From Acididesulfobacillus acetoxydans (GTDB lineage Bacteria > Bacillota > Desulfitobacteriia > Desulfitobacteriales > Desulfitobacteriaceae): a DNA stretch of 64,000 bases. Below the pieces are notes generated by a model. The model searched no databases. It was not told where the DNA came from and saw only the letters and a list, made by a program, of their open reading frames with translations. This document shows positions 1-64,000 of the stretch, one piece after another. Location of the stretch: assembly GCF_902729405.1 (NCBI RefSeq), contig NZ_LR746496.1, positions 1,736,001 through 1,800,000 on the forward strand, in the 5' to 3' direction. The translations under genes were made by a program, and so were the position numbers. Each line of letters begins with the position of its first letter. Position 1 is the stretch's first letter.

Positions 1-1367
1 GTTGCTGACAGAAAACGGTTTCGGCTGGCTATCCAGTAGACAAGCGCTGCAATAAGCATAGTGGGGTAGGTGGCGCCGATACCTGCGATGAACCACGGGA
101 TTTGTTTGAGGATGAAGTAGACGACAACACCCAATACCCAGACACCTAAGGCGGTCCAGTTGACGCCATTGCTGAACCAATAGCGGCTTTCTCGGCGATC
201 AAGGTCACGGACATGATATTTCCGTTTTTTCAAGGTGAAGAAATCGATGATCATAATAGCAAAAACTGGGGCGAATACCATGCCGATATAATCAAGAAAG
301 GCAATGAAAGTATTGAGAAAGCTGGCCAAAAAAACCGGAACCAGAGTTACGAAGGCGGAAATGACAGTGACTGACCACACGGCATGCTTAGCTTTCAATT
401 TCGGGAAGATATTGGAAAGGGACATTCCGGCAGCCATTAAATTGACGGCGTTGGCCGTAGTGCTGGTCAAGACAATCACGACGAGGGCAAGCACACCCAA
501 GCCCAGCTTTGTGGCGATGGTACTGGGGTCAGAGTTGTTCGGATCAAACGTTCCGGTGATAATGGCAGTTCCGATTGCGCCTAAGATGCCAACACCTGCA
601 AACCAAAAGAGAGAAATGTTGGCGCCAATCATCGGAGCAATCATAGCAGAGGATTTATTCTTAGTATAACGAGTGAATTCGGCAATTGCTGGTACCCAAC
701 CAAGACTAAAGGCGGCCATGGCATCCATAGCCGATCCTAACGGCATAGCTTTGCCGGCAGGAGGTTGCCAGGTCAGGATCTCGTGCAAAGGGATATGCTG
801 AATCACGACTACCGACTCCCACATGCCTAGGATAAGGAGAAGGACGACTCCTATGCGTTCTACGATTTTTACGGAGTGATGTCCGACTGCGACGGAGATG
901 AGGTGCAACACACTCATGATTAAGATTCCCAGGACCAACACCTTGCTTGCGCCGGGTTGCCCGTAGGCGGGCCAGCCGAAAGCCTCGGCCGCGATAAATG
1001 AGATAGAGATAGAGGCAATAAAGGTATTGACGGCAGTCCAGCCGATAAATTGGGTGGCATTGAGCACGGATGGGAGATAACTGCCGCGGATGCCAAAGGA
1101 TGGCCGGGTTAAGGCCATCGTTCCAACACCGGCTTTGAAGCCGATGTAACCGATAAGGGCCATGATTAAATAAGCTATCGGATTGGCTACCAAGGTTACT
1201 AAGACGGCTCCGCCAAAAGCCGCTCCGGCAACAACGCCGCCGATGAACCAGGTTCCGTTATTTCCGTTCGCGCCAATCCAAGTAGCGAGCATATCCAAAA
1301 AGCCGATGTCGCGATGGTCGTCAGGTACCGGCTCCAGGGTTCCATATTCGATTCGTTCTTCCGTCAT
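1..1367 (-). CDS. codB: NCS1-family cytosine/purine permease (CodB-like), C-terminus cut by window
   Basis: Secondary transporter of the nucleobase:cation symporter-1 family, predicted to import cytosine or a similar base across the cytoplasmic membrane. The frame from the ATG at 1367 stays open to the window edge (about 455 codons), so the C-terminus is missing. Visible are the N-terminal stretch IGANGNNGTWFIGG, many hydrophobic segments and the conserved-looking VPAIAEFTRYTKNKSSA. It is already longer than E. coli CodB (419 aa), so another NCS1 base (hydantoin, allantoin, uracil) cannot be excluded. A GGGGG ribosome site lies about 8 bases before the ATG. It follows the cytosine deaminase gene by 18 bases, clearly in one operon, and that pairing is the main reason for calling cytosine. 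Confidence 0.85.
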   Translation of the reverse strand, partial: MTEERIEYGTLEPVPDDHRDIGFLDMLATWIGANGNNGTWFIGGVVAGAAFGGAVLVTLVANPIAYLIMALIGYIGFKAGVGTMALTRPSFGIRGSYLPSVLNATQFIGWTAVNTFIASISISFIAAEAFGWPAYGQPGASKVLVLGILIMSVLHLISVAVGHHSVKIVERIGVVLLLILGMWESVVVIQHIPLHEILTWQPPAGKAMPLGSAMDAMAAFSLGWVPAIAEFTRYTKNKSSAMIAPMIGANISLFWFAGVGILGAIGTAIITGTFDPNNSDPSTIATKLGLGVLALVVIVLTSTTANAVNLMAAGMSLSNIFPKLKAKHAVWSVTVISAFVTLVPVFLASFLNTFIAFLDYIGMVFAPVFAIMIIDFFTLKKRKYHVRDLDRRESRYWFSNGVNWTALGVWVLGVVVYFILKQIPWFIAGIGATYPTMLIAALVYWIASRNRFLSA

Positions 1368-1385
1368 CCATTATGCCCCCTTTCG

Positions 1386-2651
1386 TTATTTTACCAGGCG
1401 GATTGTCTCGGTCTTGCCGCCCAATACTACGTGTTGCTCTACGGGACGGCTGGTGGCGATAACTTTGCCAAAGCGTATTGAATAGAGGCACTCCGCTTCT
1501 AAGCGCAAAGCCTCAATGGGATCGCTGGCGTTCAAAATAATAAAGTTGGCGGGGTGTCCCTCTGAAATCTCATAATTCGGTATATTCATCACTTTAGCTG
1601 AGCTAGATGTGATCATTTTGAATACGTCGAGCATTTGTTGCCGCCCTGTCATTTGGGTTACATGCAGAAGCATGGAAGCGGCCATGAGCATGCTGCCTTT
1701 GCCCAGTTGGTACCACGGATCCATGATTGAATCATGTCCGATGGCTACAGTAAGGCCGGCTTCGTTAAGTTCTTTGACACGGGTCAGACCCCGTCGCTTG
1801 GGATAGGTGTCAAAGCGCCCCTGCAAAACTATGTTGTCGAGCGGGTTGGTGATCAGGTTGAGCTCAGCCTTCTTTAGCCAGCCTATGAGCTTAAAAGCGT
1901 AGGCGTTGTTATAAGAGTGCATGGCGGTGGTGTGGCTGGCTGTGACTCGTCCCTGAAAGTCTTTCTCTAAGGTTAAAGCGGCCATGTGTTCAATAAAGCG
2001 GGACTGTTCATCATCTGTTTCATCACAGTGGATGTCGATAAGCTTGTCATATTTCCGGGCAAGGGCAAAGGCAAAATCTAAAGATTCCAAGCCATATTCC
2101 CGGGTGATTTCGTAATGGGGAATACCCCCGACTACGTCGCAACCTTGCTCTATGGCTTCGGTCATGAGCTCTCTGCCGTTGGGATACGAGGGAATCCCCT
2201 CCTGCGGAAACGCAACGATTTGGATATCGGCGATTTCCTTAATTTCTTCCCGCAAATCCACCAAGGCGTGAAGCGCCGTTAGATTGGGGTCACAGACATC
2301 CACATGCGTGCGTATGTGTTGGACGCCCTGGACGACTTCCCAGAGGACCGCTTTTTTTGCCCGCATTTTTACATCATCGTAAGAAAGCGCGGATTTACGC
2401 CTGTTCCAGAGGGCGATGCCTTCCAAGAGAGTTCCGGAATGATTCCAATCAGGTTCACCCGCAGTTAGGACGGCGTCCAGATGAAGGTGAGGGTCAACGA
2501 ACGGCGGGGAAAGAAGATTCCCGTGGGCATCGATTTCTTGTAGGGCACTCGCCTTAAGGCTGGGAACGATTGTTATAATCCGGCCATGCTCCACGCCAAT
2601 ATCGACAAGAACATCTTTTATTTTTGCCTGTCGAATGATCAAATCCATCAT
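1386..2651 (-). CDS. codA: Cytosine deaminase (CodA-type amidohydrolase)
   Basis: Hydrolyses cytosine to uracil and ammonia in the cytosol. About 421 aa, against 427 in E. coli CodA. Metal and active-site motifs of the amidohydrolase superfamily appear in order: VDPHLHLDAV (HxH) near residue 55, DIHCDETDDEQ near 210 and IGHDSIMDPWY near 310; the His-Cys-Asp-Glu and His-Asp-Ser blocks are the CodA versions. A GTG two codons upstream (2657) is possible, but GAGAGG sits 5 bases before the ATG at 2651, which is preferred. First gene of the codA-codB operon. The upstream region carries a perfect LacI-type palindrome at 2807-2820. Supplies uracil to the rest of the island. Confidence 0.9.
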   Translation of the reverse strand: MMDLIIRQAKIKDVLVDIGVEHGRIITIVPSLKASALQEIDAHGNLLSPPFVDPHLHLDAVLTAGEPDWNHSGTLLEGIALWNRRKSALSYDDVKMRAKKAVLWEVVQGVQHIRTHVDVCDPNLTALHALVDLREEIKEIADIQIVAFPQEGIPSYPNGRELMTEAIEQGCDVVGGIPHYEITREYGLESLDFAFALARKYDKLIDIHCDETDDEQSRFIEHMAALTLEKDFQGRVTASHTTAMHSYNNAYAFKLIGWLKKAELNLITNPLDNIVLQGRFDTYPKRRGLTRVKELNEAGLTVAIGHDSIMDPWYQLGKGSMLMAASMLLHVTQMTGRQQMLDVFKMITSSSAKVMNIPNYEISEGHPANFIILNASDPIEALRLEAECLYSIRFGKVIATSRPVEQHVVLGGKTETIRLVK

Positions 2652-2806
2652 TAACACCTCTCTTATTTATTTTAGATTTAGGACATTGGGTAGAAGTCAT
2701 TCAAAGAATTTCAAACCGTGTTCTCTCGAGCTGAACTAACAAATGGTTGGATGCCTGAAACTAGAAAATCGGTGGCGACATGAGGATGTCCTCCCTTCCA
2801 GAACCT

Positions 2807-2820
2807 TGTAACCGGTTACA
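2807..2820. promoter_or_regulatory. LacI-family operator, perfect palindrome
   Basis: TGTAACCGGTTACA is a perfect 14-base palindrome with the central CG typical of LacI/GalR operators. It lies about 155 bases before codA. The LacI-family regulator at 4169-5197 is the obvious candidate to bind it (inference). Confidence 0.75.
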
Positions 2821-2936
2821 TTTTTCCACTAAGAAAGTTCTTCTTTTTATACTTTAGGGTATCGATCAGAATATTCAGCATTTACAAAAGAAGACATTCC
2901 GGAATATTAAGAGACGGTTAGTGAGGCTTAGTCAAA

Positions 2937-2950
2937 TGTAACCGGTTTCG
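2937..2950. promoter_or_regulatory. Second LacI-family operator, imperfect
   Basis: TGTAACCGGTTTCG repeats the left half and core of the palindrome at 2807-2820 (11 of 14 bases identical). Centre-to-centre distance is 130 bases, so the pair may act together on the codAB promoter. Confidence 0.55.
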
Positions 2951-3035
2951 CATAGTATATCTGATTTCCCTCGGATAGTCTATTGTAAACACGACCCAAA
3001 TTTTACGCGGGCTTATTGTAAGGATATAACAAATC

Positions 3036-4151
3036 CTACTTCCATTCTAGAACAAATGCTTTATCCGGGCATACACTTAAACACAAACCGCACCCTGTAC
3101 AAAGATTCTGGTCAACAGTCACTTTGAATTTGCTTTTGTGGACGGCTTTGTAAATACAGCCTCGAACGCACAGATTGCAACTTAAGTCGGAGCACCCCTG
3201 CAAAGCCTTGGCGACATAGGGCTCAACTTTTATCTCTTCAAAAGATTTGAGGGATTGAAGGGCCTTGCCCCGGATTTGACCAAAGTCTGCCACGTTGTGT
3301 TGCATCAGCCAAGTTTCCAGATCGTGAATGATTTTGCTCAGAGAGTCCAGGCCGTTTAAGATTAAGGAAGTGCATAATTGAACGGTGCTTGCGCCGAGCA
3401 TCATATATTCGAGGACATGATGGGAATTGCTGATTCCGCCAATTCCGCAGACGGGGATTTTTGCGGCCTGCGAGATAAGCGCCACTGCAGCCAAGCCGAT
3501 GGGTCTGACAGGAGGGCCGGAATATCCCCCATATGTGGATAAGAGAGGCCTTCCAGATTCGAGGTCAACACCGATAATCGCGCGCACGGTATCAATGGCG
3601 CTCACGGCCGATGCCCCAGCCTGTTCTGCCGACATAGCCATTTTGGCCATGTTGGTGACGTTGGGCGAGAGTTTGACCATCACGGGTATGTTGACTCTCT
3701 GGACGACACTCTTCGTAAACGAATAAAGTTGCGCAGGATCGGCGAAGAGTCCTTCGAGGCCTTCACCGTGGGGGCATGCTACTCCTAATTCAATGGCATC
3801 TGCCCCGAATTTTTCTACCCGAAGGGCAATATCAGCCATTTCCGACGGGGTATGGGCCAATATATTGGCAATAATGACGGCTCCGTGGCTTTTGGCGTAG
3901 CGGATCTCATGTTCCCAAGCTTCTAAGCTAAACTCTGTATAGAGTTCGATATTTTGCATGCCTTCGCCCAGCGCCGCCAAGCGGGGGCGGACTTTCGGCC
4001 GGATTTCGTTGACGATGGTTTTGGTAACCACGGCCCCCGCTCCGGCCTCAACGGCTTGCCGCAGCATTTCGCCGGTCGCAGTAAGGGGCCCGGCCGCCAC
4101 CATGATTGGGTTTTTGAGTTTGAGTCCCATGAAGTCCACAGCAAGGTCCAT
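3036..4151 (-). CDS. preA: PreA-like dihydropyrimidine dehydrogenase subunit with C-terminal 4Fe-4S domain
   Basis: Flavin (FMN) TIM-barrel protein of the dihydroorotate/dihydropyrimidine dehydrogenase family, predicted to interconvert uracil or thymine and the dihydro form. About 371 aa. The barrel (residues ~1-300) shows AIELGVACPHG and, near 240, VCGIGGISNSHHVLEYMMLGAS, the phosphate-binding end of the FMN site. The tail carries two cysteine sets for 4Fe-4S clusters (CSDLSCNLCVRGC and CTGCGLCLSVCP). Known PreA works with the NADH-oxidising PreT; none is in this window, so a ferredoxin partner is plausible. The ATG at 4151 has GAGGGG 10 bases upstream; an alternative ATG at 4169 overlaps the stop of the lacI-type gene (TAATG). 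Co-transcribed with that regulator. Confidence 0.8.
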   Translation of the reverse strand: MDLAVDFMGLKLKNPIMVAAGPLTATGEMLRQAVEAGAGAVVTKTIVNEIRPKVRPRLAALGEGMQNIELYTEFSLEAWEHEIRYAKSHGAVIIANILAHTPSEMADIALRVEKFGADAIELGVACPHGEGLEGLFADPAQLYSFTKSVVQRVNIPVMVKLSPNVTNMAKMAMSAEQAGASAVSAIDTVRAIIGVDLESGRPLLSTYGGYSGPPVRPIGLAAVALISQAAKIPVCGIGGISNSHHVLEYMMLGASTVQLCTSLILNGLDSLSKIIHDLETWLMQHNVADFGQIRGKALQSLKSFEEIKVEPYVAKALQGCSDLSCNLCVRGCIYKAVHKSKFKVTVDQNLCTGCGLCLSVCPDKAFVLEWK

Positions 4152-4168
4152 ATAGGTTTCACCCCTCA

Positions 4169-5197
4169 TTAATTGAATATCTCTCGCAGCCGGTTCTCGT
4201 GTCCACACGATTTCCTCACCATAAGTTTCGGTTGAAGCAGGATTTTCTGGGTTGCGTCTTCACCTGCACCGCCATCAATATGATCGAAGAGCAGGCGTGC
4301 GGCAATTAAGCCCATTTTGTGCACCGGGTGGGATACGGTTGTTAATTTTGGCTCCACCAGGGCCGACATTCGGATATCGTCAAAACCGGCGACCGCCACG
4401 TCGGAAGGCACTCGCAATCCTTGCGCCTTCACGGCGTCGATGGCGCCTATGGCCATGAGATCATTGGCGGCAAAAATAGCCTGTGGTTTTTCAGATAAGT
4501 GCAAAAGGCGCATTGTACCGAGATACCCCCCTTCGATTTCATTGTCTCCTTCCACGATATATTTTGCTTCCACGGTTAATTGGGCTTCTCGTAAAGCCTT
4601 TTTAAATCCTGAAAGTTTTTCTTGGCTTTCCCATTGGATAGCGGAGCCGCTAATATGGGCAATCCGTTGATACCCGACTTCTAACAGATGATGGACAGCC
4701 AGATAACTTCCATAAGCATAATCTGTGTAAACAATATCTGCTTCCAAATCCTGACGATAGCGGCCCGTAAGGACAAAGGGAATGTTATACTCTCTGATCT
4801 GAAGCAAATTGTCGTTCGTCAACAGGGTTGACATCAGAATCAAACCGTCTACTCTGCGTTCAATGAGCATCGTCAGGTAATCCCTTTCTTTTGCTATATC
4901 TTCTTCGGTGTTGCAGAGCAGCACATTATAACCTTTTTGATGGGCAACATCCTCAACGCCTTTTGCCATTTCAGGGTAGAGCGGATTAACGATATTGGGA
5001 ATGAGTAGGGCGATGGTGCGTGTTCTGTTTAAGGCTAATCCCCGGGCCAGTCCATTGGGTGTAAAATGCAGTTCCTGCATGGCGGCCAGGACTGCATCGG
5101 CGGTTTTGGGCGACACGTTCGAGGCTCGGTTTAGGACTCGCGAAACTGTCGCAACGGAAACGCCTGCTTTTTTGGCTACATCTCGAATGTTTGCCAT
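4169..5197 (-). CDS. LacI/GalR-family transcriptional regulator
   Basis: Ligand-responsive DNA-binding repressor, 342 aa, full length. The N-terminus IRDVAKKAGVSVATVSRVLN is the classic LacI helix-turn-helix with hinge helix, and a periplasmic-binding-protein-like effector domain follows (NDLMAIGAIDAVKAQGLRVP near 250, and a DVAVAGFDD motif). It sits directly upstream of the PreA-like gene and divergent from the molybdenum-hydroxylase operon. Its promoter (5263-5290) and the divergent one (5372-5400) both contain TGACAACCG, similar to half of the operator at 2807. This suggests autoregulation plus control of both arms. The effector is unknown; a nucleobase is likely from context. Confidence 0.92.
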   Translation of the reverse strand: MANIRDVAKKAGVSVATVSRVLNRASNVSPKTADAVLAAMQELHFTPNGLARGLALNRTRTIALLIPNIVNPLYPEMAKGVEDVAHQKGYNVLLCNTEEDIAKERDYLTMLIERRVDGLILMSTLLTNDNLLQIREYNIPFVLTGRYRQDLEADIVYTDYAYGSYLAVHHLLEVGYQRIAHISGSAIQWESQEKLSGFKKALREAQLTVEAKYIVEGDNEIEGGYLGTMRLLHLSEKPQAIFAANDLMAIGAIDAVKAQGLRVPSDVAVAGFDDIRMSALVEPKLTTVSHPVHKMGLIAARLLFDHIDGGAGEDATQKILLQPKLMVRKSCGHENRLREIFN

Positions 5198-5262
5198 TTC
5201 CTCACCTCGATGTCACATTGACGCCACCTGGTTAGCTAGGCCTATTATAGCATGGTATTTTG

Positions 5263-5290
5263 ATTTTATGTGAGTTAACACGGTTGTCAA
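5263..5290 (-). promoter_or_regulatory. Sigma-A promoter of the LacI-type regulator gene
   Basis: On the minus strand TTGACA (5290-5285) and TAAAAT (5268-5263) are separated by 16 bases. AACCGTGTT starts right at the end of the -35 and resembles the LacI-type operator half-site AACCGGTT, so the gene may repress itself. Confidence 0.55.
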
Positions 5291-5371
5291 GGGTGGTTGT
5301 GAGCAGCCTCACGTCCAGGTGTTTATAACATGATCACAACAAATTATCAGTGAGTTTAGAGTAGTTTTACA

Positions 5372-5400
5372 ATGACAACCGGCGTGCGACTGGCTATACT
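5372..5400 (+). promoter_or_regulatory. Promoter of the molybdenum-hydroxylase/OXTCase operon, operator core in the spacer
   Basis: ATGACA (5372-5377), a 17-base spacer and TATACT (5395-5400). AACCGG (5377-5382) is the core of the LacI palindrome and lies at the start of the spacer, where a bound repressor would exclude polymerase. The leader to the first start codon is about 140 bases. Confidence 0.55.
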
Positions 5401-5491
5401 TGAAACAGCTTAAATAGGTTTTTGGGGTGGTGTAACGAGATAGTTTCGAGCGAAGCAGCTTTGGGGAACTGCGACAACAATAAGTATAGCC
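5392..5491. repeat. Long-range inverted repeat in the divergent promoter region
   Basis: GGCTATACTT (5392-5401) and its exact inverse AAGTATAGCC (5482-5491) are 80 bases apart. The left arm overlaps the -10 of the plus-strand promoter, so the pair is more likely two DNA sites than an RNA stem. Between them are small hairpins (TTCGAGCGAA at 5453 and GCAG/CTGC around 5457-5473). Confidence 0.5.
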
Positions 5492-5549
5492 GTAGGAGAT
5501 GACTGATGATTGGGGCCGCCGATTAGACTGGGAAAGAGGGAGGCTGACC

Positions 5550-6407
5550 ATGGATAGTGATTTTTTGTATATTAAACCCCCGTCACTTTCAGACCTCTTG
5601 AACCATTTGGAGTCCTGGGGAGAAAAAAGCAAAGTCTTGGCAGGGGGGACGGATCTCTTGGTTCTTTTGCGTCGTCATGACCTGAGTCCATCCTATGTTG
5701 TTGACATTAAGGGGATCGAGGAACTCCAAAGGCTGGAAGAAGTTGAGGGCGGGGATATCTTTTTGGGCGCAGGGCTTACGGTAAATGAAGCAGCTCATTC
5801 CGGCCTGGTGCAAAAACGTTATAAAGCCTTGGCTGATGCAGCCAATAAGCTGGCTTCTTATCAGCTGCGCAACCGGGCTACCGTGGTGGGAAACATCTGC
5901 AACGCTTCTCCGGGGGCGGATTTAGCGGGTCCCTTATTGGTCTTTGACGCGAAAGTACAGATTGTTTCGACCCAGGGGAAGCGTGAGGTTTTGCTTCAAG
6001 ACTTTTTTACCGGTGTGAAGAAGACGATTTTGCGTCCGCAAGAACTTCTCTACGGTCTTACCCTACCGGCTGTCACTGCGGGGGAACGCAGCATTTATCT
6101 CAAGCTAGCGCGTATTAAGGGGCATGACCTGGGAATCGTAGGCGTTGCGGGACGGTTGGACAGCCGGAAGAAGTTCCACTTGGCCATGTCTTCTGTCGCG
6201 CCGACCCCTCTGCGGCTCACGCGCCTGGAGGCGCTGCTCAATGGCTCGTCCCGGAGTGCGGAATTGCCGGATCAGGCCGCTGAGGCCGTGCAGGAGGAGA
6301 TTAGGCCGATTTCCGATGTGCGCGCTTCAGCTGCATACCGGCAGCATATGGCCGGGGTTCTCGTTAAACGCGTCGTCCAATACCTGGTTCAAGAAGGCGG
6401 TGAATAA
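5550..6407 (+). CDS. FAD-binding subunit of a xanthine-dehydrogenase-family molybdenum hydroxylase
   Basis: Medium subunit (CoxM/XdhB type, 285 aa) that takes electrons from the 2Fe-2S subunit onto FAD. AGGTDLLVLLRR near residue 35 and RNRATVVGNICNASPGADL near 110 are the two FAD-contacting loops of this family. The ATG at 5550 follows GGGAGG by 6 bases; an in-frame ATG at 5499 has its purine run too close, so the shorter form is taken. First gene of a long plus-strand operon; the next gene starts one base after its stop. The substrate of the holoenzyme is not readable from this subunit. Confidence 0.88.
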   Translation: MDSDFLYIKPPSLSDLLNHLESWGEKSKVLAGGTDLLVLLRRHDLSPSYVVDIKGIEELQRLEEVEGGDIFLGAGLTVNEAAHSGLVQKRYKALADAANKLASYQLRNRATVVGNICNASPGADLAGPLLVFDAKVQIVSTQGKREVLLQDFFTGVKKTILRPQELLYGLTLPAVTAGERSIYLKLARIKGHDLGIVGVAGRLDSRKKFHLAMSSVAPTPLRLTRLEALLNGSSRSAELPDQAAEAVQEEIRPISDVRASAAYRQHMAGVLVKRVVQYLVQEGGE

Positions 6408-6408
6408 G

Positions 6409-6945
6409 ATGTGTGCGGAGCATGAACATAAGGCTGCCCAGACATATCAGGATTCCGGTTTGCCTCGGGTACTTCTGAACTGCACGGTCAACGGGGAGAA
6501 CGTGTCACAGTGGATTGATCCGACTATGTCACTGCTGCACTTTTTACGCCACGAATTGAACTTGTTGGGTACAAAAGAGGGATGTGGAGAAGGCGAATGC
6601 GGAGCGTGCACGATCATTTTCAACGGCAGGGCCGTGAATTCCTGTCTGGTGCTGGCTCAGGAAGCGGAAGGAAGCCGGATTCTGACGGTGGAGGGTCTGG
6701 GTCAAGAAGGACAACTTTCCATCCTGCAGCAGGAGTTTATTAAAGAAGACGCCCTGCAATGCGGGTTCTGTACTCCGGGAATGTTGATGTCGGCGCGCGC
6801 CCTTTTAGACCGGAATCCTGAACCGGAGGAGGAAGAGATCAAGGAAGCTATAGCGGGCAACCTTTGTCGTTGTACGGGCTATTATCCGATTATTGAGGCG
6901 ATTAAGAAGGCTTCTGAGCGGGAAAAGGAGGCGAGTCAGCGATGA
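6409..6945 (+). CDS. 2Fe-2S subunit of the molybdenum hydroxylase
   Basis: Small iron-sulphur subunit (CoxS/XdhC type, 178 aa) relaying electrons from molybdopterin to FAD. Both cluster motifs are intact: the plant-ferredoxin-type CGEGECGACTI near residue 60 and the helical-domain set CGFCTPGM (near 120) with NLCRCTGYYP (near 155). The N-terminus has about 25 extra residues before the ferredoxin fold. Its TGA overlaps the ATG of the next gene (ATGA at 6942), so the two are translationally coupled. Confidence 0.92.
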   Translation: MCAEHEHKAAQTYQDSGLPRVLLNCTVNGENVSQWIDPTMSLLHFLRHELNLLGTKEGCGEGECGACTIIFNGRAVNSCLVLAQEAEGSRILTVEGLGQEGQLSILQQEFIKEDALQCGFCTPGMLMSARALLDRNPEPEEEEIKEAIAGNLCRCTGYYPIIEAIKKASEREKEASQR

Positions 6946-9335
6946 CGCTAGTGATGGAAGGAAGAAGCGAAGGAGCGATGAGGGAAGCGGGCTATCGTTA
7001 TGTGGGCCACTCCCCAGATCGTCAAGAGGCCCTAGAGAAGGTAACGGGACGGGCTCGGTATGTCCATGACATGGAACTTCCAGGTATGCTTTATGCCAAA
7101 ATGCTGCATTCTCCCTATGCTCATGCTGAAATTCTCTCCCTTGATGTGTCCGAAGCTAAAGCCTTGCCTGGGGTAAAAGCGGTGCTCACTGGCAGGGAGC
7201 TTCCGTATCTGCTGGGACTCTACATGGTGGATAAACCGATTTTGGCCCAGCATAAGGTCCGTTATCAGGGGGAACCTGTGGCCGCGGTGGCCGCTGTCGA
7301 TACCAGGACGGCCGCGAAGGCCTTGTCCCTGATTAAGGTTGAGTACCAGCCGCTTCCTGCCGTCTTGTCGGTGGAAGAGGCTTTGACAGGTGGGGTTTTG
7401 GTTCATGAGGATATCAACACCCTGGATTACGTCAAAGGGGTATTTTTCCCCCAACCCAACTCTAACATTGCTAGTTGGCACAAAACCATTAAAGGAGACA
7501 TTCAAAAAGGATTCGCCCAAGCGGAACTTACCATTGAGAACGAATGGCGCCTGCCCCAGGTTGCCCATGTTCCTTTGGAGACGCATGTCGTGATTGTTCA
7601 GGCGGATCCTTATTCGCCTAAAGTCAAGATTTGGTCTTCGTCCCAGTCTCCTTTTGCGGTGCGGAATCTGTTGGCTAAGGCCTTCGGCATTTCCCGGGGG
7701 GATATTACCGTAGTTGTGCCATATATCGGTGGAGGATTTGGCGGCAAGGCCGGGATTCATTTGGAACCGCTGGGTGTCGTGCTCTCGCGGGTTTGTCAGG
7801 GCCGTCCGGTAAAGATTCAGGCGACGCGGGAAGAGGAATTCAATCAATTGCCGACCCGGGAAGGGTTGAGAGGAAGAGTTAAAACCGGAGTGACTAAAGA
7901 CGGTAAGATCGTTGCCGAGGAAATCTATTTTGACTGGGACGGTGGTGCCTATGCGGACTACTCCGTTAATGTAGGCCGGGCCGCCGGGTATGCCGGCGCA
8001 GGTCCCTATGAAATTCCCAATATTGAATTGCATTCACGGACGCTCTATACCAACAAGGTATTTGGGACGGCCTATCGCGGCTTTGGCCATCTGGAAACGC
8101 ATTGGGTTATTGAACGGCAAATGGACTTGGCGGCGCAGGCTTTGGAGATGGATCCCTATGAGTTTCGAATGAAGAATCTTCTCAGGGAGGGTGCAACCAC
8201 GATCACGGGTGAAAAAATAACCGCTCATTCGGGGTGCGTGGATCAATGTCTGGAAGCGGTGGCGAAAGAGATTGCCTGGACCGGATACCAAAGCGCTGCG
8301 GAGCGGGAGAAAGCTTTCAAGACCGGCAAGGTGAGAGGTAAAGGCTTGGCTGTGCTGCATAAAGCTCCGGCGATGCCGCCTAACACGTCAACATCGGCGA
8401 TTATGCAGATGGATGAGGATGGGACCGTGCGTCTTTTGTTAGGTGCCATTGACATGGGGCAAGGGGCTTACACGACTATGGCTCAGATTGCGGCGGAAGT
8501 CCTGGATATGCCGCTGGAGAAAGTGAAAGTCATCTGGGAAAACGATACGGACAAAAATCCCTATGACTGGCAAACCGTGGCTTCGAAATATACCTTTATG
8601 GGAGGGAATGCCGTTATTCGCTGCGCTCAGGATCTTTTGCGCCAGATGAAAGAAGTGGCGGCCTGTGTGCTGCGCTGTCCCGTGGATGAATTGACGCATG
8701 GAAATGAGAGGATCCGCCATATTCAGCATCAAGATAAAGCCATTGCTTTTAAGGATCTGGCTTTGGGCTATGCCTATCAAAACGGAACGGGAATCGGGGG
8801 TCCGCTGATTGGCAGGGGAGTTTATATGGCAGAGGGTTTGACGAATCTGGACCCGGCGACAGGCCAAGGGTTGCCTGCCTTGGATTGGACGTACGGGGCG
8901 CATGGGGCTGAGATCGAAATCGACGTGGAGACCGGAGAGATCCATGTGCTTAAAATTGCCTCCGCCTTCGATGTTGGACAGGTGATCAACCGCAAGCTGG
9001 CCGTAGGACAAGTCGTGGGCGGGGTGATTCAGGGATTAGGCTCGGCCCTGATCGAAGGGTACAAATACAGCCCGGAGGGGCGGTTGCTGAATCCGTCTTT
9101 TACCGATAACAAGATTCCGACAGCCAAAGATATCCCAGATCGCGTCGTGCCAATTTTCATTGAGAATCCGCAACGTGACGGGCCTTTTGGGGCCAGGGGG
9201 GTGGGGGAACATCCCATGATTTCCGTGCCTTCCGTGCTGGCGAACGCGGTTTATGACGCTCTGGGGGTGAATTTCTACGAGCTTCCCCTCTCTCCGGAAC
9301 GGATTGTGTCGGGCTTGGCGCGTCAAAAAGAGTAA
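6942..9335 (+). CDS. Molybdopterin-binding catalytic subunit of a xanthine-dehydrogenase-family hydroxylase
   Basis: Large catalytic subunit (797 aa), which hydroxylates an N-heterocycle or aldehyde with water as oxygen source. Family motifs: the small domain at residues ~25-150, IGGGFGGKAGIH (~265), AYRGFGHLET (~370), IDMGQGAYTTM (~505) and GARGVGEHPM near 750, which carries the presumed catalytic glutamate. AYRGFG occurs across xanthine, CO, nicotinate and aldehyde enzymes, so the substrate is open. Context (cytosine deaminase, uracil permease, no allantoin genes) makes a pyrimidine such as uracil as likely as xanthine (inference). Confidence 0.9.
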   Translation: MTLVMEGRSEGAMREAGYRYVGHSPDRQEALEKVTGRARYVHDMELPGMLYAKMLHSPYAHAEILSLDVSEAKALPGVKAVLTGRELPYLLGLYMVDKPILAQHKVRYQGEPVAAVAAVDTRTAAKALSLIKVEYQPLPAVLSVEEALTGGVLVHEDINTLDYVKGVFFPQPNSNIASWHKTIKGDIQKGFAQAELTIENEWRLPQVAHVPLETHVVIVQADPYSPKVKIWSSSQSPFAVRNLLAKAFGISRGDITVVVPYIGGGFGGKAGIHLEPLGVVLSRVCQGRPVKIQATREEEFNQLPTREGLRGRVKTGVTKDGKIVAEEIYFDWDGGAYADYSVNVGRAAGYAGAGPYEIPNIELHSRTLYTNKVFGTAYRGFGHLETHWVIERQMDLAAQALEMDPYEFRMKNLLREGATTITGEKITAHSGCVDQCLEAVAKEIAWTGYQSAAEREKAFKTGKVRGKGLAVLHKAPAMPPNTSTSAIMQMDEDGTVRLLLGAIDMGQGAYTTMAQIAAEVLDMPLEKVKVIWENDTDKNPYDWQTVASKYTFMGGNAVIRCAQDLLRQMKEVAACVLRCPVDELTHGNERIRHIQHQDKAIAFKDLALGYAYQNGTGIGGPLIGRGVYMAEGLTNLDPATGQGLPALDWTYGAHGAEIEIDVETGEIHVLKIASAFDVGQVINRKLAVGQVVGGVIQGLGSALIEGYKYSPEGRLLNPSFTDNKIPTAKDIPDRVVPIFIENPQRDGPFGARGVGEHPMISVPSVLANAVYDALGVNFYELPLSPERIVSGLARQKE

Positions 9336-9348
9336 TGGGGAAAGAGGA

Positions 9349-10338
9349 ATGGTTGTGGTACAAGGGAAAGTTTGGGGTCGGGATTTTGCTCGACGCATCC
9401 GGGAAGAGGAGTTTGCAGTTCACAGTGTCTTTCAGAGCGTGTGCAATCTCCAGGCGGATCCGTCACAGCCCTTGTTGAGCCTAGTCAATAGAGCAGAAGC
9501 TCTGGCTCCCAATGCTTTGCTTGTAGAGGGGAGTTTGTTTCGTAAAGTTTGCCGAGTGGGGGAAAAGGTTCAGTTCTGGTCCCAAATCCTGATGAGCGGG
9601 GAGTATAGGGTGGATTGCCGGGGGGTGGCAGAGGAGGAACTTCAGGCTCCACTGCAACGCCAAGGCCAATCGCAGACCCAACTCCAACGTCAATTCCAAT
9701 CCCAATTCCGGTTAACTCCCCCCCGAAGCGGTCCGGCGGCACTGCAGGCGGTGGAGACTTGGCTGGAGATTCACTTTCCGGGTTTCCGGGCTGAATACAG
9801 TCCGCTGAGGCAGAGCCTGAGGAAGGCCCTGTTGAGGGAAGATGCGTCTCTACTGCATAACGTTTTAAGTAGGTTGATCGGTTCGGGTCCCGGATTAACG
9901 CCGGCCGGAGATGATTTCGCGGCAGGGGTGCTGTTAGCCTACACCCGGGGAATTCGTGCGGCGGCGTCCAAGGAAGGGTTGTCTCCTGTCAACAGTTCTA
10001 AAGCGGAGGTACCCGCAGTTACTGGGTGCCAAGAAGGGTTGTTACCCGGCGTTATCAGCGCTGGGCGCCGGGAGGGATTCTTCGCCGACATAGTCGGGAT
10101 CGCGCAGGCTTTACTGCCCTTGACGAATGCGATCAGCCAGACGATGCTGGTCTACGCCGTGCGGGGAGAAGGGGCTCTGTATGTCACGGGGGTCGTGGAC
10201 GGAATTTACGGCAATGCCGGAGATGTTGTCGCCGCGGCAGCAAAGCTGAGCCGTATTGGAGCATCATCCGGGCGTTACTTGCTAGCGGGCGTGCTATTAG
10301 GCTGCGAGGTCTATCAGACGAGATTCTCAAAATTTTAA
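9349..10338 (+). CDS. allH: DUF2877 protein, AllH/YlbF-type subunit of oxamate carbamoyltransferase
   Basis: About 329 aa. The signature GSGPGLTPAGDDFAAGVLLA near residue 185 identifies DUF2877. In E. coli the equivalent (YlbF/AllH) forms, with FdrA/AllF and YlbE/AllG, the three-part oxamate carbamoyltransferase, and here the three genes are adjacent. Residues ~102-122 are an unusual Q-rich insert (QRQGQSQTQLQRQFQSQF) coded by an imperfect repeat of CAA-TTC-CAA units. Start uncertain between ATG 9349 and GTG 9355, because GAGG lies immediately before the ATG. Confidence 0.8.
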   Translation: MVVVQGKVWGRDFARRIREEEFAVHSVFQSVCNLQADPSQPLLSLVNRAEALAPNALLVEGSLFRKVCRVGEKVQFWSQILMSGEYRVDCRGVAEEELQAPLQRQGQSQTQLQRQFQSQFRLTPPRSGPAALQAVETWLEIHFPGFRAEYSPLRQSLRKALLREDASLLHNVLSRLIGSGPGLTPAGDDFAAGVLLAYTRGIRAAASKEGLSPVNSSKAEVPAVTGCQEGLLPGVISAGRREGFFADIVGIAQALLPLTNAISQTMLVYAVRGEGALYVTGVVDGIYGNAGDVVAAAAKLSRIGASSGRYLLAGVLLGCEVYQTRFSKF

Positions 10339-10359
10339 TAAAGGGGGTAGGCGCAGGAT

Positions 10360-11910
10360 ATGAAAGAGAAAATCATCGTTCAGGCCAATCGTTATGCGGA
10401 TTCAGTAACCCTGATGCTGGTCTCCCAGAGGGTTCAGCAGCTGCCTGGAATTGAAGCGGCGTTAGTGGGGATGGGTAGCCCCTTGAACCTGGATGTGCTG
10501 CAAACTCTGGATTTTCAGGAAGAAATCAGCGCCGGAGCCAATGATTTGATCATTGCTCTGCGCGGGAGGGATGACGATGCCGTCCAGAACGCGTTGGATC
10601 AGATGGAGGCTCTGATGCGGGTGCAGGGAACTTCCAGTTCCGGTCAGGCCGAGGAGCGGCCCAAGTCATTGGTTCAGGCTTTAGCCAAGCAAAAGGGCAA
10701 TTTGGCTTTGATCTCTGTCCCGGGGGTTTACGCGCCCAGGGAGGCCCGCAAGGCTTTGGAACAAAATCTTCATGTGATGTTGTTCAGCGACAATGTCTCC
10801 CTGGCAGACGAGGTTGAACTAAAGAAACTGGCGCACAGCCGGGAGCTTTTGCTCATGGGACCTGACTGCGGCACCGCAATCCTGAACGGGGTGCCGCTGG
10901 CGTTTGCCAATGTGGTGCGCAGGGGTGTAATTGGCATCGTGGCCGCTTCGGGAACCGGGGCGCAAGAGGTCAGCGTTCAGATTGACCGGATGGGTCAAGG
11001 AGTGTCCCAAGCGATTGGCACGGGTGGGCGTGATCTGCACGAGGCTGTGGGTGGGATCATGATGCTGGATGGGATTGAGGCGCTGCGACAGGATCCGGAG
11101 ACCAAGGTTATCGTGGTCGTCTCCAAACCCGCGGCCCCGGCTGTCGCGGCTAAAGTCCTTAGGGCTTTGTCAGAGAGCGGAAAACCCTCGGTGCTCTGCG
11201 TGATCGAGTCGAAGGGAGGGATCCGGGGGAATGCAGAGGTGACGGTTGCCCGTAATTTGCTGGAAACGGCTCAAAAGGCGGTGCAGTTGGCCGGGGGAGC
11301 AGCGATTCCCCAAAAGTCCGCCGACCAGGCGGAAATTTATGGATTTGCTTCAGCTTTGCGTCCTGAGCAAAAATATGTGCGCGGTCTTTTTTCCGGAGGG
11401 ACGCTTTGCGATGAGGCGATGGCAATACTGAGCGAGAAATTGGGGCTTATATATTCTTATGGCCCACTCGATCCGGCGGGTCAGTTGCCCGATCCGAATA
11501 AATCCTTCCAAAACACGGTGCTGGATCTGGGTGATGATTTTTTTACCGTCGGCCGGCCCCATCCGATGATCGATTTAACGTTGCGTAAACAAAGGATAAT
11601 AGAAGAGGCCAAGGATCCGGAAGTTGCGGTTATCTTGCTAGATGTCGTTTTGGGATACGGCGCTCACCCGGATCCGGCCGGCGAGTTGGTGCCTGTGCTG
11701 GTTGAGGCCCGGGGGAAAGCGGCGGGAGGCAGCGGAGGCAGTGTCGTGTTTGTCGCCTATGTCTGCGGAACGGCCGGGGATCCTCAAGATTACAACAAAC
11801 AGGTTAAGGCTCTGCAAGAAGCGGGTGTCAGAGTCTTTGCCTCAAACGTCGAAGCGGCAGAGTTTACAGCGGGAATCTTGGAGGCAGCACAGGGAGGTGG
11901 ACAACGATGA
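10360..11910 (+). CDS. fdrA: FdrA/AllF, acyl-CoA-synthetase-like subunit of oxamate carbamoyltransferase
   Basis: 516 aa, normal for FdrA. Rossmann-type CoA-ligase folds like succinyl-CoA synthetase: VPGVYAPREARKAL near 130, LLLMGPDCGTAILNGVPLAF near 165-185 and VGIVAASGTGAQEVSVQ-like sequence near 195-210. With the neighbouring AllH and AllG types it should catalyse phosphorolysis of an N-carbamoyl amide (oxalurate in E. coli) to carbamoyl phosphate. Overlaps the next gene by 4 bases (ATGA). The true substrate here is inferred, since no allantoin genes are nearby. Confidence 0.88.
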   Translation: MKEKIIVQANRYADSVTLMLVSQRVQQLPGIEAALVGMGSPLNLDVLQTLDFQEEISAGANDLIIALRGRDDDAVQNALDQMEALMRVQGTSSSGQAEERPKSLVQALAKQKGNLALISVPGVYAPREARKALEQNLHVMLFSDNVSLADEVELKKLAHSRELLLMGPDCGTAILNGVPLAFANVVRRGVIGIVAASGTGAQEVSVQIDRMGQGVSQAIGTGGRDLHEAVGGIMMLDGIEALRQDPETKVIVVVSKPAAPAVAAKVLRALSESGKPSVLCVIESKGGIRGNAEVTVARNLLETAQKAVQLAGGAAIPQKSADQAEIYGFASALRPEQKYVRGLFSGGTLCDEAMAILSEKLGLIYSYGPLDPAGQLPDPNKSFQNTVLDLGDDFFTVGRPHPMIDLTLRKQRIIEEAKDPEVAVILLDVVLGYGAHPDPAGELVPVLVEARGKAAGGSGGSVVFVAYVCGTAGDPQDYNKQVKALQEAGVRVFASNVEAAEFTAGILEAAQGGGQR

Positions 11911-13316
11911 GCATCCGGGATTTGTTTGCGACAGAGCTGGCGGTGATCAACCTTGGGATTCCGTCCTTTTATGACGATCTTTTACGCCAGGGACTGCCGG
12001 TGCTTCAAGTTGACTGGAAGCCCCCGGCCGGAGGAGATCCGGAAATGGTCGCCGCCTTGGAAAAATTGGAAACCGTGCGGGACAAAGTTGAGGCAGGGAA
12101 CCGGGAAGCTTTCCGGCGCTTGAGTGAAGCCCATCCCTATTTAGAGGGAATCGGAACGGCCCGTGATCTTATCCCAGGGCTGGGGGAACATATGTTGTTG
12201 CATGCCGGGCCGCCCATCTCTTGGGAACATATGAGCGGACCGGTGCGGGGTGCGGTCATCGGGGCTATTCTCTATGAGGGCTGGGCCCAGTCGGCGGAAG
12301 ATGCGGAGAAAATGGCCTCCTCCGGGGGGATTGCCTTCAGCCCCGCCCATGAACACAACGCCGTCGGTCCGATGGCCGGCATCGTATCTCCGTCTATGCC
12401 TGTCTTTATCATCCATAACCGCACCCATGGCAATTATGCGTACTGTACTCTTAACGAAGGCTTGGGCAAGGTTTTGCGTTTTGGAGCGTTTGGCGCTGAT
12501 GTCCTGGAGCGGTTGAAATGGATGGCGGAAGAGCTGGCTCCGGCCTTGAAAAAAGCTCTCGAACTCTCCGAAGGCATTGATCTCAAGGGCCTGATGGCGC
12601 AAATGCTGCACATGGGAGATGAGGGGCACAACCGAAATAAATCTGGGACGTCTTTGTTTTTCAGGATCATCGCGCCTTTGCTGCTGAAAGCGGACCTTGA
12701 GCCCCAAACGGTACGGCGGTGTCTGGAGTTTATCGACAGCAATGACCACTTTTTCTTAAATCTCTCCATGCCGGCCTGCAAGGCGATGCTCGATGCGGCG
12801 GCCGGGGTCGAATATAGCACCCTAGTCACGGCGATGACCCGAAATGGGACGGATTTTGGCCTACGGGTTGCCGGAACGGGGAGTCGCTGGTTTACCGCTC
12901 CGGCCAACTATGTGGAAGGACTTCTCTTTCCCGGGTTTACGGCACAAGATGCCAACCCAGATCTAGGCGACAGCGCGATTACGGAAACATGCGGCTTGGG
13001 AGGGTTTGCTATGGCCGCGGCCCCGGCTATTGTGCAGTTTGTGGGCGGGACGGCGTCCATGGCCTTGGAGTTCAGTCATTTGATGTATCAGATAACTTAC
13101 GGCGAAAATGCCGTCTTCACGATTCCAGCCTTGAACTTCCGGGGCACGGCGACGGGGATTGACGTGCGCCAAGTGGTCGAGTTGGGAGTGCTGCCGGTCA
13201 TCAATACCGGTATTGCCCACCGTGAGGCCGGGGTCGGCCAGGTCGGAGCGGGTCTGGTGAGGCCTCCCATGGCCTGTTTTGAAAAAGCCTTATCTGCTTT
13301 AGCGGAAACTATTTGA
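11907..13316 (+). CDS. allG: YlbE/AllG (DUF1116) subunit of oxamate carbamoyltransferase
   Basis: 469 aa, full length for DUF1116. Recognisable blocks are LQVDWKPPAGGDPEM near residue 35, the HMSGPVRGAVIGAILYEGWA region near 107 and HNRTHGNYAYCTLNEGLGKV near 170. Begins inside the fdrA stop codon, so expression is coupled. It follows the fixed pairing fdrA-ylbE known from E. coli. A 67-base gap follows before the cyclase gene, with an AAGGAG site for that gene. Confidence 0.88.
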   Translation: MSIRDLFATELAVINLGIPSFYDDLLRQGLPVLQVDWKPPAGGDPEMVAALEKLETVRDKVEAGNREAFRRLSEAHPYLEGIGTARDLIPGLGEHMLLHAGPPISWEHMSGPVRGAVIGAILYEGWAQSAEDAEKMASSGGIAFSPAHEHNAVGPMAGIVSPSMPVFIIHNRTHGNYAYCTLNEGLGKVLRFGAFGADVLERLKWMAEELAPALKKALELSEGIDLKGLMAQMLHMGDEGHNRNKSGTSLFFRIIAPLLLKADLEPQTVRRCLEFIDSNDHFFLNLSMPACKAMLDAAAGVEYSTLVTAMTRNGTDFGLRVAGTGSRWFTAPANYVEGLLFPGFTAQDANPDLGDSAITETCGLGGFAMAAAPAIVQFVGGTASMALEFSHLMYQITYGENAVFTIPALNFRGTATGIDVRQVVELGVLPVINTGIAHREAGVGQVGAGLVRPPMACFEKALSALAETI

Positions 13317-13383
13317 AAACGTCTGCATGAACAAAGCAAGCCGTGTAAGCTAAACACTATTATAAAATTAAGGAGTGGTTATC

Positions 13384-14169
13384 ATGCTTAAACACTGGGA
13401 TCAAGTACAAATGTATGACCTGACGCAGAAACTGAGCCACCTGACCCCGCCTTGGCCGACGTACGAGCCTCTGCAAATCAAATTTTTCAAACGTCTTAGC
13501 TCCAACGGTGCCAATGGGCAGGTGATTACCACATCCAACCATGTGGGCACTCATTTGGACGGCTCGCTCCATTTTTGTACGCACGGTCGGGATATTGCGG
13601 CGATTCCCCTGGAGGATTTGATTGGAGAAGCTGTCGTGGTCGACCTGAGTGACATCGCTGAGGATTACGGAATTTACACATCCCAGGATATTATGAAGAG
13701 GGTCGAAGTCAAAAAGAGGGATATCTTGCTCATCAACACAGGCTATCATAAATATGGCTGGGACCAGCCTGAGGCGGACGAAGTGCGTTATATGGTGAAG
13801 CATCCGGGGCCGACGAAGGAATTTTCGGCCTGGTGCCGACAAATGGAATTCAAGTGGGTCGGGGTGGATTGCGGTTCTGCGGACCATCCGATGAATACGA
13901 AAATTAGAGAATGGGCACCGCGTGAAGCCAGGGAGTGTGAGGCTTACTTTCAGGAGAAATATGGCAAATCCCTTGATGACATTTTTCCGCCACAGGATTA
14001 TCAGCTGATGCACGTTGATCTTTTCCCGTACAACATCATTCATGCCGAGAATTTAGGGGGAGAAATCGATAAAGTGTTGAATAAACGCCTGATCGCGGGT
14101 TGTTACCCGTGGCGTTTTGAAGGCGGAGAGTCTTCGATCTGTCGGATCGTCGCTTATGATGAAAAGTAA
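13384..14169 (+). CDS. Cyclase/kynurenine-formamidase-family metal hydrolase
   Basis: 261 aa member of the cyclase (isatin hydrolase / kynurenine formamidase) family, which hydrolyses N-formyl groups or cyclic amides. The metal-binding HxGTHxD..H motif is intact (SNHVGTHLDGSLHF near residue 55). Later blocks match family layout, with DILLINTGYHKYGW near 115 and VGVDCGSADHPMNT near 160. AAGGAG lies 8 bases before the ATG. Placed between the OXTCase-type genes and carbamate kinase; its last 11 bases overlap the kinase start. A role in opening an oxidised pyrimidine ring is attractive but unproven. Confidence 0.85.
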   Translation: MLKHWDQVQMYDLTQKLSHLTPPWPTYEPLQIKFFKRLSSNGANGQVITTSNHVGTHLDGSLHFCTHGRDIAAIPLEDLIGEAVVVDLSDIAEDYGIYTSQDIMKRVEVKKRDILLINTGYHKYGWDQPEADEVRYMVKHPGPTKEFSAWCRQMEFKWVGVDCGSADHPMNTKIREWAPREARECEAYFQEKYGKSLDDIFPPQDYQLMHVDLFPYNIIHAENLGGEIDKVLNKRLIAGCYPWRFEGGESSICRIVAYDEK

Positions 14170-15112
14170 GGCACAGCAAACGTTGGTCTTGGCATTTGGC
14201 GGGAATGCTATTACAAAAGAAGGACAGAAAGGAAGCTTCAGCGAGCAACTGGAAAATATTGAAGCAAGCTGCCGCCAAATTACCGGTTTAGCCTTGGCGG
14301 GGCATCATATGGTAATTACCCACGGGAATGGTCCCCAAGTTGGAAGTTTGCTTATCAAAAACGAGCTGGCTAAGGATATCGTTCCCCCGATGCCCTTGGA
14401 TGTCTGTGGAGCGAATACTCAGGGATCACTTGGCTATGCTATCGTGCAGACGCTGCAAAACATGCTGCGCAAGTCCGGAAATCCTCGTGAACTGGTCGCC
14501 CTCATGACCCGGAGCGTGGTGGATCCGGCGGATCCGGCGTTTCAGAATCCGACGAAGCCTGTAGGCCCGTTCTTTACGCGGGAACAAGCGGAAGAACTGA
14601 TCCGGCTGTATGCTTACCATATGCGGGAGGACAGCGGTCGGGGATGGCGGCGGGTGGTGCCCTCGCCGCGTCCGGTAGCAATTCTGGAGCGAAGCGTGAT
14701 TCAAGGACTGGTGGAAAACGGTGTCATCGTGGTAGCTGTCGGGGGTGGCGGCATACCGGTGAGTGATAAGGAGGGAAGATATATCGGGATCGAGGCCGTG
14801 ATCGACAAGGATCTGGCGGCTGAAAGATTGGCTCAGGATATTAAGGCAGATGTTTTCGCGATTTTGACAGGAGTGCGTAAGGTCTGTCTGGATTACAGGA
14901 AACCGGGTCAAAAGGATCTTGATGTTCTGCGCGCTTCCGAGGCCACGGAATATTTGGCCCAAGGACAATTTCCTTCCGGAAGCATGGGACCTAAAATCGA
15001 GGCGGCTGTGCATTTCGTCGAACACAGCGGCAATCCGGTGATTATCACCGACTTTGAGCATGTTCAGGCGGCTTTAAACGGTCAGGACGGAACAAGGATT
15101 ATACCTGATTAG
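14159..15112 (+). CDS. arcC: Carbamate kinase
   Basis: Transfers phosphate from carbamoyl phosphate to ADP, giving ATP, ammonia and CO2. About 317 aa, typical. Motifs: FGGNAITKEGQKGSF at the N-terminus, THGNGPQVGSLLIKNE near 55, AVGGGGIPVS near 200 and SMGPKIEAAVHFVE near 280. An ATG one codon upstream (14156) is equally possible. Overlaps the cyclase gene. Next to FdrA-type proteins this is the AllK role: harvesting the carbamoyl phosphate they release as ATP. Confidence 0.93.
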   Translation: MKSKAQQTLVLAFGGNAITKEGQKGSFSEQLENIEASCRQITGLALAGHHMVITHGNGPQVGSLLIKNELAKDIVPPMPLDVCGANTQGSLGYAIVQTLQNMLRKSGNPRELVALMTRSVVDPADPAFQNPTKPVGPFFTREQAEELIRLYAYHMREDSGRGWRRVVPSPRPVAILERSVIQGLVENGVIVVAVGGGGIPVSDKEGRYIGIEAVIDKDLAAERLAQDIKADVFAILTGVRKVCLDYRKPGQKDLDVLRASEATEYLAQGQFPSGSMGPKIEAAVHFVEHSGNPVIITDFEHVQAALNGQDGTRIIPD

Positions 15113-15136
15113 AAGAAAAGACGGAGGTTATGAATC

Positions 15137-15610
15137 ATGCTGGATGCCATACTCAAACGTCATAGTGTCAGAGAATTTCGCAGAGATAGTCTTTCTCCCG
15201 AGGTCTTGACGGAATTGATCGAGGCTATGCGCCTTGCTCCGTCGGCTAATAACATCCAACCCTGGAAGTTCATCATTGTGACCGGAACGAATCGGGCCAA
15301 AGTTGCCGGGGCCTGTGTTCAAGAATTTGTGGCCGAGGCCCCAGCTCTAGTCATAGCTTTATCTGAAGAGAGTCGCGACGATTACAATTTAGCCTTTGCC
15401 GTATCCCATCTTTTATTAGAAGCGGCGGCGAGAGGGTTTGGCACGTGTGTGGTACGTTCTTTTGCGGAGGATCAAGTGAAAGAGGTGTTAGATATACCGA
15501 CGAACTACCATGTTTTCGCCGTCATACCGGTGGGTTACGCGCGGGAAAACATGGATAGCTCGCATGACCGCAAGGGTTTAGCGTCCATTTTGAGTTGGGA
15601 AACATTTTAG
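15137..15610 (+). CDS. Nitroreductase-family flavoprotein
   Basis: 157 aa FMN protein of the nitroreductase family, on the short side. The N-terminal IlKRHSVREFRRDSL-type motif and RLAPSANNIQPWKFIIV near residue 35 are the usual FMN contacts; AAARGFGTCVVRSF follows near 95. GGAGG lies 9 bases before the start. In the same operon 24 bases after carbamate kinase. Substrate unknown; family members reduce nitro groups, quinones, enones or flavins. Confidence 0.85.
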   Translation: MLDAILKRHSVREFRRDSLSPEVLTELIEAMRLAPSANNIQPWKFIIVTGTNRAKVAGACVQEFVAEAPALVIALSEESRDDYNLAFAVSHLLLEAAARGFGTCVVRSFAEDQVKEVLDIPTNYHVFAVIPVGYARENMDSSHDRKGLASILSWETF

Positions 15611-15724
15611 TGCGGCCTTGTTTGCGGTTTAACAGAGTGTTCCGCAGAATACTCGTTAAGCAGAATGCTCGTTAAATAGAAGCAGCTAAAATTACATGAT
15701 TGAACTTGAGAGGAGAATGTAAAA

Positions 15725-16408
15725 ATGGCAGTATTGGACAAAATGGAAGCTCAATTGCGACCGGTGGAAACCCCTATGGTCCCTTATCCCGCGAAGTACA
15801 TTACCCAAGCTTCAGGGGAAAAGTTAGTGGTTCATCAATTGAGCCGGGACGATGTCCCTCACTTGCTGAAAGCGATCCAGCCTTTGACCACGGTGGAAAA
15901 GGATTTCTACGATGTGGTGGCCTGCCGGGTGGTGTCCGAGCTCGTGGGCTGGCTGCGCTACCGGGTGAAAGACGAGTACTGTTTGCTCGGCACCGTGAAC
16001 GGCGAGATTGTGGGCATGGTAAACGGACGGATGCTGACGGAAAAAATCGGTATGTCATATCACACCTTGGCGATTAGGCAGGGCTTGCGCCTGGGGGCTC
16101 AGTTATTTGCCGCCAAAATGGAATATCACATGGATTTTCTTAAACAGGATGAAGTGTGGGTGGTGGCAGAAAGCCCTAACGGTTTTAAGCGCTGGATGAT
16201 CGAGTACGAACTTGAACCGCGTTTTGAGCAATGGCATGAACTGGGGGGAGTTCCGACCTACGTATTGACCCGTAAACTATGGGAAAAGCACAAAGCCGCA
16301 AAATGCGGCGGTCGGCGTCCGGTGCCGGAGGAGCTGATGGCTGTGGCCAAACAGATGATTCTTCCGTCCACATACGGCCAGATCCCAGGTTATCGGAGAG
16401 AAGCGTAA
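15725..16408 (+). CDS. Probable GNAT-like protein of unknown role
   Basis: 227 aa. The middle (DEYCLLGTVNGEIVGMVNGR near residue 80-100) has the beta4-beta5 look of a GNAT acetyltransferase, followed by AIRQGLRLGAQLFAAKMEYH, which would be the acetyl-CoA-binding helix. The characteristic R/Q-x-x-G-x-G/A is only approximate (RQGLRLGAQ), so enzymatic activity is uncertain. Preceded by AGGAGA. It sits between the nitroreductase and thiolase-like genes on the same strand and probably belongs to the same transcription unit after a 114-base gap. No specific function recognised. Confidence 0.55.
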   Translation: MAVLDKMEAQLRPVETPMVPYPAKYITQASGEKLVVHQLSRDDVPHLLKAIQPLTTVEKDFYDVVACRVVSELVGWLRYRVKDEYCLLGTVNGEIVGMVNGRMLTEKIGMSYHTLAIRQGLRLGAQLFAAKMEYHMDFLKQDEVWVVAESPNGFKRWMIEYELEPRFEQWHELGGVPTYVLTRKLWEKHKAAKCGGRRPVPEELMAVAKQMILPSTYGQIPGYRREA

Positions 16409-16472
16409 AAAGGGGAGAACGGCGAAAAGAAGGGTACGGAGAAGGGGAGAGTGGTGAGGAGGGATGACGGCG

Positions 16473-17684
16473 ATGAGAGGAGAACAGCGCTTGCGAGAAG
16501 TAGGAATTGTGGGCGTGGGACATCCGCCCTTCGGGAAGTACGAAGGTTCTTTGATGGACATGCTATGTGAGGCGGCTGTGGAAGCCCTGGATGACGCGGG
16601 CGTTAAGACCGGTGCGGGCCATGGGGTGGACCAAGTGCTCGTTTCGACTATGGGTGGCTCACAGGTAAACCGTCAAACCGGGGTGGCCTCGGCTCTGGTC
16701 GATAGCCTGAATTTGCGTCCGGCCATGGCGGAAACGGTAGAAAACGGTCCCGCCTCAGGAGCCTCGGCGGTCAAGCTGGGATACATGGCTATTGCCAGCG
16801 GCATGTGCGATGTGGTGCTCGTGGTCGGCGGGGAGAGAATGCGGGTTCTGAGCGGCTGGGAGGCGACGGATTTTGTGGCGACTATGCTTCACCCCGAGGC
16901 GGAGTATGCTTACGGCCTGACCCTGCCCTCCTTTGCCGGGATGTTCACCCGGCTGATCATGGCCAAGTACGGAGTGACGGAGCGGGATTTAGCCATGGTA
17001 TCGGTCAAGAACCACGAGAATGCTATGTTTAATCCGTCAGCTCATATCCAATTAGTGCCAAACCTGGAGGCGATCACGGAAGACGAGGATGCTCTGACGA
17101 TCAACCCGTATGTTGCCGAACCCCTGCATCTTTATGATACTTGCCCGGTTTCGGACGGAGCGGCGGCGGTTGTGCTGTGCGCCTTGGATGTACGGGAACG
17201 CTTTGCCCGCCGGCCGATCAAGATCGCCGGGATCGGTCAGGCGACGGACACGCATGTCGTGGCCGAGCGGGAAGTCCCTACGGATCTTTTGGCTGTTCGC
17301 CTCGCCGCAAAGCGGGCTTATGCCATGGCCGGCCTGGAGCCTCAGGACATTGACGTGGCGGAGCTGCACGATGCCTTTACCATCCTGGAAGTTGTCGAGT
17401 CAGAAGAGGTGGGGTTCTTCCCACGGGGAGAAGGACACCTGGCGGTGCGGCGCGGAGAGACGCGCATCGGCGGAAGGATCCCAATCAATACCTCAGGGGG
17501 GCTGAAAGCCAAGGGGCATCCTCTGGGAGCCACGGGTGTCTCTCAAATCATCGAGCTGGTCAAACAGCTACGGGGAGAAGCCCACGGGCGCCAAGTCAAA
17601 GGGGCCAAAGCCGGTTTGGCCGTGAATTTCGGCGGTTTTGGCAACAATGTGGTGGCCACGATCCTTGCCGGGGAGGAGGAGTAA
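16473..17684 (+). CDS. Thiolase-family protein (SCP-x/archaeal type) with proline in place of the catalytic cysteine
   Basis: About 403 aa thiolase-fold protein. Conserved C-terminal blocks are present: DVAELHDAFTILEVVE near residue 290 and GGLKAKGHPLGATGVSQ near 345, which supply the oxyanion and base histidines. At the nucleophile position, where thiolases have CxSG, the sequence reads ENGPASGASA: codon CCC at 16749-16751 gives Pro93. The start at 16473 has AGGAGG 10 bases upstream; ATG 16464 is too close to it. The next gene is a DUF35 protein, the usual partner of this thiolase class (archaeal acetoacetyl-CoA thiolase, BbsAB). A non-thiolytic acyl-CoA-binding role is possible. Confidence 0.85.
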   Translation: MRGEQRLREVGIVGVGHPPFGKYEGSLMDMLCEAAVEALDDAGVKTGAGHGVDQVLVSTMGGSQVNRQTGVASALVDSLNLRPAMAETVENGPASGASAVKLGYMAIASGMCDVVLVVGGERMRVLSGWEATDFVATMLHPEAEYAYGLTLPSFAGMFTRLIMAKYGVTERDLAMVSVKNHENAMFNPSAHIQLVPNLEAITEDEDALTINPYVAEPLHLYDTCPVSDGAAAVVLCALDVRERFARRPIKIAGIGQATDTHVVAEREVPTDLLAVRLAAKRAYAMAGLEPQDIDVAELHDAFTILEVVESEEVGFFPRGEGHLAVRRGETRIGGRIPINTSGGLKAKGHPLGATGVSQIIELVKQLRGEAHGRQVKGAKAGLAVNFGGFGNNVVATILAGEEE

Positions 17685-17685
17685 G

Positions 17686-18027
17686 ATGGATAGGGAAATG
17701 GTGGCTTATCAGTGCAGCCGGTGCGGAGAACTCCATCATCCTCTCCACTATGTCTGTCGGAAATGCGGGGGGCGGGATTTTGCGGAAGTTCCTTTGCGCG
17801 GAGAGGCAACGCTTCTGACCTGGACCAAAGTCTATAATCTGCCGGAAGGCTATATGAAACCCTTCCTTGGATTCGGTATCGTGGAATTCGGAAACGGACT
17901 GAGAGTGGCCGGGCAGCTTGAAGTGGATCAACCCGAATGCGGAATGAAGGTGCGAGCTAAGGTTGACGTTGTCCGGGAGGGGATCGGCCAAGATTATTAT
18001 GGGTTTATCTTTATTCAAAAGGAGTAA
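17686..18027 (+). CDS. DUF35 zinc-ribbon/OB-fold protein
   Basis: 113 aa. The N-terminal rubredoxin-like zinc ribbon has two CxxC pairs (CSRCGELHHPLHYVCRKCG, residues ~9-27), followed by an OB fold (LLTWTKVYNLPEGY, then LRVAGQLEVDQ). DUF35 proteins bind acyl-CoA and scaffold thiolases or HMG-CoA synthases. It starts one base after the thiolase stop with an AGGAGG site inside the end of that gene, so the two should form one complex. Confidence 0.88.
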   Translation: MDREMVAYQCSRCGELHHPLHYVCRKCGGRDFAEVPLRGEATLLTWTKVYNLPEGYMKPFLGFGIVEFGNGLRVAGQLEVDQPECGMKVRAKVDVVREGIGQDYYGFIFIQKE

Positions 18028-18310
18028 TGGCTGCTTATCCATCAAGGCCGGCCTGGACGGGAAGCAACCGGGCTGAGCGGCCACGGGCACTTCAAGGAGG
18101 AGCGAAGAGGACTTTGGCGACGCTTTTGCGGTCAGCGGTCCTCTGTCCTTCCCCAACATTTACTCCGATTGCCAACGGCTGATCCCTGACTTCTTTTGGA
18201 GGAGGGATGCTCAAGGAGTGATGCCTATGGAAGTCTGAATATTGTGTCTGGCACAGGTCCAAAAGGACGGAAAAGGGGATAATGACTTGCAATAAGGCTA
18301 TAAGATAAGG
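18028..18310. other. Gene-free stretch after the DUF35 gene
   Basis: No convincing reading frame. One weak hairpin (AGAGGAC at 18106 pairing with GTCCTCT at 18138-18144) without a T-run could end the long catabolic transcript. No promoter for the uracil permease was identified with confidence. Confidence 0.4.
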
Positions 18311-18385
18311 ACATCAACCACCCCATGCCTGAAGGCGTCTGAAGCCAGGGGCTTCCGCGCGAAGCATTCGGTGATGCTGAGAAGA
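18311..18385 (-). mobile_element. IS200/IS605-like right-end remnant, no transposase
   Basis: Read on the minus strand this stretch has GGAAGCCCCTGGCTTC, then GACGCCTTCAGGC, then ATGGGGTGGTTGATG: nested hairpins built around CTTC followed by a TTGAT-like end. That is the style of IS605/IS1341 right ends, where the tnpB omega-RNA terminates. No tnpA or tnpB coding sequence adjoins it; it stands just before the uracil permease gene. Recognised by style rather than by alignment. Confidence 0.45.
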
Positions 18386-18416
18386 ACTTAAATTGACTTT
18401 ATGAGGGGGTCAAGAA

Positions 18417-19688
18417 ATGATGTTTAAAAAGGTCTATGACATTGAAGATGTCCCTCCGCTAAGTAAAGCGATACCCTTGTCTTTTCAACATGTCTTTGCT
18501 ATGTTCGGGGCCACGATTCTCGTTCCGCTGCTCACTAAAATGGACCCATCCGTGACTTTGTTTGCGTCGGGGCTGGGCACACTGATCTTTCATTTAATCA
18601 CCCGAGGGAAAGTTCCGGCCTATTTAGGTTCATCTTTTGCCTTTATCGCACCGATCATCGCAGCGTCCAAAGCCTATGGAGCCCAAGGAGCCTTTACGGG
18701 GATGATAGCGGCAGGCTTTATATACTTGATCGTGTTTGGTATCATTGCGTTGGTGGGGTTGAACTGGCTCAACAGAGTTCTGCCCCCGATCGTCGTGGGT
18801 CCTGTCGTCATGATTATCGGTTTAAGCTTGACACCTACCGCGATCTCGGAGGCCAGCAAGGGCTTGCTCACGGCTTTTGTGACGGCAGGGATCGTTGTGG
18901 TGGCTAATATCTTCGCCAAAGGTTTTCTGAAGATTATTCCCATCCTGCTAGGGACCGTTGGGGGATATCTTTTTGCCATCACCCAGGGGCAGGTCAACTT
19001 CGAGACGATCAATCATGCGGCTTGGTTTGCTTTCCCCAACCTGACCATCGTTACGGGACATATGCCGGTGATTGCTTGGGGGGCGGTGAGTCTGATCGCA
19101 CCTATAGCCATTGCGACAATGGTTGAGGATGTCGGGCACCTCTTGGTGATTGGGGACACGGTGGGCCGGGATCTCATGCATAAGCCCGGTCTCCATAAAG
19201 TGTTGCTGGCCAATGGCGTGGCGACCATGTTGTCCGGATTTTTAGGCGGGGTTCCCGAAACGACCTATGGAGAGAATATCGGGGTTTTGGCGATCACGCG
19301 CGTGTTCAGTTCCCGGGTGATTCAAGGAGCTGCCGTGATTGCGATTCTTCTGAGCTTCATTGAAAAGGTGGGTGCCGCCATCCAGACGATTCCGCAACCC
19401 GTTCTCGGCGGGATTACGATCATCCTCTACGGGATGATTGCTTCCGTCGGTCTGCGCAACTTGGTGGAGAATAAAGTTAACCTGGCGAGCAACCGGAACC
19501 TGCTGATTGCTTCCATCATTTTCACCCTAGGCGTGGGCGGCATCAATATCCCTATTGGACAGTATTCTTTTGAAGGGGTAGGGCCGGCTGCGGTGATTGG
19601 TATTCTCCTCAACTTGGTTTTGCCTAGGGAAAAAAATGAGTCCGAGGAGGTGGGTTCTTCGTCAGGATCAGGTGTTTCTGCGGGTTAG
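18417..19688 (+). CDS. uraA: Uracil permease (NCS2 family, UraA/PyrP type)
   Basis: 423 aa membrane protein with about 12-14 hydrophobic segments. VPAYLGSSFAFIAPI near residue 65 and GGVPETTYGENIGVLAITRV near 285 are the UraA versions of the substrate-binding signatures; xanthine permeases carry QNVG-type sequence instead, so uracil is the better call. The charged C-terminal tail is short. It sits in line after the thiolase/DUF35 pair but behind a 389-base gap, so it may have its own promoter. It complements the CodB-like permease at the other end of the island. Confidence 0.88.
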   Translation: MMFKKVYDIEDVPPLSKAIPLSFQHVFAMFGATILVPLLTKMDPSVTLFASGLGTLIFHLITRGKVPAYLGSSFAFIAPIIAASKAYGAQGAFTGMIAAGFIYLIVFGIIALVGLNWLNRVLPPIVVGPVVMIIGLSLTPTAISEASKGLLTAFVTAGIVVVANIFAKGFLKIIPILLGTVGGYLFAITQGQVNFETINHAAWFAFPNLTIVTGHMPVIAWGAVSLIAPIAIATMVEDVGHLLVIGDTVGRDLMHKPGLHKVLLANGVATMLSGFLGGVPETTYGENIGVLAITRVFSSRVIQGAAVIAILLSFIEKVGAAIQTIPQPVLGGITIILYGMIASVGLRNLVENKVNLASNRNLLIASIIFTLGVGGINIPIGQYSFEGVGPAAVIGILLNLVLPREKNESEEVGSSSGSGVSAG

Positions 19689-19815
19689 GTTAGAAGGATT
19701 TATCCTAATAGATAGAAAGGTGAAATCGACAAATTTTTGAATAATAGCAGGGTGACGCGGGGGTTGTTTCCGGTTTTTGTCAAGCTTCTTACGACGCTTG
19801 CGCCGGAAGGGGTGG

Positions 19816-19848
19816 AGCGAATCCCGATGGGGATGATCGGGGTTCGCT
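19816..19848. repeat. Hairpin downstream of the uracil permease
   Basis: AGCGAATCCCGAT (19816-19828) pairs with ATCGGGGTTCGCT (19836-19848) with one small mismatch. No T-tract follows, so a terminator role is only possible. Confidence 0.45.
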
Positions 19849-19896
19849 AACCACAACCGTTGACTACATTGCAAATGAAATCGATGCTAAAGGGAG

Positions 19897-19990
19897 TTGG
19901 TTACACCTGCTTTCGTCGATCCCCATATACACCTAGATAAAACACTAATTACGGTGCCCACCGGGGCTGTCGCCGGCGAAAGTAGTTTAG
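19897..19990 (+). pseudogene. N-terminal scrap of an amidohydrolase (cytosine-deaminase-like)
   Basis: About 30 codons read VTPAFVDPHIHLDKTLI, the metal-binding N-terminal strand of cytosine-deaminase/amidohydrolase proteins (HxH-LDK). The similarity ends abruptly near 19990, where an IS200 TnpA tail in another frame takes over. It probably is the relic of a second deaminase gene that once followed the uracil permease. Not functional. Confidence 0.65.
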
Positions 19991-20185
19991 TACCTAAAGG
20001 GGCCGTCGTCGCGGTTGCTGCAAGAAGAGTTTCCTCATCTACAGAAGAAATATTGGGGCCAGCATCTATGGGGTCGAGGGTATTTTTGTGCGACGGTAGG
20101 TGCGGTTATAGAAGAGATGATAAAAGAATACGTGGAGAACCAGCAATTCGAAGGCCCCGAGGATACCTTTAAGGTTGATGAGTGA
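19991..20185 (+). pseudogene. tnpA: C-terminal fragment of an IS200/IS605 TnpA transposase (Y1 HUH)
   Basis: The frame ending in TGA at 20183-20185 gives [16 protein letters not shown], then [20 protein letters not shown] and [13 protein letters not shown]. This is the last ~60 residues of IS200-type TnpA, including the tyrosine helix region (the catalytic Tyr precedes or lies in the GYF...TVG block). The first half of the transposase is gone, replaced by the amidohydrolase scrap. Hairpins typical of an IS200/IS605 right end follow 20 bases later. Confidence 0.8.
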
Positions 20186-20204
20186 GTTTGAGTCATATCT
20201 TAAG

Positions 20205-20291
20205 GTGGCTTCAGCCACTGGTCTTTTCAGCAGGCTTTAGCCTGACCGGCGACTTTCAGTCGCAATAAAACCCACCGTCTTCAGACGGTGG
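20205..20291 (+). mobile_element. Four tandem hairpins, probable IS200/IS605 right end
   Basis: Four short perfect palindromes in 87 bases: GTGGCTTCAGCCAC (20205-20218), CAGGCTTTAGCCTG (20231-20244), GCGACTTTCAGTCGC (20249-20263) and CCACCGTC/GACGGTGG around TTCA (20272-20291). The loops are all CTTCAG or CTTTAG-like. HUH transposases of this family recognise such imperfect hairpins, and the TnpA tail lies just upstream. Confidence 0.6.
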
Positions 20292-20539
20292 CAAGTTTAG
20301 TTTCAGTGTACTGCGATCCCGGGGAATCGCCAGTTCTGATTCTAACTTAAATTAGGATAAGGAGGCAGCCGGGTTAGGGTTTATCCGGTTATAGCCTGGG
20401 CCAGGTTTCCGTCTACGGCCTTCCTTGACGGATTGCGGCTTGGGCTATATGCTTTGGCTCCGGTTTCCGAGGCAAAGAGAGACTGCCCGCGGAATTTTGG
20501 ACAGTGAAGCGCAGAATTTTGAGAATTGAGGAAAGAAGA
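20292..20539. other. Leader region of the chemoreceptor gene
   Basis: No gene. An imperfect inverted repeat (TATAGCCTGGGCC near 20392 against GGCTTGGGCTATA near 20438) may fold in the mRNA leader. No c-di-GMP riboswitch core was found. Confidence 0.3.
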
Positions 20540-22141
20540 ATGCAACAGGGCAAAGGACGGTTGTTTTGGTTGGTTTTGATGGCGGTGATGCTCATCCAAG
20601 TTATGCTGGTATTGCTTCTGGGAACATGGCCCTATTATATTATATTGCCCATAGGTATAGGTTTAGTGATAGCCGTGTTTTACTGGTACATTGGGGTTAT
20701 GGGCAAGGAAATTCGGGGCATAACGCATTACCTCCGCGAAGCCGCGCAGGGTGAACTGTTTGCGGAGCTCCCTCCTGTTCGGACTGAGTTTAAAGATTTG
20801 TCAGGCGCGGCTGAAGAATTGCGTGACTACACGCGTCATTTGCTGGCCTCAGTAACCCAGCTTTCCATATCTTTGCATGGCACGGCGGAAGTTATAGCCC
20901 AGTCTGCGACGGAGACCCAGTCCAGCGCCACTGAGATTTCTGCGGCCTTCAGCGAGATTGCCCAGAATAACCAGGTACAGGCGGATAAAGCGGAAGAACT
21001 ATTCAGGTATGCCAAAGCATTGGCGGTTCAAATTAATGATATCAGCGAACGCATTGGGGATCTCAGCCGAAATACAGAGGAGTCTAGCAGCACAGCCTCT
21101 CGGGGTCTGGGAACAACCAGAGAAATGATGGAAGAGATGGCTAAGGCGCGGCAAGAATCAGCCAGAACTGAAAAATCTGTAGAGCAACTGGACAAGCATT
21201 CGGCGGGGATTGAACAGATGCTGCAGGCTATTTCAAGCATTGCTTCACAAACCAATCTTTTGGCTTTAAATGCGGCGATTGAGGCGGCTCGAGCCGGCGA
21301 GTCCGGAAAAGGGTTTGCGGTGGTGGCTGAGGAAGTGAAAAAACTAGCGGCAGGATCGGAAAAGACGGTGGAACAAATCCGCGAAACAGTGTTTGAGATT
21401 CAGAACAGTATTCAAGAGGTTTTGAGAGCGGCGAAGTTGACTGTTCAGGAAACCGAGGAATCTATGGCAAAAACGGAGCAGTCCGGGAACAACTTCCGGA
21501 CTGTGGTCGAATCAGGCCGCATGATAGCCGGTCATCTCCAGGAAGTAAACCAGGCAACACATGCAATGCGTTCCGGCACTGAAAAATTGCTGGCCAATAT
21601 CGAGGCGATTTCCATGGCAGCCGGGGCAACCGCGGCAGGGACAGAGGAGATTGCAGCTGGTGTCGATCATCAGAGCGATAACTTAAGCTCTCTGTCTCAG
21701 GCCATTATCGAACTCACGGCGCAGGCCGATCAAATGCAACAGTGGATTGCGGAAAAGGGCATGGAAAGGACGATGTGGAATCGCAGCAAGAAACTGGCGG
21801 AATATGACGCGCGTGAAGAACTGACTCGGGATCGTTTGGTTGAACTCGCCCGGCAGTTGGACTTAGATGATATTTATCTAACCGATCCCCAGGGGTATTG
21901 TACGATGGCGACCATTCCGTTTGAAGGCACTGATATTTTCGGTATCTATCCTGAGTACCGGAAAGCGGCAACGGGAGAGAAGGAGTATGTCGTAACGCCG
22001 ATTATGAAAAGGGTTGAAGATGGACGGTTTTATAAATTCATGGTTTCCCGCAGGCCCCGGGGCAAAGGGCTGATCGACGTTTCTTTTTCCGCGGAACGAA
22101 TTCTGAGGATGGCGGGGGAAAGCGGGGTATCTATGCATTAA
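20540..22141 (+). CDS. Methyl-accepting chemotaxis protein with a C-terminal sensory domain
   Basis: About 533 aa. Two hydrophobic helices (residues ~10-30 and ~33-55) are separated by only a few residues (GTWPYY), so there is no extracytoplasmic sensor. A HAMP-like linker is followed by the coiled-coil signalling domain with the hairpin signature [20 protein letters not shown] near 255. After the signalling domain a ~110-residue segment ([20 protein letters not shown], then [19 protein letters not shown] and a final [12 protein letters not shown]) looks like a Cache/PAS-type ligand-binding domain, here cytoplasmic. Start at ATG 20540 with GAGG 8 bases upstream; GTG 20504 is an alternative. 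Confidence 0.88.
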
Positions 22142-22346
22142 GGACATGTGGGAAATTGATAATATAAGGTGATTTAAAGTATAATTAGATTCACCTGAAA
22201 AAGTCCGTATTTTATAACATCCAGCCAACGCCTCCGCTGGTAAACCCTTTATTCATGCGGGTTGGGTTGGATATCTTTGGCCGAAATTTCTTCGAATTAG
22301 CAGTTTTTCAGGGGACTCTAATTAGAAACGCAAAGGATAGATTAAA
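22142..22346. other. Upstream region of the PucR-type regulator
   Basis: No gene. An imperfect inverted repeat (ATCCAGCCAAC near 22220, GTTGGGTTGGAT near 22261) could be an operator for the downstream regulator or a leader hairpin. Confidence 0.3.
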
Positions 22347-24035
22347 ATGATTAGAAAAAGCGGCGTTACGGTAGGGGATGTCCTGGGACTCGAATGCATG
22401 AAAGGGGTTAAGGTTCTGGCCGGGCAGAACGGACTGGAGAGAAGTGTAACTAATGTAAATATCATGGAAGTCCCGGATATTTATAATTGGGTCAATGCGG
22501 GTGATCTCCTGTTGACTACGGCTTATTCTATTCGTGATGATCGTGAAGCACTGATTGAGCTGATTCCCAAACTGGCGAACCAAGGCCTGGCCGGTTTAGC
22601 TTTAAAACCCAAACGTTATTTGGAGTATGTTCCGCAGGAAATGATCGAGCAGGCGAACCAAATGGATTTTCCACTCCTTGAGTTACCTGTTGAGACTTCT
22701 TTTGCCGATGTTTTGAATCCGATTTTAAGCGAAATTTTACAGATGCATACAGCGTTTTTTGAGAAATCAGAAAAGGCCAATCGGTTTTTTATGGAAGTCA
22801 TTTTAAAAGGAGGGGGCATAACCGATATCGTCGCAAAGTTAGCTGAGGTTATCGATAACACTGTCGTGATCTATAATCCGGATAATGAAGTCCTGGCTAA
22901 GCACTTTGTCAATTGGGACGCGTCGGCTTGGGAAGAGGCCGCTAAACGGGTTAAGGATGTCGAAGTACGGGTTATAAACCCCTCTGATTCAGGAGTGAAT
23001 TATTATGTTACTACGATGGAAACAGAGCCGTATCTGCAGGAATTTAGGATGCCCATCATCGTCAGAGGTCAGGTGAGTGGTTATCTTTCGGTTTGGGATA
23101 ATCAACGTGCGTTAACTCAGACGGATTTCATTTTTATTGAGCGCGCGATGACGATCGCGGCTTTGGAGTTGTTGAACCAGCGCACCCTGCTGGAAGTTGA
23201 GAGACGCCACCGTAACGATTTTATTGGTGATCTACTCCAGGAGGCAAAAATCGAGGAGAAAAGTTTGAAAGAGAGAGCCCGCTATCTTGGCTGGGATTTA
23301 AATTGCAATTATGCGGCCTTGGTGGTTGATATCGATAATTTTTTAGGCTTTGCCAGCAAAGGCCGCCAAGATGAGCAGTCTATCCAGGAAGCAAAGGATT
23401 ATTTATTTAACCAGATTATGGAGGCTATACACAAAGATGAACCGAGTATTGTGGGTACAAAAAGTGACAGTATTATTTTATTGCTTTCTCATCCCGAAAG
23501 AATAACCAAGGAAAAAATCGATGCCTATTTCAAGTTGCGGAGCCAAGAGATTTTGAATTTTATAAGCAAGAAGGTTAAAGATTTTACTATTTCCATAGGC
23601 GTCGGAAGATATTACCCAGGTATACCCGGTCTGCGCAAGAGCTATAAAGAAGCGCTTCAAGCGCTGGGGGTAGGTAAGGTACTTTTTGGGCAAAACCAAT
23701 TGGTCTTTTTTTCTGAGCTCGGTATCTACCGTTTACTGCAGCAGGTGCCAAATCGGGAAGAATTAGAACTGTTTTATAAAGAGACGGTTGCCCCTTTGGA
23801 TGATCATGATATGAAATGTCACGGCGATTTACTCAAAACACTGGAGACGTTCTTTGAGTATCACGGGAATTTGAAACAAGTTTCCCAGGTGCTCTTTGTC
23901 CATTACAATACGGTTCTCTACAGAGTCGAACAAATTCGGGAGATTACAGGTCTGGACCTAAAATCGGCTGAAAATAGGCTTAATCTGCAAATTGGCTTAA
24001 AGATACGGAAAATATTGCGACAGAAGGATAAGTAA
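22347..24035 (+). CDS. PucR-family transcriptional regulator
   Basis: 562 aa, full-length PucR/CdaR architecture. The N-terminal PucR domain (VGDVLGLECMKGVKVLAG, then NWVNAGDLLLTTAYSI) spans residues ~1-125. A long middle includes a degenerate GGDEF-like CdaR domain (FTISIGVGRYYPGIPGLRKS near 415), and the C-terminal HTH_30 (NLKQVSQVLFVHYNTVLYRV) spans ~510-535. Regulators of this class activate purine or other catabolic genes on sensing a metabolite. It lies between the chemoreceptor and the UroD-type methyltransferase, all on the plus strand; its target is not known. Confidence 0.92.
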   Translation: MIRKSGVTVGDVLGLECMKGVKVLAGQNGLERSVTNVNIMEVPDIYNWVNAGDLLLTTAYSIRDDREALIELIPKLANQGLAGLALKPKRYLEYVPQEMIEQANQMDFPLLELPVETSFADVLNPILSEILQMHTAFFEKSEKANRFFMEVILKGGGITDIVAKLAEVIDNTVVIYNPDNEVLAKHFVNWDASAWEEAAKRVKDVEVRVINPSDSGVNYYVTTMETEPYLQEFRMPIIVRGQVSGYLSVWDNQRALTQTDFIFIERAMTIAALELLNQRTLLEVERRHRNDFIGDLLQEAKIEEKSLKERARYLGWDLNCNYAALVVDIDNFLGFASKGRQDEQSIQEAKDYLFNQIMEAIHKDEPSIVGTKSDSIILLLSHPERITKEKIDAYFKLRSQEILNFISKKVKDFTISIGVGRYYPGIPGLRKSYKEALQALGVGKVLFGQNQLVFFSELGIYRLLQQVPNREELELFYKETVAPLDDHDMKCHGDLLKTLETFFEYHGNLKQVSQVLFVHYNTVLYRVEQIREITGLDLKSAENRLNLQIGLKIRKILRQKDK

Positions 24036-24180
24036 ACCAAAAGAAGAGATGTCGGAGGACTGAGGCCGGCATCTGTGCGGTTAGAAAAGAAGCTGGGTCA
24101 GCATATTTTAGCGACCTTATGATAAGCCCGGCCTACACTTACTTAATTAATTATGGGGGAGGAGAAGCCATTGAATGAAC

Positions 24181-24210
24181 ACTACACTACACTACACTAC
24201 ACTACACTAC
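24181..24210 (+). repeat. Pentanucleotide tandem repeat (ACTAC)6
   Basis: Six perfect copies of ACTAC begin two codons after an ATG at 24175 that has a GGAGGAG site 10 bases before it. Unit changes would shift the frame, as in phase-variable genes, but the reading frame downstream is broken anyway (next entry). Confidence 0.85.
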
Positions 24211-24285
24211 TCCGCTGTCTTCAAGAAAAGAGATCATGCATAGCCGCCTTAGTCGTCCAAGGGAGCGCCGATTGTCCGGGACGGC

Positions 24286-24855
24286 GTGAAGGGGCGGGTT
24301 CCGAAGGGGGAGCTGTGCATAGCCGACTCCCTCATCGCAAAGGCCCTGAACTGCCGAGTAGTCGGGTTCCGCGAGAGGTACGCTTTTGTCAAAGGCATGA
24401 ATCTGGATATCGTCACAGTTGGTCCTGTTTATCCCGAGCAGGGGAAACGCCTGCCCGGCCGGAATGAGATCATCTGGCCGGAGCTGAAGGAATGGATTGC
24501 GGAGACTTCTTTATTCACGTTTGCTTTGCTCGACGGAGCGTTTGAGTGGGGTCTGCGCACCCTGGGTTTTGGGTTCAATCTGTTCGTCAAGAGCAGCTTC
24601 GATTACCGGGCCACCATCGCGCCTTGGATACGGGGAGTCCTTGTCTTCGCGCCGGATCCCGGTCTGATGAACAATGTTCCCCTTCTCTTTCGCTTGCACA
24701 TTATTTTCGCGTTTGCCATTTTTGGAGTCTGGCCGTTTACCCGCTTAGTGCATGTCTGGAGTGTGCCGCTTGAATATTTGGGGCGCCGGAGTTACATTCT
24801 TTATCGAAACGTCTGGCCGGCCGCAAAACCGGCCAAAGAATGGGAGCGGAGATGA
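24286..24855 (+). pseudogene. Chimeric remnant: UroD-like N-terminus joined to NarI C-terminus
   Basis: One open frame of 189 codons from GTG 24286, joining two unrelated fragments. Residues ~3-103 (GRVPKGELCIADSLIAKAL, ERYAFVKGMNLDIVTV, FALLDGAFEWGLRTLGFGF) resemble the N-terminal half of uroporphyrinogen-decarboxylase-family methyltransferases. From about 24600 the sequence becomes DYRATIAPWIRGVLVFAPDP and then FGVWPFTRLVHVWSVPLEYL, the last helix and tail of the nitrate reductase gamma subunit NarI. Upstream, between 24211 and 24290, the expected UroD start (SSRKEIM, then AALVVQG) is spread over different frames with stops. Deletion fusion of two broken genes is the simplest reading. Confidence 0.65.
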
Positions 24856-25232
24856 GGGGTTACGTGATCACAATCCCCCGGATTAAGGAAGGGCGGTACC
24901 GCAGTCGGCGGAAGCGGGCACTTGCAGGATTTCCGGCGGGACTGTAGAATCAGTAAGAAGAATGGGTCGATGCCTTGCTCACCTCGGCGGGGGTGAAGCA
25001 GCCGGCTGGCGTGAGGTCATCCTTAGCCAGCGAACGGTGAGGCTGTGGAAGCGGGTCAAGGGGTCAAAAAATTAGGAAGATATTCATCGCCGCGGTTATT
25101 TACGGAAGATAAGGGTATATCTAGAAGTGTTGGATGTGAGGGAAGAAAGGGGTGAAAAGCCTGGTTTCTCGGCCGAAAGGACAACATACTGATTCTATTC
25201 TTGGTCTTGATATGTTTTGAAAACCAGGTATT
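24856..25232. other. Gene-free stretch upstream of the UroD-type methyltransferase
   Basis: No convincing reading frame and no recognised RNA. The part at 24960-25070 is G-rich and may be degraded coding sequence. An AT-rich stretch at 25060-25230 probably holds the promoter of the next gene, but no clear -35/-10 pair stands out. Confidence 0.35.
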
Positions 25233-26300
25233 ATGATGCATGAATTGTTATCGCGTGAACGTGTTCTGCTGGCTCTGCAACATAAACAACCCGATAGAGT
25301 GCCGCTGGACTTTTGGGCCGTACCGGAGACATGGCAAAAAATTACGGAAAGTATGCGTGTTTCGGATAGAGAAGTGATACTGCAAAGATTAGGTGTGGAC
25401 ATACGGGAAGTAGCGCCGGATTATAAGGGACCGGTTATGCCGGTCTTTGCGGACGGTTCATTTCTCGAACCTAAAGGAACTCACCGTAAAATTGTTCACA
25501 ACCAGTTTGGCTCTTATGAGGAATATGCAAGTTTTCCGCTGAGCAATGCCCAATCTGAGGAAGACTTGGCCAAGTTTAACTGGCCGCAGGTGGAGTGGTG
25601 GGATATTGAGCATTTGTCAGAGAAAATCGGCGATCTGCACACACGTTATTACATTAAAATTGAGACCGGCGGTCTGTTCGAACTGGCTTGGGCTTTACGT
25701 GGTTATGAACGCTTCCTGGTCGATTTGATTATGTCCCCGGAGATAGTGCATGGCATTATGAGCAGGATAACAGACTTTTACTGTGCTTACATAGAGAGGG
25801 TTTTGACATGGAGCGGGGATAAAATTGACATGGTTTATACCTATGACGACATAGCCGGTCAATCTAACCTGTTGATTTCGCCATCTATGTGGGAAGAGTT
25901 TATCAAACCATACCATGTCAAATTGAATAAAGTAATCAAAAACTATGGTAAAACAATCATGTATCATTCATGCGGTGCGGTGTCCCCTATGATTGAGCGG
26001 TTAATGGAACTCCCCATAGACGTCCTTAATCCTTTACAACCTCTGGCTAAAGGTATGGAGGACATTGAACTTATTAAAGAGAGATTTGGAAGGAAGATAA
26101 GCTTTCACGGGGGTATAGATATTCAATATCTTTTACCGCACGGAACGCGTGAGGAATTGATGAAGGAGGCGGAACGACGGATTCGGATTCTGGGTGACAA
26201 TGGAGGCTATATTTTGGCGTCGGCTCACTATATTCAGGCCGACACACCTGTTGAACAGATTTTTGCCCTCTATGATTTTGCACGGAACTTCCGGTACTAG
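25233..26300 (+). CDS. Uroporphyrinogen-decarboxylase-family protein, probable corrinoid methyltransferase
   Basis: 355 aa. The start SRERVLLALQHKQPDRVPLD is typical of the MtaA/UroD-like superfamily in anaerobes, whose members mostly transfer methyl groups between substrates, corrinoid proteins and cofactors rather than make haem. MYHSCGAVSPMIERL near residue 245 and ISFHGGIDIQYLLPHGT near 290 supply the His/Cys residues that hold zinc in MtaA-type enzymes. No corrinoid-binding protein gene lies next to it. The neighbours are a SAM methyltransferase and a DUF362 iron-sulphur protein, so methyl-group metabolism is plausible. Two ATGs in tandem (25233, 25236). Confidence 0.85.
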   Translation: MMHELLSRERVLLALQHKQPDRVPLDFWAVPETWQKITESMRVSDREVILQRLGVDIREVAPDYKGPVMPVFADGSFLEPKGTHRKIVHNQFGSYEEYASFPLSNAQSEEDLAKFNWPQVEWWDIEHLSEKIGDLHTRYYIKIETGGLFELAWALRGYERFLVDLIMSPEIVHGIMSRITDFYCAYIERVLTWSGDKIDMVYTYDDIAGQSNLLISPSMWEEFIKPYHVKLNKVIKNYGKTIMYHSCGAVSPMIERLMELPIDVLNPLQPLAKGMEDIELIKERFGRKISFHGGIDIQYLLPHGTREELMKEAERRIRILGDNGGYILASAHYIQADTPVEQIFALYDFARNFRY

Positions 26301-26380
26301 ATTGAAAATATGCTCGAGCGCGGGCGTTGAATGCGGCAAGTGGGTTGGCACAAGTGACAGTGCGTGAGGTGGTAAAGGCT

Positions 26381-27070
26381 GTGAGTGAGGCGCTCTTTGA
26401 TCAGGCGGCGGAAGATTATGATTCCTGGTATGAGACTGAGGTGGGGAAAGCGGCAGACCGGGTGGAGCGGGCTCTGGCTCAGTCTATGTTTCAACCGTCG
26501 GGAAGTCGGGTCTTGGAAGTCGGGTGCGGCACCGGGCAGTATACGGTTTGGCTGGCCCAGGAGGGTTATGATCTGACGGCGCTCGATGTTTCGGGCGAGA
26601 TGATGGCAAAAGCCCGGGCCAAAATCTCTGCCATAGGCAGGCGGGTGCAGTGGCGGCAGGCTGACATTAAGGAAATTGTGAGTGAACCCGGGAAGTTTCA
26701 CGGCATCTTCTCCATGACTGCTTTTGAGTTTATACCACGACCCGGGGAGGTTTTGGCCAAGCTTTACGAGCGGCTGGAGCCGGGGGGATGTCTGCTTATT
26801 GGGGTTATTGCCGGCAACAGCCCTTGGAGTGAGTTCTATGAAGAGGTGGCGCGGGAAAAGCCAACGTCGGTTTTCGCCCGGGCTAACCTGTATGGCGAAA
26901 ACGATATCCGCCGCTGGCAGGTGGGGGGGCGGTTGGAATTGAAACAATGTCTCTTTTTCCCGCCAACCGTCGCTTCGGCAAAGGAGGCTCTGGCCATGGA
27001 AGAGAGAAAAAGCGGACCGGCCGGTTTCATCCTGGCAAAGTGGGTAAAAGAAGTGGGAATAATCGCCTGA
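26381..27070 (+). CDS. Class I SAM-dependent methyltransferase
   Basis: About 229 aa. The SAM-binding motif I, RVLEVGCGTGQYTVWLAQEG, is near residue 45, followed by the motif II acidic residue in LTALDVSGEMMAKAR, MTAFEFIPRP (post-I/II region) and LEPGGCLLIGVI. The start is uncertain: GTG 26381 has GAGGTGG 8 bases upstream and places the FDQAAEDYDSWY motif at the N-terminus as in relatives, while the frame is open back to TTG 26327. Methyl acceptor unknown. It lies 80 bases after the UroD-type gene on the same strand. Confidence 0.85.
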   Translation: MSEALFDQAAEDYDSWYETEVGKAADRVERALAQSMFQPSGSRVLEVGCGTGQYTVWLAQEGYDLTALDVSGEMMAKARAKISAIGRRVQWRQADIKEIVSEPGKFHGIFSMTAFEFIPRPGEVLAKLYERLEPGGCLLIGVIAGNSPWSEFYEEVAREKPTSVFARANLYGENDIRRWQVGGRLELKQCLFFPPTVASAKEALAMEERKSGPAGFILAKWVKEVGIIA

Positions 27071-27122
27071 TTGGGGGATAAGGGCGCGAATTCATTGAAG
27101 AATTTAACGGAGGGGTACCGAG

Positions 27123-28229
27123 ATGGAAAAATCTAAAGTCTATTTTGCCGACATGCACGTGAACGGGCGTGAAAATCTCCAGCAAAAATTAGGCCGCTTA
27201 ATCAAGACGGCCGGCATCGGTCAAATTGATTTTGATAAGAAATATGCAGCCATAAAGATTCACTTCGGTGAGCCGGGCAATTTGTCGTATCTCCGTCCTA
27301 ATTATGCCAAAACCGTGGCGGACATCGTGAAAGAGCTGGGGGGAAAACCGTTTCTCACAGATTGTAATACTTTGTATGTCGGCGGCAGAAAAAACGCCCT
27401 CGATCATCTCGACACTGCGTATCTTAACGGCTTTTCTCCATTTTCCACGGGTTGCCACGTATTGATTGGCGACGGCCTGAAGGGAACGGATGAGGCTTTG
27501 GTCCCGGTTGAAGGCGGCGAATATGTGACAGAAGCCAAAATAGGCCAGGCCATCATGGATGCTGACATCATCATTTCTCTGACGCATTTCAAAGGACATG
27601 AGCTCACCGGTTTTGGCGGAGCGCTAAAAAACATCGGCATGGGATGCGGTTCCCGCGCGGGTAAGATGGAAATGCACAGCAGCGGCAAGCCCCATGTCTC
27701 CGAGGAACGCTGTATTGGTTGTGCCATGTGCACGAAGATCTGCGCTCACAGTGCCATTACAATCACGGAGCACAAAGCCTTTATCGACCACGTGAAATGT
27801 GTCGGCTGCGGGCGCTGTATCGGGGTTTGCCCAAGGGATGCCATACTGCCTGCTTCGGACGAATCGAACGAAATTTTGGACAAGAAAATAGCGGAATACA
27901 GCTGGGCGGTTCTGCACGGCCGGCCGCATTTTCACATCAGTCTTGTCGTCGACGTGTCACCGTTCTGCGACTGCCATGGGGAGAATGACGTGCCCATTGT
28001 GCCTAACGTAGGGATGTTTGCCTCTTTTGACCCGGTTGCTTTGGACGTGGCTTGTGCGGATGCGGTAAACGCCCAGCCTGTCGTGCGAGGGAGCATTCTT
28101 GAAAAAAGCAGACATGAACACCGGGACCATTTTACCGATGTCCACCCTACGACCGATTGGGAAGGGACAATTAACCACGCGGTAAAATTGGGATTAGGCA
28201 GGAGAGAGTACGAACTGCTAACAATTTAG
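27123..28229 (+). CDS. DUF362-domain 4Fe-4S protein
   Basis: 368 aa. The DUF362 domain covers residues ~40-190 (AAIKIHFGEPGNLSYLRP, DADIIISLTHFKGHELTGFG) and continues after the insert (SPFCDCHGENDVPIVPNVGM). Inserted near 195-250 are two bacterial-ferredoxin motifs, CIGCAMCTKICAHSA and CVGCGRCIGVCPRDA, for two 4Fe-4S clusters. Proteins of this class occur next to corrinoid methyltransferases and other anaerobic redox enzymes; the exact reaction is not established. Good GGAGG site before the ATG. Confidence 0.88.
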   Translation: MEKSKVYFADMHVNGRENLQQKLGRLIKTAGIGQIDFDKKYAAIKIHFGEPGNLSYLRPNYAKTVADIVKELGGKPFLTDCNTLYVGGRKNALDHLDTAYLNGFSPFSTGCHVLIGDGLKGTDEALVPVEGGEYVTEAKIGQAIMDADIIISLTHFKGHELTGFGGALKNIGMGCGSRAGKMEMHSSGKPHVSEERCIGCAMCTKICAHSAITITEHKAFIDHVKCVGCGRCIGVCPRDAILPASDESNEILDKKIAEYSWAVLHGRPHFHISLVVDVSPFCDCHGENDVPIVPNVGMFASFDPVALDVACADAVNAQPVVRGSILEKSRHEHRDHFTDVHPTTDWEGTINHAVKLGLGRREYELLTI

Positions 28230-28274
28230 CGTGACCGAGTGGGTATGCGACCAAACCCGATTGAGCGCGGAGGG

Positions 28275-28691
28275 TCAGCGCGAGGGGTTGAGACGGAAGA
28301 AGTCGAGGTAGACTTGGTAAGAGATGCCCGCCCCGGTAATTCCTTTTGCGAGTCGATGATCAATGTAATGATAAAGCGTAGGTGTCCCCGGAACCTGAAA
28401 TTCCGCCTTGGCGTCCGGGTAAGCTTTGACATTAAGCTCAAAGAGTTTGACCGGACTTGACCGCAGCGCTTTGGCGATCAGAGGCTCCGCTTTCAGGCAC
28501 TTGGGGCAGGTCGGGGAATAGAAGTAGATGAAAAAATCGTTGTCCTGAGCGATCTTTTGCTTGAGTCCGGCAGGGGTAATGGCTTGCACCGGCAGGCCGG
28601 CGGAAGCGTGCGTTGTTTGCCGCGGCCAGAAGAAGACTGCGGCAACGAGGATGAGGATCACAGCCGGGATGATGAACACAGTTTTTTTCAT
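28275..28691 (-). CDS. Membrane-anchored thioredoxin-like protein
   Basis: 138 aa. A single N-terminal hydrophobic helix (residues ~4-22) would place the rest outside the membrane. The thioredoxin fold shows FIYFYSPTCPKCLKAEPLIA with the CPKC redox pair near residue 61-64 and the cis-proline loop VPGTPTLYHY near 100. Probably a thiol-disulphide exchange protein for extracytoplasmic proteins. On the minus strand behind the FadR-type regulator, separated from it by the 15-bp repeat array and a hairpin. Confidence 0.85.
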   Translation of the reverse strand: MKKTVFIIPAVILILVAAVFFWPRQTTHASAGLPVQAITPAGLKQKIAQDNDFFIYFYSPTCPKCLKAEPLIAKALRSSPVKLFELNVKAYPDAKAEFQVPGTPTLYHYIDHRLAKGITGAGISYQVYLDFFRLNPSR

Positions 28692-28700
28692 AATGCCCCA

Positions 28701-28737
28701 GGGAGCCTGCCTTGCCCCTATGTCAAGGCAGGCTCCC
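28701..28737. terminator. Strong hairpin just upstream of the thioredoxin-like gene
   Basis: GGGAGCCTGCCTTG (28701-28714) pairs perfectly with CAAGGCAGGCTCCC (28724-28737). No long T-run follows on either strand. In the thioredoxin mRNA it would fold immediately 5' of the ribosome site, so attenuation or mRNA stabilisation are alternatives to termination. Confidence 0.5.
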
Positions 28738-28800
28738 GCTCCTTTCTGTTGGGTTTCAGCCCCAAGGTTTTCAACTCAGCGTCCTCAACTCGGGGTTTTC

Positions 28801-29035
28801 GTGCTTAGGGTTTTCGTGCTTAGGGTTTTCGTGCTTAGGGTTTTCGTGCTTAGGGTTTTCGTGCTCAGGGTTTTCGTGCTCAGGGTTTTCGTGCTCGGGG
28901 TTTTCGTGCTTGGGGTTTTCGTGCTCGGGGTTTTCGTGCTCGGGGTTTTCGTGCTCGGGGTTTTCGTGCTTGGGGTTTTCGTGCTTGGGGTTTTCGTGCT
29001 CGGGGTTTTCGTGCTTGGGGTTTTCGTGCTCAGGG
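28801..29035. repeat. 15-bp minisatellite, 16 units
   Basis: Sixteen head-to-tail units of GTGCTYRGGGTTTTC, with only positions 6-7 varying (TTA, TCA, TCG, TTG versions); the last unit decays. A degenerate lead-in begins around 28760. The array is an exact multiple of three, so it leaves long open frames (repeats of VFVLR/VFVLG or GFSCL/GFSCS) that are not genes. It starts about 35 bases beyond the 3' end of the FadR-type gene. Confidence 0.95.
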
Positions 29036-29070
29036 TTCAGTCCTCGGGTTTTTGTCCTCGGGCTTCCGGC

Positions 29071-29844
29071 TCAGGGTCTTTGGCTTGGGGTTTCGATTTC
29101 TTCGGCCCAAAGGGAAAGGCTAAGCCGTTCTCCCCGTTTCTTGCGTTCGGCCACCATATTTTTCAAGGAGCCGTCCACCTCATTGAGGTGCCGGTACATC
29201 CAGTTTTGTGCTCGGTCGCCTTCTCCCTGGGCGATGAAGGAGGTGATGGCCTTGGCTGTGGTGATCGTCTGCTGCATAGCCTCTTCGGAAGTAAACATGA
29301 ACTTGACGTTGAAACGGTGGATTTGCCTGACCAAAGATTTGAGGATGTGGCAAATCATGGCGTTATCAGTAGCGTCGGCGATAGCGGCGTGAAATTCCCC
29401 GTCGGCCGTATAGAATTTCTCGGTGTCCCCGCCGCTCTCTTCCAGTTTGCGGATCGTCCGGCGCATTTTTGCCAGATCTTGATCGTTCGCCCGTTCGGCA
29501 GCCAGTTGCACAGCTTTCAATTCCAGGATTTCGCGGGCCTCGAGCAGGTCAAAGAGTGGGAGCAGGCTGATCAGGTTCTCCAAAGGAATGGCTTTGTAGT
29601 TTGTGCCGGCCGAAGAACGCCGGATAAAAGTGCCTTTTCCCTGAAGCACCTCCAGGTACCCCATGACCACGAGAATCCCGATGGCTTCCCTGACCGAGGA
29701 GCGGCCCACCCCGAACATCCTGGCCAGTTCCCTCTCCGGCGGCAGCTGCTGTCCCTGAACCAGTTGCCCCGACTCCAAGCTCTTAAGAAATTGTTCTACA
29801 ATCATAATTGGGGTGGTGTTTCTGTGGATTGTTTTAAATTCCAT
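29071..29844 (-). CDS. GntR/FadR-subfamily transcriptional regulator
   Basis: 257 aa. The winged helix near residues 10-75 has QLPPERELARMFGVGRSSVR and LEVLQGKGTFI. The all-helical FCD effector domain follows (LFDLLEAREILELKAVQLA and DGEFHAAIADATDNAMI, with the metal-binding Asp/His residues). FadR-type regulators sense small organic acids. ATG 29844 has GGAG 3-4 bases before it; GTG 29853 is an alternative. The gene lies just downstream of the liv operon on the same strand and may control it (inference). Confidence 0.9.
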   Translation of the reverse strand: MEFKTIHRNTTPIMIVEQFLKSLESGQLVQGQQLPPERELARMFGVGRSSVREAIGILVVMGYLEVLQGKGTFIRRSSAGTNYKAIPLENLISLLPLFDLLEAREILELKAVQLAAERANDQDLAKMRRTIRKLEESGGDTEKFYTADGEFHAAIADATDNAMICHILKSLVRQIHRFNVKFMFTSEEAMQQTITTAKAITSFIAQGEGDRAQNWMYRHLNEVDGSLKNMVAERKKRGERLSLSLWAEEIETPSQRP

Positions 29845-29870
29845 TTGCTCCACTCTTCTCTAAGTCCTGT

Positions 29871-30095
29871 CATCCAACCGTGAGACTTCCACTTCTACAA
29901 GTGGAAGTGGTTCCCCCGTTGCTTGGGTGGGGGTAGACTCAGCCTTCGGCCGTCATTGTCCACCGGACAATAACGCCTTCGCCGCGAAATGTCATTTTGA
30001 GATAGGCGGCTTCGGCGAAACTCTCCACTGGAGACTTTCGTCACCGAAGTTTCGATGTTCAACTTTAGTTGAACGAGTTCACTTTTGACAGCGGG
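29871..30095 (-). mobile_element. Orphan IS605-type tnpB 3' end with omega-RNA-like hairpins (copy A)
   Basis: Read on the minus strand: GAACTCGTTCAACTAAAG, then a tail coding NDGRRLSLPPPKQRGNHFHL with its stop at 29897-29895, then a hairpin of CCACTTCCACTT and AAGTGGAAGT ending in CTCACGGTTGGATG. The same order (NDG-RL-LPP-K-G-H-H, stop within the hairpin, CTCACGGTTGGATG) recurs at 60771-60945 and, more decayed, at 35536-35680. tnpB genes carry their guide (omega) RNA at exactly this place. The rest of the element is missing. Confidence 0.55.
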
Positions 30096-30171
30096 GCTTT
30101 TGCAAGCCTTTTGTGCTTCTTCTGCGGGCAAGCGTGCAGTCCGGATGCGTTCGCCTCCGGTTATGTCCCGC

Positions 30172-30888
30172 TCAACCTCCGAGGTACGCCTTGACAATGC
30201 GTTCATCCTGGCGCAGACGAGAGCTGTCCCCATTCATAACGATCTGTCCGGTTTCCAGAACATAGCCATAGGCGGCCAGCTTCAGGGCAACCTTGGCATT
30301 CTGTTCGACCAGCAGAACCGTTGTTCCTTCACTGTTTAACTGTTGGATGATCCTCATGATTTCCTGGACGATGAGCGGAGCTAGCCCCATGGAAGGCTCA
30401 TCGAGAAGCAGAACCTTCGGTTCCGTCATCATGGCCCGCCCGATGGCCAGCATCTGTTGTTCTCCCCCGGAAAGGGTTCCTCCGCTTTGCTTCTGCCGCT
30501 CCCGCAAGCGGGGAAAAAGTTCAAAGACATGCTCAACGCGCTTTCTGCGCAATTTCTCGTCTTTCAGGGTGAACCCGCCGAGTTCAAGATTTTCCCTGAC
30601 GGTCAAGTCCTTGAAAATGCGGCGTCCTTCGGGCACGTGGATTAACCCCAGGGCAACAATATTGTGGGCCTTTTCTTTCGTGATATTCCGGCCGTAAAAT
30701 TCCACGGTGCCGGAAGCGGCCGGAACCAAACCGGAGATCGTCTTGAGCGTTGTGCTCTTGCCGGCTCCATTGGAACCGAGCAGGGTAACGATTTTGCCCT
30801 GAGGAACTTCGAGACTGATTCCTTTGAGAGCGTGGATTTTGCCGTAATATGCCTCGAGGTTGTTTAAGACCAGGGCGATCTCGCTCAT
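30172..30888 (-). CDS. livF: Branched-chain amino-acid ABC transporter ATP-binding protein LivF
   Basis: 238 aa ABC ATPase of the HAAT family. Walker A LLGSNGAGKSTTLKTISGL near residue 37, signature SGGEQQMLAIGRAMM near 137, Walker B VLLLDEPSMGLAPL near 158 and the H-loop replaced by Q (VLLVEQNAKVA), as is usual in LivF. Last gene of livK-H-M-G-F; its ATG overlaps the livG stop by 4 bases. Confidence 0.93.
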   Translation of the reverse strand: MSEIALVLNNLEAYYGKIHALKGISLEVPQGKIVTLLGSNGAGKSTTLKTISGLVPAASGTVEFYGRNITKEKAHNIVALGLIHVPEGRRIFKDLTVRENLELGGFTLKDEKLRRKRVEHVFELFPRLRERQKQSGGTLSGGEQQMLAIGRAMMTEPKVLLLDEPSMGLAPLIVQEIMRIIQQLNSEGTTVLLVEQNAKVALKLAAYGYVLETGQIVMNGDSSRLRQDERIVKAYLGG

Positions 30889-31655
30889 GACTCATCCTCC
30901 TTGCCGAGATAGGCCTCGATCACGCGCGGATTGTTTTTAACTGCTTCGGCCGTGCCCTCGGCAATTTTTTCCCCGTAGTCAATGACGACGATCTTCTCTG
31001 AGACCTTCATGACAAGACCCATGTCATGCTCGATGAGGAGAACGGTGATCCCGAGCGTGTTTCTGATTTTCTGGATCAGTTCCACCAATTGGTTCTTTTC
31101 GTCTTGGTTCAATCCGGCGGCCGGCTCGTCGAGGAGGAGAAGTTTGGGTTGAGTGGCCAAAGCGCGCGCCCATTCCACCCGGCGCTGGTCGCCATAGGCC
31201 AGATTTCGGGCCAGGCGATCCGCCTTGTCTTCAATTCCGACAAAGTCCAGGCACTCCCTGCTTACCTGCCGGATTCGCTTTTCCTCCGCGATCTGACCGG
31301 GGGGACGCAGGATAGCCGCCAGGATCCCGGCGGAGGAGCGGGTATGCATCCCGGACATGACATTTTCCAAGACCGTCATGTCCTTAAACAAGCGTACATT
31401 TTGGAAAGTGCGGGCGATGCCCATCTTCGTAATGCGGTGGGGCTTTTCCGCCGCAATGCTCCGGCCCAGAAACAGGATTTCCCCCACCGTGGCCTTATAA
31501 AAACCGGTAAGGCAGTTGAAAGCGGAAGTCTTGCCTGCGCCGTTGGGCCCGATCAGGCTCATGATGGCATGCTCTTCCAGCCGGAAACTCAGGTCGTTGA
31601 CGGCCGTCAGGCCGCCGAACCGTAAGGTGAGTTTGTTGACTTCTAAGATAGACAT
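30885..31655 (-). CDS. livG: Branched-chain amino-acid ABC transporter ATP-binding protein LivG
   Basis: 256 aa. Walker A LIGPNGAGKTSAFNCLTGFY near residue 35, Walker B LLLDEPAAGLNQDEKNQL near 170, H-loop LLIEHDMGLVMKVSEKIVV. The insert between Walker A and signature and the AYGDQRRVEWARAL version of the signature motif are typical of LivG. Second ATPase of the heterodimer with LivF. Confidence 0.93.
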   Translation of the reverse strand: MSILEVNKLTLRFGGLTAVNDLSFRLEEHAIMSLIGPNGAGKTSAFNCLTGFYKATVGEILFLGRSIAAEKPHRITKMGIARTFQNVRLFKDMTVLENVMSGMHTRSSAGILAAILRPPGQIAEEKRIRQVSRECLDFVGIEDKADRLARNLAYGDQRRVEWARALATQPKLLLLDEPAAGLNQDEKNQLVELIQKIRNTLGITVLLIEHDMGLVMKVSEKIVVIDYGEKIAEGTAEAVKNNPRVIEAYLGKEDES

Positions 31656-31700
31656 TCCTTTTCATTCCTTTGCAATTTTGCCGCCTATGGTTCGCTTGGG

Positions 31701-32645
31701 CTAGTTGCGCCGTTCCGGCCACAGCCCTTGGGGCCGGAATATCATAATGATAATCAGGACAATCCCGAACACGAGCTGGCGGGATTGACCGATCGTCCGA
31801 AAGACTTCGGGGAAGAGCACTAAGACCATAGCCCCCAAAATGGCCCCCGCCAGCTTGCCCATACCCCCCAGAATCACCGCCATCAGAATCATGGCGGATT
31901 GAGTGAAAGCGAAGGTTTCCGGGGATACGGCCGTCATCTTGACCGCAAAGAAAGACCCGGCTACTCCGCCGAAGACCGCTCCCAGCATGTAAGCATAGAG
32001 TTTGGTCCGCACCGGGTCAATGCCCATCGCCGCCGCGGCGTCCTCATCCTCGCGGATGTACTGCCAAGCGCGTCCCAGCCTGGAATTGTGCAGGCGGAAG
32101 GCGACGATAGCCGCCAAAACGACCAGGATGAAAAAGAGGTAGTAGAAGTCGGAACTGTGGGTCAGCGGATACCCGAAAAGACTGGGCTTGCGGATGCCGA
32201 CCAGGCCGCTGGCACCGCCGGTTATCTTTAGGTTGCGGGCCGTAATCCGGGTGATTTCCCCGAAGCCCAAGGTCACGATGGCCAAGTAGTCGCTGCGCAG
32301 TCTGAGGGTCGGACCACCGATGACGACTCCGGCGATCAGGGAGAAAATGACGGCAATGGGAATGGTTAACCAGAAATTCAGTCCGGCCTTGGTCAAAATT
32401 CCGGTGGTGTAAGCCCCCACCGCGAAAAAAGCGGCGTACCCCAGGTCGACCAGCCCGGCATAGCCGATAACGATGTTGAGTCCCAAGGCCAGGATCATAT
32501 AGAAAAAGGCATTGGTTATAACCTCTTTGACGTAATTATTAGCGACGAGGGGAAGAAGAATGATCAGAATTATGATGACGGCTAACGAGACGATACGCCC
32601 TTTTGTTCCGGAAAAGCGCTCCGGAATCCGTAGATGACTGCGCAT
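31701..32645 (-). CDS. livM: Branched-chain amino-acid ABC transporter permease LivM
   Basis: 314 aa integral membrane permease, about 8-10 helices. ALGLNIVIGYAGLVDLGYAA near residue 60 is the conserved LivM/LivH motif and AWQYIREDEDAAAAMGID near 190 is the cytoplasmic coupling helix (EAA-like) facing LivG/F. It starts 3 bases after the livH stop. Ends 45 bases before livG. Confidence 0.93.
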   Translation of the reverse strand: MRSHLRIPERFSGTKGRIVSLAVIIILIILLPLVANNYVKEVITNAFFYMILALGLNIVIGYAGLVDLGYAAFFAVGAYTTGILTKAGLNFWLTIPIAVIFSLIAGVVIGGPTLRLRSDYLAIVTLGFGEITRITARNLKITGGASGLVGIRKPSLFGYPLTHSSDFYYLFFILVVLAAIVAFRLHNSRLGRAWQYIREDEDAAAAMGIDPVRTKLYAYMLGAVFGGVAGSFFAVKMTAVSPETFAFTQSAMILMAVILGGMGKLAGAILGAMVLVLFPEVFRTIGQSRQLVFGIVLIIIMIFRPQGLWPERRN

Positions 32646-32648
32646 TCG

Positions 32649-33569
32649 CTACATCCTCTCAATCTCACTTTTGCCCAAAATACCGGTCGGCTTAAATACC
32701 AGAAGCAGGATCAAAATGCCGAAAGTGAAGACATCTTTCCAGGCCGAACCGATGAAAGGAAGCTGAGTGCCCGCGGTTTCCAGCAAGCCGAGAATCAAGC
32801 CGCCGAGCATGGCCCCGGGGATACTGCCGATGCCGCCGATGACGGCGGCCGTAAAAGCCTTGAGGCCGATGATGAATCCCATAAAAAATTGAATGCTGCC
32901 GTAGTAAACGCCGGCCATGACTCCGGCGGCCGCGGCCAACGAGGAACCGACGAAAAAGGTGAGCCCGATGGTTTTGGTTACGTTAATTCCCATCAGCCGG
33001 CAGGCATCCGGATCCAGGGCAATAGCCCGCATGGCTTTGCCATACATCGTTCGTTTGATGAACCAGTGGAGAGCCAGCATGAGGAGGGCTGTGGCCACGA
33101 CCATAACGATTTGGGTATAAGTGACATTGACAGGTCCCAGGGAAATCCCGCTGTAGCCGAGGCTGGTGTTAACGGTTTCGTATTCGCCGTTCGTCATTAC
33201 CATGACCGTGTTGAAAAGCGTAAAAGACACGCCGACGGCTGTGATCATGAGCGACATCCGGGGTGCGCGCCTGTTTAAGAGGGGCTGGTAGGCTGCCCGG
33301 TGCACCAGCATGCCCAGGAGTCCGACCGCAAGCATGCTGATCAAAAGCGCGGCGGCGATTCCCAACCAGCCTACCCCTAAGATACCGCCCAAAAGGCCCA
33401 AGGTCCCGAAGCCGACAAAGGCGCCCACCATATAAAGGTCGCCGTGGGCGAAATTGAGCAGCTTGATGATCCCGTAGACCATGGAATAACCGAGAGCGAC
33501 CAAGCTGTAGAAGGAGCCCAAAATCAGTCCGTTAATCAGTTGCTGCAGGATGACATAATATAACGACAT
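32649..33569 (-). CDS. livH: Branched-chain amino-acid ABC transporter permease LivH
   Basis: 306 aa permease. LINGLILGSFYSLVALGYSM at the N-terminus and IIKLLNFAHGDLYMVGAFVG near 40 are the LivH signatures; the coupling helix reads YGKAMRAIALDPDACRLMGI. ATG 33569 has GGGGTG 5 bases upstream; the frame is open 11 codons further but without a site. Separated from livK by a terminator-like hairpin (33632-33683), the usual means of making more binding protein than permease. Confidence 0.93.
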   Translation of the reverse strand: MSLYYVILQQLINGLILGSFYSLVALGYSMVYGIIKLLNFAHGDLYMVGAFVGFGTLGLLGGILGVGWLGIAAALLISMLAVGLLGMLVHRAAYQPLLNRRAPRMSLMITAVGVSFTLFNTVMVMTNGEYETVNTSLGYSGISLGPVNVTYTQIVMVVATALLMLALHWFIKRTMYGKAMRAIALDPDACRLMGINVTKTIGLTFFVGSSLAAAAGVMAGVYYGSIQFFMGFIIGLKAFTAAVIGGIGSIPGAMLGGLILGLLETAGTQLPFIGSAWKDVFTFGILILLLVFKPTGILGKSEIERM

Positions 33570-33631
33570 CTGTACACCCCTTCGTTTTCTGCTGTATTTC
33601 AAACATATTATTGGGAAAGCGGCAGGAAAAA

Positions 33632-33683
33632 CGGAGGAGGGGCGGGGGCCCGGCCGATATCAACCGCCCGGCTCGCCCCTCCC
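33632..33683 (-). terminator. Hairpin between livK and livH (attenuating terminator)
   Basis: On the minus strand GGGAGGGGCGAGCCGGGCGG pairs with the G+C-rich CGGCCGGGCCCCCGCCCCTC after a 7-base loop, followed within 6 bases by GTTTTT. The placement between binding-protein and permease genes suits partial termination. Confidence 0.75.
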
Positions 33684-33692
33684 GACGCGGGT

Positions 33693-34853
33693 CTACTGTG
33701 CTGCCGTGAATTTGCCGTTTTTGATTTGCAAAACGATAATGTTGCTCCCTTTCAGAGTTTTTTCGGCCGTAAAATTGATCTTCCCGGCAATGCCCGGAAA
33801 ATCTTTCGTTTCGGCCAGAGCTTTGATGATCGCTTTGCCGTCTGTGCTTCCGGCCTGCTTCAAGGCGTGTGCCATCAGGTTCATCCCGTCATAAGCCAAG
33901 GCGGAATAGTCGCCGGGGCTCTGATGGTATTGAGCTTTGTAGTCGGCGACGAACTGCTTGGCCGCGGGAAGATAGGAGGCGACCGGAGGGGATAAGACAT
34001 AGGTGCCTTCGCCTGCCGGACCGGCTACTTGGATCAGTTTTGGATCGGCGCTTCCGTCTCCCACCGTAATGGGTCCTTTGTAACCGCCTTGGCGCAATTG
34101 TTTAATAAGTAAGCCGCCATCCGCGTAGTAGGCGGTCCAGAAGACCATGTCCGGTTTCTTGGTCCTCAAGGTCGTGACTAGGGAAGAGAAATCCTGTTCT
34201 CCCTTGTTGGTTACTTCATGGGCGACGACGGGGTTGCCGGTGGCTTTCCAGTCCGCTTCCGCCAATCTGGCCAAGTCCGCGGAAAAGGCGTCTCCCTGTT
34301 CGACAATCGCCAGATTCTTTACTCCCAGACTTTTGAAGAGTTCCACCGCTCGTTGCGCCTCATATTCGAGGGTACCGTTAATTTCGAAAGTGTTGCCGGG
34401 ATTTTCCTTGGCAATCTTCGAGGAGTTGGCTGCCGTAATGACAAAGGGAATATTCTTGGCGTTGTAGATGGTCAGCGTGGGTATGACCGCCCCTGAACAA
34501 TAGCCGCCGACGACTGCCACGACCCCTTCCGAAACCAGTTTATTAGCCGCTGCCGTCGCCTGTTGCGGATCACAGGCATCATCTTCGGTCACCGTGACGA
34601 TTTTCTTCCCGTCAACCCCGCCTTTGGCGTTGATTTGGCTGACCGCCAAATTGATGGCGTTTTGCATGTCCTTGCCGAAGGTCGCTTCCGAGCCGGTGAT
34701 GGGCAAGGGTAGACCGATCTTAATTTCCCCGCCGGACGGCTGCTGCCCCCCTGTGCCCGCGGGCGTGTTTCCCCCCTGCGCACCGCATCCGGATAGAATC
34801 AGGGCCAGGGACAAGGCGATTCCCCCGGCCAGACGCATGGATTTTTTGGACAT
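33693..34853 (-). CDS. livK: Branched-chain amino-acid-type ABC transporter binding lipoprotein (LivK-like)
   Basis: 386 aa. Lipoprotein signal peptide with lipobox LILSGCG (Cys near residue 23), then a G/Q-rich linker. The periplasmic-binding fold type I follows (IKIGLPLPITGSEATFGKDM; VAVVGGYCSGAVIPTLTIYN; GDGSADPKLIQVAGPAGEGT). Delivers ligand to LivHM. Members of this family also bind aromatic acids, amides or urea, so leucine/isoleucine/valine is the default rather than proven. Confidence 0.9.
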   Translation of the reverse strand: MSKKSMRLAGGIALSLALILSGCGAQGGNTPAGTGGQQPSGGEIKIGLPLPITGSEATFGKDMQNAINLAVSQINAKGGVDGKKIVTVTEDDACDPQQATAAANKLVSEGVVAVVGGYCSGAVIPTLTIYNAKNIPFVITAANSSKIAKENPGNTFEINGTLEYEAQRAVELFKSLGVKNLAIVEQGDAFSADLARLAEADWKATGNPVVAHEVTNKGEQDFSSLVTTLRTKKPDMVFWTAYYADGGLLIKQLRQGGYKGPITVGDGSADPKLIQVAGPAGEGTYVLSPPVASYLPAAKQFVADYKAQYHQSPGDYSALAYDGMNLMAHALKQAGSTDGKAIIKALAETKDFPGIAGKINFTAEKTLKGSNIIVLQIKNGKFTAAQ

Positions 34854-35382
34854 TCGCTTTCCTCCCTCACTTTTTCCGTGTCTCCCCCAGTGAAAATAAA
34901 CGGTTTGCTCTCACCTCCGGTTTAGACCCTGCCAGGCAAAGGCAAGCAGGGCAAGCAGTGGCCCTAAGAACCTACACACCGGGGACCGTCGTATCCGCAG
35001 GCCAGAAAAGTTCTTGCGGGAAATGACCGAAGGTCGTCCCGACGATCCCTGGAATAATCCCGGCGGGGTTGCAAAACCAGGCCCCAAGCCCGGAGCTGCC
35101 CAGCCTCGCGGGGAAGACGAATCCGGATACCAAATATGTTATGAGCATATGGTCTGACCTTTCTGAGCCGGAAGGATCGGATACGATTCCTCAAAAGATG
35201 AATAAACCAGAGCACAATACAATTGGGAAATATCACAATAGTCGAATTAATAATTTGCTAACGCGGGTCTGCCGCAAGCGGGCGGCCCAATAACCGAAGG
35301 GAAAGGTATTGACGAAGAAGGGCAATGTATTGACGAAGAATGTATAAAAATGAGTGAAGCAAAATCCATATTCACTGCTTGG
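34854..35382 (-). other. Long 5' leader of the liv operon
   Basis: The best promoter for livK lies at 35383-35411, leaving a leader of more than 500 bases with no supported gene. No T-box (no GGTGGNACCGCG-like core) and no recognised riboswitch. It contains a direct repeat GTATTGACGAAGAA (35306-35319, 35327-35340) and several G+C-rich hairpins near 34920-35100. Confidence 0.45.
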
Positions 35383-35411
35383 AGTATATCATCCGTATCT
35401 ACTTTCCGCAA
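35383..35411 (-). promoter_or_regulatory. Promoter of the liv operon within an inverted repeat
   Basis: On the minus strand TTGCGG (35411-35406), a 17-base spacer and TATACT (35388-35383). ATCCGTA (from 35391) and TACGGAT (from about 35432) form an inverted repeat that brackets the -35, a likely operator. Confidence 0.55.
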
Positions 35412-35535
35412 TATTCTTTTTACGGATATACAAAATACCGGGACGGGGCCGGCGAACGCTGCTTGTCGGCCTAAGCAGACCGTGCGGCGTTCGGGTTATG
35501 TGTTATAATTAGGGCGTCTCCTGGAGTAACTCGTT

Positions 35536-35680
35536 TGGCAGAAGCTGAACATCACGACAGTGTCCTGTGGACACTGTCGCCGAACCGCAAGCTTTCAAAG
35601 AATACTTATGCGGCAGGGAATCACTCCCTGTTGCAGAAGTGGGAGTCTCACGAGTGGATGAAAACGAGAGTGTCTCCGGA
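35536..35680 (+). mobile_element. Orphan IS605-type tnpB 3' end (copy C, decayed)
   Basis: Plus-strand sequence GAAGCTGAACATCACGACAG, TGTCC-GGACA hairpin, CGCCGAACCGCAAGCTTTC, then GCAGAAGTGGGAGTCTCACG and TGGATGAAAA. It matches copy B (60771-60945, opposite strand) nearly base for base in the AGCTGAACATCACGA..GTGTCC..GGACAC segment and in the terminal hairpin. The TAG stop of the other copies is CAG here. No complete tnpB is near. The MFS gene starts just beyond it. Confidence 0.5.
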
Positions 35681-35752
35681 AAAGAAAATGCGCGGGTGGC
35701 GGGGTAGCGTCAGGAAAAAGGTGCCGCCTGTGAGAAAGCTGGTCTCCGGAAA

Positions 35753-37042
35753 ATGCCAAAATGCCAAGTCTCAGCCGGTGCCAAAACACGTCTGCCGGCA
35801 ACTCCCCCGGCCCCACGGAGTGCCCCTTGGGGTGTCCTAGGGCTGGTTACTGCGGCCCAGGTTTCTACGGCTTTCATTAGCCTGGGTGTCGCGTCCCTGA
35901 TTCCTTTTTTGGTCAGCGGTCTCAACTTAAGTGCTGCCGAGGCGGGTCTGGTGGGGGGAGCCGTCAACGTGGGAATGACGCCGACAGGTTTTCTGGCCGG
36001 CAGGTTGACGGACATCTACGGAGAAAAGAGAATCCTGATTCTGGCCTGTTTGGGCACAGGATTGGCGATCGTGCTCTCTTCTTTGTCTGCCAGTTTTTCT
36101 TCGCTTTATTTCCTGCTGATTTTTACGGGGTTTTGGGCCGGGGCTGTAACTCCTGCAGCCAGCAGAGCCATTACCAACTGGTTTGGCGCATCCGGACTGG
36201 GATTTGCTCAGAGTGTCAGGCAGTCGGGCATAACGGTGGGGGGACTTTTGGCCGCTTTAATTCTGCCGCGCCTCGCCCTTGCAGCCAATTGGCACGTGGC
36301 ATTAATAAGTGCCGGTGTTTCAGGGGGGTTGGGGGCGTCTTTGGTGCAATGTCTTTACCGGGAACCCCGGCGAAACGTAAGTACAGGGCCGGGCCGGAGC
36401 CCGGACGGCGGCAAGGGCGGCGGTCTGCGCCATCTCGTGCGCGGCAGGAATATCTGGCTGGTCTGCTTTATGGGCCTGTTGTTTGTCGGGGGGCAGTTTT
36501 CTTTACTGACCTATTTACAATTGTATCTCAAGGATAAAGCGGGCATTTCTCTGCACCTTGCCAGTATCTTTCTCTCTTTGGTGATTTTAGCCGGGGTCTT
36601 GGGCAGGATATTCTGGGGCGCCTTGAGTGACAGGGCCTTTCATGGCGCCAGGCGGCCGGTTTTGACCGTCATCGGGAGCAGCGCTGCCGCTATGGCTTTG
36701 GGCATGCTCTTGGTTTCTAGGGTTACGCCGCTTTGGTTGCTGGCGCTCATGACTTTTATTTTAGGCTTCACCGCCATGGGCTGGAATGGAGTCTATGTCA
36801 CTTTGCTTTCAGAATTGCCGGGGGATCGGAACAATTCGGCGACGACGGTAGGAATCGGGATTAGTTTCATGCAACTCGGCGTCTTAATTATACCGCCCTC
36901 TTTCGGATTCCTGGTCGATGTCAGGCATAATTACCGAACCAGCTGGATTTTGCTGTCTTGTGTGATGCTGGCGGGAACGATTCTCATCCGGGGAGTACGC
37001 GAAGGAACCCGTTCTGGCACTGTCGGAAGGGCAGAGGGCTGA
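35753..37042 (+). CDS. Major facilitator superfamily transporter
   Basis: 429 aa with 12 predicted helices. The A-motif between helices 2 and 3 is GFLAGRLTDIYGEKRILIL near residue 80, and its echo in the second half is LGRIFWGALSDRAFHGARR near 285. The PAASRAITNWFG stretch resembles the cyanate/nitrite/oxalate-type MFS groups, but the substrate cannot be read. The N-terminal ~25 residues are proline-rich and may not all be real, since the ribosome site before ATG 35753 (CCGGAAA) is weak. Single gene, between a tnpB relic and a hypothetical gene. Confidence 0.8.
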   Translation: MPKCQVSAGAKTRLPATPPAPRSAPWGVLGLVTAAQVSTAFISLGVASLIPFLVSGLNLSAAEAGLVGGAVNVGMTPTGFLAGRLTDIYGEKRILILACLGTGLAIVLSSLSASFSSLYFLLIFTGFWAGAVTPAASRAITNWFGASGLGFAQSVRQSGITVGGLLAALILPRLALAANWHVALISAGVSGGLGASLVQCLYREPRRNVSTGPGRSPDGGKGGGLRHLVRGRNIWLVCFMGLLFVGGQFSLLTYLQLYLKDKAGISLHLASIFLSLVILAGVLGRIFWGALSDRAFHGARRPVLTVIGSSAAAMALGMLLVSRVTPLWLLALMTFILGFTAMGWNGVYVTLLSELPGDRNNSATTVGIGISFMQLGVLIIPPSFGFLVDVRHNYRTSWILLSCVMLAGTILIRGVREGTRSGTVGRAEG

Positions 37043-37160
37043 GCGGAGCCGGGAAGCCCGTTCGAGACTGCCGCGAGGTCATTTCCGGCGGAGCAAAGCG
37101 CCAGGCAGACGGGCCGGAAATCCATTCGGAGCCGCGGTACAGTGATCCGCGGCCGGCCGA

Positions 37161-37200
37161 AGCCGTATAATCCAGGGCAAAGCCGTATAATCCAGGGCAA
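37161..37200. repeat. 20-bp tandem duplication
   Basis: AGCCGTATAATCCAGGGCAA occurs twice in direct succession (37161-37180, 37181-37200) in the gap before the next gene. Confidence 0.95.
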
Positions 37201-37268
37201 ATATGGAAGGAATAGAGTAAAGCGTCCATACATAAGGTGAGGTAAGAACTCCGCCAGGGGGGCCGACC

Positions 37269-37931
37269 ATGAAGAAAAAGGGCTTGTTAACACTTATCGT
37301 TATCGGGATCGTGCTTTTGGGGTGGCTTGGGGTGCGTCTGCTTGGCAGGCCGGCTCCCCAGGAATTGGTCGCGCACGGCTTGGAACGGCTTAACGGAGCG
37401 GCCTCTTTCCGCTACAGCATGACCGAGCACCAGTGGATTGACGGCAAGGAGCGGACCCTGACGCAGATTCAAGGAGAAAAGGACGGTGGGAACAGCCATA
37501 TTTCAGGTCAACTTGTCGGCAGCAACGTGGACATGATTTTAGCCGGAGGAGCATTTTACAACCAAGATCCGTTCAGCAAGAAATGGGTGCGTTTTGTCAA
37601 CACCCCTGGCGCGGAGAAGGTTTTCCTGGCGGAGCTCGATCCCCTATCTTCGCTCCAATTGAAGGAGCTCGGCGAGGTGGTGCTTAAGGGCCAAGAGAAA
37701 CTGGGCGGTGTTCCGGTTTGGGTTTGCCAACTCAGGCCGACGGTTCAAGATCAGGTAATGGAAGAATTCTGGCAGGATTTCGCCTATACCCTGTATATCC
37801 GCAAGTCCGACGGGATGATCGTGAAAGCGGCCATAGAAGCGAAGAGTAAGGCGAAGTCCGAGGTGATGCATTTGACCCTTCAATTTGCGGATTTCGGTCA
37901 GAAGTTCAAGATTCAGCCGCCTAACGTGTGA
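37269..37931 (+). CDS. Membrane-anchored hypothetical protein (possible LppX/LolA-like fold)
   Basis: 220 aa. One N-terminal hydrophobic helix (residues ~5-25, no lipobox) followed by an extracytoplasmic domain rich in beta-strand pattern (ASFRYSMTEHQWIDGKERTL; NSHISGQLVGSNVDMILAGG; YTLYIRKSDGMIVKAAIEA). The alternation of 'test for a substrate, measure binding' residues resembles DUF6612/LppX-type lipid-binding domains but no family was recognised with confidence. Possibly in one transcript with the upstream MFS gene, though 226 bases separate them. Confidence 0.6.
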   Translation: MKKKGLLTLIVIGIVLLGWLGVRLLGRPAPQELVAHGLERLNGAASFRYSMTEHQWIDGKERTLTQIQGEKDGGNSHISGQLVGSNVDMILAGGAFYNQDPFSKKWVRFVNTPGAEKVFLAELDPLSSLQLKELGEVVLKGQEKLGGVPVWVCQLRPTVQDQVMEEFWQDFAYTLYIRKSDGMIVKAAIEAKSKAKSEVMHLTLQFADFGQKFKIQPPNV

Positions 37932-38120
37932 AAAGGATAGCTTCTTCCACAGCATGGGAACTTAGTCAAAGTAGAACCTTACGAATAAGCATGACATTCG
38001 GGAAAGGAACTTAGTTTTTTCGCACAGAGCCGAAAGAGGCTTTCAAGTGTCAGACTCGAGATGAGAGTAGTTGTAAAGTACTGGAACATTATTCGAAAGG
38101 AAGTTATTGAAAAACGAGGA

Positions 38121-38156
38121 GAAAGAGGGCGCTCGTTGAGACGAACGTCCTCTTTC
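38121..38156. terminator. Hairpin after the anchored hypothetical gene
   Basis: GAAAGAGGGCGCTCG pairs with CGAACGTCCTCTTTC (13 of 15 positions, plus one wobble). It lies between convergent genes and may terminate from either side. Confidence 0.5.
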
Positions 38157-38235
38157 CTGCGTCTAGGCACGCCCGGCCAAGGAGGGGCGGTATTCTGGGT
38201 CCGTAGAAGATGACCCTCCTGCCCAGTTCTTTCAG

Positions 38236-38305
38236 CAGGCTGATATTTTCGAGGCCAGGGTTTTCGAGGCCAGGGTTTTCGAGGCTAGGGTTTTCGAGGC
38301 TGATA
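38236..38305. repeat. 15-bp minisatellite, about 5 units
   Basis: Units of GAGGCCAGGGTTTTC (twice exact), with CAGGCTGATATTTTC before and GAGGCTAGGGTTTTC plus a decayed unit after. The unit shares GCTAGGGTTTTC-like sequence and the 15-base period with the array at 28801-29035. Confidence 0.9.
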
Positions 38306-38323
38306 AAGCGTTTCGTGTGCGGA

Positions 38324-38366
38324 TTTTATCCAAACCGTAAGTGGGAGTCTTACGATTTGGATAAAA
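38324..38366. repeat. Long near-perfect palindrome with a tnpB-end-like loop
   Basis: TTTTATCCAAACCGTAAG and CTTACGATTTGGATAAAA flank TGGGAGT. The AAGTGGGAGTCTTACG part resembles the terminal hairpin of the orphan tnpB ends, so this may be a fourth, minimal relic. It lies between the repeats and the yoeB stop codon. Confidence 0.6.
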
Positions 38367-38380
38367 AAATCTCGTTGTAT

Positions 38381-38635
38381 TCAATAATGTCCTCGACAAC
38401 TTACAATATTTATATTTTTATCATCCAGCGAATATATTAATCTGTGCTCTTCGGTAATCCTTCTACTCCAAAATCCCGATAGCTCATGCTTCAAGCCCTC
38501 AGGTTTGCCGATACCGGTATTCCCGTTTCGTTCAATATCCCTAAGCAAATCATTTATTCTTTTTAAAACCTTTTTATCCTCAGTCTGCCAGTAAAGATAT
38601 TCTTCCCATGCTATCTTTGTAAAGATTTTATTCAT
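38381..38635 (-). CDS. yoeB: YoeB-family toxin (ribosome-dependent mRNA interferase)
   Basis: 84 aa RelE-superfamily toxin that cuts mRNA in the ribosomal A site. The YoeB pattern is complete: FTKIAWEEYLYWQTEDKKVL at the N-terminus, GIGKPEGLKHELSGFWSRRI in the middle (catalytic Glu/Arg region) and EHRLIYSLDD with a terminal SCRGHY, giving the conserved His-Tyr end. Overlaps the antitoxin gene by 8 bases. AT-rich against its surroundings, consistent with acquisition by transfer. Confidence 0.95.
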   Translation of the reverse strand: MNKIFTKIAWEEYLYWQTEDKKVLKRINDLLRDIERNGNTGIGKPEGLKHELSGFWSRRITEEHRLIYSLDDKNINIVSCRGHY

Positions 38636-38882
38636 CCAGGAAATCCGCCTTTACTACTTCTCTCGCCTTTAGCTCTTCAATAGATTTTAAAAGCTTCTTA
38701 TAGTATTCCGGATCACTTCTAACATAGAGGTTTTCCATAAGATTGTTATACTCCGCTTCAGATAGCAATACAACATTTCCACCGCTTTTTCGCGTTACAA
38801 TAATTGTTTCAAAATCATTATTAGCGTAGTCACAGAACTTTTTTAAGTCATTTCTTAATGTTGAATAATTAACTGCCAGCAT
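38628..38882 (-). CDS. yefM: YefM-family antitoxin
   Basis: 84 aa Phd/YefM antitoxin. LAVNYSTLRNDLKKFCDYAN at the N-terminus forms the dimer/DNA-binding part; TIIVTRKSGGNVVLLSEAEY and NLMENLYV are the family core. The C-terminal half wraps the toxin. ATG 38882 has GGGGGTG 7 bases upstream. The promoter and three TGTACA operator cores stand immediately before it, so the pair should be autoregulated. Confidence 0.95.
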   Translation of the reverse strand: MLAVNYSTLRNDLKKFCDYANNDFETIIVTRKSGGNVVLLSEAEYNNLMENLYVRSDPEYYKKLLKSIEELKAREVVKADFLDE

Positions 38883-38896
38883 TGCAAAACACCCCC

Positions 38897-38926
38897 TGTA
38901 CAGAATATTGTACAGTATATTGTACA
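38897..38926. promoter_or_regulatory. YefM operator: three TGTACA cores 12 bases apart
   Basis: TGTACA at 38897-38902, 38909-38914 and 38921-38926, each starting exactly 12 bases after the last. TGTACA is the known core of the E. coli YefM operator. The third overlaps the -10 of the promoter. Confidence 0.85.
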
Positions 38927-38947
38927 ATATAATTGATAGATATGCAA
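38919..38947 (-). promoter_or_regulatory. Promoter of the toxin-antitoxin operon
   Basis: On the minus strand TTGCAT (38947-38942), a 17-base spacer and TACAAT (38924-38919), overlapping the TGTACA at 38921. Confidence 0.65.
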
Positions 38948-38997
38948 GGCTATTTGACGCTCACCAGACTGAGATAGAGGCTGAGTTGCGAGGCAGA

Positions 38998-39075
38998 CCT
39001 TGGATAAACCGAGGCCTTAGATAAGCGGACTTTCGATAAGCTGAGACTTTTGATAAGCCGAGGCCCTGGGTTCTT
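38998..39075. repeat. Degenerate short tandem repeat upstream of hpt
   Basis: Three to four units of about 16-17 bases around GATAAGCBGAGRCTTT (near 39002, 39016, 39034 and 39051). No gene is here; it continues the habit of intergenic minisatellites in this window. Confidence 0.5.
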
Positions 39076-39081
39076 TGACTC

Positions 39082-39115
39082 CGGACTTTTAGGCGTGCAC
39101 TTGGGGGAATGTTCG
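39082..39115. promoter_or_regulatory. PurBox-like pair upstream of hpt-guaA
   Basis: CGGA (39082-39085, one mismatch to CGAA) and an AATGTTCGAAAA block with TTCG at 39112-39115, separated by exactly 26 bases, as in Bacillus-type PurR sites. Less perfect than the site before purE. Confidence 0.45.
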
Positions 39116-39123
39116 AAAACGGT

Positions 39124-39152
39124 TTGACGCTCACCTGACCCTTTGATATAAT
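39124..39152 (+). promoter_or_regulatory. Sigma-A promoter of hpt-guaA
   Basis: TTGACG (39124-39129), 17-base spacer, TATAAT (39147-39152). A near-consensus promoter, 80 bases before the hpt start. Confidence 0.85.
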
Positions 39153-39232
39153 TTCCAGCATAGGCCGATGTTGCCGGCACGGCACCTGTGAGTCGTGTAA
39201 CGTGGTCATGCTTACTGGAGGTAGGGAAAGTG

Positions 39233-39772
39233 ATGGAAAACGACATCGCGCGGGTTTTAGTTACCAACGAGGAGTTAAAGAGCCGCATTGCCGAGCTGGG
39301 AGCGGAAATCACCAGGGACTACGCGGGAAAAGAGTTATTGGTCCTTGGCATTCTCAAAGGCGCGGTTCTCTTTATGGCCGATCTTGTCCGGGAAATTAGG
39401 CTGCCTTTAACCTTTGATTTTCTGGCCGTTTCCAGCTATGGGGCATCGACGAGCTCCTCGGGGGTGGTTCGGATTCTGAAAGATGTGGAGCGTAGTGTCG
39501 AAGGGGTTCATATCCTCATTGCGGAGGACATTGTAGATACGGGTCTTACCCTCAAGTATCTCAAAGAGAATTTGTATCGGCGCCACCCCGAGAGTGTAAA
39601 AGTGGTAACTCTTTTGGACAAACCCGGGCGCAGGAAGGTGGAGGTCGTTCCGGACTATAACGGGTTTGTCATTCCGGACGAATTTGTCGTCGGCTTCGGG
39701 CTGGACTTTGGGGAAAAATACCGCAATCTCCCCTACGTCGCGGTTCTCAAGCCCTCAGCCTACGAAGTCTGA
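39233..39772 (+). CDS. hpt: Hypoxanthine phosphoribosyltransferase
   Basis: About 179 aa. Converts hypoxanthine (and usually guanine) with PRPP to IMP/GMP. The PRPP-binding loop reads VHILIAEDIVDTGLTLKYL near residue 95; LLVLGILKGAVLFMADLVRE near 35 and DEFVVGFGLDFGEKYRNLPY near 150 are the other family blocks. ATG 39233 (or GTG 39230) follows GGAGG. In tandem with guaA, 29 bases apart: salvage and GMP synthesis are co-regulated. Confidence 0.95.
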   Translation: MENDIARVLVTNEELKSRIAELGAEITRDYAGKELLVLGILKGAVLFMADLVREIRLPLTFDFLAVSSYGASTSSSGVVRILKDVERSVEGVHILIAEDIVDTGLTLKYLKENLYRRHPESVKVVTLLDKPGRRKVEVVPDYNGFVIPDEFVVGFGLDFGEKYRNLPYVAVLKPSAYEV

Positions 39773-39801
39773 GGGTCGGTGGGTAATCTGGAGAGAATGG
39801 T

Positions 39802-41343
39802 GTGAAAGACATGACCGAGGAAGTCGTATTGGTGCTCGATTTCGGCGGACAATACAATCAGTTGATCGCCCGTCGGGTGCGGGAAGCTCGCGTTTATTCC
39901 GAAATGATATCTTATAAGACCCCGGTTGAGGAGATCCGTTCCCGTCATCCGAAAGGCCTCATCTTCTCGGGCGGGCCGGCTAGCGTCAGGCAGGAAGGGG
40001 CGCCTCAGGTGGATCCCCGGATTTATCAACTCGGGATTCCCATTTTGGGGATTTGTTACGGGATGCAGCTCATGGCAGTTCAGCTGGGCGGTAAAGTGGA
40101 AGCCCCCCGCCTGCGGGAATACGGGAGGACAGAGATTGAGATTGTGCGCGAGAGCGGGTTGTGGCAGGGGCTGGGCGGAGTCAGGCAGTGCTGGATGAGC
40201 CACGGGGATGCGGTAGTCCGGCTGCCCGAAGGGTTTGAGACGGCGGCTAAGACGGGGCACACACCGGTCGCCGCCATGTTTGATCAAACCCGAAGTTTTT
40301 ATGGGGTGCAATTTCATCCGGAAGTCAGGCATACGCCGGACGGGCAGCGCATCTTGGAGCAATTTCTCTATGACGTCTGCGGCTGCAGTGGGGATTGGAC
40401 GATGGAGTCCTTCATCGAAGCCCAGGTCAGCGAGATCAGGAAGCGGGTGGGAAAGCGCAAAGTGCTCTGCGCCCTGAGCGGAGGTGTGGATTCCTCGGTG
40501 GCGGCGGTCCTCGTGCACAGGGCGGTCGGGGAGCAATTAACCTGTGTCTTTGTTGACCACGGGTTCATGCGTAAAAACGAGGCCGAGTCCGTAAAGAAAG
40601 TCTTCTCGCAAAAATTTCGTCTCAACCTGATCTTTATTGATGCCCGGCAGCGTTTCCTGGACAAAGTCGGCGGCGTGAGCGACCCTGAGGCGAAGCGCAA
40701 GGCCATAGGCCACGAGTTTATCCGGCTCTTTGAAGATGAGGCTCGCAAACTCGGGCAGGTCGATTTTCTCGTTCAGGGGACCCTTTATCCCGATATCGTA
40801 GAGAGCGGAACCGATACGGCAGAAACGATTAAAAGTCATCACAATGTGGGGGGCCTCCCGGAAGACATGGAGTTTGAGCTTATTGAGCCCCTGCGCCTGC
40901 TGTTTAAAGACGAGGTGCGTAAAGTCGGCCTGAGTCTGGGCCTACCGGAAGAGGTCGTTTGGCGTCAGCCCTTTCCGGGTCCGGGTTTGGCCATCCGTAT
41001 TTTGGGCGAAGTTACGGAGGAAAAACTGGAAATCGTGCGGGAAGCGGATGCCGTGATTCTGGAGGAAATCACTGGGGCGGGGCTGTACCGGGAAGTCTGG
41101 CAGTCCTTTGCCGTACTTCCTTCGGTTCACAGTGTGGGAGTCATGGGAGACGGGAGGACCTACGCTTATCCCATTGTTTTGCGCGCGGTGACAAGTGAAG
41201 ACGCCATGACGGCTGACTGGGCCAGGCTCCCTTATGAACTTCTGGAGCGCATCTCCACGCGCATTGTTAATGAAGTATCCGGGGTGAACCGGGTTGTCTA
41301 CGATATCACGACTAAGCCGCCGGGGACCATAGAATGGGAATGA
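39802..41343 (+). CDS. guaA: GMP synthase (glutamine-hydrolysing)
   Basis: 513 aa, full length. Makes GMP from XMP, ATP and glutamine. The glutamine amidotransferase domain (residues ~5-195) has the nucleophile elbow [10 protein letters not shown] and the [14 protein letters not shown] histidine/glutamate pair. The ATP pyrophosphatase domain starts with the P-loop [13 protein letters not shown] near 225, and the dimerisation domain ends [14 protein letters not shown] 39802 has GGAGAG 6 bases upstream; ATG 39811 is too distant. A strong terminator follows directly. Confidence 0.97.
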
Positions 41344-41349
41344 GTACGG

Positions 41350-41391
41350 AAGCCCCCCAACCCTTGGTAAATCAAGGGTTGGGGGGCTTTG
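41350..41391 (+). terminator. Rho-independent terminator after guaA
   Basis: AGCCCCCCAACCCTTG pairs perfectly with CAAGGGTTGGGGGGCT around GTAAAT, followed by TT. It ends the hpt-guaA unit 7 bases after the guaA stop. Confidence 0.9.
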
Positions 41392-41601
41392 CCCTTAGAA
41401 TACGCAAGGCACCCGGGGTAATGCCGCACCTTGCTAAGATGGCCCTGACTTGGGTACAATGAGAGTGAGGCAGGACTGAAGCCCGCTGGGAACGGGGGAC
41501 TGAACTTTAGTCCGTCGGGAACGGAGGAAGAACGCGGTTTGTGGGGAACGGAGTGGAACTTGATCCGTTCGTATCTAAGATAGATTTTCGAGGTGCAGTC
41601 A

Positions 41602-42675
41602 ATGAGAAAGATACTTCCAGCCATCATTCTCAGTTTGGTCCTTTTAGATCCGGTCTTCACCCCGCTTTGGCAGAGGGCAGCTTTTATGAACCGGATCCCC
41701 GGCTTGATGGACCGGATTCCGAAGACTGCGCAGAAGGTTCTGCAGCTGCCGCCCGAACACCCGGGTTCGTCTGCTCCCCGCGCCCTGCTCAACTTGCCGC
41801 TCCCCGTGAGGCCGGCTTCTTCGGTCAGCCAGGCCCAAATCACGGATGTTGAACACAAGGTGCTCGACCTGATCAATCAAGAGCGGCAGGCGGCCGGACT
41901 TCGGCCGGTCGTCTGGGATGAGACGGCAGCCCGGGCAGCCGGGCAGCATGTTCAGGAAGAAGCGGATCAAGGCTATATCAGCCATTGGGGCATGAACGGG
42001 ATGAAACCGCAGGAGCGCTACACTTTGGCCGGCGGTCTGGATGCCGTAGAGGAGAATGAAAGCGTCTCTTTCTGGTCGAACGGGGGCTTTCACGGAGTGT
42101 CCGAAAACGTTTTGTTCGATCTCGTGCGGGCACAGGAGGTTGCTATGGTCAATGAGCGTCCCCCGGACGACGGCCACCGTAAGAACATTCTCGACCCTCA
42201 TCATACCGGAGCGGGCATCGCGATTGCCGTAGGCAAATACGGGGTGGCCATGGCCGAGGAGTTTACCAACCACTATGCGGATCTCAAGCCCCTGCCTTAC
42301 AGTGCTCCCCAAGGTTCAAATGTGACCTTGACCGGGCGGATCTTTCCAGGTTACGAAATAACCGGAGTCTATGCGGTTTGGGAGCAGTTGCCGCAACCGA
42401 TGACCCGGGCGCAACTCATGCAAACACATTCCTATTCCGATCCGCCCTTTTCTAACCTGCACTTTTGGGCGCGTCCGGGTGGCCGCGGTTACTATATCCA
42501 AACCCCGGCCGGAGATATTTTTGCCAAGAATTTCGCGGTCAGCCCGGGAGGCGAGTTTTCAGTGACGGTACCGCTGGTTGACCGTCCGGCTCTGGATTAC
42601 ATCACTCTTGAAATCGCACCGACAGCGAATCCGGAAGACCGTTTCTATGCGGGTCAATTCGTGGTCCGGCTTTGA
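41602..42675 (+). CDS. Secreted CAP/SCP-domain protein
   Basis: 357 aa. Signal peptide (MRKILPAIILSLVLLDPVF). The CAP domain at residues ~85-230 (VEHKVLDLINQERQAAGLRP, AGQHVQEEADQGYISHW, and GHRKNILDPHHTGAGIAIAV with the family His/Glu sites) is followed by a ~125-residue C-terminal beta domain (VTLTGRIFPGYEITGVYAVW ... YITLEIAPTANPEDRFY). The domain has an insert before the GVSENVLFDLVRAQEVAMVN helix. Bacterial CAP proteins are often spore or cell-wall associated; the reaction is unknown. GAGGTG 6 bases before ATG 41602. Repeats of ...GGGAACGG... fill the gap before it. Confidence 0.88.
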   Translation: MRKILPAIILSLVLLDPVFTPLWQRAAFMNRIPGLMDRIPKTAQKVLQLPPEHPGSSAPRALLNLPLPVRPASSVSQAQITDVEHKVLDLINQERQAAGLRPVVWDETAARAAGQHVQEEADQGYISHWGMNGMKPQERYTLAGGLDAVEENESVSFWSNGGFHGVSENVLFDLVRAQEVAMVNERPPDDGHRKNILDPHHTGAGIAIAVGKYGVAMAEEFTNHYADLKPLPYSAPQGSNVTLTGRIFPGYEITGVYAVWEQLPQPMTRAQLMQTHSYSDPPFSNLHFWARPGGRGYYIQTPAGDIFAKNFAVSPGGEFSVTVPLVDRPALDYITLEIAPTANPEDRFYAGQFVVRL

Positions 42676-42739
42676 GTTGGGTTTCGGACGGATGAATGCA
42701 GGCCCGGCCCCCCTGGAGGCGGGCCCAGCGGAATTCACG

Positions 42740-42790
42740 GTGCTTGCGCCGGGTTCGGCAAGAGTTCTTCGTGCTTGCGCCGGGTTCGGC
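42740..42790. repeat. 20-bp direct repeat before the PAP2 gene
   Basis: GTGCTTGCGCCGGGTTCGGC at 42740-42759 and again at 42771-42790, 31 bases apart. Confidence 0.95.
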
Positions 42791-42844
42791 TGCCGGTTCG
42801 GACGGGTGCGGCCCGGAAGAGCCTGTTTGCCGGCAGGAGGGGAT

Positions 42845-43426
42845 ATGGCATTTTTCACGTGGCTTTTGACAATGGACGGAAGGCTTTTTAACACGGTTAC
42901 CCGTGTTTGGCAGAATCCATTTTTTGATTTGATCATGCCTTTCCTAACCCGTCTTGGCGCCGGAGGCCTGATCTGGCTCTTTGTGGCTTTCGCACTGGCC
43001 GTTTGCGGGCGGGGAAAAGGCCGTAAGGCGGCTTTTTTGGCCATGGTTGCCCTCTTACTGGGTTGGTTTTTCTGCGATGAGGTTCTCAAAACTCTTGTGG
43101 CCCGGCCCCGGCCCTTTTTGCATTGGACAAACGTCAGAATCTTGGCGGACAAGCCCCTCCAGTATTCGTTTCCGTCAGGGCATACTACGACATCCTTTGC
43201 TCCGGCAACTGTTCTTTTCCGCAAGAGCAAGGGCATCGGGGTGGCCGCCCTGATCTTGGCAGCCCTGATCGGCTTTTCGCGCATCTATGTGGGCGTGCAC
43301 TACCCTTCGGATGTAGCCGGCGGGGTGGTCTTGGGAAGTCTTATCGGCTGGCTGGTCGTTCGGTACGAGCAGGTGCTGGATAGGGTCATTATCCGGGGGA
43401 AAAGAGTGTTAGCTCACAAGAGGTGA
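42845..43426 (+). CDS. PAP2-family membrane phosphatase
   Basis: 193 aa with about 5-6 membrane helices. All three phosphatase motifs are present: KTLVARPRP near residue 82, the PSGHTTTSFA block near 115, and SRIYVGVHYPSDVAGG near 150 with the nucleophile histidine. It probably dephosphorylates undecaprenyl pyrophosphate or phosphatidate-type lipids at the outer face. GGAGG 5 bases before ATG 42845. Between the CAP protein and the pur cluster. Confidence 0.92.
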   Translation: MAFFTWLLTMDGRLFNTVTRVWQNPFFDLIMPFLTRLGAGGLIWLFVAFALAVCGRGKGRKAAFLAMVALLLGWFFCDEVLKTLVARPRPFLHWTNVRILADKPLQYSFPSGHTTTSFAPATVLFRKSKGIGVAALILAALIGFSRIYVGVHYPSDVAGGVVLGSLIGWLVVRYEQVLDRVIIRGKRVLAHKR

Positions 43427-43544
43427 CCGGGAACGGCGGAGTGGCCGTAGGAATAAGAAAACGTGCCTCGGCCCCGCTTCAGCCGGCTACTCACTTCAGC
43501 GACGGGGGCGCCGGCAGGTTTCATACAAGAGAGTGCCGAGCATT

Positions 43545-43586
43545 ACCGCGAACATTAAATAGATATTTAACATTAATGTTCGAATT
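43545..43586. promoter_or_regulatory. PurBox pair (PurR site) upstream of purE
   Basis: CGCGAACATTAAAT and the inverted ATTAATGTTCGAAT: the CGAA (43549-43552) and TTCG (43579-43582) cores are separated by exactly 26 bases, the geometry of two 14-base PurBoxes 16 bases apart in Bacillus-type PurR regulation. It lies immediately upstream of the promoter. Confidence 0.75.
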
Positions 43587-43591
43587 TATCA

Positions 43592-43620
43592 TTGACCTGT
43601 CAGGAAGTCTCCTGTAAAAT
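43592..43620 (+). promoter_or_regulatory. Sigma-A promoter of the pur operon
   Basis: TTGACC (43592-43597), 17-base spacer, TAAAAT (43615-43620). Start of transcription near 43627, leaving a 270-base leader before purE. Confidence 0.8.
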
Positions 43621-43742
43621 GAGTACAGCGGTGAACAGAACGGTCTATAGGGCATGAGAGATACCTGAGCCCCTAGGTCAGTGGTCACAGGCAGCCGGGC
43701 GACCGGATAATTTGGCAACCGGGCAACTGGGCCGTCAGCGGT

Positions 43743-43802
43743 AAGCAGCCAGGCAGTAACGAGCCGGACAGTAACAAGCTAGGCAGTAAGCAGCTAAGTA
43801 AT
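43743..43802. repeat. 15-bp minisatellite in the pur leader, 4 units
   Basis: AAGCAGCCAGGCAGT, AACGAGCCGGACAGT, AACAAGCTAGGCAGT and AAGCAGCTAAGTAAT in succession. Related short units (GGCAACCGGGCAACTGGG) precede it. It lies within the untranslated leader of purE. Confidence 0.85.
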
Positions 43803-43896
43803 TGGGCAGCGGCAATCAGGTTGTTAGGTAATTAGGATCAAATAATTAGTGAGTGGGTAATAGCTAATTCATCGGTTTGATGGAAGGAATGGCGAG

Positions 43897-44421
43897 ATGT
43901 CCGAAGTGTCTTTAGTGGGAATTGTCATGGGAAGTGATTCGGATTATCCGGTGGTGGAGGAGACGATAAAAGTCCTGGATCGGTTCAAAGTGCCATACGA
44001 GGTGAAAGTTTCCTCCGCCCACAGGACATTGGAGAGGACTCTCAGTTGGGTTAAGAATTTTGAGTCTCAAGGGGGACAGGTAATCGTGGCGGCCGCCGGT
44101 TTGGCGGCCCACTTGCCGGGGGTTGTGGCAGGCAGCACCAGCTTACCGGTGATCGGATTGCCGATTGCGAGCGGTTCCCTGTCGGGGGTGGACGCACTCT
44201 ATGCCATTGTTCAAATGCCTCCCGGCGTTCCGGTCGCCACTGTCGGCATTGGTGCGGCCCGCAATGCCGGGCTTCTAGCGGTGCAAATTCTGGCTGCGGG
44301 GCGGGAGTCCCTAAGATCGGCGTTGCAGGCCTACCGCCGGGAATTGGCGGAGGAAGTCGAACGTAAAGACTCGGCCCTTCTGGCCAAACTCCGCGAAAAA
44401 ACGGCAGTCAGGAATTCCTAA
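43897..44421 (+). CDS. purE: N5-carboxyaminoimidazole ribonucleotide mutase
   Basis: 174 aa class I Pur[20 protein letters not shown] at the start, [12 protein letters not shown] near 40 and the [20 protein letters not shown] loop near 68 bind the ribonucleotide. Class I PurE normally needs PurK to make its substrate; no purK is next to it or elsewhere in the window. First gene of the cluster purE-B-C-F-M-N-H-D. Confidence 0.96.
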
Positions 44422-44592
44422 CAGGTCAGGTCTCCCTGCCCCATCAACGCGGCACCGACCGGTCAGTATTTCCGGCAGGCGCCAGGAGGCTGTCCGGAGA
44501 GCGCTTACCGGTCGTGCGGACGACAGGAACAAGGCAGGATATTGAAATCGCGATATCGTGATACTTAAGAAAGCAAAGGAGTAAGAGCCCCT

Positions 44593-45891
44593 ATGATTGA
44601 ACGTTATACTTTGCCGGAGATGGGGAAGGTTTGGACAGACGAACACCGCCTTTCTCTCTGGTTGAAAATCGAGATAGCGGCTTGCGAAGGCTGGGCCTCA
44701 CTGGGTCGGATACCGGCGGCTGCCGTGGAAGTGATCCGGGAGCGGGCGGCTTTCAGGTGGGAAAGGGTCCGAGAGATCGAGCAGGTCACGCGGCACGATG
44801 TCCTGGCTTTTTTGACCAATGTGGCCGAGAATGTGGGAGATGAGGCGAAATATATCCATCTGGGGATGACTTCCTCAGACGTATTGGACACGGCTCTCTC
44901 CTTGCAGCTGGTGGAAGCGGCGGATATTTTGGTCGGCAAAATGGAGCGCCTGGAAGGGGTTTTGAAACAACGGGCCCTTGAGCATCAGGATACTCTGATG
45001 ATGGGGCGAACCCACGGGATCCATGCCGAGCCGATTACGCTCGGGCTCAAGTTTGCGCTATGGTATGACGAAGTCCGGCGGCAAAAAAAGCGCCTGGGCT
45101 TTGCCCGGGAGGAAGTTCGCTATGGCAAGATCTCCGGTGCCGTGGGAACGTTCGCCAATGTGGAACCCGAAGTGGAAGAGGCGGTTTGCCGGAAACTCAA
45201 TCTGAAGCCGGCGCCCGTATCTACCCAGATCCTGCAGCGGGACCGCCATGCCTTCTTCGTCACCACCTTGGCAGGGATCGCTTGTTCTTTGGATAAAATC
45301 GCGACCGAAGTGCGCAATCTGCAGCGTACGGATGTGCATGAAGTGGAAGAGGCCTTCGGTCAGGGGCAGAAAGGTTCCTCCGCCATGCCGCACAAGAAAA
45401 ACCCCATCATGTCGGAGAATATTTCGGGTTTGTCCCGGGTTATCCGGGGCAACGCCGTGACCGCCCTGGAAAACGTGGCACTTTGGCACGAACGGGACAT
45501 CTCTCATTCTTCCGCCGAACGGGTTATCTTGCCCGACAGCACGATCGGTTTGGATTTTATGCTGCATAGAACCATTCAACTCCTGGAGGGGTTAAGAATT
45601 TTCCCCGAGCAGATGAAAGAGAATATCGCGAAAGTTTACGGCCTGATATTTTCCCAAAGAGTGCTGCTGGCTTTGATCGATAAGGGAGTGAGCCGGGAAA
45701 GCGCATACGCTTGGGTTCAGGAAGAGGCCATGAAAGCTTGGGAGACGAAGGAAGACTTCCAAACGTTAGTTAATGGGGATTCTCGGATTCGCGCCCACTT
45801 GAGTGAGGAAGAAATTGCCGCTCTCTTTGACTTCTCTTACCATACCAAACACGTGGGGGACATTTTTAAACGGGTTGGACTGACGCAATAA
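44593..45891 (+). CDS. purB: Adenylosuccinate lyase
   Basis: 432 aa. Works twice in the pathway: SAICAR to AICAR, and adenylosuccinate to AMP. The superfamily signature GSSAMPHKKNPIMSENISGL lies near residue 262; the catalytic histidine block MMGRTHGIHAEPITLGLKFA is near 138. AAAGGAG is 11 bases before the ATG, a rather long spacing. Confidence 0.97.
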   Translation: MIERYTLPEMGKVWTDEHRLSLWLKIEIAACEGWASLGRIPAAAVEVIRERAAFRWERVREIEQVTRHDVLAFLTNVAENVGDEAKYIHLGMTSSDVLDTALSLQLVEAADILVGKMERLEGVLKQRALEHQDTLMMGRTHGIHAEPITLGLKFALWYDEVRRQKKRLGFAREEVRYGKISGAVGTFANVEPEVEEAVCRKLNLKPAPVSTQILQRDRHAFFVTTLAGIACSLDKIATEVRNLQRTDVHEVEEAFGQGQKGSSAMPHKKNPIMSENISGLSRVIRGNAVTALENVALWHERDISHSSAERVILPDSTIGLDFMLHRTIQLLEGLRIFPEQMKENIAKVYGLIFSQRVLLALIDKGVSRESAYAWVQEEAMKAWETKEDFQTLVNGDSRIRAHLSEEEIAALFDFSYHTKHVGDIFKRVGLTQ

Positions 45892-46174
45892 ATTTGAAGG
45901 CTTTCGGTGTCGGGGACATCCTGATCGGTCTGAGACCGCCTGCCGGGCCAACGACCTGGGCAGCCGGAGCGGACCGCAGAAGGGAATGGCCGAGGGCAAG
46001 CTCGGGCTTGGGCGTTTCGGTATGAGCCATGCTGTCATCTGATGCCGGCGCGATCCCGCCCCAGCGCAGGGGTGCGTTGACAATGGGGCGGGGAGTTTTC
46101 GGGATAGGCGGCGAAGAACTAAGGCCAACCAAAGCCGGCAGGGTAGAAAACTAAAGTAAAGGGGTCGTCGATTG
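45892..46174. other. Gap between purB and purC
   Basis: 283 bases without a supportable gene. In many Firmicutes this side of purC carries other pur genes, but none is seen. G+C-rich, no clear promoter or terminator. Confidence 0.4.
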
Positions 46175-46891
46175 ATGGAAAAGGGTGCGTTGCTTTACGA
46201 AGGCAAAGCGAAGAAGGTATTTGCCACGGACGAGGCGGAGTATTACTGGGTGGATTACAAAGATGACGCCACGGCTTTCAACGGGGAAAAAAAGGGGCAA
46301 ATCCTGGATAAAGGGATGGTCAATAACCAACTGTCCGCCCTGTTCTTTCGGGAAATGGAAAAGGCCGGGGTTCCCACCCATTTCGTCGAGCTTTTGGGGG
46401 AGCGGCAGATGCTGGTCAGGCGTTTGCGCATGATTCCGCTGGAGGTAGTTGTGCGCAATGTCGTGGCAGGGAGCCTAGCCCAAAGAGTGGGGACGGAGGA
46501 AGGGTACCGTTTACCCCAAGCGGTTGTGGAGCTCTATTACAAAGACGATGCTTTGGGTGATCCCTTGGTCAATGAATCTCACATCCAGGCCATGGGTTGG
46601 GCCGGCGCCGCGACGGTGAAACGGATTCAGGAAATGGCGCTGGCAGTCAACCGGGTCCTATCCGGGATCATGGACAAAGCTGGGATTGAACTCGTTGATT
46701 TCAAACTGGAATTCGGCTTCGCGGGAGACACCATTTTGCTGGGGGATGAGATTTCGCCGGATACCTGCCGTTTTTGGGACAAGGAGACTCGGGAAAAGTT
46801 GGATAAAGACCGTTTCCGCCGGGACCTCGGCCAAGTGGAAGAAGCCTATCTCGAGGTTTACCGCAGGGTTAAAGAAGTTCTTCCTCAATAA
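46175..46891 (+). CDS. purC: SAICAR synthetase
   Basis: About 238 aa. Joins CAIR and aspartate with [23 protein letters not shown] at the start is the nucleotide-binding strand region, [16 protein letters not shown] near 92 and [13 protein letters not shown] near 190 are the two PROSITE-type signatures. ATG 46175 with AAGGGG about 11 bases upstream; TTG 46172 is in frame. Confidence 0.96.
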
Positions 46892-47115
46892 GGCGGTGGG
46901 GGTGCACACGTGGCTTTGCTTTCCCGGAGCCGGATGAGAAAGTTCGTATCATTACACGGGTGGACCTTACCCGGAACGCTGGTAGACGCCTGAGTCTCAC
47001 TATTCGATTGAAATGTCTGCGAAGCCCGACAGAGCCGGTCGGGAGTGCACGCACTCACGCCTCGGGCTGCTTCGTGCTTCGGAAGGCGAGCTTTGCGACA
47101 ATGAGGGGGTTGAAG
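46892..47115. other. Gap between purC and purF, where purS-purQ-purL usually lie
   Basis: 224 bases with no purSQL remnant visible. The reading frame of purF is open back to 46960 but without start signals or similarity. Confidence 0.4.
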
Positions 47116-48519
47116 GTGACGAGGGACGACAAACCCAAGGAAGAGTGCGGCATTTTCGGCCTTTACGCGCCGGAACTGGAGGTATCCCGCCTCACCTATT
47201 ACGGTCTTTATGCTCTGCAGCATAGGGGGCAGGAGAGTGCGGGAATCGCGGTTTCCGACGGGCGGAATATCGACTTGCACAAAGGAATGGGACTGGTTTC
47301 AGAAGTTTTCTCCGACCGGATCATGAGCCAAACCGGGGGTAAGATGGCCATCGGGCACGTGCGTTACTCAACGACGGGGTCCAGTTTATTGGCTAATGCC
47401 CAGCCTCTGGTGGTTCATTACCAAAATGGGATGATGGCTCTGGCCCACAACGGGAATCTTACCAATGCAGCCGAACTGCGCGAGGAATTGAGCAAAGACG
47501 GGGCCGTTTTTCAAACGACGGTGGACAGTGAGGTGATTATTAATCTGATTGCCCGCTATCGCCGCGGCTGTTTGGAAGACGCGGTGACAAAAACCATGAT
47601 GGATTTGCAGGGGGCCTACGCTTTGGTCATCCTGGCCGAAGACAAGGTGCTTGGGGTAAGGGACCCTTACGGGGTGCGCCCTTTGTGCATCGGACAACTG
47701 GGAGAACGTTATATCCTGACTTCGGAAAGTTGCGCTCTGGACAGCATCGGGGCCCGTCTGGTCCGAGATGTGGAACCCGGTGAAATCGTTACCATTGACG
47801 AACAGGGACTTCACTCCCGGCCTGGGTTAACCTCCCCTCGCAAGGCGGGGTGTGCCTTTGAGTACATCTATTTCGCCCGGCCGGACAGTACCATAGACAA
47901 GATCAATGTTTCCGAAGCCCGCCGCCGGATGGGGCAGGAATTGGCCGCGGAGTGCCCGATCCGGGCCGATATTGTCATTCCGGTTCCCGACTCCGGCAGA
48001 GCCGCGGCCTTAGGTTATTCTCACGCTTTGGGGATTCCCTTCGAAGAAGGGCTGATCAAGAACCGTTACATCGGGCGGACTTTTATCCAACCCACCCAGG
48101 AGATGCGTGAAATCGCGGTGCATTTGAAATTGAATGCTAATGCTTCGGTGATCCGGGGCAAGAGGGTAGTCATGATCGACGACTCTATCGTCCGTGGCAC
48201 GACCAGCTCCCGCCTGGTGGGAATCCTGCGCGGCGCGGGGGCGGAGGAAGTCCATTTGCTCATCAGCTCGCCGCCCGTCCTCTATCCCTGCTATTACGGG
48301 ATCGACACGGCGGAGAGGGAAAAGCTGATTGCGGCGCAACTGGACTTGGAGGGTATCCGGGCCTATGTCGGCGCGGATTCTCTGCATTACCTTTCCCAGG
48401 AGGGATTAAAGCGGGCCCTGGGAGAGGAGCCGGTTTGCCTGGCCTGTTTCAACGGAGACTATCCTATTGAGATTCCCGCCAACAAAGGAAAATATGATTT
48501 CGAACGGAAAGGAAGATAA
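47116..48519 (+). CDS. purF: Amidophosphoribosyltransferase
   Basis: About 467 aa. First committed step of purine synthesis: PRPP plus glutamine to phosphoribosylamine. The GTG at 47116 (GAGGGGG 6 bases upstream) leaves a 10-residue propeptide before the catalytic ECGIFG cysteine, as in the Bacillus type, which is processed and carries a 4Fe-4S cluster. ATG 47101 is an alternative. The PRPP loop reads [20 protein letters not shown] near 360. Cys residues in [23 protein letters not shown] and [14 protein letters not shown] fit the cluster ligands. purM follows 2 bases after. Confidence 0.95.
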
Positions 48520-48521
48520 GA

Positions 48522-49538
48522 ATGGGATATTCCTACCGGGATGCCGGGGTGGATATCGAAGCGGGGAACGAGGCCGCAGAGAGGCTCAAACCGATTGCGG
48601 CGCGGACGCTGCGTCCGGAGGTGCTCGGGGGGCTCGGCGGCTTTGGAGGGCTTTTTTCCCTTGACCTCCGGAAGTATCCCGATCCGGTCCTCGTCTCCGG
48701 CACCGATGGAGTAGGCACCAAACTGCGCTTAGCCTTTCAAATGGACCGCCATACGACGATCGGGCAGGATGCCGTTGCCATGTGTGTCAACGATGTCTTG
48801 GTCCAGGGTGCGGAACCCCTTTTCTTTCTGGATTACCTGGCCTTGGGGCGGGTGGCGCCGGAGAGGATTGCTGACATTGTGAGCGGGGTGGCGGACGGGT
48901 GTGCAGAGGCCGGCTGCGCCTTGCTGGGCGGCGAAACCGCTGAGATGCCGGGCTTTTATGCGCCGGACGAATATGATATCGCCGGTTTTGCCGTGGGAGT
49001 CGTCAACCGGGATTGCTTGGTCGACGGCCGGGGAATTGAAGCGGGGGATCTTCTCATCGGACTCAAATCTTCAGGGTTGCACAGTAACGGGTATTCCCTG
49101 ACCCGGAAGATCATGGCGCCCTATCCTTTGACCACGATTTTTCCCGAACTGGGCGAACCGTTGGGCGAAGTTCTGCTGCGCCCCACGCGCATCTACGTGA
49201 AGACTGTCCTTCCTCTGGTGCAGAGTGGTAAAATTCGGGGAATGGCGCATATTACGGGGGGAGGATTGACGGAAAACATTCCGCGCATCCTGCCGCAAGG
49301 CTTGGGAGTTGAAATCGACAGGGGGGCCTGGCAGGTACCCGGAATCTTCAGCCTGCTGCAAAAGCTGGGTGAGGTGGAAGAAGCGGAGATGTATTGCACA
49401 TACAATATGGGAATCGGTTTTGTCTTGCTCATCCATGCCCAAGATTCAGAGAATGTGCTCAAGATGCTTGAGCGCGGGGGAGAAGCCCCCGTGATCTTGG
49501 GTCGGGCGGAGCCGGGCGAAGGAGTGAACTACCGATGA
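48522..49538 (+). CDS. purM: Phosphoribosylformylglycinamidine cyclo-ligase
   Basis: 338 aa AIR synthetase. [19 protein letters not shown] near residue 65, [20 protein letters not shown] near 90 and [20 protein letters not shown] near 140 are the ATP and substrate sites. Overlaps purN by 4 bases (ATGA). Its substrate FGAM is made by PurSQL or PurL, which are not in this window. Confidence 0.97.
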
Positions 49539-50167
49539 GAACGCTGCCGATGAGAACGGGGGTTTTGGCTTCCGGGCGCGGCAGCAACCTCCAAATGTTC
49601 ATTGATCTCGCGCAGAAAGGTGAACTTCCCATAGAACTGGTCGCCGTCGGGTCAGATCAGGCAGGGGCTCAGGCATTGGCAAGGGCACGGTCAGCCGGAA
49701 TTCCGGTCCGGGTTTTTACCCCGGCTGACTACCCCTCCCCCCACACCCGGGAAGAGAGTTTGTTGACCTGGCTGCAAGAGAGACAAGTGGAGCTTTTGCT
49801 TCTGGCCGGTTATATGCGGATCTTGGGGGAAAGGTTTGTCCAAGGGGCCGATTTTCCTATTCTCAATATCCATCCGTCTTTGCTTCCGGCTTTCCCCGGG
49901 CTGCACGCTCAGCGTCAGGCTCTGGACTATGGGGTGAAAGTCAGCGGGTGTACGGTGCATTTTGTCGATGAAGGGTTGGACAGCGGGCCGATCATTGCTC
50001 AGGAAGCCGTGCCGGTTCTCCCGCAGGATACCGAAGAGACCCTCTCAGCCCGGATTCTCACGGTGGAGCACCGTCTCTATCCCGAAGCGGTCCGTTTGCT
50101 GGCTTCCGGGCAGCTGGAGAGGTCCGGCAGGAGGGTGGCAGAGAGGAAGTCTGGAAGCGGGCATTAA
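49535..50167 (+). CDS. purN: Glycinamide ribonucleotide formyltransferase
   Basis: 210 aa. Transfers formyl from 10-formyl-tetrahydrofolate to [23 protein letters not shown] at the N-terminus binds phosphate; [20 protein letters not shown] near 112 carries the catalytic Asn/His, and [20 protein letters not shown] the catalytic Asp. A second ATG at 49550 with the same following codons (ATGAGAAC) makes the start ambiguous. Confidence 0.95.
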
Positions 50168-50229
50168 CATTGGCGATGTGGACCTACTGCCTTTTCAGGC
50201 AGACTTATCTCTCTTTGGAGATGATGAAC

Positions 50230-50331
50230 ATGGTTTATGTATTATCAAAAGACGGGAAACCGTTGATGCCGACGCTGAAAGGAATGATGGCTGGGGCCGG
50301 TAGAAGTGAGCTCAGAAGGAGGTTGTGTTGA
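50230..50331 (+). pseudogene. Fragment of the start of an IscB/RRXRR-type protein
   Basis: ATG 50230 opens a 33-codon frame beginning MVYVLSKDGKPLMPT, then unrelated codons to a TGA that overlaps the purH start (TGATG). The first 15 residues match the usual beginning of IscB/HNH-type RRXRR-domain proteins (VYVL-K-G-PLMPT); the expected arginine-rich continuation is absent. TTTGGAG lies 6 bases before the ATG. Most likely a deletion relic of an IS200/IS605-group element in the pur operon; it may still be translated and coupled to purH. Confidence 0.55.
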
Positions 50332-51863
50332 TGGGAAGAAGGGCGGTCATCAGTGTCTCCGATAAGAAGGGGATTGTGGAATTTGCTCGCGGACTGGTTG
50401 AGTTGGGGTTCGATCTGGTGTCTACGGGCGGTACTTACAAAACGCTGGTTGAAGCGGAGGTGCCGGTCAAGTATATCAGTGAAGTGACCGGTTTCCCGGA
50501 AATCCTCGACGGCAGGGTGAAGACGCTTCATCCTAAGATTCACGGAGGGATTCTGGCGCGCAGGTCTATGGAGCATCTGGCCCAGATGGAGAAAAACGGC
50601 ATTGAGTATATCGATTTGGTGGCGGTGAATCTCTATCCTTTCCGAGAGACGATCTCCAAACCCGGGGTCAGCCTGGAAGAAGCAGTGGAAAATATTGACA
50701 TAGGCGGCCCGAGCATGGTCCGCTCGGCAGCCAAAAACCATGAACGGGTGACGGTCGTGGTCAACCCCCAGCATTACGGCGAAATTCTGGATGTGCTGCG
50801 GGAAAAGGGCCAAATCCCGGCCGGTGTGCGGCAACGTTTGGCGGCGGAGGCCTTTGCCCATACGGCCGAGTACGATCGTCTGATTGCAGATTACTTGGAG
50901 AGCAGGCTGGAGGAAAAAGGAGGCTTCCCCTCCGTCCTGCGTTTGACTGCGAAAAAAGTGCAGGACCTGCGTTACGGAGAAAATCCGCAGCAAAAGGCGG
51001 CTTTCTATTCCAGCGACGGCTTAGGAACCTTGGCCGGGGGTAAACAACTGCAAGGAAAAGAACTTTCATATAACAATTGGATGGATATGGATGCCGCCTG
51101 GAAAACAGTCCTGGAATTTGAGGAAACGGCGGCCGTGATCGTCAAGCATACGAATCCTTGCGGAATCGCCCTGGGGGGCACATCCCTGGAGGCTTATGAG
51201 CGCGCCCTGGCCTCTGATCCGGTGTCTGCCTTCGGAGGCATCGCGGCGTTTAACCGGGTGGTGGACGAGCAGGTTGCCGAGGCCCTGAAAGAACGTTTTT
51301 ATGAGGTGATCGTTGCGCCCGAATTCTCACCGGAGGCCAGGGATATTCTCAAGGAAAAAGTGAATCTCAGGCTTTGGGCGGTGGGCCGGGAAGAAGCCCA
51401 AAGCAGACCGGGTTGGAAAATAAGGAGTGTGGACGGCGGTTACCTGGTCCAGGAAGAGGATGAGGGTACCGTGCCCGCCTCCGCTTGGGAAGCCGTGACC
51501 CAGGCCCGGCCGGGGGAAGCAGATCTGAAAGAGCTGGAGTTTGCCTGGCAGGCCGTTAAACACGTGAAGTCCAATGCCATTGTCGTTGCCCGGGAGGGAC
51601 AGACTTTGGGGGTCGGCGCCGGCCAGATGAACCGGGTAGGGTCGGTCAGGATCGCTTTGGCACAGGCGGGCAGCCGGGCCCAAGGAGCCTATTTGGCTTC
51701 CGATGCTTTTTTCTTCACGGACACCGTCGAGGAGGCGGCTAAAGCCGGCCTGCGGGCCTTGGTGCAACCGGGAGGATCTGTGCAAGACCGGGCCGTGATC
51801 GAGGCGGCGGACCGTCTGAATTTGATTATGCTCTTTACCCGCCGGCGGCATTTTCAACATTAA
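50331..51863 (+). CDS. purH: Bifunctional AICAR transformylase / IMP cyclohydrolase
   Basis: 510 aa. The N-terminal cyclohydrolase (MGS-like) domain has RAVISVSDKKGIVEFARGLV and LVSTGGTYKTLVEAEVPVKY; the transformylase domain includes LRYGENPQQKAAFY near 208, the VKHTNPCGIALGG active site near 268 and VKSNAIVVAREGQTLGVGAG near 410. AAGGAGG lies 8 bases before ATG 50331. Completes IMP synthesis. Confidence 0.97.
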   Translation: MGRRAVISVSDKKGIVEFARGLVELGFDLVSTGGTYKTLVEAEVPVKYISEVTGFPEILDGRVKTLHPKIHGGILARRSMEHLAQMEKNGIEYIDLVAVNLYPFRETISKPGVSLEEAVENIDIGGPSMVRSAAKNHERVTVVVNPQHYGEILDVLREKGQIPAGVRQRLAAEAFAHTAEYDRLIADYLESRLEEKGGFPSVLRLTAKKVQDLRYGENPQQKAAFYSSDGLGTLAGGKQLQGKELSYNNWMDMDAAWKTVLEFEETAAVIVKHTNPCGIALGGTSLEAYERALASDPVSAFGGIAAFNRVVDEQVAEALKERFYEVIVAPEFSPEARDILKEKVNLRLWAVGREEAQSRPGWKIRSVDGGYLVQEEDEGTVPASAWEAVTQARPGEADLKELEFAWQAVKHVKSNAIVVAREGQTLGVGAGQMNRVGSVRIALAQAGSRAQGAYLASDAFFFTDTVEEAAKAGLRALVQPGGSVQDRAVIEAADRLNLIMLFTRRRHFQH

Positions 51864-51922
51864 CTTTGTCACTGACTTTAACTTCCATAATGGGCCCGGG
51901 GTATGTGGGGAGGTAGAAACGG

Positions 51923-53179
51923 GTGGGTAAGAAAGTTTTGATTGTCGGCAGCGGCGGACGGGAACACGCCTTGGCTTGGAAGCTGGCCCAGAGCCCGGAG
52001 CTATCCGAGCTTTATGTCGCACCCGGCAATGCCGGCACTGCTCAATGGAATGTCCCGATTCTTTCAGGGGATACGGAGGGTTTGATCAAGTTTGCCCGGG
52101 AGAAAAAAATCGACTTGACGGTGGTTGGACCGGAAGAGCCCCTCAGCCGGGGTATAGTGGATGTTTTTCAAGAGGCGGGCCTGCGTATCTTCGGGCCTAC
52201 GCGGTTGGCGGCCCGGCTGGAAAGCAGCAAATTTTTTGCCAAGCTCGTGATGCGGGAGGCAGGGATTCCGACGGCCGGGTGGGAAGTCTTCGAGGATGCC
52301 GCCAAGGCTAAAGACTACATTCGGACCTTGGGAGTTCCTTGTGTTTTAAAGGCGGACGGCCTGGCGGCGGGGAAAGGGGTCATTGTCGCCCAGAGTCTGG
52401 CCGAAGCCCTTCAGGCTGTGGATGAGATGCTGGGGGGAGCTTTTGGCGAGGCCGGAAAACGCATTTTGGTTGAGGAATGTCTGGAAGGACAGGAAATCAG
52501 TTTGCTCTGTTTTGCGGACGGGTTGACGGCCCTGCCCATGGTGCCGGTGCAGGACCACAAACGCGCCCTGGACGGGGACCTGGGACTGAATACTGGGGGC
52601 ATGGGCACATACAGTCCGGCGCCCGTCTGGACCTCGGAAGTGGAGAAAATCGTCAGGGAGACGATCCTGGAACCGACGCTGAAAACCATGCGGGAGAAAG
52701 GAATGCCTTTTACGGGTGTGCTTTTCCTGGGGCTAATGCTTACGCAGGAAGGGCCGAAGGTTTTGGAATACAACGTGCGCTTCGGTGATCCCGAGACCCA
52801 GGTCGTCATGCTGCGACTGGAGTCTGATCTCCTGCCCATCCTTTGGTCCTGCACGGAGGAACGCTTAAGCGGACGGGAGCTGACCTGGTCCGGGGAAGCC
52901 GCCGTCTGTGTGGTCATGGCGGCTCCCGGTTATCCGTCGGCTTACCCCAAAGGCATACCCATTGGCCTGCCTGTAACCCTTGCTTCCGGTGAAGCTGTTT
53001 TCCAGGCGGGGACAGAGCTGAGAGACGGACAGCCGGTGAGCTGCGGGGGCCGGGTTTTGGCGGTCACGGCCTTGGGCGGGACTCTGGCCGAGGCCCGGGA
53101 GCGCGCTTACGGTCTGGTCGGCAAGATAGATTTTCCCGGAGCCCACTTCCGCACGGACATCGGAGTTAAGGGACTTTAG
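51923..53179 (+). CDS. purD: Phosphoribosylamine-glycine ligase (GAR synthetase)
   Basis: 418 aa ATP-grasp enzyme. LIVGSGGREHALAWKLAQSP at the start is the N-domain phosphate loop; LKADGLAAGKGVIVAQSLAE near 140 and TGVLFLGLMLTQEGPKVLEY with NVRFGDPETQVVM near 290 are the ATP-grasp signatures. Starts at GTG with GGGGAGGT 8 bases upstream. Last gene of the cluster, with a perfect terminator after it. Confidence 0.97.
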   Translation: MGKKVLIVGSGGREHALAWKLAQSPELSELYVAPGNAGTAQWNVPILSGDTEGLIKFAREKKIDLTVVGPEEPLSRGIVDVFQEAGLRIFGPTRLAARLESSKFFAKLVMREAGIPTAGWEVFEDAAKAKDYIRTLGVPCVLKADGLAAGKGVIVAQSLAEALQAVDEMLGGAFGEAGKRILVEECLEGQEISLLCFADGLTALPMVPVQDHKRALDGDLGLNTGGMGTYSPAPVWTSEVEKIVRETILEPTLKTMREKGMPFTGVLFLGLMLTQEGPKVLEYNVRFGDPETQVVMLRLESDLLPILWSCTEERLSGRELTWSGEAAVCVVMAAPGYPSAYPKGIPIGLPVTLASGEAVFQAGTELRDGQPVSCGGRVLAVTALGGTLAEARERAYGLVGKIDFPGAHFRTDIGVKGL

Positions 53180-53192
53180 TTTCCCGCCTTTT

Positions 53193-53232
53193 AGATCCGC
53201 AATTTGTCAGATGACAAATTGCGGATCTTTTT
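53193..53232 (+). terminator. Rho-independent terminator of the pur operon
   Basis: AGATCCGCAATTTGTCA pairs perfectly over 17 bases with TGACAAATTGCGGATCT around GA, followed by TTTT. It lies 13 bases after the purD stop. Confidence 0.95.
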
Positions 53233-53318
53233 CTGGTATCTCCGCCTGGCCGCTCTTCTGCCCATCCTCCCGGTTGGCCCTGGGGCCCCGAACAAGGCCG
53301 GCTTTGACCGGCCCCGGG

Positions 53319-53348
53319 GTCACTCCTGCTCCGGTACCCTCATATATT
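53319..53348 (+). promoter_or_regulatory. Possible sporulation (sigma-E or sigma-K) promoter
   Basis: GTCACTCC, 14 bases, CATATATT. CATATATT fits the mother-cell -10 CATANNNT; the -35 is loose for sigma-E, while AC (53322-53323) with a 17-base gap fits sigma-K. About 40 bases before the CotJC-like gene. Confidence 0.4.
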
Positions 53349-53388
53349 GAAGGCAGAACCCGTTTTAACGGGGTGGGGAGGAAAGAGC

Positions 53389-53940
53389 ATGTACAGTTAT
53401 CGAAAACGTCTTTTTTTTCCCGTGCATGTGGATCGTCCCGATCCGGGGCTGGGGGAGGTCTTGCTTGAACACTATGCCGGTAAGGACAGCGAGTTTTCGG
53501 CAGCGGTTCGTTACTTAAACCAGCGGACTTATCTGACTGACCGATACTTGAGGGAACTTCTCGGCCTTCTGGCGGCGGAGGAACTCGGACACATGGAAAT
53601 GCTGTCAGTGGCTATCAGCAAACTGGGGCTGTCGGCCAGGTATGTGAACTCGCGGGCGGAGCCCTGGCATCTTGGCTACCTGGATTCGGCCCGTGAGACC
53701 AGGAGTATCCTGGAGAGGGCGCTCAAGGCGGAGGAACGCACTCGGGAGAGCTATGAAGAGACTTTGCTTCAGATACGGGATGCGGGACTTGTTAAGATGA
53801 CGGAATTTCTGATCAGGCGGGAAGAGGTCCATCAAAGACTGCTCCGGCAGGCTTTACACGGCTTGGACTGTGACGAACGGGCGGACAACAGCCGTGAACT
53901 GATCTACGCCTACAAGATGAGCCTTCAGGTTCTGGAGTGA
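53389..53940 (+). CDS. CotJC/manganese-catalase-like spore protein
   Basis: 183 aa ferritin-like protein. SYRKRLFFPVHVDRPDPGLG, then AAVRYLNQRTYLTDRYLREL and LAAEELGHMEMLSVAISKLG with the EExxH metal motif near residue 66-70, and a second helix pair with EERTRESYEETL and RREEVHQRLLRQAL supplying the other ligands. This matches CotJC of the inner spore coat and short Mn-catalases, though the tail here is brief. GGGGAGG 7 bases before the ATG. Ends tail-to-tail with the transglutaminase gene, overlapping by 16 bases. Confidence 0.82.
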   Translation: MYSYRKRLFFPVHVDRPDPGLGEVLLEHYAGKDSEFSAAVRYLNQRTYLTDRYLRELLGLLAAEELGHMEMLSVAISKLGLSARYVNSRAEPWHLGYLDSARETRSILERALKAEERTRESYEETLLQIRDAGLVKMTEFLIRREEVHQRLLRQALHGLDCDERADNSRELIYAYKMSLQVLE

Positions 53941-56087
53941 TGTCTCAGCATCCGCTCTATTTCGGGTTTGAGAGCGCTTAGGTCCCGCACCTGTGTGGCG
54001 CCGTCCCCACTGCCGAAGAGCCCCTCTTCGACCAGGGCCGCGGCCTTGGCCCAGTTCGCCTCCCATTCCGGGCCGCAGGACGGAAGGTGCCGCAGAAATT
54101 CCGCCGGGGTCTCGTCTTTCCCGTGTTTCAGTCCTTTTTTGGCGGCTTGGGCCAGAAGGTCCCAATAGAGGCTGAGCAGGCGTTGTTGATGGGACATCGC
54201 CTGCCAGCGCCGGTGCCGCAGAAAACGCCGCGCGCCGGCAGCGGCGAGGAGGATAAGGATAACTGAAATCGCTGCGCCAGCCAGAAAAGCCGTGTGCCGG
54301 GCTGAGGCAGATGGGGGCAAAGCGGCGGGAGCGGCAGGGGGGCTCGCGTTTCTGCTGTGTAAAGGCAGAGACGGGGCAGGAGGCTCTGAGTTGGCGGTGG
54401 TGCCGGTGAGCGGTTGGCTGGTATCCGCCGGCGCTTGGGGGATGGCGAAGCCGGGAGTGGGCTCGAATGGGACCCAGCCGTGCCCGCTGAAATACACTTC
54501 CACCCAACTATGGGCGTCTTCCCGGGTGAGAACGCGGACTGTGTTCCGATCCGTTCCGGGAAAAGGATTGGGGATTGTGGCGGGGAGAGGCTGTCCGGCA
54601 GTAAAGCCCATGACCAGGCGGGTGGGATAACCGAGAATCTTGGTCATGACAGCGAGTGCCGAGGCGAAGTGGATGCAATAGCCCTCGTGGGTGACCAGGA
54701 GAAAATTCGGGACAAAGTCTCTGCCTGCCGCCCGGGGAGGATCGAGGGTATAAGTCATATTGTTTTTCAAATAAGCGACCAGAGCCTGGACCTTGTCGTA
54801 AGGGGTTCGGGCTTTGTCCGTAAGACGGTGGGTTAAGCGGACGATTTCGTCCCCCCTGTGCATAAGATGCGGATTCCACTTGGGGTAAACGGCATAGGAG
54901 GGCAAACCGGAGGCCGGGCTTTGACGAAGGGCCGTGGGGTCGAAAACGGGCTTGTCGGCATGCAGTGTGTACCGGATATGGACGGGCAGGAGTTGGTTAG
55001 ACCACAGGGTCCCCATAGCGCTTTCATAGTTAAAAGCGGCCTTAGGTCGGGATATCTGATCGAGAGAAGTGGTTTGTTCGGGGAGAGGAAGTCCGGTGTC
55101 CGGGGCCAAAGGCAGGAGGGAGAGAACCTGGAAGCGCTCGGGTCCCTGAGCGGAAAAACGGATGGGTGCCCTGATGTTAAAGCGGGTCGGACTCCCGCTC
55201 TCCGACCACCAGCCGCGCGGATCATAGAAATCGTACGCCTGGCTTCTCCAGTACACCGCTGCCGGCCCTTGGACATAGAAAAGAGGGGTGTTGTCTCCCA
55301 GCCAGGGCCCCCCCAATTGATCGGTTTTCCAAGCGAAGAGGCTATTGTCGTCCAGCCCCTGACGGGAACTTTGTCCCAAGATGGAGTTGACGGTCAGGGG
55401 GTATTGGAACCAAATGGGGGAGAGGGTCGGCAAAGTGAGCCCCAGCAGGATGGGAATGGCGGTGATGGGGATAAGCCAAAGTGCGCGGATCCTTGCGCCT
55501 GCCGAATGGTTCCGGGAGCGCGGCCCGTCCGGTCCGGGCATGGCTCCGGCAGGAAAAGCCGAACCGGGCCCAAGATTCGTCTGCCGGGTAAGGGTGAACT
55601 GCAAAACGATGGCGGAGGCGAAATTTAAAGGTATAGTGAAAGACCAGATGCGTTTAACGTAAGAAAAGAGGAACATATTGAGCAGGGTGACGAGGACGAG
55701 CCAAGGCCAGATCTTGGGCCGGCGTTTCAGCAGGGCCAGAAAGATCAGGGTGCCTAAAACCAGGCCCTGGAGCGGATAATAGACAGCCAGGGATACATGT
55801 CGAAAGTTCCAGGCCCAGGGCCAAATCGCGGTAAGATTCCGGGTCAGAAGATCGCGGGCCAGATAATGGCGGACTGGGCTAGTGTGGGTTATAAGATCTG
55901 TGGCGAGCATAGGCAAGAGCAAGGCGGAAGCCGTCCGAAGCCGGGACAGCGGTCCGGCCGGAGTTGGCAAATCACTCAGGCAGAAAAAAAACGGAAGAAA
56001 TAGCAGGGCCCAGGACAGTTGGCTCCCGGGGACAAAGATTTCCTGCAAATGGAGTGCAAAGCTTCCGACAAAGGCGGCGGCAGCCAC
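53925..56087 (-). CDS. TgpA-type membrane transglutaminase-like protein
   Basis: 720 aa. N-terminal DUF3488 membrane domain with about 6-7 helices (residues ~1-210), then a large extracytoplasmic part with a transglutaminase core: catalytic Cys in THEGYCIHFASALAVMTKIL near 475, His/Asp in DAHSWVEVYFSGHGWVPFEP near 530. Another helix (~585-610) and a cytoplasmic DUF4129-like tail follow (LLSLYWDLLAQAAKKGLKHG, TPAEFLRHL). Third gene of MoxR-DUF58-TgpA, a common trio of unclear function in envelope protein handling. The GTG start has no good ribosome site; it begins 13 bases after the DUF58 stop, so coupling is likely. Confidence 0.88.
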   Translation of the reverse strand: MAAAAFVGSFALHLQEIFVPGSQLSWALLFLPFFFCLSDLPTPAGPLSRLRTASALLLPMLATDLITHTSPVRHYLARDLLTRNLTAIWPWAWNFRHVSLAVYYPLQGLVLGTLIFLALLKRRPKIWPWLVLVTLLNMFLFSYVKRIWSFTIPLNFASAIVLQFTLTRQTNLGPGSAFPAGAMPGPDGPRSRNHSAGARIRALWLIPITAIPILLGLTLPTLSPIWFQYPLTVNSILGQSSRQGLDDNSLFAWKTDQLGGPWLGDNTPLFYVQGPAAVYWRSQAYDFYDPRGWWSESGSPTRFNIRAPIRFSAQGPERFQVLSLLPLAPDTGLPLPEQTTSLDQISRPKAAFNYESAMGTLWSNQLLPVHIRYTLHADKPVFDPTALRQSPASGLPSYAVYPKWNPHLMHRGDEIVRLTHRLTDKARTPYDKVQALVAYLKNNMTYTLDPPRAAGRDFVPNFLLVTHEGYCIHFASALAVMTKILGYPTRLVMGFTAGQPLPATIPNPFPGTDRNTVRVLTREDAHSWVEVYFSGHGWVPFEPTPGFAIPQAPADTSQPLTGTTANSEPPAPSLPLHSRNASPPAAPAALPPSASARHTAFLAGAAISVILILLAAAGARRFLRHRRWQAMSHQQRLLSLYWDLLAQAAKKGLKHGKDETPAEFLRHLPSCGPEWEANWAKAAALVEEGLFGSGDGATQVRDLSALKPEIERMLRHHSRT

Positions 56088-56100
56088 ACTTTGACTGAAC

Positions 56101-57192
56101 TTAAGCCGTTTGATAAGGCCTCACCTCCACTCCGGTTATGGCAGGCGAAACTTCCTCGACGGGACCGGTGGCAAAAACGATACGTTGGCCCCGGATATCG
56201 CGACGGCTCAATTTCTGCAATAAGGGTGTCTTGACCCGGCCGGTGATGACAAGAAGTTTCGAGGTCGGAGGCAGGCCGTCCGTTCCCTCTTCCGCGGAAG
56301 AGATGCCGTCGGCGCGCGCCCCGGCCAAGAAACGAAGGGCCTCGGGCAGGTTGCTTTCTGTGAGCGGGTGGCTCCAAGGTACATAAGCTGTGGCCAGGAA
56401 AAGCAAGGGCCGGTGTTGTCGGGCAAAATGGGTGAGGAAGGAGGCGGCCAGGGAGACGGCGGTTTCCAGGGCCGCTTCATTGCCCTCATAGCTTGAGGAG
56501 GCCAGGTCCAGCCAGAGAAGGGCGTCAGTGTCACTTTCTGCCTCAAATTCCCGGACCATGAGTTTTTGGGTACGGGCGGTCGCTTTCCAATGGATGTGCT
56601 GCCAAGGATCCCCAAATTCGTAATTGCGGGCGCCGCCGGAGGGTTGGCCGCGGTTCGACAGGTCTCCGGCCCAGGGGTCAAAGCCGCTGTATCTCTCTCC
56701 CGCTATGGGCAGGAGGCGAGGAGTCACCCAGATTTCTTGGGGTTTGCCGATGCGGCCGGTTAGGGTGAAAAGCCCCAGGGGGTCTTGAAAAGTCAGGGAT
56801 AAGGGGCCTATTTCGTAGCGGCCCCGGTTGCCCAGAAGAAAAGAAAAGGTCTGTTCCACGCCCGGTTCGGGGTTGAAAGATAAGGTCCGGTCCGCGTGAC
56901 CGGCCGGTTTCCAGGGCAACGTCAAGCAAAAGCCTAAAGTGCCGAAGGGCGGATAGCGCGTGAGCAGGGTCAGCGACAAGTCCGAATAGGCTTCTTCAGT
57001 AGTGGCGGACAAAAACCAAGTCGCCCGGGTGCGCAGGCGAAACCAAAGGAAAGCGAGGAATTCCGTCAGCCAAAGAGAGGTGAAAGCGATGAAGAGAAAT
57101 GCGGGCAGGCGATCTCCCTCCGAATGCGCGTAGACGAAAAGCCCAACCAGAAAGAAGAGAAATAAGGCGCTGCGCCGCAGTGTGCTTGTCAT
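56101..57192 (-). CDS. DUF58-domain protein
   Basis: 363 aa. Two N-terminal hydrophobic helices (~8-50), then a cytoplasmic DUF58/vWA-like domain with the defining motif YEFGDPWQHIHWKATARTQ near residue 205 and ALLWLDLASSSYEGNEAALE (MIDAS-like region) near 235. Partner of MoxR ATPases. AAGGTG about 6 bases before the ATG, 14 bases after the moxR stop. Confidence 0.9.
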   Translation of the reverse strand: MTSTLRRSALFLFFLVGLFVYAHSEGDRLPAFLFIAFTSLWLTEFLAFLWFRLRTRATWFLSATTEEAYSDLSLTLLTRYPPFGTLGFCLTLPWKPAGHADRTLSFNPEPGVEQTFSFLLGNRGRYEIGPLSLTFQDPLGLFTLTGRIGKPQEIWVTPRLLPIAGERYSGFDPWAGDLSNRGQPSGGARNYEFGDPWQHIHWKATARTQKLMVREFEAESDTDALLWLDLASSSYEGNEAALETAVSLAASFLTHFARQHRPLLFLATAYVPWSHPLTESNLPEALRFLAGARADGISSAEEGTDGLPPTSKLLVITGRVKTPLLQKLSRRDIRGQRIVFATGPVEEVSPAITGVEVRPYQTA

Positions 57193-57206
57193 GGGCTCAC
57201 CTTCCT

Positions 57207-58187
57207 TCAGTTCCGCGGCAGCGGGGGGGTGGAGCGCAATACTTCTGCCAAAAGGACTTCCGGGTTGCCACTGCCGGTGAGAAAGACGCGATGGCGCAGG
57301 GCGGGCAGAAACAGTTCCTTGATATCGTCGGGGAGAACGTAGGACCGCCCTTGGATGGCGGCCGCGGCTTGTCCGGCCCGGAAGAGGGCCAGGGTTGCCC
57401 GAGGGCTGATGCCGAGCCGGAGCCCCGGATGCGAGCGCAGACTCTCGGCCAATTTGACCAGGTAGAGACGTAAAGAATTGCTGACATGGACCTGTCTCAC
57501 CTTGTCTTGGAGGCAGGGCAGTACCCCAATCGGGAACACCTGGGACAGGCTCTCCAATGGTTGGTTGAACTGATAACGCTCGAGGAGGGCGAGCTCTTCC
57601 TCCACGCTGGGGTAGCCCAGGTGGAGAGAAAAGAGAAAGCGGTCGAGCTGGGATTCGGGCAGGGGAAAGGTACCGTGAAATTCACGCGGATTCTGGGTGG
57701 CCAGAACAAAGAAGGGTAGGGGTAAGGTGTGAGTCGAGCCGTCCACCGTGATCTGTCTTTCCTCCATGCACTCCAGCAGAGCGGATTGAGCTTTAGGGGA
57801 AGCGCGGTTAATTTCGTCGGCTAAGAGAATATTGGACATAACAGGGCCGGGGTGGTAACGAAACTCACCTTTTTTCGGATCATAGATAGAGGTCCCCGTC
57901 ACATCGCTGGGCAAAACGTCCGGGGTGAACTGGATACGCCGAAAGTCGGCTCCGAGGGAACGGGCCAGGGCTTTGACCAGAGTGGTTTTCCCCACACCGG
58001 GGGCGTCTTCCAGCAGCACGTGGCCGTCAGTCAGCAGGGCAATGACCAGAAAGTGCACTGCCTTTCTCTTCCCTATCAGTACTCTGGCTATATTTTCTTC
58101 CAGACGTTGGGCGAAAACGGCCGGTTCCAATTCCCCCGGGCCGGGTGCGTCGGATCTTCTGGGTTCGCTGTGTTTAGACAGGCTCAT
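57207..58187 (-). CDS. MoxR-family AAA+ ATPase
   Basis: About 326 aa. Walker A LLEDAPGVGKTTLVKALARS near residue 60, Walker B NILLADEINRASPKAQSALL near 125, sensor ATQNPREFHGTFPLPESQLD with the arginine finger near 175, and the lid domain thereafter. Chaperone-like ATPase acting with the DUF58 protein. ATG 58187 has AAAGGAG 7 bases upstream; the frame is open 26 codons further without a site. First gene of the trio. Confidence 0.92.
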   Translation of the reverse strand: MSLSKHSEPRRSDAPGPGELEPAVFAQRLEENIARVLIGKRKAVHFLVIALLTDGHVLLEDAPGVGKTTLVKALARSLGADFRRIQFTPDVLPSDVTGTSIYDPKKGEFRYHPGPVMSNILLADEINRASPKAQSALLECMEERQITVDGSTHTLPLPFFVLATQNPREFHGTFPLPESQLDRFLFSLHLGYPSVEEELALLERYQFNQPLESLSQVFPIGVLPCLQDKVRQVHVSNSLRLYLVKLAESLRSHPGLRLGISPRATLALFRAGQAAAAIQGRSYVLPDDIKELFLPALRHRVFLTGSGNPEVLLAEVLRSTPPLPRN

Positions 58188-58648
58188 CAAGTTACTCCTT
58201 TCCGCTTTTCCACCGGACAACGGAATCGAACAGCTGAATCGAAGAACAGTGTGATCAGGAGACACAATCTAGAATATTTTTTCACAATTGCCAAATAGGA
58301 GGACTTTCCGAAGAATTGTCGAAATCCTTATAAAAACATTGTACCTCAAGCAGAGTGTCTTTCCAATACCGGAGAATGTTATCCGGCAAATGGTCAGGCC
58401 ACCAGGCGAATAGTTAGCCTGGATAAACAGATGGGGGGTGGTGCACAGGAGCTTGCAGGGGTCAGGCGGCGGCACAGGCGGCCGTGCAGCGGGCAGGAGA
58501 GGTGTTAGTGGCTGATAAAGAAGTATCGGTGAAAGGTTTCGTGGGCATAATGGAAGGAGGTAACTGACGGAGCGGGCACGACAGTTTAGGGAGTTTAGGG
58601 CTGTTGAGGACGGCTTCTGAGGGCAGTGACCCGGTCACAATCGCCAAG
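58188..58648. other. Divergent gap between moxR and the lactate permease gene
   Basis: No supported gene. AT-rich at 58260-58380, where a minus-strand promoter for the moxR operon probably lies, then G+C-rich toward the 22-bp repeat. No clear consensus promoter for either side. Confidence 0.35.
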
Positions 58649-58712
58649 GCGCAGGTTGCGGGTTTGTCCGGCGCAGGTTGCGGGTTTGTCCGGCGCAGGT
58701 TGCGGGTTTGTC
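58649..58712. repeat. 22-bp tandem repeat, 2.9 copies
   Basis: GCGCAGGTTGCGGGTTTGTC-CG twice, then 20 bases of a third copy. It lies in the leader of the lactate permease gene, ending about 75 bases before its start. Confidence 0.95.
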
Positions 58713-58788
58713 TCCGGGGAGGTTCACAGCTTACTTTCCGATTATTATCAATAACCTTGAACATGGAACAATGGAGGAGGGAGAAAAT

Positions 58789-60399
58789 GTGTTTCATCAG
58801 GTTTTAAATCCGCTGGGCAATATGGGACTCACCTTGGTGGCGGCCCTCATTCCGGTCGTCTTGCTTTTATTCTTAATGGCCGTCGTACGCATGACCGCCT
58901 GGCTCACCGTGGTTATTTCTTCCGTGGTGACCATCATCATTGCCATCGTGGTCTGGCACGTTCCCTTCGGGACAGGCATGGCCGCTTATTGGTGGGGCGG
59001 GCTCACCGGTATTTGGGCGGTCGATTGGATCACGTTTTGGGGTGTTGTGATGTATTACACCCTAAATTACACCGGGCTTTTCGAGATCTTTCGCAAGTGG
59101 CTGATTCAGCAGGCGACGGCGGATGTCCGGGTTCAGGCCATTCTTTTGGCCTGGGCCTTCGGCGCTCTGCTGGAGGGTCTGGTCGGTTTTGGTTACCCTT
59201 GGGCCGTTGTGGGGCCGATCCTCATGACCCTGGGCATTGCCGACTTGGATGCTCTGCGCGTTACGGCTATTGCCAATAATGCGCCGGTGTCCTACGGCGC
59301 CATGGGGGCCCCGATTATTACCCTGGCGGCTGTGACCGGATTGCCCTTGATGAGCCTCTCCGCTTCGGTAGGAAATATTGTGGCCGTGCTGGCTCTGGCC
59401 CCGCCGTGGATTCTCATTTACCTGGTCGCCGGCAGAAAGGGCATAAAAGATGCCTGGCCTTTGGCTATTGTTGCCTCATTTTCCTATATCTTGGGGCAAT
59501 GGCCGGTCGCCCATTACCTGGGACCGTATCTGCCGGATATCTCGGGAGCGATCGTCTCGTTTGTCTGCATTCTTCTCTTCCTTAAGGTCTGGCGGCCGAA
59601 ACAGATTTTGGGCTACGGCGGTCAGGAAGTCGACCCCGCGCGTATCAGGAAAGCGGAGGGTGAATCCCTCTCCACCGGGGATGTGCTGAAGGCCTGGCTT
59701 CCTTTTGCCATACTCGTGGTGGTGGTCCTGGCCGGTACAGGGCCTTGGTCGAAACTGCCGGGCCTGAGCCTCTTTATGGCTTCGGTCAAAGGGCTCTCCT
59801 CTATTACCCACAAACCGGTTGCGGTTGCTTTCAACTGGAACATTTTTGCCGGCGGCACTTGGATTCTCATATCTTGGCTGATCGTCGTTCTGCTCTTTGC
59901 CAACAAATCCTTTCGGGTTTTGGGTGAAGTGTTCAAGAAAACGTTTGCCCAGATGTGGGGGGCTTTGTTGGTCGGATTCTTTATTTTCGGACTGGCCAAT
60001 CTCTTTAACTTCTCGGGTATGGCCTCTTCTATGGCCTACGCTTTCTCCAAAGTCGGGCCGGTTTACATCATCCTGGCTCCGATCTTGGGCTGGATCGGGG
60101 TGGCCCTGTCCGGCAGCAACACGTCCACGAACGCCATGTTCGGAGGGTTCCAAGCCATGGTCGGCAAGCTCCTTGGGGCTCCGGTGCTGCTCTTCCCGTC
60201 TCTGAACTCAGTGGGCGCCGAAGTCGGCAAGCCTGTGGCACCGCAGACCGCCAGCGTGGGGGTTTCGACCACCGGCTTTACCCGCAACGAGGGTGAGGTT
60301 ATCAGGCACAACATGGGCTGGACGCTGATTGCTCTGGCTTACCTGATTGTCATTGGCGTGCTCTACTATGTCCTGGCTCCGGGCGCCATGAGACTTTGA
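58789..60399 (+). CDS. lctP: Lactate permease (LctP family)
   Basis: 536 aa with about 13-14 helices. FGALLEGLVGFGYPWAVVGP near residue 125, ANNAPVSYGAMGAPIITLAA near 165 and GWIGVALSGSNTSTNAMFGG near 440 are the LctP/LldP motifs. It imports lactate or glycolate with protons. The GTG at 58789 stands after GGAGGAGGGAG; longer versions of the frame lack sites. No lactate dehydrogenase adjoins it; the nearest genes are the moxR trio and the aminotransferase. Confidence 0.9.
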   Translation: MFHQVLNPLGNMGLTLVAALIPVVLLLFLMAVVRMTAWLTVVISSVVTIIIAIVVWHVPFGTGMAAYWWGGLTGIWAVDWITFWGVVMYYTLNYTGLFEIFRKWLIQQATADVRVQAILLAWAFGALLEGLVGFGYPWAVVGPILMTLGIADLDALRVTAIANNAPVSYGAMGAPIITLAAVTGLPLMSLSASVGNIVAVLALAPPWILIYLVAGRKGIKDAWPLAIVASFSYILGQWPVAHYLGPYLPDISGAIVSFVCILLFLKVWRPKQILGYGGQEVDPARIRKAEGESLSTGDVLKAWLPFAILVVVVLAGTGPWSKLPGLSLFMASVKGLSSITHKPVAVAFNWNIFAGGTWILISWLIVVLLFANKSFRVLGEVFKKTFAQMWGALLVGFFIFGLANLFNFSGMASSMAYAFSKVGPVYIILAPILGWIGVALSGSNTSTNAMFGGFQAMVGKLLGAPVLLFPSLNSVGAEVGKPVAPQTASVGVSTTGFTRNEGEVIRHNMGWTLIALAYLIVIGVLYYVLAPGAMRL

Positions 60400-60696
60400 G
60401 CCTGAACCTTTAACCCTGAAAGTTTAAACCGTGTTGAGGACTTCAAGCCGCGTTTACGACTTCCGGCGCGTTCGGGTTTGGACTAGGATAAAGAACCTCT
60501 GACTTGGATACCGGAGTGCGTGAACCTCCCCCGGAGACAAACGCGCAAACAGAAAGCGGGCCCGCGGGAAAAGGTCAGCCGCAGCTGACCCTGCTTGCAG
60601 GGACGCAACAGGCGGCGGTGTTATCCTTTGAAAAGCTTGTTTCGGAGGGCGGCCCGCCGCTTTTGCGCCGGCAAAAATAAAAGGCCGGCCCAGAGT
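60400..60696. other. Gap after the lactate permease with unexplained structure
   Basis: No supported gene. It holds G+C-rich complementary segments (GGTCAGCCGCAGCTGACC at 60575-60592, a perfect palindrome but for the centre; CCTGCTTGCAGG at 60592-60603) next to GGGACGCAAC. Possibly a structured RNA; no known riboswitch consensus was satisfied. Confidence 0.4.
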
Positions 60697-60728
60697 GAAA
60701 CCCCCGCTCAGAGCCAAGCGGGGGTTTC
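60697..60728. terminator. Perfect hairpin after the lactate permease gene
   Basis: GAAACCCCCGCT pairs perfectly with AGCGGGGGTTTC around CAGAGCCA. The stem ends in TTTC/GAAA on both strands, so it can serve either direction; it lies 300 bases beyond the lctP stop. Confidence 0.7.
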
Positions 60729-60770
60729 ATATGGGTCCGATTTGCGCCCTTCAGTCAAGCAGCATTTTCA

Positions 60771-60945
60771 TCCAACCGTGAGACTCCCACTTCTACACGT
60801 GGGAGTGGTGGCCCGCACCCCGCTTCGCTGGGGGCAAACCCAGCCTTTGGCCGTCATTGCCCACCGGAAGCCTGCGGTTCGGCGATAGTGTCCGCAGGAC
60901 ACTATCGTGATGTTCAGCTTTAATTCAACGAGTTCACTCTACGAA
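60771..60945 (-). mobile_element. Orphan IS605-type tnpB 3' end with omega-RNA-like hairpins (copy B)
   Basis: Read on the minus strand, the tail codes KAEHHDSVLRTLSPNRRLPV, then NDGQRLGLPPAKRGAGHHSHV and stops at 60795-60793 inside the hairpin CCACTCCCACGTGTAGAAGTGGGAGT, which ends CTCACGGTTGGATGAAAA. It also holds the TAGTGTCC/GGACACTA stem shared with copy C. A coding tail running into a conserved hairpin end is how tnpB and its omega-RNA overlap. The N-terminal 300+ residues are absent. Confidence 0.6.
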
Positions 60946-61052
60946 TGGACAGTGCTGCTTTTGCAGTTATCCCGCGGGCATTTTCATTCCCTGATGTGGC
61001 CGCTGCGCGGGTGAGTCTGTCTGGACAGGCACCTCTCCGTATTCGCATTTCT

Positions 61053-62213
61053 CTAGAATTGATATACTTCCCGAAATTTCGCCACAGCGGCCTCGCTATT
61101 GACAGCATGCCCCATCTCGGTCAGAGTCTCGCCCATGAGCCGGATAGCTTGGCTAAACATTTCACCGGTCACATTTCCCATGTGGCCTATGCGGAACGCT
61201 TTGCCGGCCAGGGAGGCCAGAGCCCCGGCGATGACCACGCCTTTGGCGGCCAAGGCCCGGCGGAAAGCCAGGTCATCGACGCCTTCCGGGTAGAGGAAGC
61301 AGGTCAGAGTGGGTGCCGCCGCTTGCTCGCTCGCCAAGGGTTTCATGCCATACGTGGACAACGCGGCGCGTACGGCTTTGCCCAAAGCTTCGTGGCGGCG
61401 GTAACGCCGGGGCAGGTCTTCCTTCATCACAATTTCCATGCCCCGGTTAAAGGCATAAATCATGTTGACGGGAGGAGTGGCATAATAGCGGCCGGGGTTT
61501 TCCATGATCGGGAGCCAGTTTTTGATGTCGACGTAGTAGCCGCCGACTAGCCCGCGCGCTTCCCGTGCCGCCAAGGCCCGGGGACCGAAAGCTACGATAG
61601 CTAAGCCGGGAGGGACCCCAATGGCTTTTTGGGAACCGGTCAAGACCAGATCGATTTTGTAATCCGGAGCACCGTATTCCTTTTGCATGTCTTCATCTAG
61701 GGCCGCGGCGGCGCAGACGCCGTCGAGGATGAGCAAGGCCCCGCTTCTTTTGATAATGGGAACGAGAGCGGCCAAATCAGCCACGACACCCGTGGAGGTG
61801 TCCACGTGGGTTAGAGTGACCGCTTTGAAACTCTCGCGGGCTAACTTGTCCGCAACGGCCCCGGGGTCAACTTGCTGCCCCCATTCCGCCTGCAAGGTCT
61901 CGACTTGAATGCCGTGGGTTTGGGCCAACGGAACAAAACGATCGCCAAAATAGCCTTGGCTGATAACCAGAAGTTTTTCACCGGGAGCCAAGACATTGAC
62001 CACGGCCATCTCCATCGCCAGCGTCCCCGAACCGGCGATGACAAAGACCTCGCCGTCGGTGTTAAAGAGTTGTTTGGTTAATTTAAGACTGTTTGCAAAA
62101 ACGGAAACGAAACGCGGGTCGGTATGGGCCCAGGTTTCCGCTGCCAACGCTTCGTAGATCTCATCGACTACGGGAGTCGGCCCCGGGATCAAAAGCATTT
62201 CTTTATTCGGCAT
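61053..62213 (-). CDS. Class V (PLP) aminotransferase, alanine/serine/ureidoglycine-glyoxylate type
   Basis: 386 aa. LIPGPTPVVDEIYEALAAET at the start, IAGSGTLAMEMAVVNVLAPG near 58, VDTSTGVVADLAALV near 135, LLILDGVCAAAALD near 155 and the PLP lysine in LTGSQKAIGVPPGLAIVAFG near 190. This is the AGXT/PucG group that uses glyoxylate as acceptor. With purine/pyrimidine catabolic genes elsewhere in the window, ureidoglycine-glyoxylate aminotransferase (PucG) is possible, but serine- or alanine-glyoxylate activity is as likely. Single gene with a small protein gene upstream. Confidence 0.88.
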   Translation of the reverse strand: MPNKEMLLIPGPTPVVDEIYEALAAETWAHTDPRFVSVFANSLKLTKQLFNTDGEVFVIAGSGTLAMEMAVVNVLAPGEKLLVISQGYFGDRFVPLAQTHGIQVETLQAEWGQQVDPGAVADKLARESFKAVTLTHVDTSTGVVADLAALVPIIKRSGALLILDGVCAAAALDEDMQKEYGAPDYKIDLVLTGSQKAIGVPPGLAIVAFGPRALAAREARGLVGGYYVDIKNWLPIMENPGRYYATPPVNMIYAFNRGMEIVMKEDLPRRYRRHEALGKAVRAALSTYGMKPLASEQAAAPTLTCFLYPEGVDDLAFRRALAAKGVVIAGALASLAGKAFRIGHMGNVTGEMFSQAIRLMGETLTEMGHAVNSEAAVAKFREVYQF

Positions 62214-62295
62214 ATGTTTTTTCCTCCACCTTTTCCGCTAAAGTCTGCCTGCCGGATTTGGCGTCCTGACAGTGCTTTGTAAAGCAAGTGCGGTT

Positions 62296-62592
62296 TTAAA
62301 CCGAAATGTGCCAGTCTTTGATGACCAGAGTCTTGGCAAAACCGTAACTCTGTGTATCGATGGTCAGGGTGTCAGGCCTCAATAAGTCCTTATCATAGAA
62401 AACCCGAATGCCGTCGGCTTCCAGAACGAGGAAATTTTCCGGTTTCGGCGGGGTTCCTTTGCGAACGCTGGGTGGTGAAATCACAGGAATACAACATTCC
62501 ACAATATTAACCGGTTCAACATAAATTTCCCTGACGCCGCGCTTTTCCAGATAGGTGCGGGCTCGGGGGGTAAAAGCAAGGGCGGATTGCAT
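62296..62592 (-). CDS. CC/Se-motif small protein
   Basis: 98 aa. Adjacent cysteines at residues 33-34 (NIVECCIPVISPPSVRKGTP) define the family in which the second position can be selenocysteine in relatives; here both codons are Cys. LTPRARTYLEKRG-like N-terminus and a C-terminal beta-rich half (NFLVLEADGIRVFYDKDLL). A redox or metal role is presumed but not established. ATG 62592 follows GGGGGT by 6 bases. Upstream of the aminotransferase gene on the same strand, 80 bases away. Confidence 0.7.
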   Translation of the reverse strand: MQSALAFTPRARTYLEKRGVREIYVEPVNIVECCIPVISPPSVRKGTPPKPENFLVLEADGIRVFYDKDLLRPDTLTIDTQSYGFAKTLVIKDWHISV

Positions 62593-62772
62593 TTTCAGAC
62601 CCCCTTTCGCCGGTTTCCGCTTCCCGGCTCGCAGAAGGATGTGGTACCGGTCATTCTTTAAGGCGTCGCCCAAGCGGCCGCAGGACCCGGCAGAGGCGGG
62701 TCTTTCTGCCGTCCCCCTTCATTGTAACATCTCGCTTTCAAGTTGCAAGGGGAAAAGGTCAAGGGGCCTGTT

Positions 62773-63486
62773 CTAAACCCCCTCCGCGTAAGTCGTGTCC
62801 GCCGCATAAAACTCCCAGAAGCGATTGGCCAGCAGACGCAGGCAGAAAGGGTTGCGGCTCCAGACTTCACTTTTTTCAAGGGAGAGCATCAGGGCATAGG
62901 CTTGGCGGCAGGTTCCCAAGACCGGGTAGTTTTTTGCGACGTGGGCCAAAAGGGATAGGATGGCTTCCTGCCGCTCGGAGTGGAAAAGTTGAAGCACATA
63001 GCGGCGGCTTAAGGGGGGAAGGTAAAAATTGACTAAATCCCGCCGAAGCGGGAAAAGCTCCTCCCGCGAGAAAGCGACGACTTCCAGTTCAGGTAAGTCC
63101 GCCAGTAGTTCGGCGGATTCGAGAAATTTTGCCAGGTCTTTTTGGATGTGCTCGACGGAAAACGGGAACAGACCCGGGGTAGTGGCCAGGATCCGGATCC
63201 GCTGCAAGGCGGGACGCAGCAAAGCGTTTTCAGAGGGTAAGGGGCTGAGCCGGCTGGTTTCCAGCTGCCGTATAATGTGAGCGATGAGCTCGTTACCTTC
63301 ACAGGCTTCCTGCTCCCAAAGGGGAAGGACTGGAAACAGCCAGGGAGCAAGGTTAACGACGCTTTGTTCCGCCAAGTACTCCCTGACGGTACTCAGTGTG
63401 TCCTCACCGGGATTTGAGAAGAGCGAACGCCAAATTTCCGGATGTTGCCGCAAGCGTTCCCTCCGCTTGCGTTGAAATGGGTTCAT
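62773..63486 (-). CDS. Hypothetical helical protein, no family recognised
   Basis: 237 aa, predicted soluble and mostly helical. It begins MNPFQRKRRERLRQHPEIW (basic), then alternates leucine-rich helices (LAPWLFPVLPLWEQEACEG, ALLRPALQRIRILATTPGLF, DLAKFLESAELLADLPELEV) and ends AADTTYAEGV. No motif, membrane segment or signal peptide. AAAGGAG 9 bases before ATG 63486; the frame is open further but without a site. Divergent from the CobK-like gene. Confidence 0.65.
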   Translation of the reverse strand: MNPFQRKRRERLRQHPEIWRSLFSNPGEDTLSTVREYLAEQSVVNLAPWLFPVLPLWEQEACEGNELIAHIIRQLETSRLSPLPSENALLRPALQRIRILATTPGLFPFSVEHIQKDLAKFLESAELLADLPELEVVAFSREELFPLRRDLVNFYLPPLSRRYVLQLFHSERQEAILSLLAHVAKNYPVLGTCRQAYALMLSLEKSEVWSRNPFCLRLLANRFWEFYAADTTYAEGV

Positions 63487-63710
63487 TTTCCGCAGCTCCT
63501 TTATCGCGCCGAAATGGTACGCCTTTAGTTTGTGAGCTGGGTGAAGAACTATCCGCCAAGATTCTTGACAATATGAGGAAGAGATTGATAACATAAAACG
63601 CAAGTCATTCGTGCAGAGATGATACTCTGCGGACGCTGGGCATGAACGATGCGGACGAATTGCGCGGACATGAACGACGATGGCGGCCGACGTTCGGATT
63701 TTGGGGGAAT

Positions 63711-64000
63711 ATGATGATAGTGCTTTTAGGGGAAACGGCGGCGGCCCGTGAAATCAGCCGTCAACTGAGTGCCTCGGGGGTAGCGGTTATGAGGATGGCC
63801 AACAAGGATCCGTTAGCCCGGGACTTTAGTGAAAGTGGGGAACGGCTGGCAGGGGAGAGCGTGTGCGATTGGTCCGCCGACGGAGCTTGCACGGCCGTGG
63901 TGGATGCCAGCCATCCGTCCTGTCAGACGGACTTTCTGCCCTTGCGCCGCTGGTGTGAGCGGGAAGACATCCCTTATGTCCGTCTGGAGAGGCCGGAAAC
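63711..64000 (+). CDS. Precorrin-6A reductase-like protein (CobK/CbiJ), 3' end beyond window
   Basis: The 97 codons visible read MMIVLLGETAAAREISRQL (Rossmann-type start, with GETAAAR where GGTxEAR is usual), a variable middle, then TAVVDASHPSCQTDFLPLRR and IPYVRLERPE, close to the VVDATHP...IPYLRLERP pattern of precorrin-6A reductases. This enzyme acts in cobalamin ring synthesis. HPS-C instead of HPFA is unusual. ATG 63711 or 63714, with GGGGGA upstream. It may begin a cobalamin gene cluster, fitting corrinoid-dependent methyltransferases in the window (inference). Confidence 0.7.
   Translation, partial: MMIVLLGETAAAREISRQLSASGVAVMRMANKDPLARDFSESGERLAGESVCDWSADGACTAVVDASHPSCQTDFLPLRRWCEREDIPYVRLERPE

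Follow-up and report, generated by a model that had tools for sequence, protein, structure and literature searches.

The window, a stretch of 64,000 nucleotides from Acididesulfobacillus acetoxydans (contig NZ_LR746496.1, positions 1,736,001 to 1,800,000), carries a gene cluster in the order XdhB, XdhC, XdhA, AllH, FdrA, AllG, cyclase-family hydrolase, and carbamate kinase, the last being followed by genes for a nitroreductase-like protein, a GNAT-fold protein, a thiolase, a ChsH2/DUF35-like protein, and an NCS2 permease (Table 1). The opposite strand encodes cytosine deaminase, 2.8 kb from XdhB, together with a PreA-like protein and a regulator of the PurR type. The XdhA-like subunit scored below every NCBIfam equivalog cut-off (530.9 of 780 bits for the XdhA model). 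The cyclase ORF extends from ATG 13384 to TAA 14167-14169 on the forward strand and encodes 261 aa; an AAGGAG ribosome-binding site lies a few bases 5′ of this ATG (the program-made ORF list begins the gene at GTG 13375 instead). AllG (11907-13316) ends 67 bp before the cyclase start, and the ATG of carbamate kinase, at 14156 or 14159, results in an overlap of 11-14 bp with the cyclase ORF. The placement of the gene in the initial annotation, between AllG and carbamate kinase and overlapping the ORF of the latter, was thus confirmed, as were the neighbors FdrA, AllG, and AllH.

Table 1. Features of the cyclase gene cluster and its flanks, with positions in the window (paired values are score and model cut-off in bits).
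Feature	Position	Strand	Basis
Cytosine deaminase	1386..2657	-	NF006685 569 of 483, NF005748 522 of 438 bits
PreA/dihydroorotate dehydrogenase-like protein with 4Fe-4S domain	3036..4208	-	PreA 261.7 of 335 bits; PF01180
LacI/PurR-type regulator	4169..5197	-	PF00356, PF13377
Mo-hydroxylase FAD subunit (XdhB-like), start uncertain (ORF from 5499)	5544..6407	+	PF00941, PF03450
Mo-hydroxylase 2Fe-2S subunit (XdhC-like), start uncertain	6400..6945	+	PF01799, PF00111
Mo-hydroxylase large subunit (XdhA-like), proposed uracil 6-hydroxylase	6942..9335	+	PF20256, PF02738, PF01315
AllH-like subunit, start uncertain	9352..10338	+	PF11392 55.7 bits
FdrA/AllF-like subunit	10360..11910	+	NF004760 479.4 of 433 bits
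AllG-like subunit, proposed ureidomalonate carbamoyltransferase with AllF and AllH	11907..13316	+	PF06545 333.6 bits; AllG tree by module
Cyclase-family hydrolase, proposed barbiturase (barbiturate to ureidomalonate)	13384..14169	+	PF04199, fold model, gene context
Metal and catalytic motif H53-x3-H57-x-D59-x3-H63	13540..13572	+	Invariant in 69 aligned sequences
H210 (= LaIHA His207) to E222 (= LaIHA Gln219 / KynB Glu172)	14011..14049	+	Invariant; spacing and alignment
Carbamate kinase	14156..15112	+	TIGR00746 384 of 358 bits
GNAT-fold protein, linked to thiolase and ChsH2-like protein	15725..16408	+	pLDDT 88; Z 14.4 to GNAT proteins
Thiolase-family protein	16464..17684	+	PF22691, PF00108
ChsH2/DUF35-like Zn-ribbon OB-fold protein	17686..18027	+	PF01796, PF12172
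NCS2 permease, uracil type	18417..19688	+	Uracil permease model 423.9 (cut-off 477); xanthine permease 201.6 (cut-off 414)
PucR-family regulator	22347..24035	+	PF07905, PF13556

PF04199 (Cyclase) was the single Pfam family found on the protein (117.5 bits versus a cut-off of 23.1), and PF09663, the AtzD/barbiturase family, did not match it in the Pfam search. Its sole NCBIfam match was arylformamidase TIGR03035 (50.1 bits versus a cut-off of 223.05). An alignment of 69 sequences, comprising the window and 68 of its best 80 relatives (69-97% identity to the window), contained 91 invariant columns at a mean column identity of 80%; at the sequence level, the subfamily is strongly conserved over several phyla (as labelled in the sequence records). 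The PF04199 metal motif, HxGTHxD...H, is present in this alignment. The metal motif, described as intact in the initial annotation, is so across all aligned sequences: H53, H57, D59, and H63 in SNHVGTHLDGSLHF, as well as H210 and E222, are invariant. According to the excerpt available of the isatin hydrolase study, the equivalents of H53, H57, and D59 are the metal ligands of that enzyme, and its catalytic His79 and His207 correspond to H63 and H210 (PMC6117287). E222 is located 12 residues past H210, the same spacing as between His207 and Gln219 in isatin hydrolase A; the equivalence of both residues to those of LaIHA and KynB was set by spacing and alignment rather than by coordinate superposition. 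Whether a KynB-type glutamate marks activity toward linear amides is left open in the same excerpt (PMC6117287).

The AlphaFold2 model of the cyclase (pLDDT 83.4; residues 21-70 weak) bore out the expected fold: in VIA-align, the top 13 rows (Z 15.7-20.3) were all cyclase-type chains and the next row had a Z of only 7.2. Isatin hydrolases came first (Z 20.1-20.3; 4j0n at Z 20.3 with an rmsd of 3.0 over 214 residues), ahead of KynB (18.0-18.4) and other cyclases (15.7-19.3). By sequence, the best PDB match was KynB (4cog, 3.7e-9; by profile 4co9, 6.1e-10), and KynBs outscored isatin hydrolases in the profile search (38-42 versus at most 27 bits). The relation to isatin hydrolase proposed in the initial annotation therefore holds at the level of the fold but not of the signature, because GLQC/GLAS is absent and replaced by HAENLGG; an assignment as isatin hydrolase was rejected for this reason. 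Kynurenine formamidase was likewise rejected. TIGR03035 scored far below its cut-off, and in a tree of 49 cyclases (built without isatin hydrolase), the AllG-linked family, down to ∼41% identity, is set apart by one branch with a support of 100/99, outside of which fall KynB, 1r61, the second cyclase of the window genome, and the remaining cyclases. The neighbors differ as well: clustering beside tryptophan genes had been named as the case against a new enzyme, and no tryptophan-catabolism gene is among the annotated recurrent neighbors. The I(L/I)E motif of KynB is replaced by HAE in the cyclase, with the glutamate itself common to both. Seven residues (K33, K36, R37, N44, Q46, N171, and H220) do not vary across the 24 core rows of the tree, are kept in most of the 13 intermediate rows, and are rare in the 12 outside rows, making them candidates for binding the ureide.

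Tandem cyclases were also encountered. A 554-aa ORF (L164, 9154-10815) contains two cyclase domains, and its genome has a separate FdrA-AllG-XdhBCA locus (L212). Two further loci (L166, 8550-10160; L167, 8306-9913) encode tandem pairs of distant cyclases with 27-30% identity to that of the window, and AllG is not adjacent there.

The distribution of the cyclase was assessed in a phylum sample in which the same 299 genomes were searched with each query. The cyclase profile matched 105 of them, but the best scores split into 31 genomes with at least 258 bits and all others with at most 71 bits. AllG (PF06545), present in 44 of the 299, was found in 30 of the 31 genomes with the cyclase (at least 258 bits) versus 14 of the other 268 (Fisher p 2e-29, kinship ignored); the lone cyclase genome without AllG, G254, is fragmented. 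Physical linkage was followed in 80 loci, the best 80 of 147 relatives from one scan of genome contigs (67-97% identical), which biases the set to close relatives. Together with the window, tblastn counts gave AllG in 65 of 81 loci, FdrA in 64, XdhA in 47, NCS2 in 45, PucR in 39, family III CoA-transferase in 32, carbon-nitrogen hydrolase in 24, the GNAT protein in 19, carbamate kinase in 17, and thiolase in 16. AllG lies directly 5′ of the cyclase in 53 of these 81 loci, the remainder including contigs that end nearby, and no AllG is in view in 16 of 81, several of them on short contigs. (In an ORF-based comparison, the cyclase was masked at some loci by a short overlapping ORF on the opposite strand, cluster c19; the tblastn count is unaffected.) Even cyclases only 41-46% identical (L160, L161, and L162) are still clustered with FdrA, AllG, and XdhABC, and in two cases with the carbon-nitrogen hydrolase as well. 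Housekeeping genes adjacent to the cyclase at L038, L040, and L046 are uninformative, and an ornithine-carbamoyltransferase gene immediately 3′ of the cyclase at L071 exceeds the cut-off of the ordinary OTC model (337.9 of 280.9 bits) and was taken as biosynthetic and likewise uninformative.

In the 14 AllG genomes lacking the cyclase, the gene clusters around AllG were inspected. The AtzD-type family PF09663 occurs in nine of the 299 genomes, eight of which have AllG and none of which has a cyclase of at least 258 bits. Among the 44 AllG genomes, 30 have the cyclase, eight AtzD, none both, and six neither; this exclusion is significant (Fisher p 1.7e-5, kinship ignored). At seven loci, the AtzD/TrzD family gene is situated beside or near AllG (three were scored directly, at 425-560 bits). 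Because AtzD takes the place of the cyclase near AllFGH, the cyclase, too, should act on a cyclic ureide, opening it to an N-acylurea that AllFGH would then use, which supports the earlier suggestion of a new ring opener for cyclic ureides. That no AtzD-type protein is there to take this step holds for the window's own genome, in which PF09663 had no match. However, the replacement does not name the ring, since AtzD there is closest to cyanuric acid hydrolase (for L145, the Moorella enzyme 6bum, 742.6 bits), on which barbiturate is described as acting as an inhibitor in the available excerpt (PMC6557486).

The AllG proteins themselves differ between modules. The AllG tree follows the modules (12 label changes versus 24.1 in shuffles), and genomes G171 and G187 have, besides the cyclase-linked copy, a second copy of AllFG beside an AllB-like gene, belonging to a different AllG clade. 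The genes accompanying AllG were compared between 24 cyclase-linked loci and 22 others, the latter from 23 rows in which one genome, G205, stands twice (without cyclase: 14 rows, 13 loci); the window and G094, in which the AllG ORF was not called, are outside this comparison.

If barbiturate were opened, phosphorolysis of the product would leave malonamate, which needs removal of the amide and CoA activation; the product of a cyanurate route (urea or similar) needs neither. Genes for such steps were found. A carbon-nitrogen hydrolase is present in 11 of the 24 cyclase-linked loci versus none of the 22 others, and a family III CoA-transferase in five versus two, which is a slight difference. 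A malonate decarboxylase operon comes after the cyclase at L034 (mdcA 887/789, acyl carrier 94/84, beta 339/228, and gamma 271/237 bits/cut-off, with mdcG and mdcB just below their cut-offs), and L039 has a homologous operon in identical order. At L015, mdcA (785.8 of 789.2 bits) adjoins AllG and FdrA, and 3-5 kb separate it from the cyclase, uridine phosphorylase, and the carbon-nitrogen hydrolase. Malonate decarboxylase genes within these three cyclase clusters point to malonate rather than oxalate as the carbon product. Across the phylum sample, MdcA exceeded 200 bits in only two of 299 genomes, in one of them (G254) on a single 3.9-kb contig with the cyclase; this co-occurrence is not significant (one of two; p 0.20), and the argument for malonate therefore rests on physical linkage. 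Canonical malonyl-CoA decarboxylase (PF05292) was found in none of the 30 cyclase genomes, but as the control genomes gave no match either, this absence carries no weight. The window genome has no good counterpart of the relatives' carbon-nitrogen hydrolase (best 31% identity), only a 29.8-bit partial match to MdcA, and a CoA-transferase (46% identity) located elsewhere.

These observations bear on the possibility that the cyclase is a parabanate hydrolase, in which case the Mo-hydroxylase would convert hydantoin to parabanate, the cyclase would release oxalurate, and AllFGH would be a true oxamate carbamoyltransferase. Such a route would agree with the activity of E. coli AllFGH, which turns oxalurate into oxamate and carbamoyl phosphate according to the excerpt available (PMC11326118), and the relatives' family III CoA-transferase scores best on the CoA:oxalate model, albeit below its cut-off. 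Yet oxalyl-CoA decarboxylase was above its cut-off in none of the 30 cyclase genomes (sub-cut-off matches in 20), which argues against a route via parabanate, oxalurate, and oxalate, and malonate decarboxylase operons occur in cyclase clusters. The neighbors are pyrimidine genes, and G171 and G187 keep their second AllFG, beside the AllB-like gene, in another clade. We therefore regard parabanate as an unlikely substrate. Similarly improbable is that the cyclase acts as a linear amidase on malonamate or ureidomalonate, the ring being opened by another enzyme. E222 is a KynB-type glutamate and the substrate of KynB is a linear formamide, which would suit this assignment; it is at odds with the mutual exclusion between the cyclase and the ring-opening AtzD family, and for a linear amide, the carbon-nitrogen hydrolase is the better candidate. 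As the latter is present in only 24 of the 81 loci (window and best 80 of 147 relatives), the cyclase is the sole hydrolase common to the clusters.

The genes upstream in the presumed order of reactions point to pyrimidines. XdhA is present in 19 of the 24 cyclase-linked AllG loci versus two of the 22 others, indicating that an oxidation precedes the cyclase, a step required for making barbiturate from uracil but not for a cyanurate route. Within the window and the best 80 of 147 relatives, uridine phosphorylase is encoded directly 3′ of the cyclase at 10 of 81 loci (two of four copies scored were above the TIGR01718 cut-off and two just below), and cytosine deaminase is found in eight, including the window. 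An apparent fusion of uridine phosphorylase and hydrolase at L015 was discarded as a wrong ORF call, there being two genes in different frames. No XDH was present at the loci with uridine phosphorylase within the flanks covered, and four of them carry a homolog of aldehyde ferredoxin oxidoreductase. The initial annotation had left barbiturate, parabanate, and hydantoins as candidate rings; uridine phosphorylase, cytosine deaminase, the uracil-type permease, and malonate decarboxylase narrow the choice to barbiturate as the most likely ring.

Pyrimidine genes would also surround a cyclase that opens dihydrouracil in the reductive pathway, followed by phosphorolysis of carbamoyl-β-alanine. A PreA-like gene indeed adjoins cytosine deaminase in the window, and the window genome encodes, elsewhere than in the cluster, a dihydropyrimidinase-type protein above its cut-off, so uracil could also take the reductive route in this organism, possibly served by the deaminase and the permease as well. 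With that protein, however, the genome already has a dihydropyrimidinase/hydantoinase of its own; PreA-like genes are present in merely three of 81 loci versus 47 for XdhA (window and best 80 of 147 relatives), and the reductive route does not yield malonate, all of which renders this assignment very unlikely. Hardly credible, finally, is a xanthine amidohydrolase of the anaerobic purine pathway: purine clusters typically contain an XDH-like enzyme, an NCS2 permease, and a PucR regulator, but a purine substrate is at odds with uridine phosphorylase, cytosine deaminase, the uracil-type permease, and malonate decarboxylase, and the xanthinase pathway has its own identified gene cluster according to the excerpt available (PMC12507026).

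Four further genes recur near cyclase clusters (L070 13175-13984, L077 12091-12894, L073 14931-15551, and L051 12454-13476). Three of these four contain XdhC/CoxI-, MobA-like, or molybdopterin-binding domains, and the one at L070 has no Pfam match; such genes would be consistent with a working Mo enzyme. The aldehyde ferredoxin oxidoreductase homolog is encoded in cyclase clusters in which no Mo-hydroxylase is visible (L038, L040, L045, and L046), where a tungsten enzyme might oxidize uracil.

The oxidative pyrimidine route, leading from uracil via barbiturate to ureidomalonate, is known from a few aerobic bacteria, in which it employs an AtzD-type barbiturase. Judged from gene context, the PF04199 cyclase is quite probably a barbiturase unrelated to the AtzD family and acts at the center of an energy-conserving, oxidative uracil pathway in anaerobes. 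Uracil would be supplied by cytosine deaminase, uridine phosphorylase, or the uracil permease and oxidized to barbiturate by the XDH-like molybdenum hydroxylase, which the aldehyde ferredoxin oxidoreductase homolog might replace in some lineages. The cyclase would then open barbiturate by hydrolysis of its cyclic imide, giving ureidomalonate (N-carbamoyl-malonamate). By analogy with the mechanism of isatin hydrolase, a divalent metal bound by H53, H57, D59, and probably E222 would activate water, assisted by H63 and H210. Ureidomalonate being the one-carbon homolog of oxalurate, an AllF-AllG-AllH-type enzyme could phosphorolyze it to malonamate and carbamoyl phosphate, from which carbamate kinase would yield ATP, CO2, and NH3. 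Malonamate would be converted to malonate, in many relatives probably by the carbon-nitrogen hydrolase, and malonate would next be taken up either by the family III CoA-transferase, for activation, or by malonate decarboxylase; the families of these enzymes are clear, and their order is the one that we propose.

Beyond the cyclase itself, we lean toward a wider interpretation, held as a whole, in which these clusters encode an undescribed anaerobic fermentation of pyrimidines: uracil would be oxidized, rather than reduced, to barbiturate by a Mo- or W-enzyme, a barbiturase with a fold unrelated to that of the known family would open the ring, and ureidomalonate would be phosphorolyzed by an AllFGH-type carbamoyltransferase, with one ATP gained per ring and malonate as the outcome. 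It would extend over Bacillota, Thermotogota, Elusimicrobiota, Atribacterota, and Auribacterota (phyla as labelled in the records). AllFGH would be a general module for the phosphorolysis of N-acylureas with exchangeable ring openers, namely the cyclase for barbiturate, AtzD for cyanurate, and the allantoin enzymes for oxalurate.

The closest mechanistic precedent, by analogy, is isatin hydrolase, a Mn-dependent PF04199 enzyme that hydrolyzes a cyclic amide and shares with the cyclase the fold, the size, and the H/H/D/H and H210 residues, but is only 20-22% identical in the structural alignment and has Gln219 (IHA) at the position of E222. The nearest substrate precedent, on the same footing, is dihydrophloroglucinol cyclohydrolase from Clostridium scatologenes, a Mn-dependent cyclase-family enzyme that opens a cyclic 1,3-dione within an anaerobic catabolic cluster, as far as the available excerpt describes it (PMC10470551). 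It is of the PF04199 type, and barbiturate is a cyclic 1,3-dicarbonyl as well; by description, however, it cleaves a C-C bond, unlike the C-N bond proposed for the cyclase, and the gene clusters differ. KynB, although the best sequence match, is shorter (about 210 versus 261 aa), and the annotated recurrent neighbors of the cyclase include no kynurenine genes. The AtzD barbiturase/cyanuric acid hydrolase family (PF09663) shares the proposed reaction and the slot near AllFGH in other genomes, but is unrelated in family and fold, and a member is reported in the available excerpt to use a Ser-Lys dyad (PMC4051656). E. coli AllFGH and AllK form a downstream module of families identical to those in the window; there, oxalurate is derived from allantoin, whereas the entry in the window consists of cyclase and Mo-hydroxylase, and AllG is placed elsewhere in the tree.

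Within the open-licence literature in PMC, which leaves most subscription papers outside, neither a cyclase-family barbiturase nor such a pathway was found. The available excerpt of the AllFGH paper mentions neither barbiturate nor the cyclase (PMC11326118), and another source, as far as excerpted, treats AllFGH solely within allantoin degradation (PMC3364942). The pyrimidine routes named in a further excerpt are the oxidative, reductive, Rut, and URC pathways, the xanthinase gene cluster being separate (PMC12507026). Uracil is set free wherever RNA decays. If the proposal is correct, a second, unrelated barbiturase, together with formation of carbamoyl phosphate, would turn the oxidative route into an ATP-yielding anaerobic fermentation; a sharply conserved cyclase subfamily, unnamed in databases, would obtain a function; and the recently solved AllFGH enzyme would be extended from oxalurate to other N-acylureas.

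Several minor observations concern related modules and the flanks of the cluster. Near AllFGH at L145, L149, L150, L154, L156, L157, and L158, an AtzD-type amidase is encoded, in many cases accompanied by carbamate kinase and a permease of the NCS2 family. Their gene content suggests that cyanurate may be fermented through carbamoyl transfer at these loci, a possible physiological role of cyanuric acid hydrolase. The yahE-yahJ region of E. coli K-12 (L084, 3926-10508) holds a second set of AllH-F-G, kinase, and amidohydrolase (YahE, F, G, I, and J), and close relatives of E. coli YahF (66%) and YahG (75%) are encoded at L147. No Pfam family matched the GNAT-fold protein of the window (15725-16408); a resemblance to GNAT-type decarboxylases was considered, and the modeled fold is indeed that of GNAT, but the nearest structures are acetyltransferase-like proteins. 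Its gene is tied to the thiolase and the ChsH2-like gene in the same type of cluster in Clostridium and others. Just 3′ of the permease, at 19897-19953, a fragment of 19 codons resembles cytosine deaminase (74% identity, E 8e-5) and is likely a pseudogene remnant beside the intact gene at 1386-2657.
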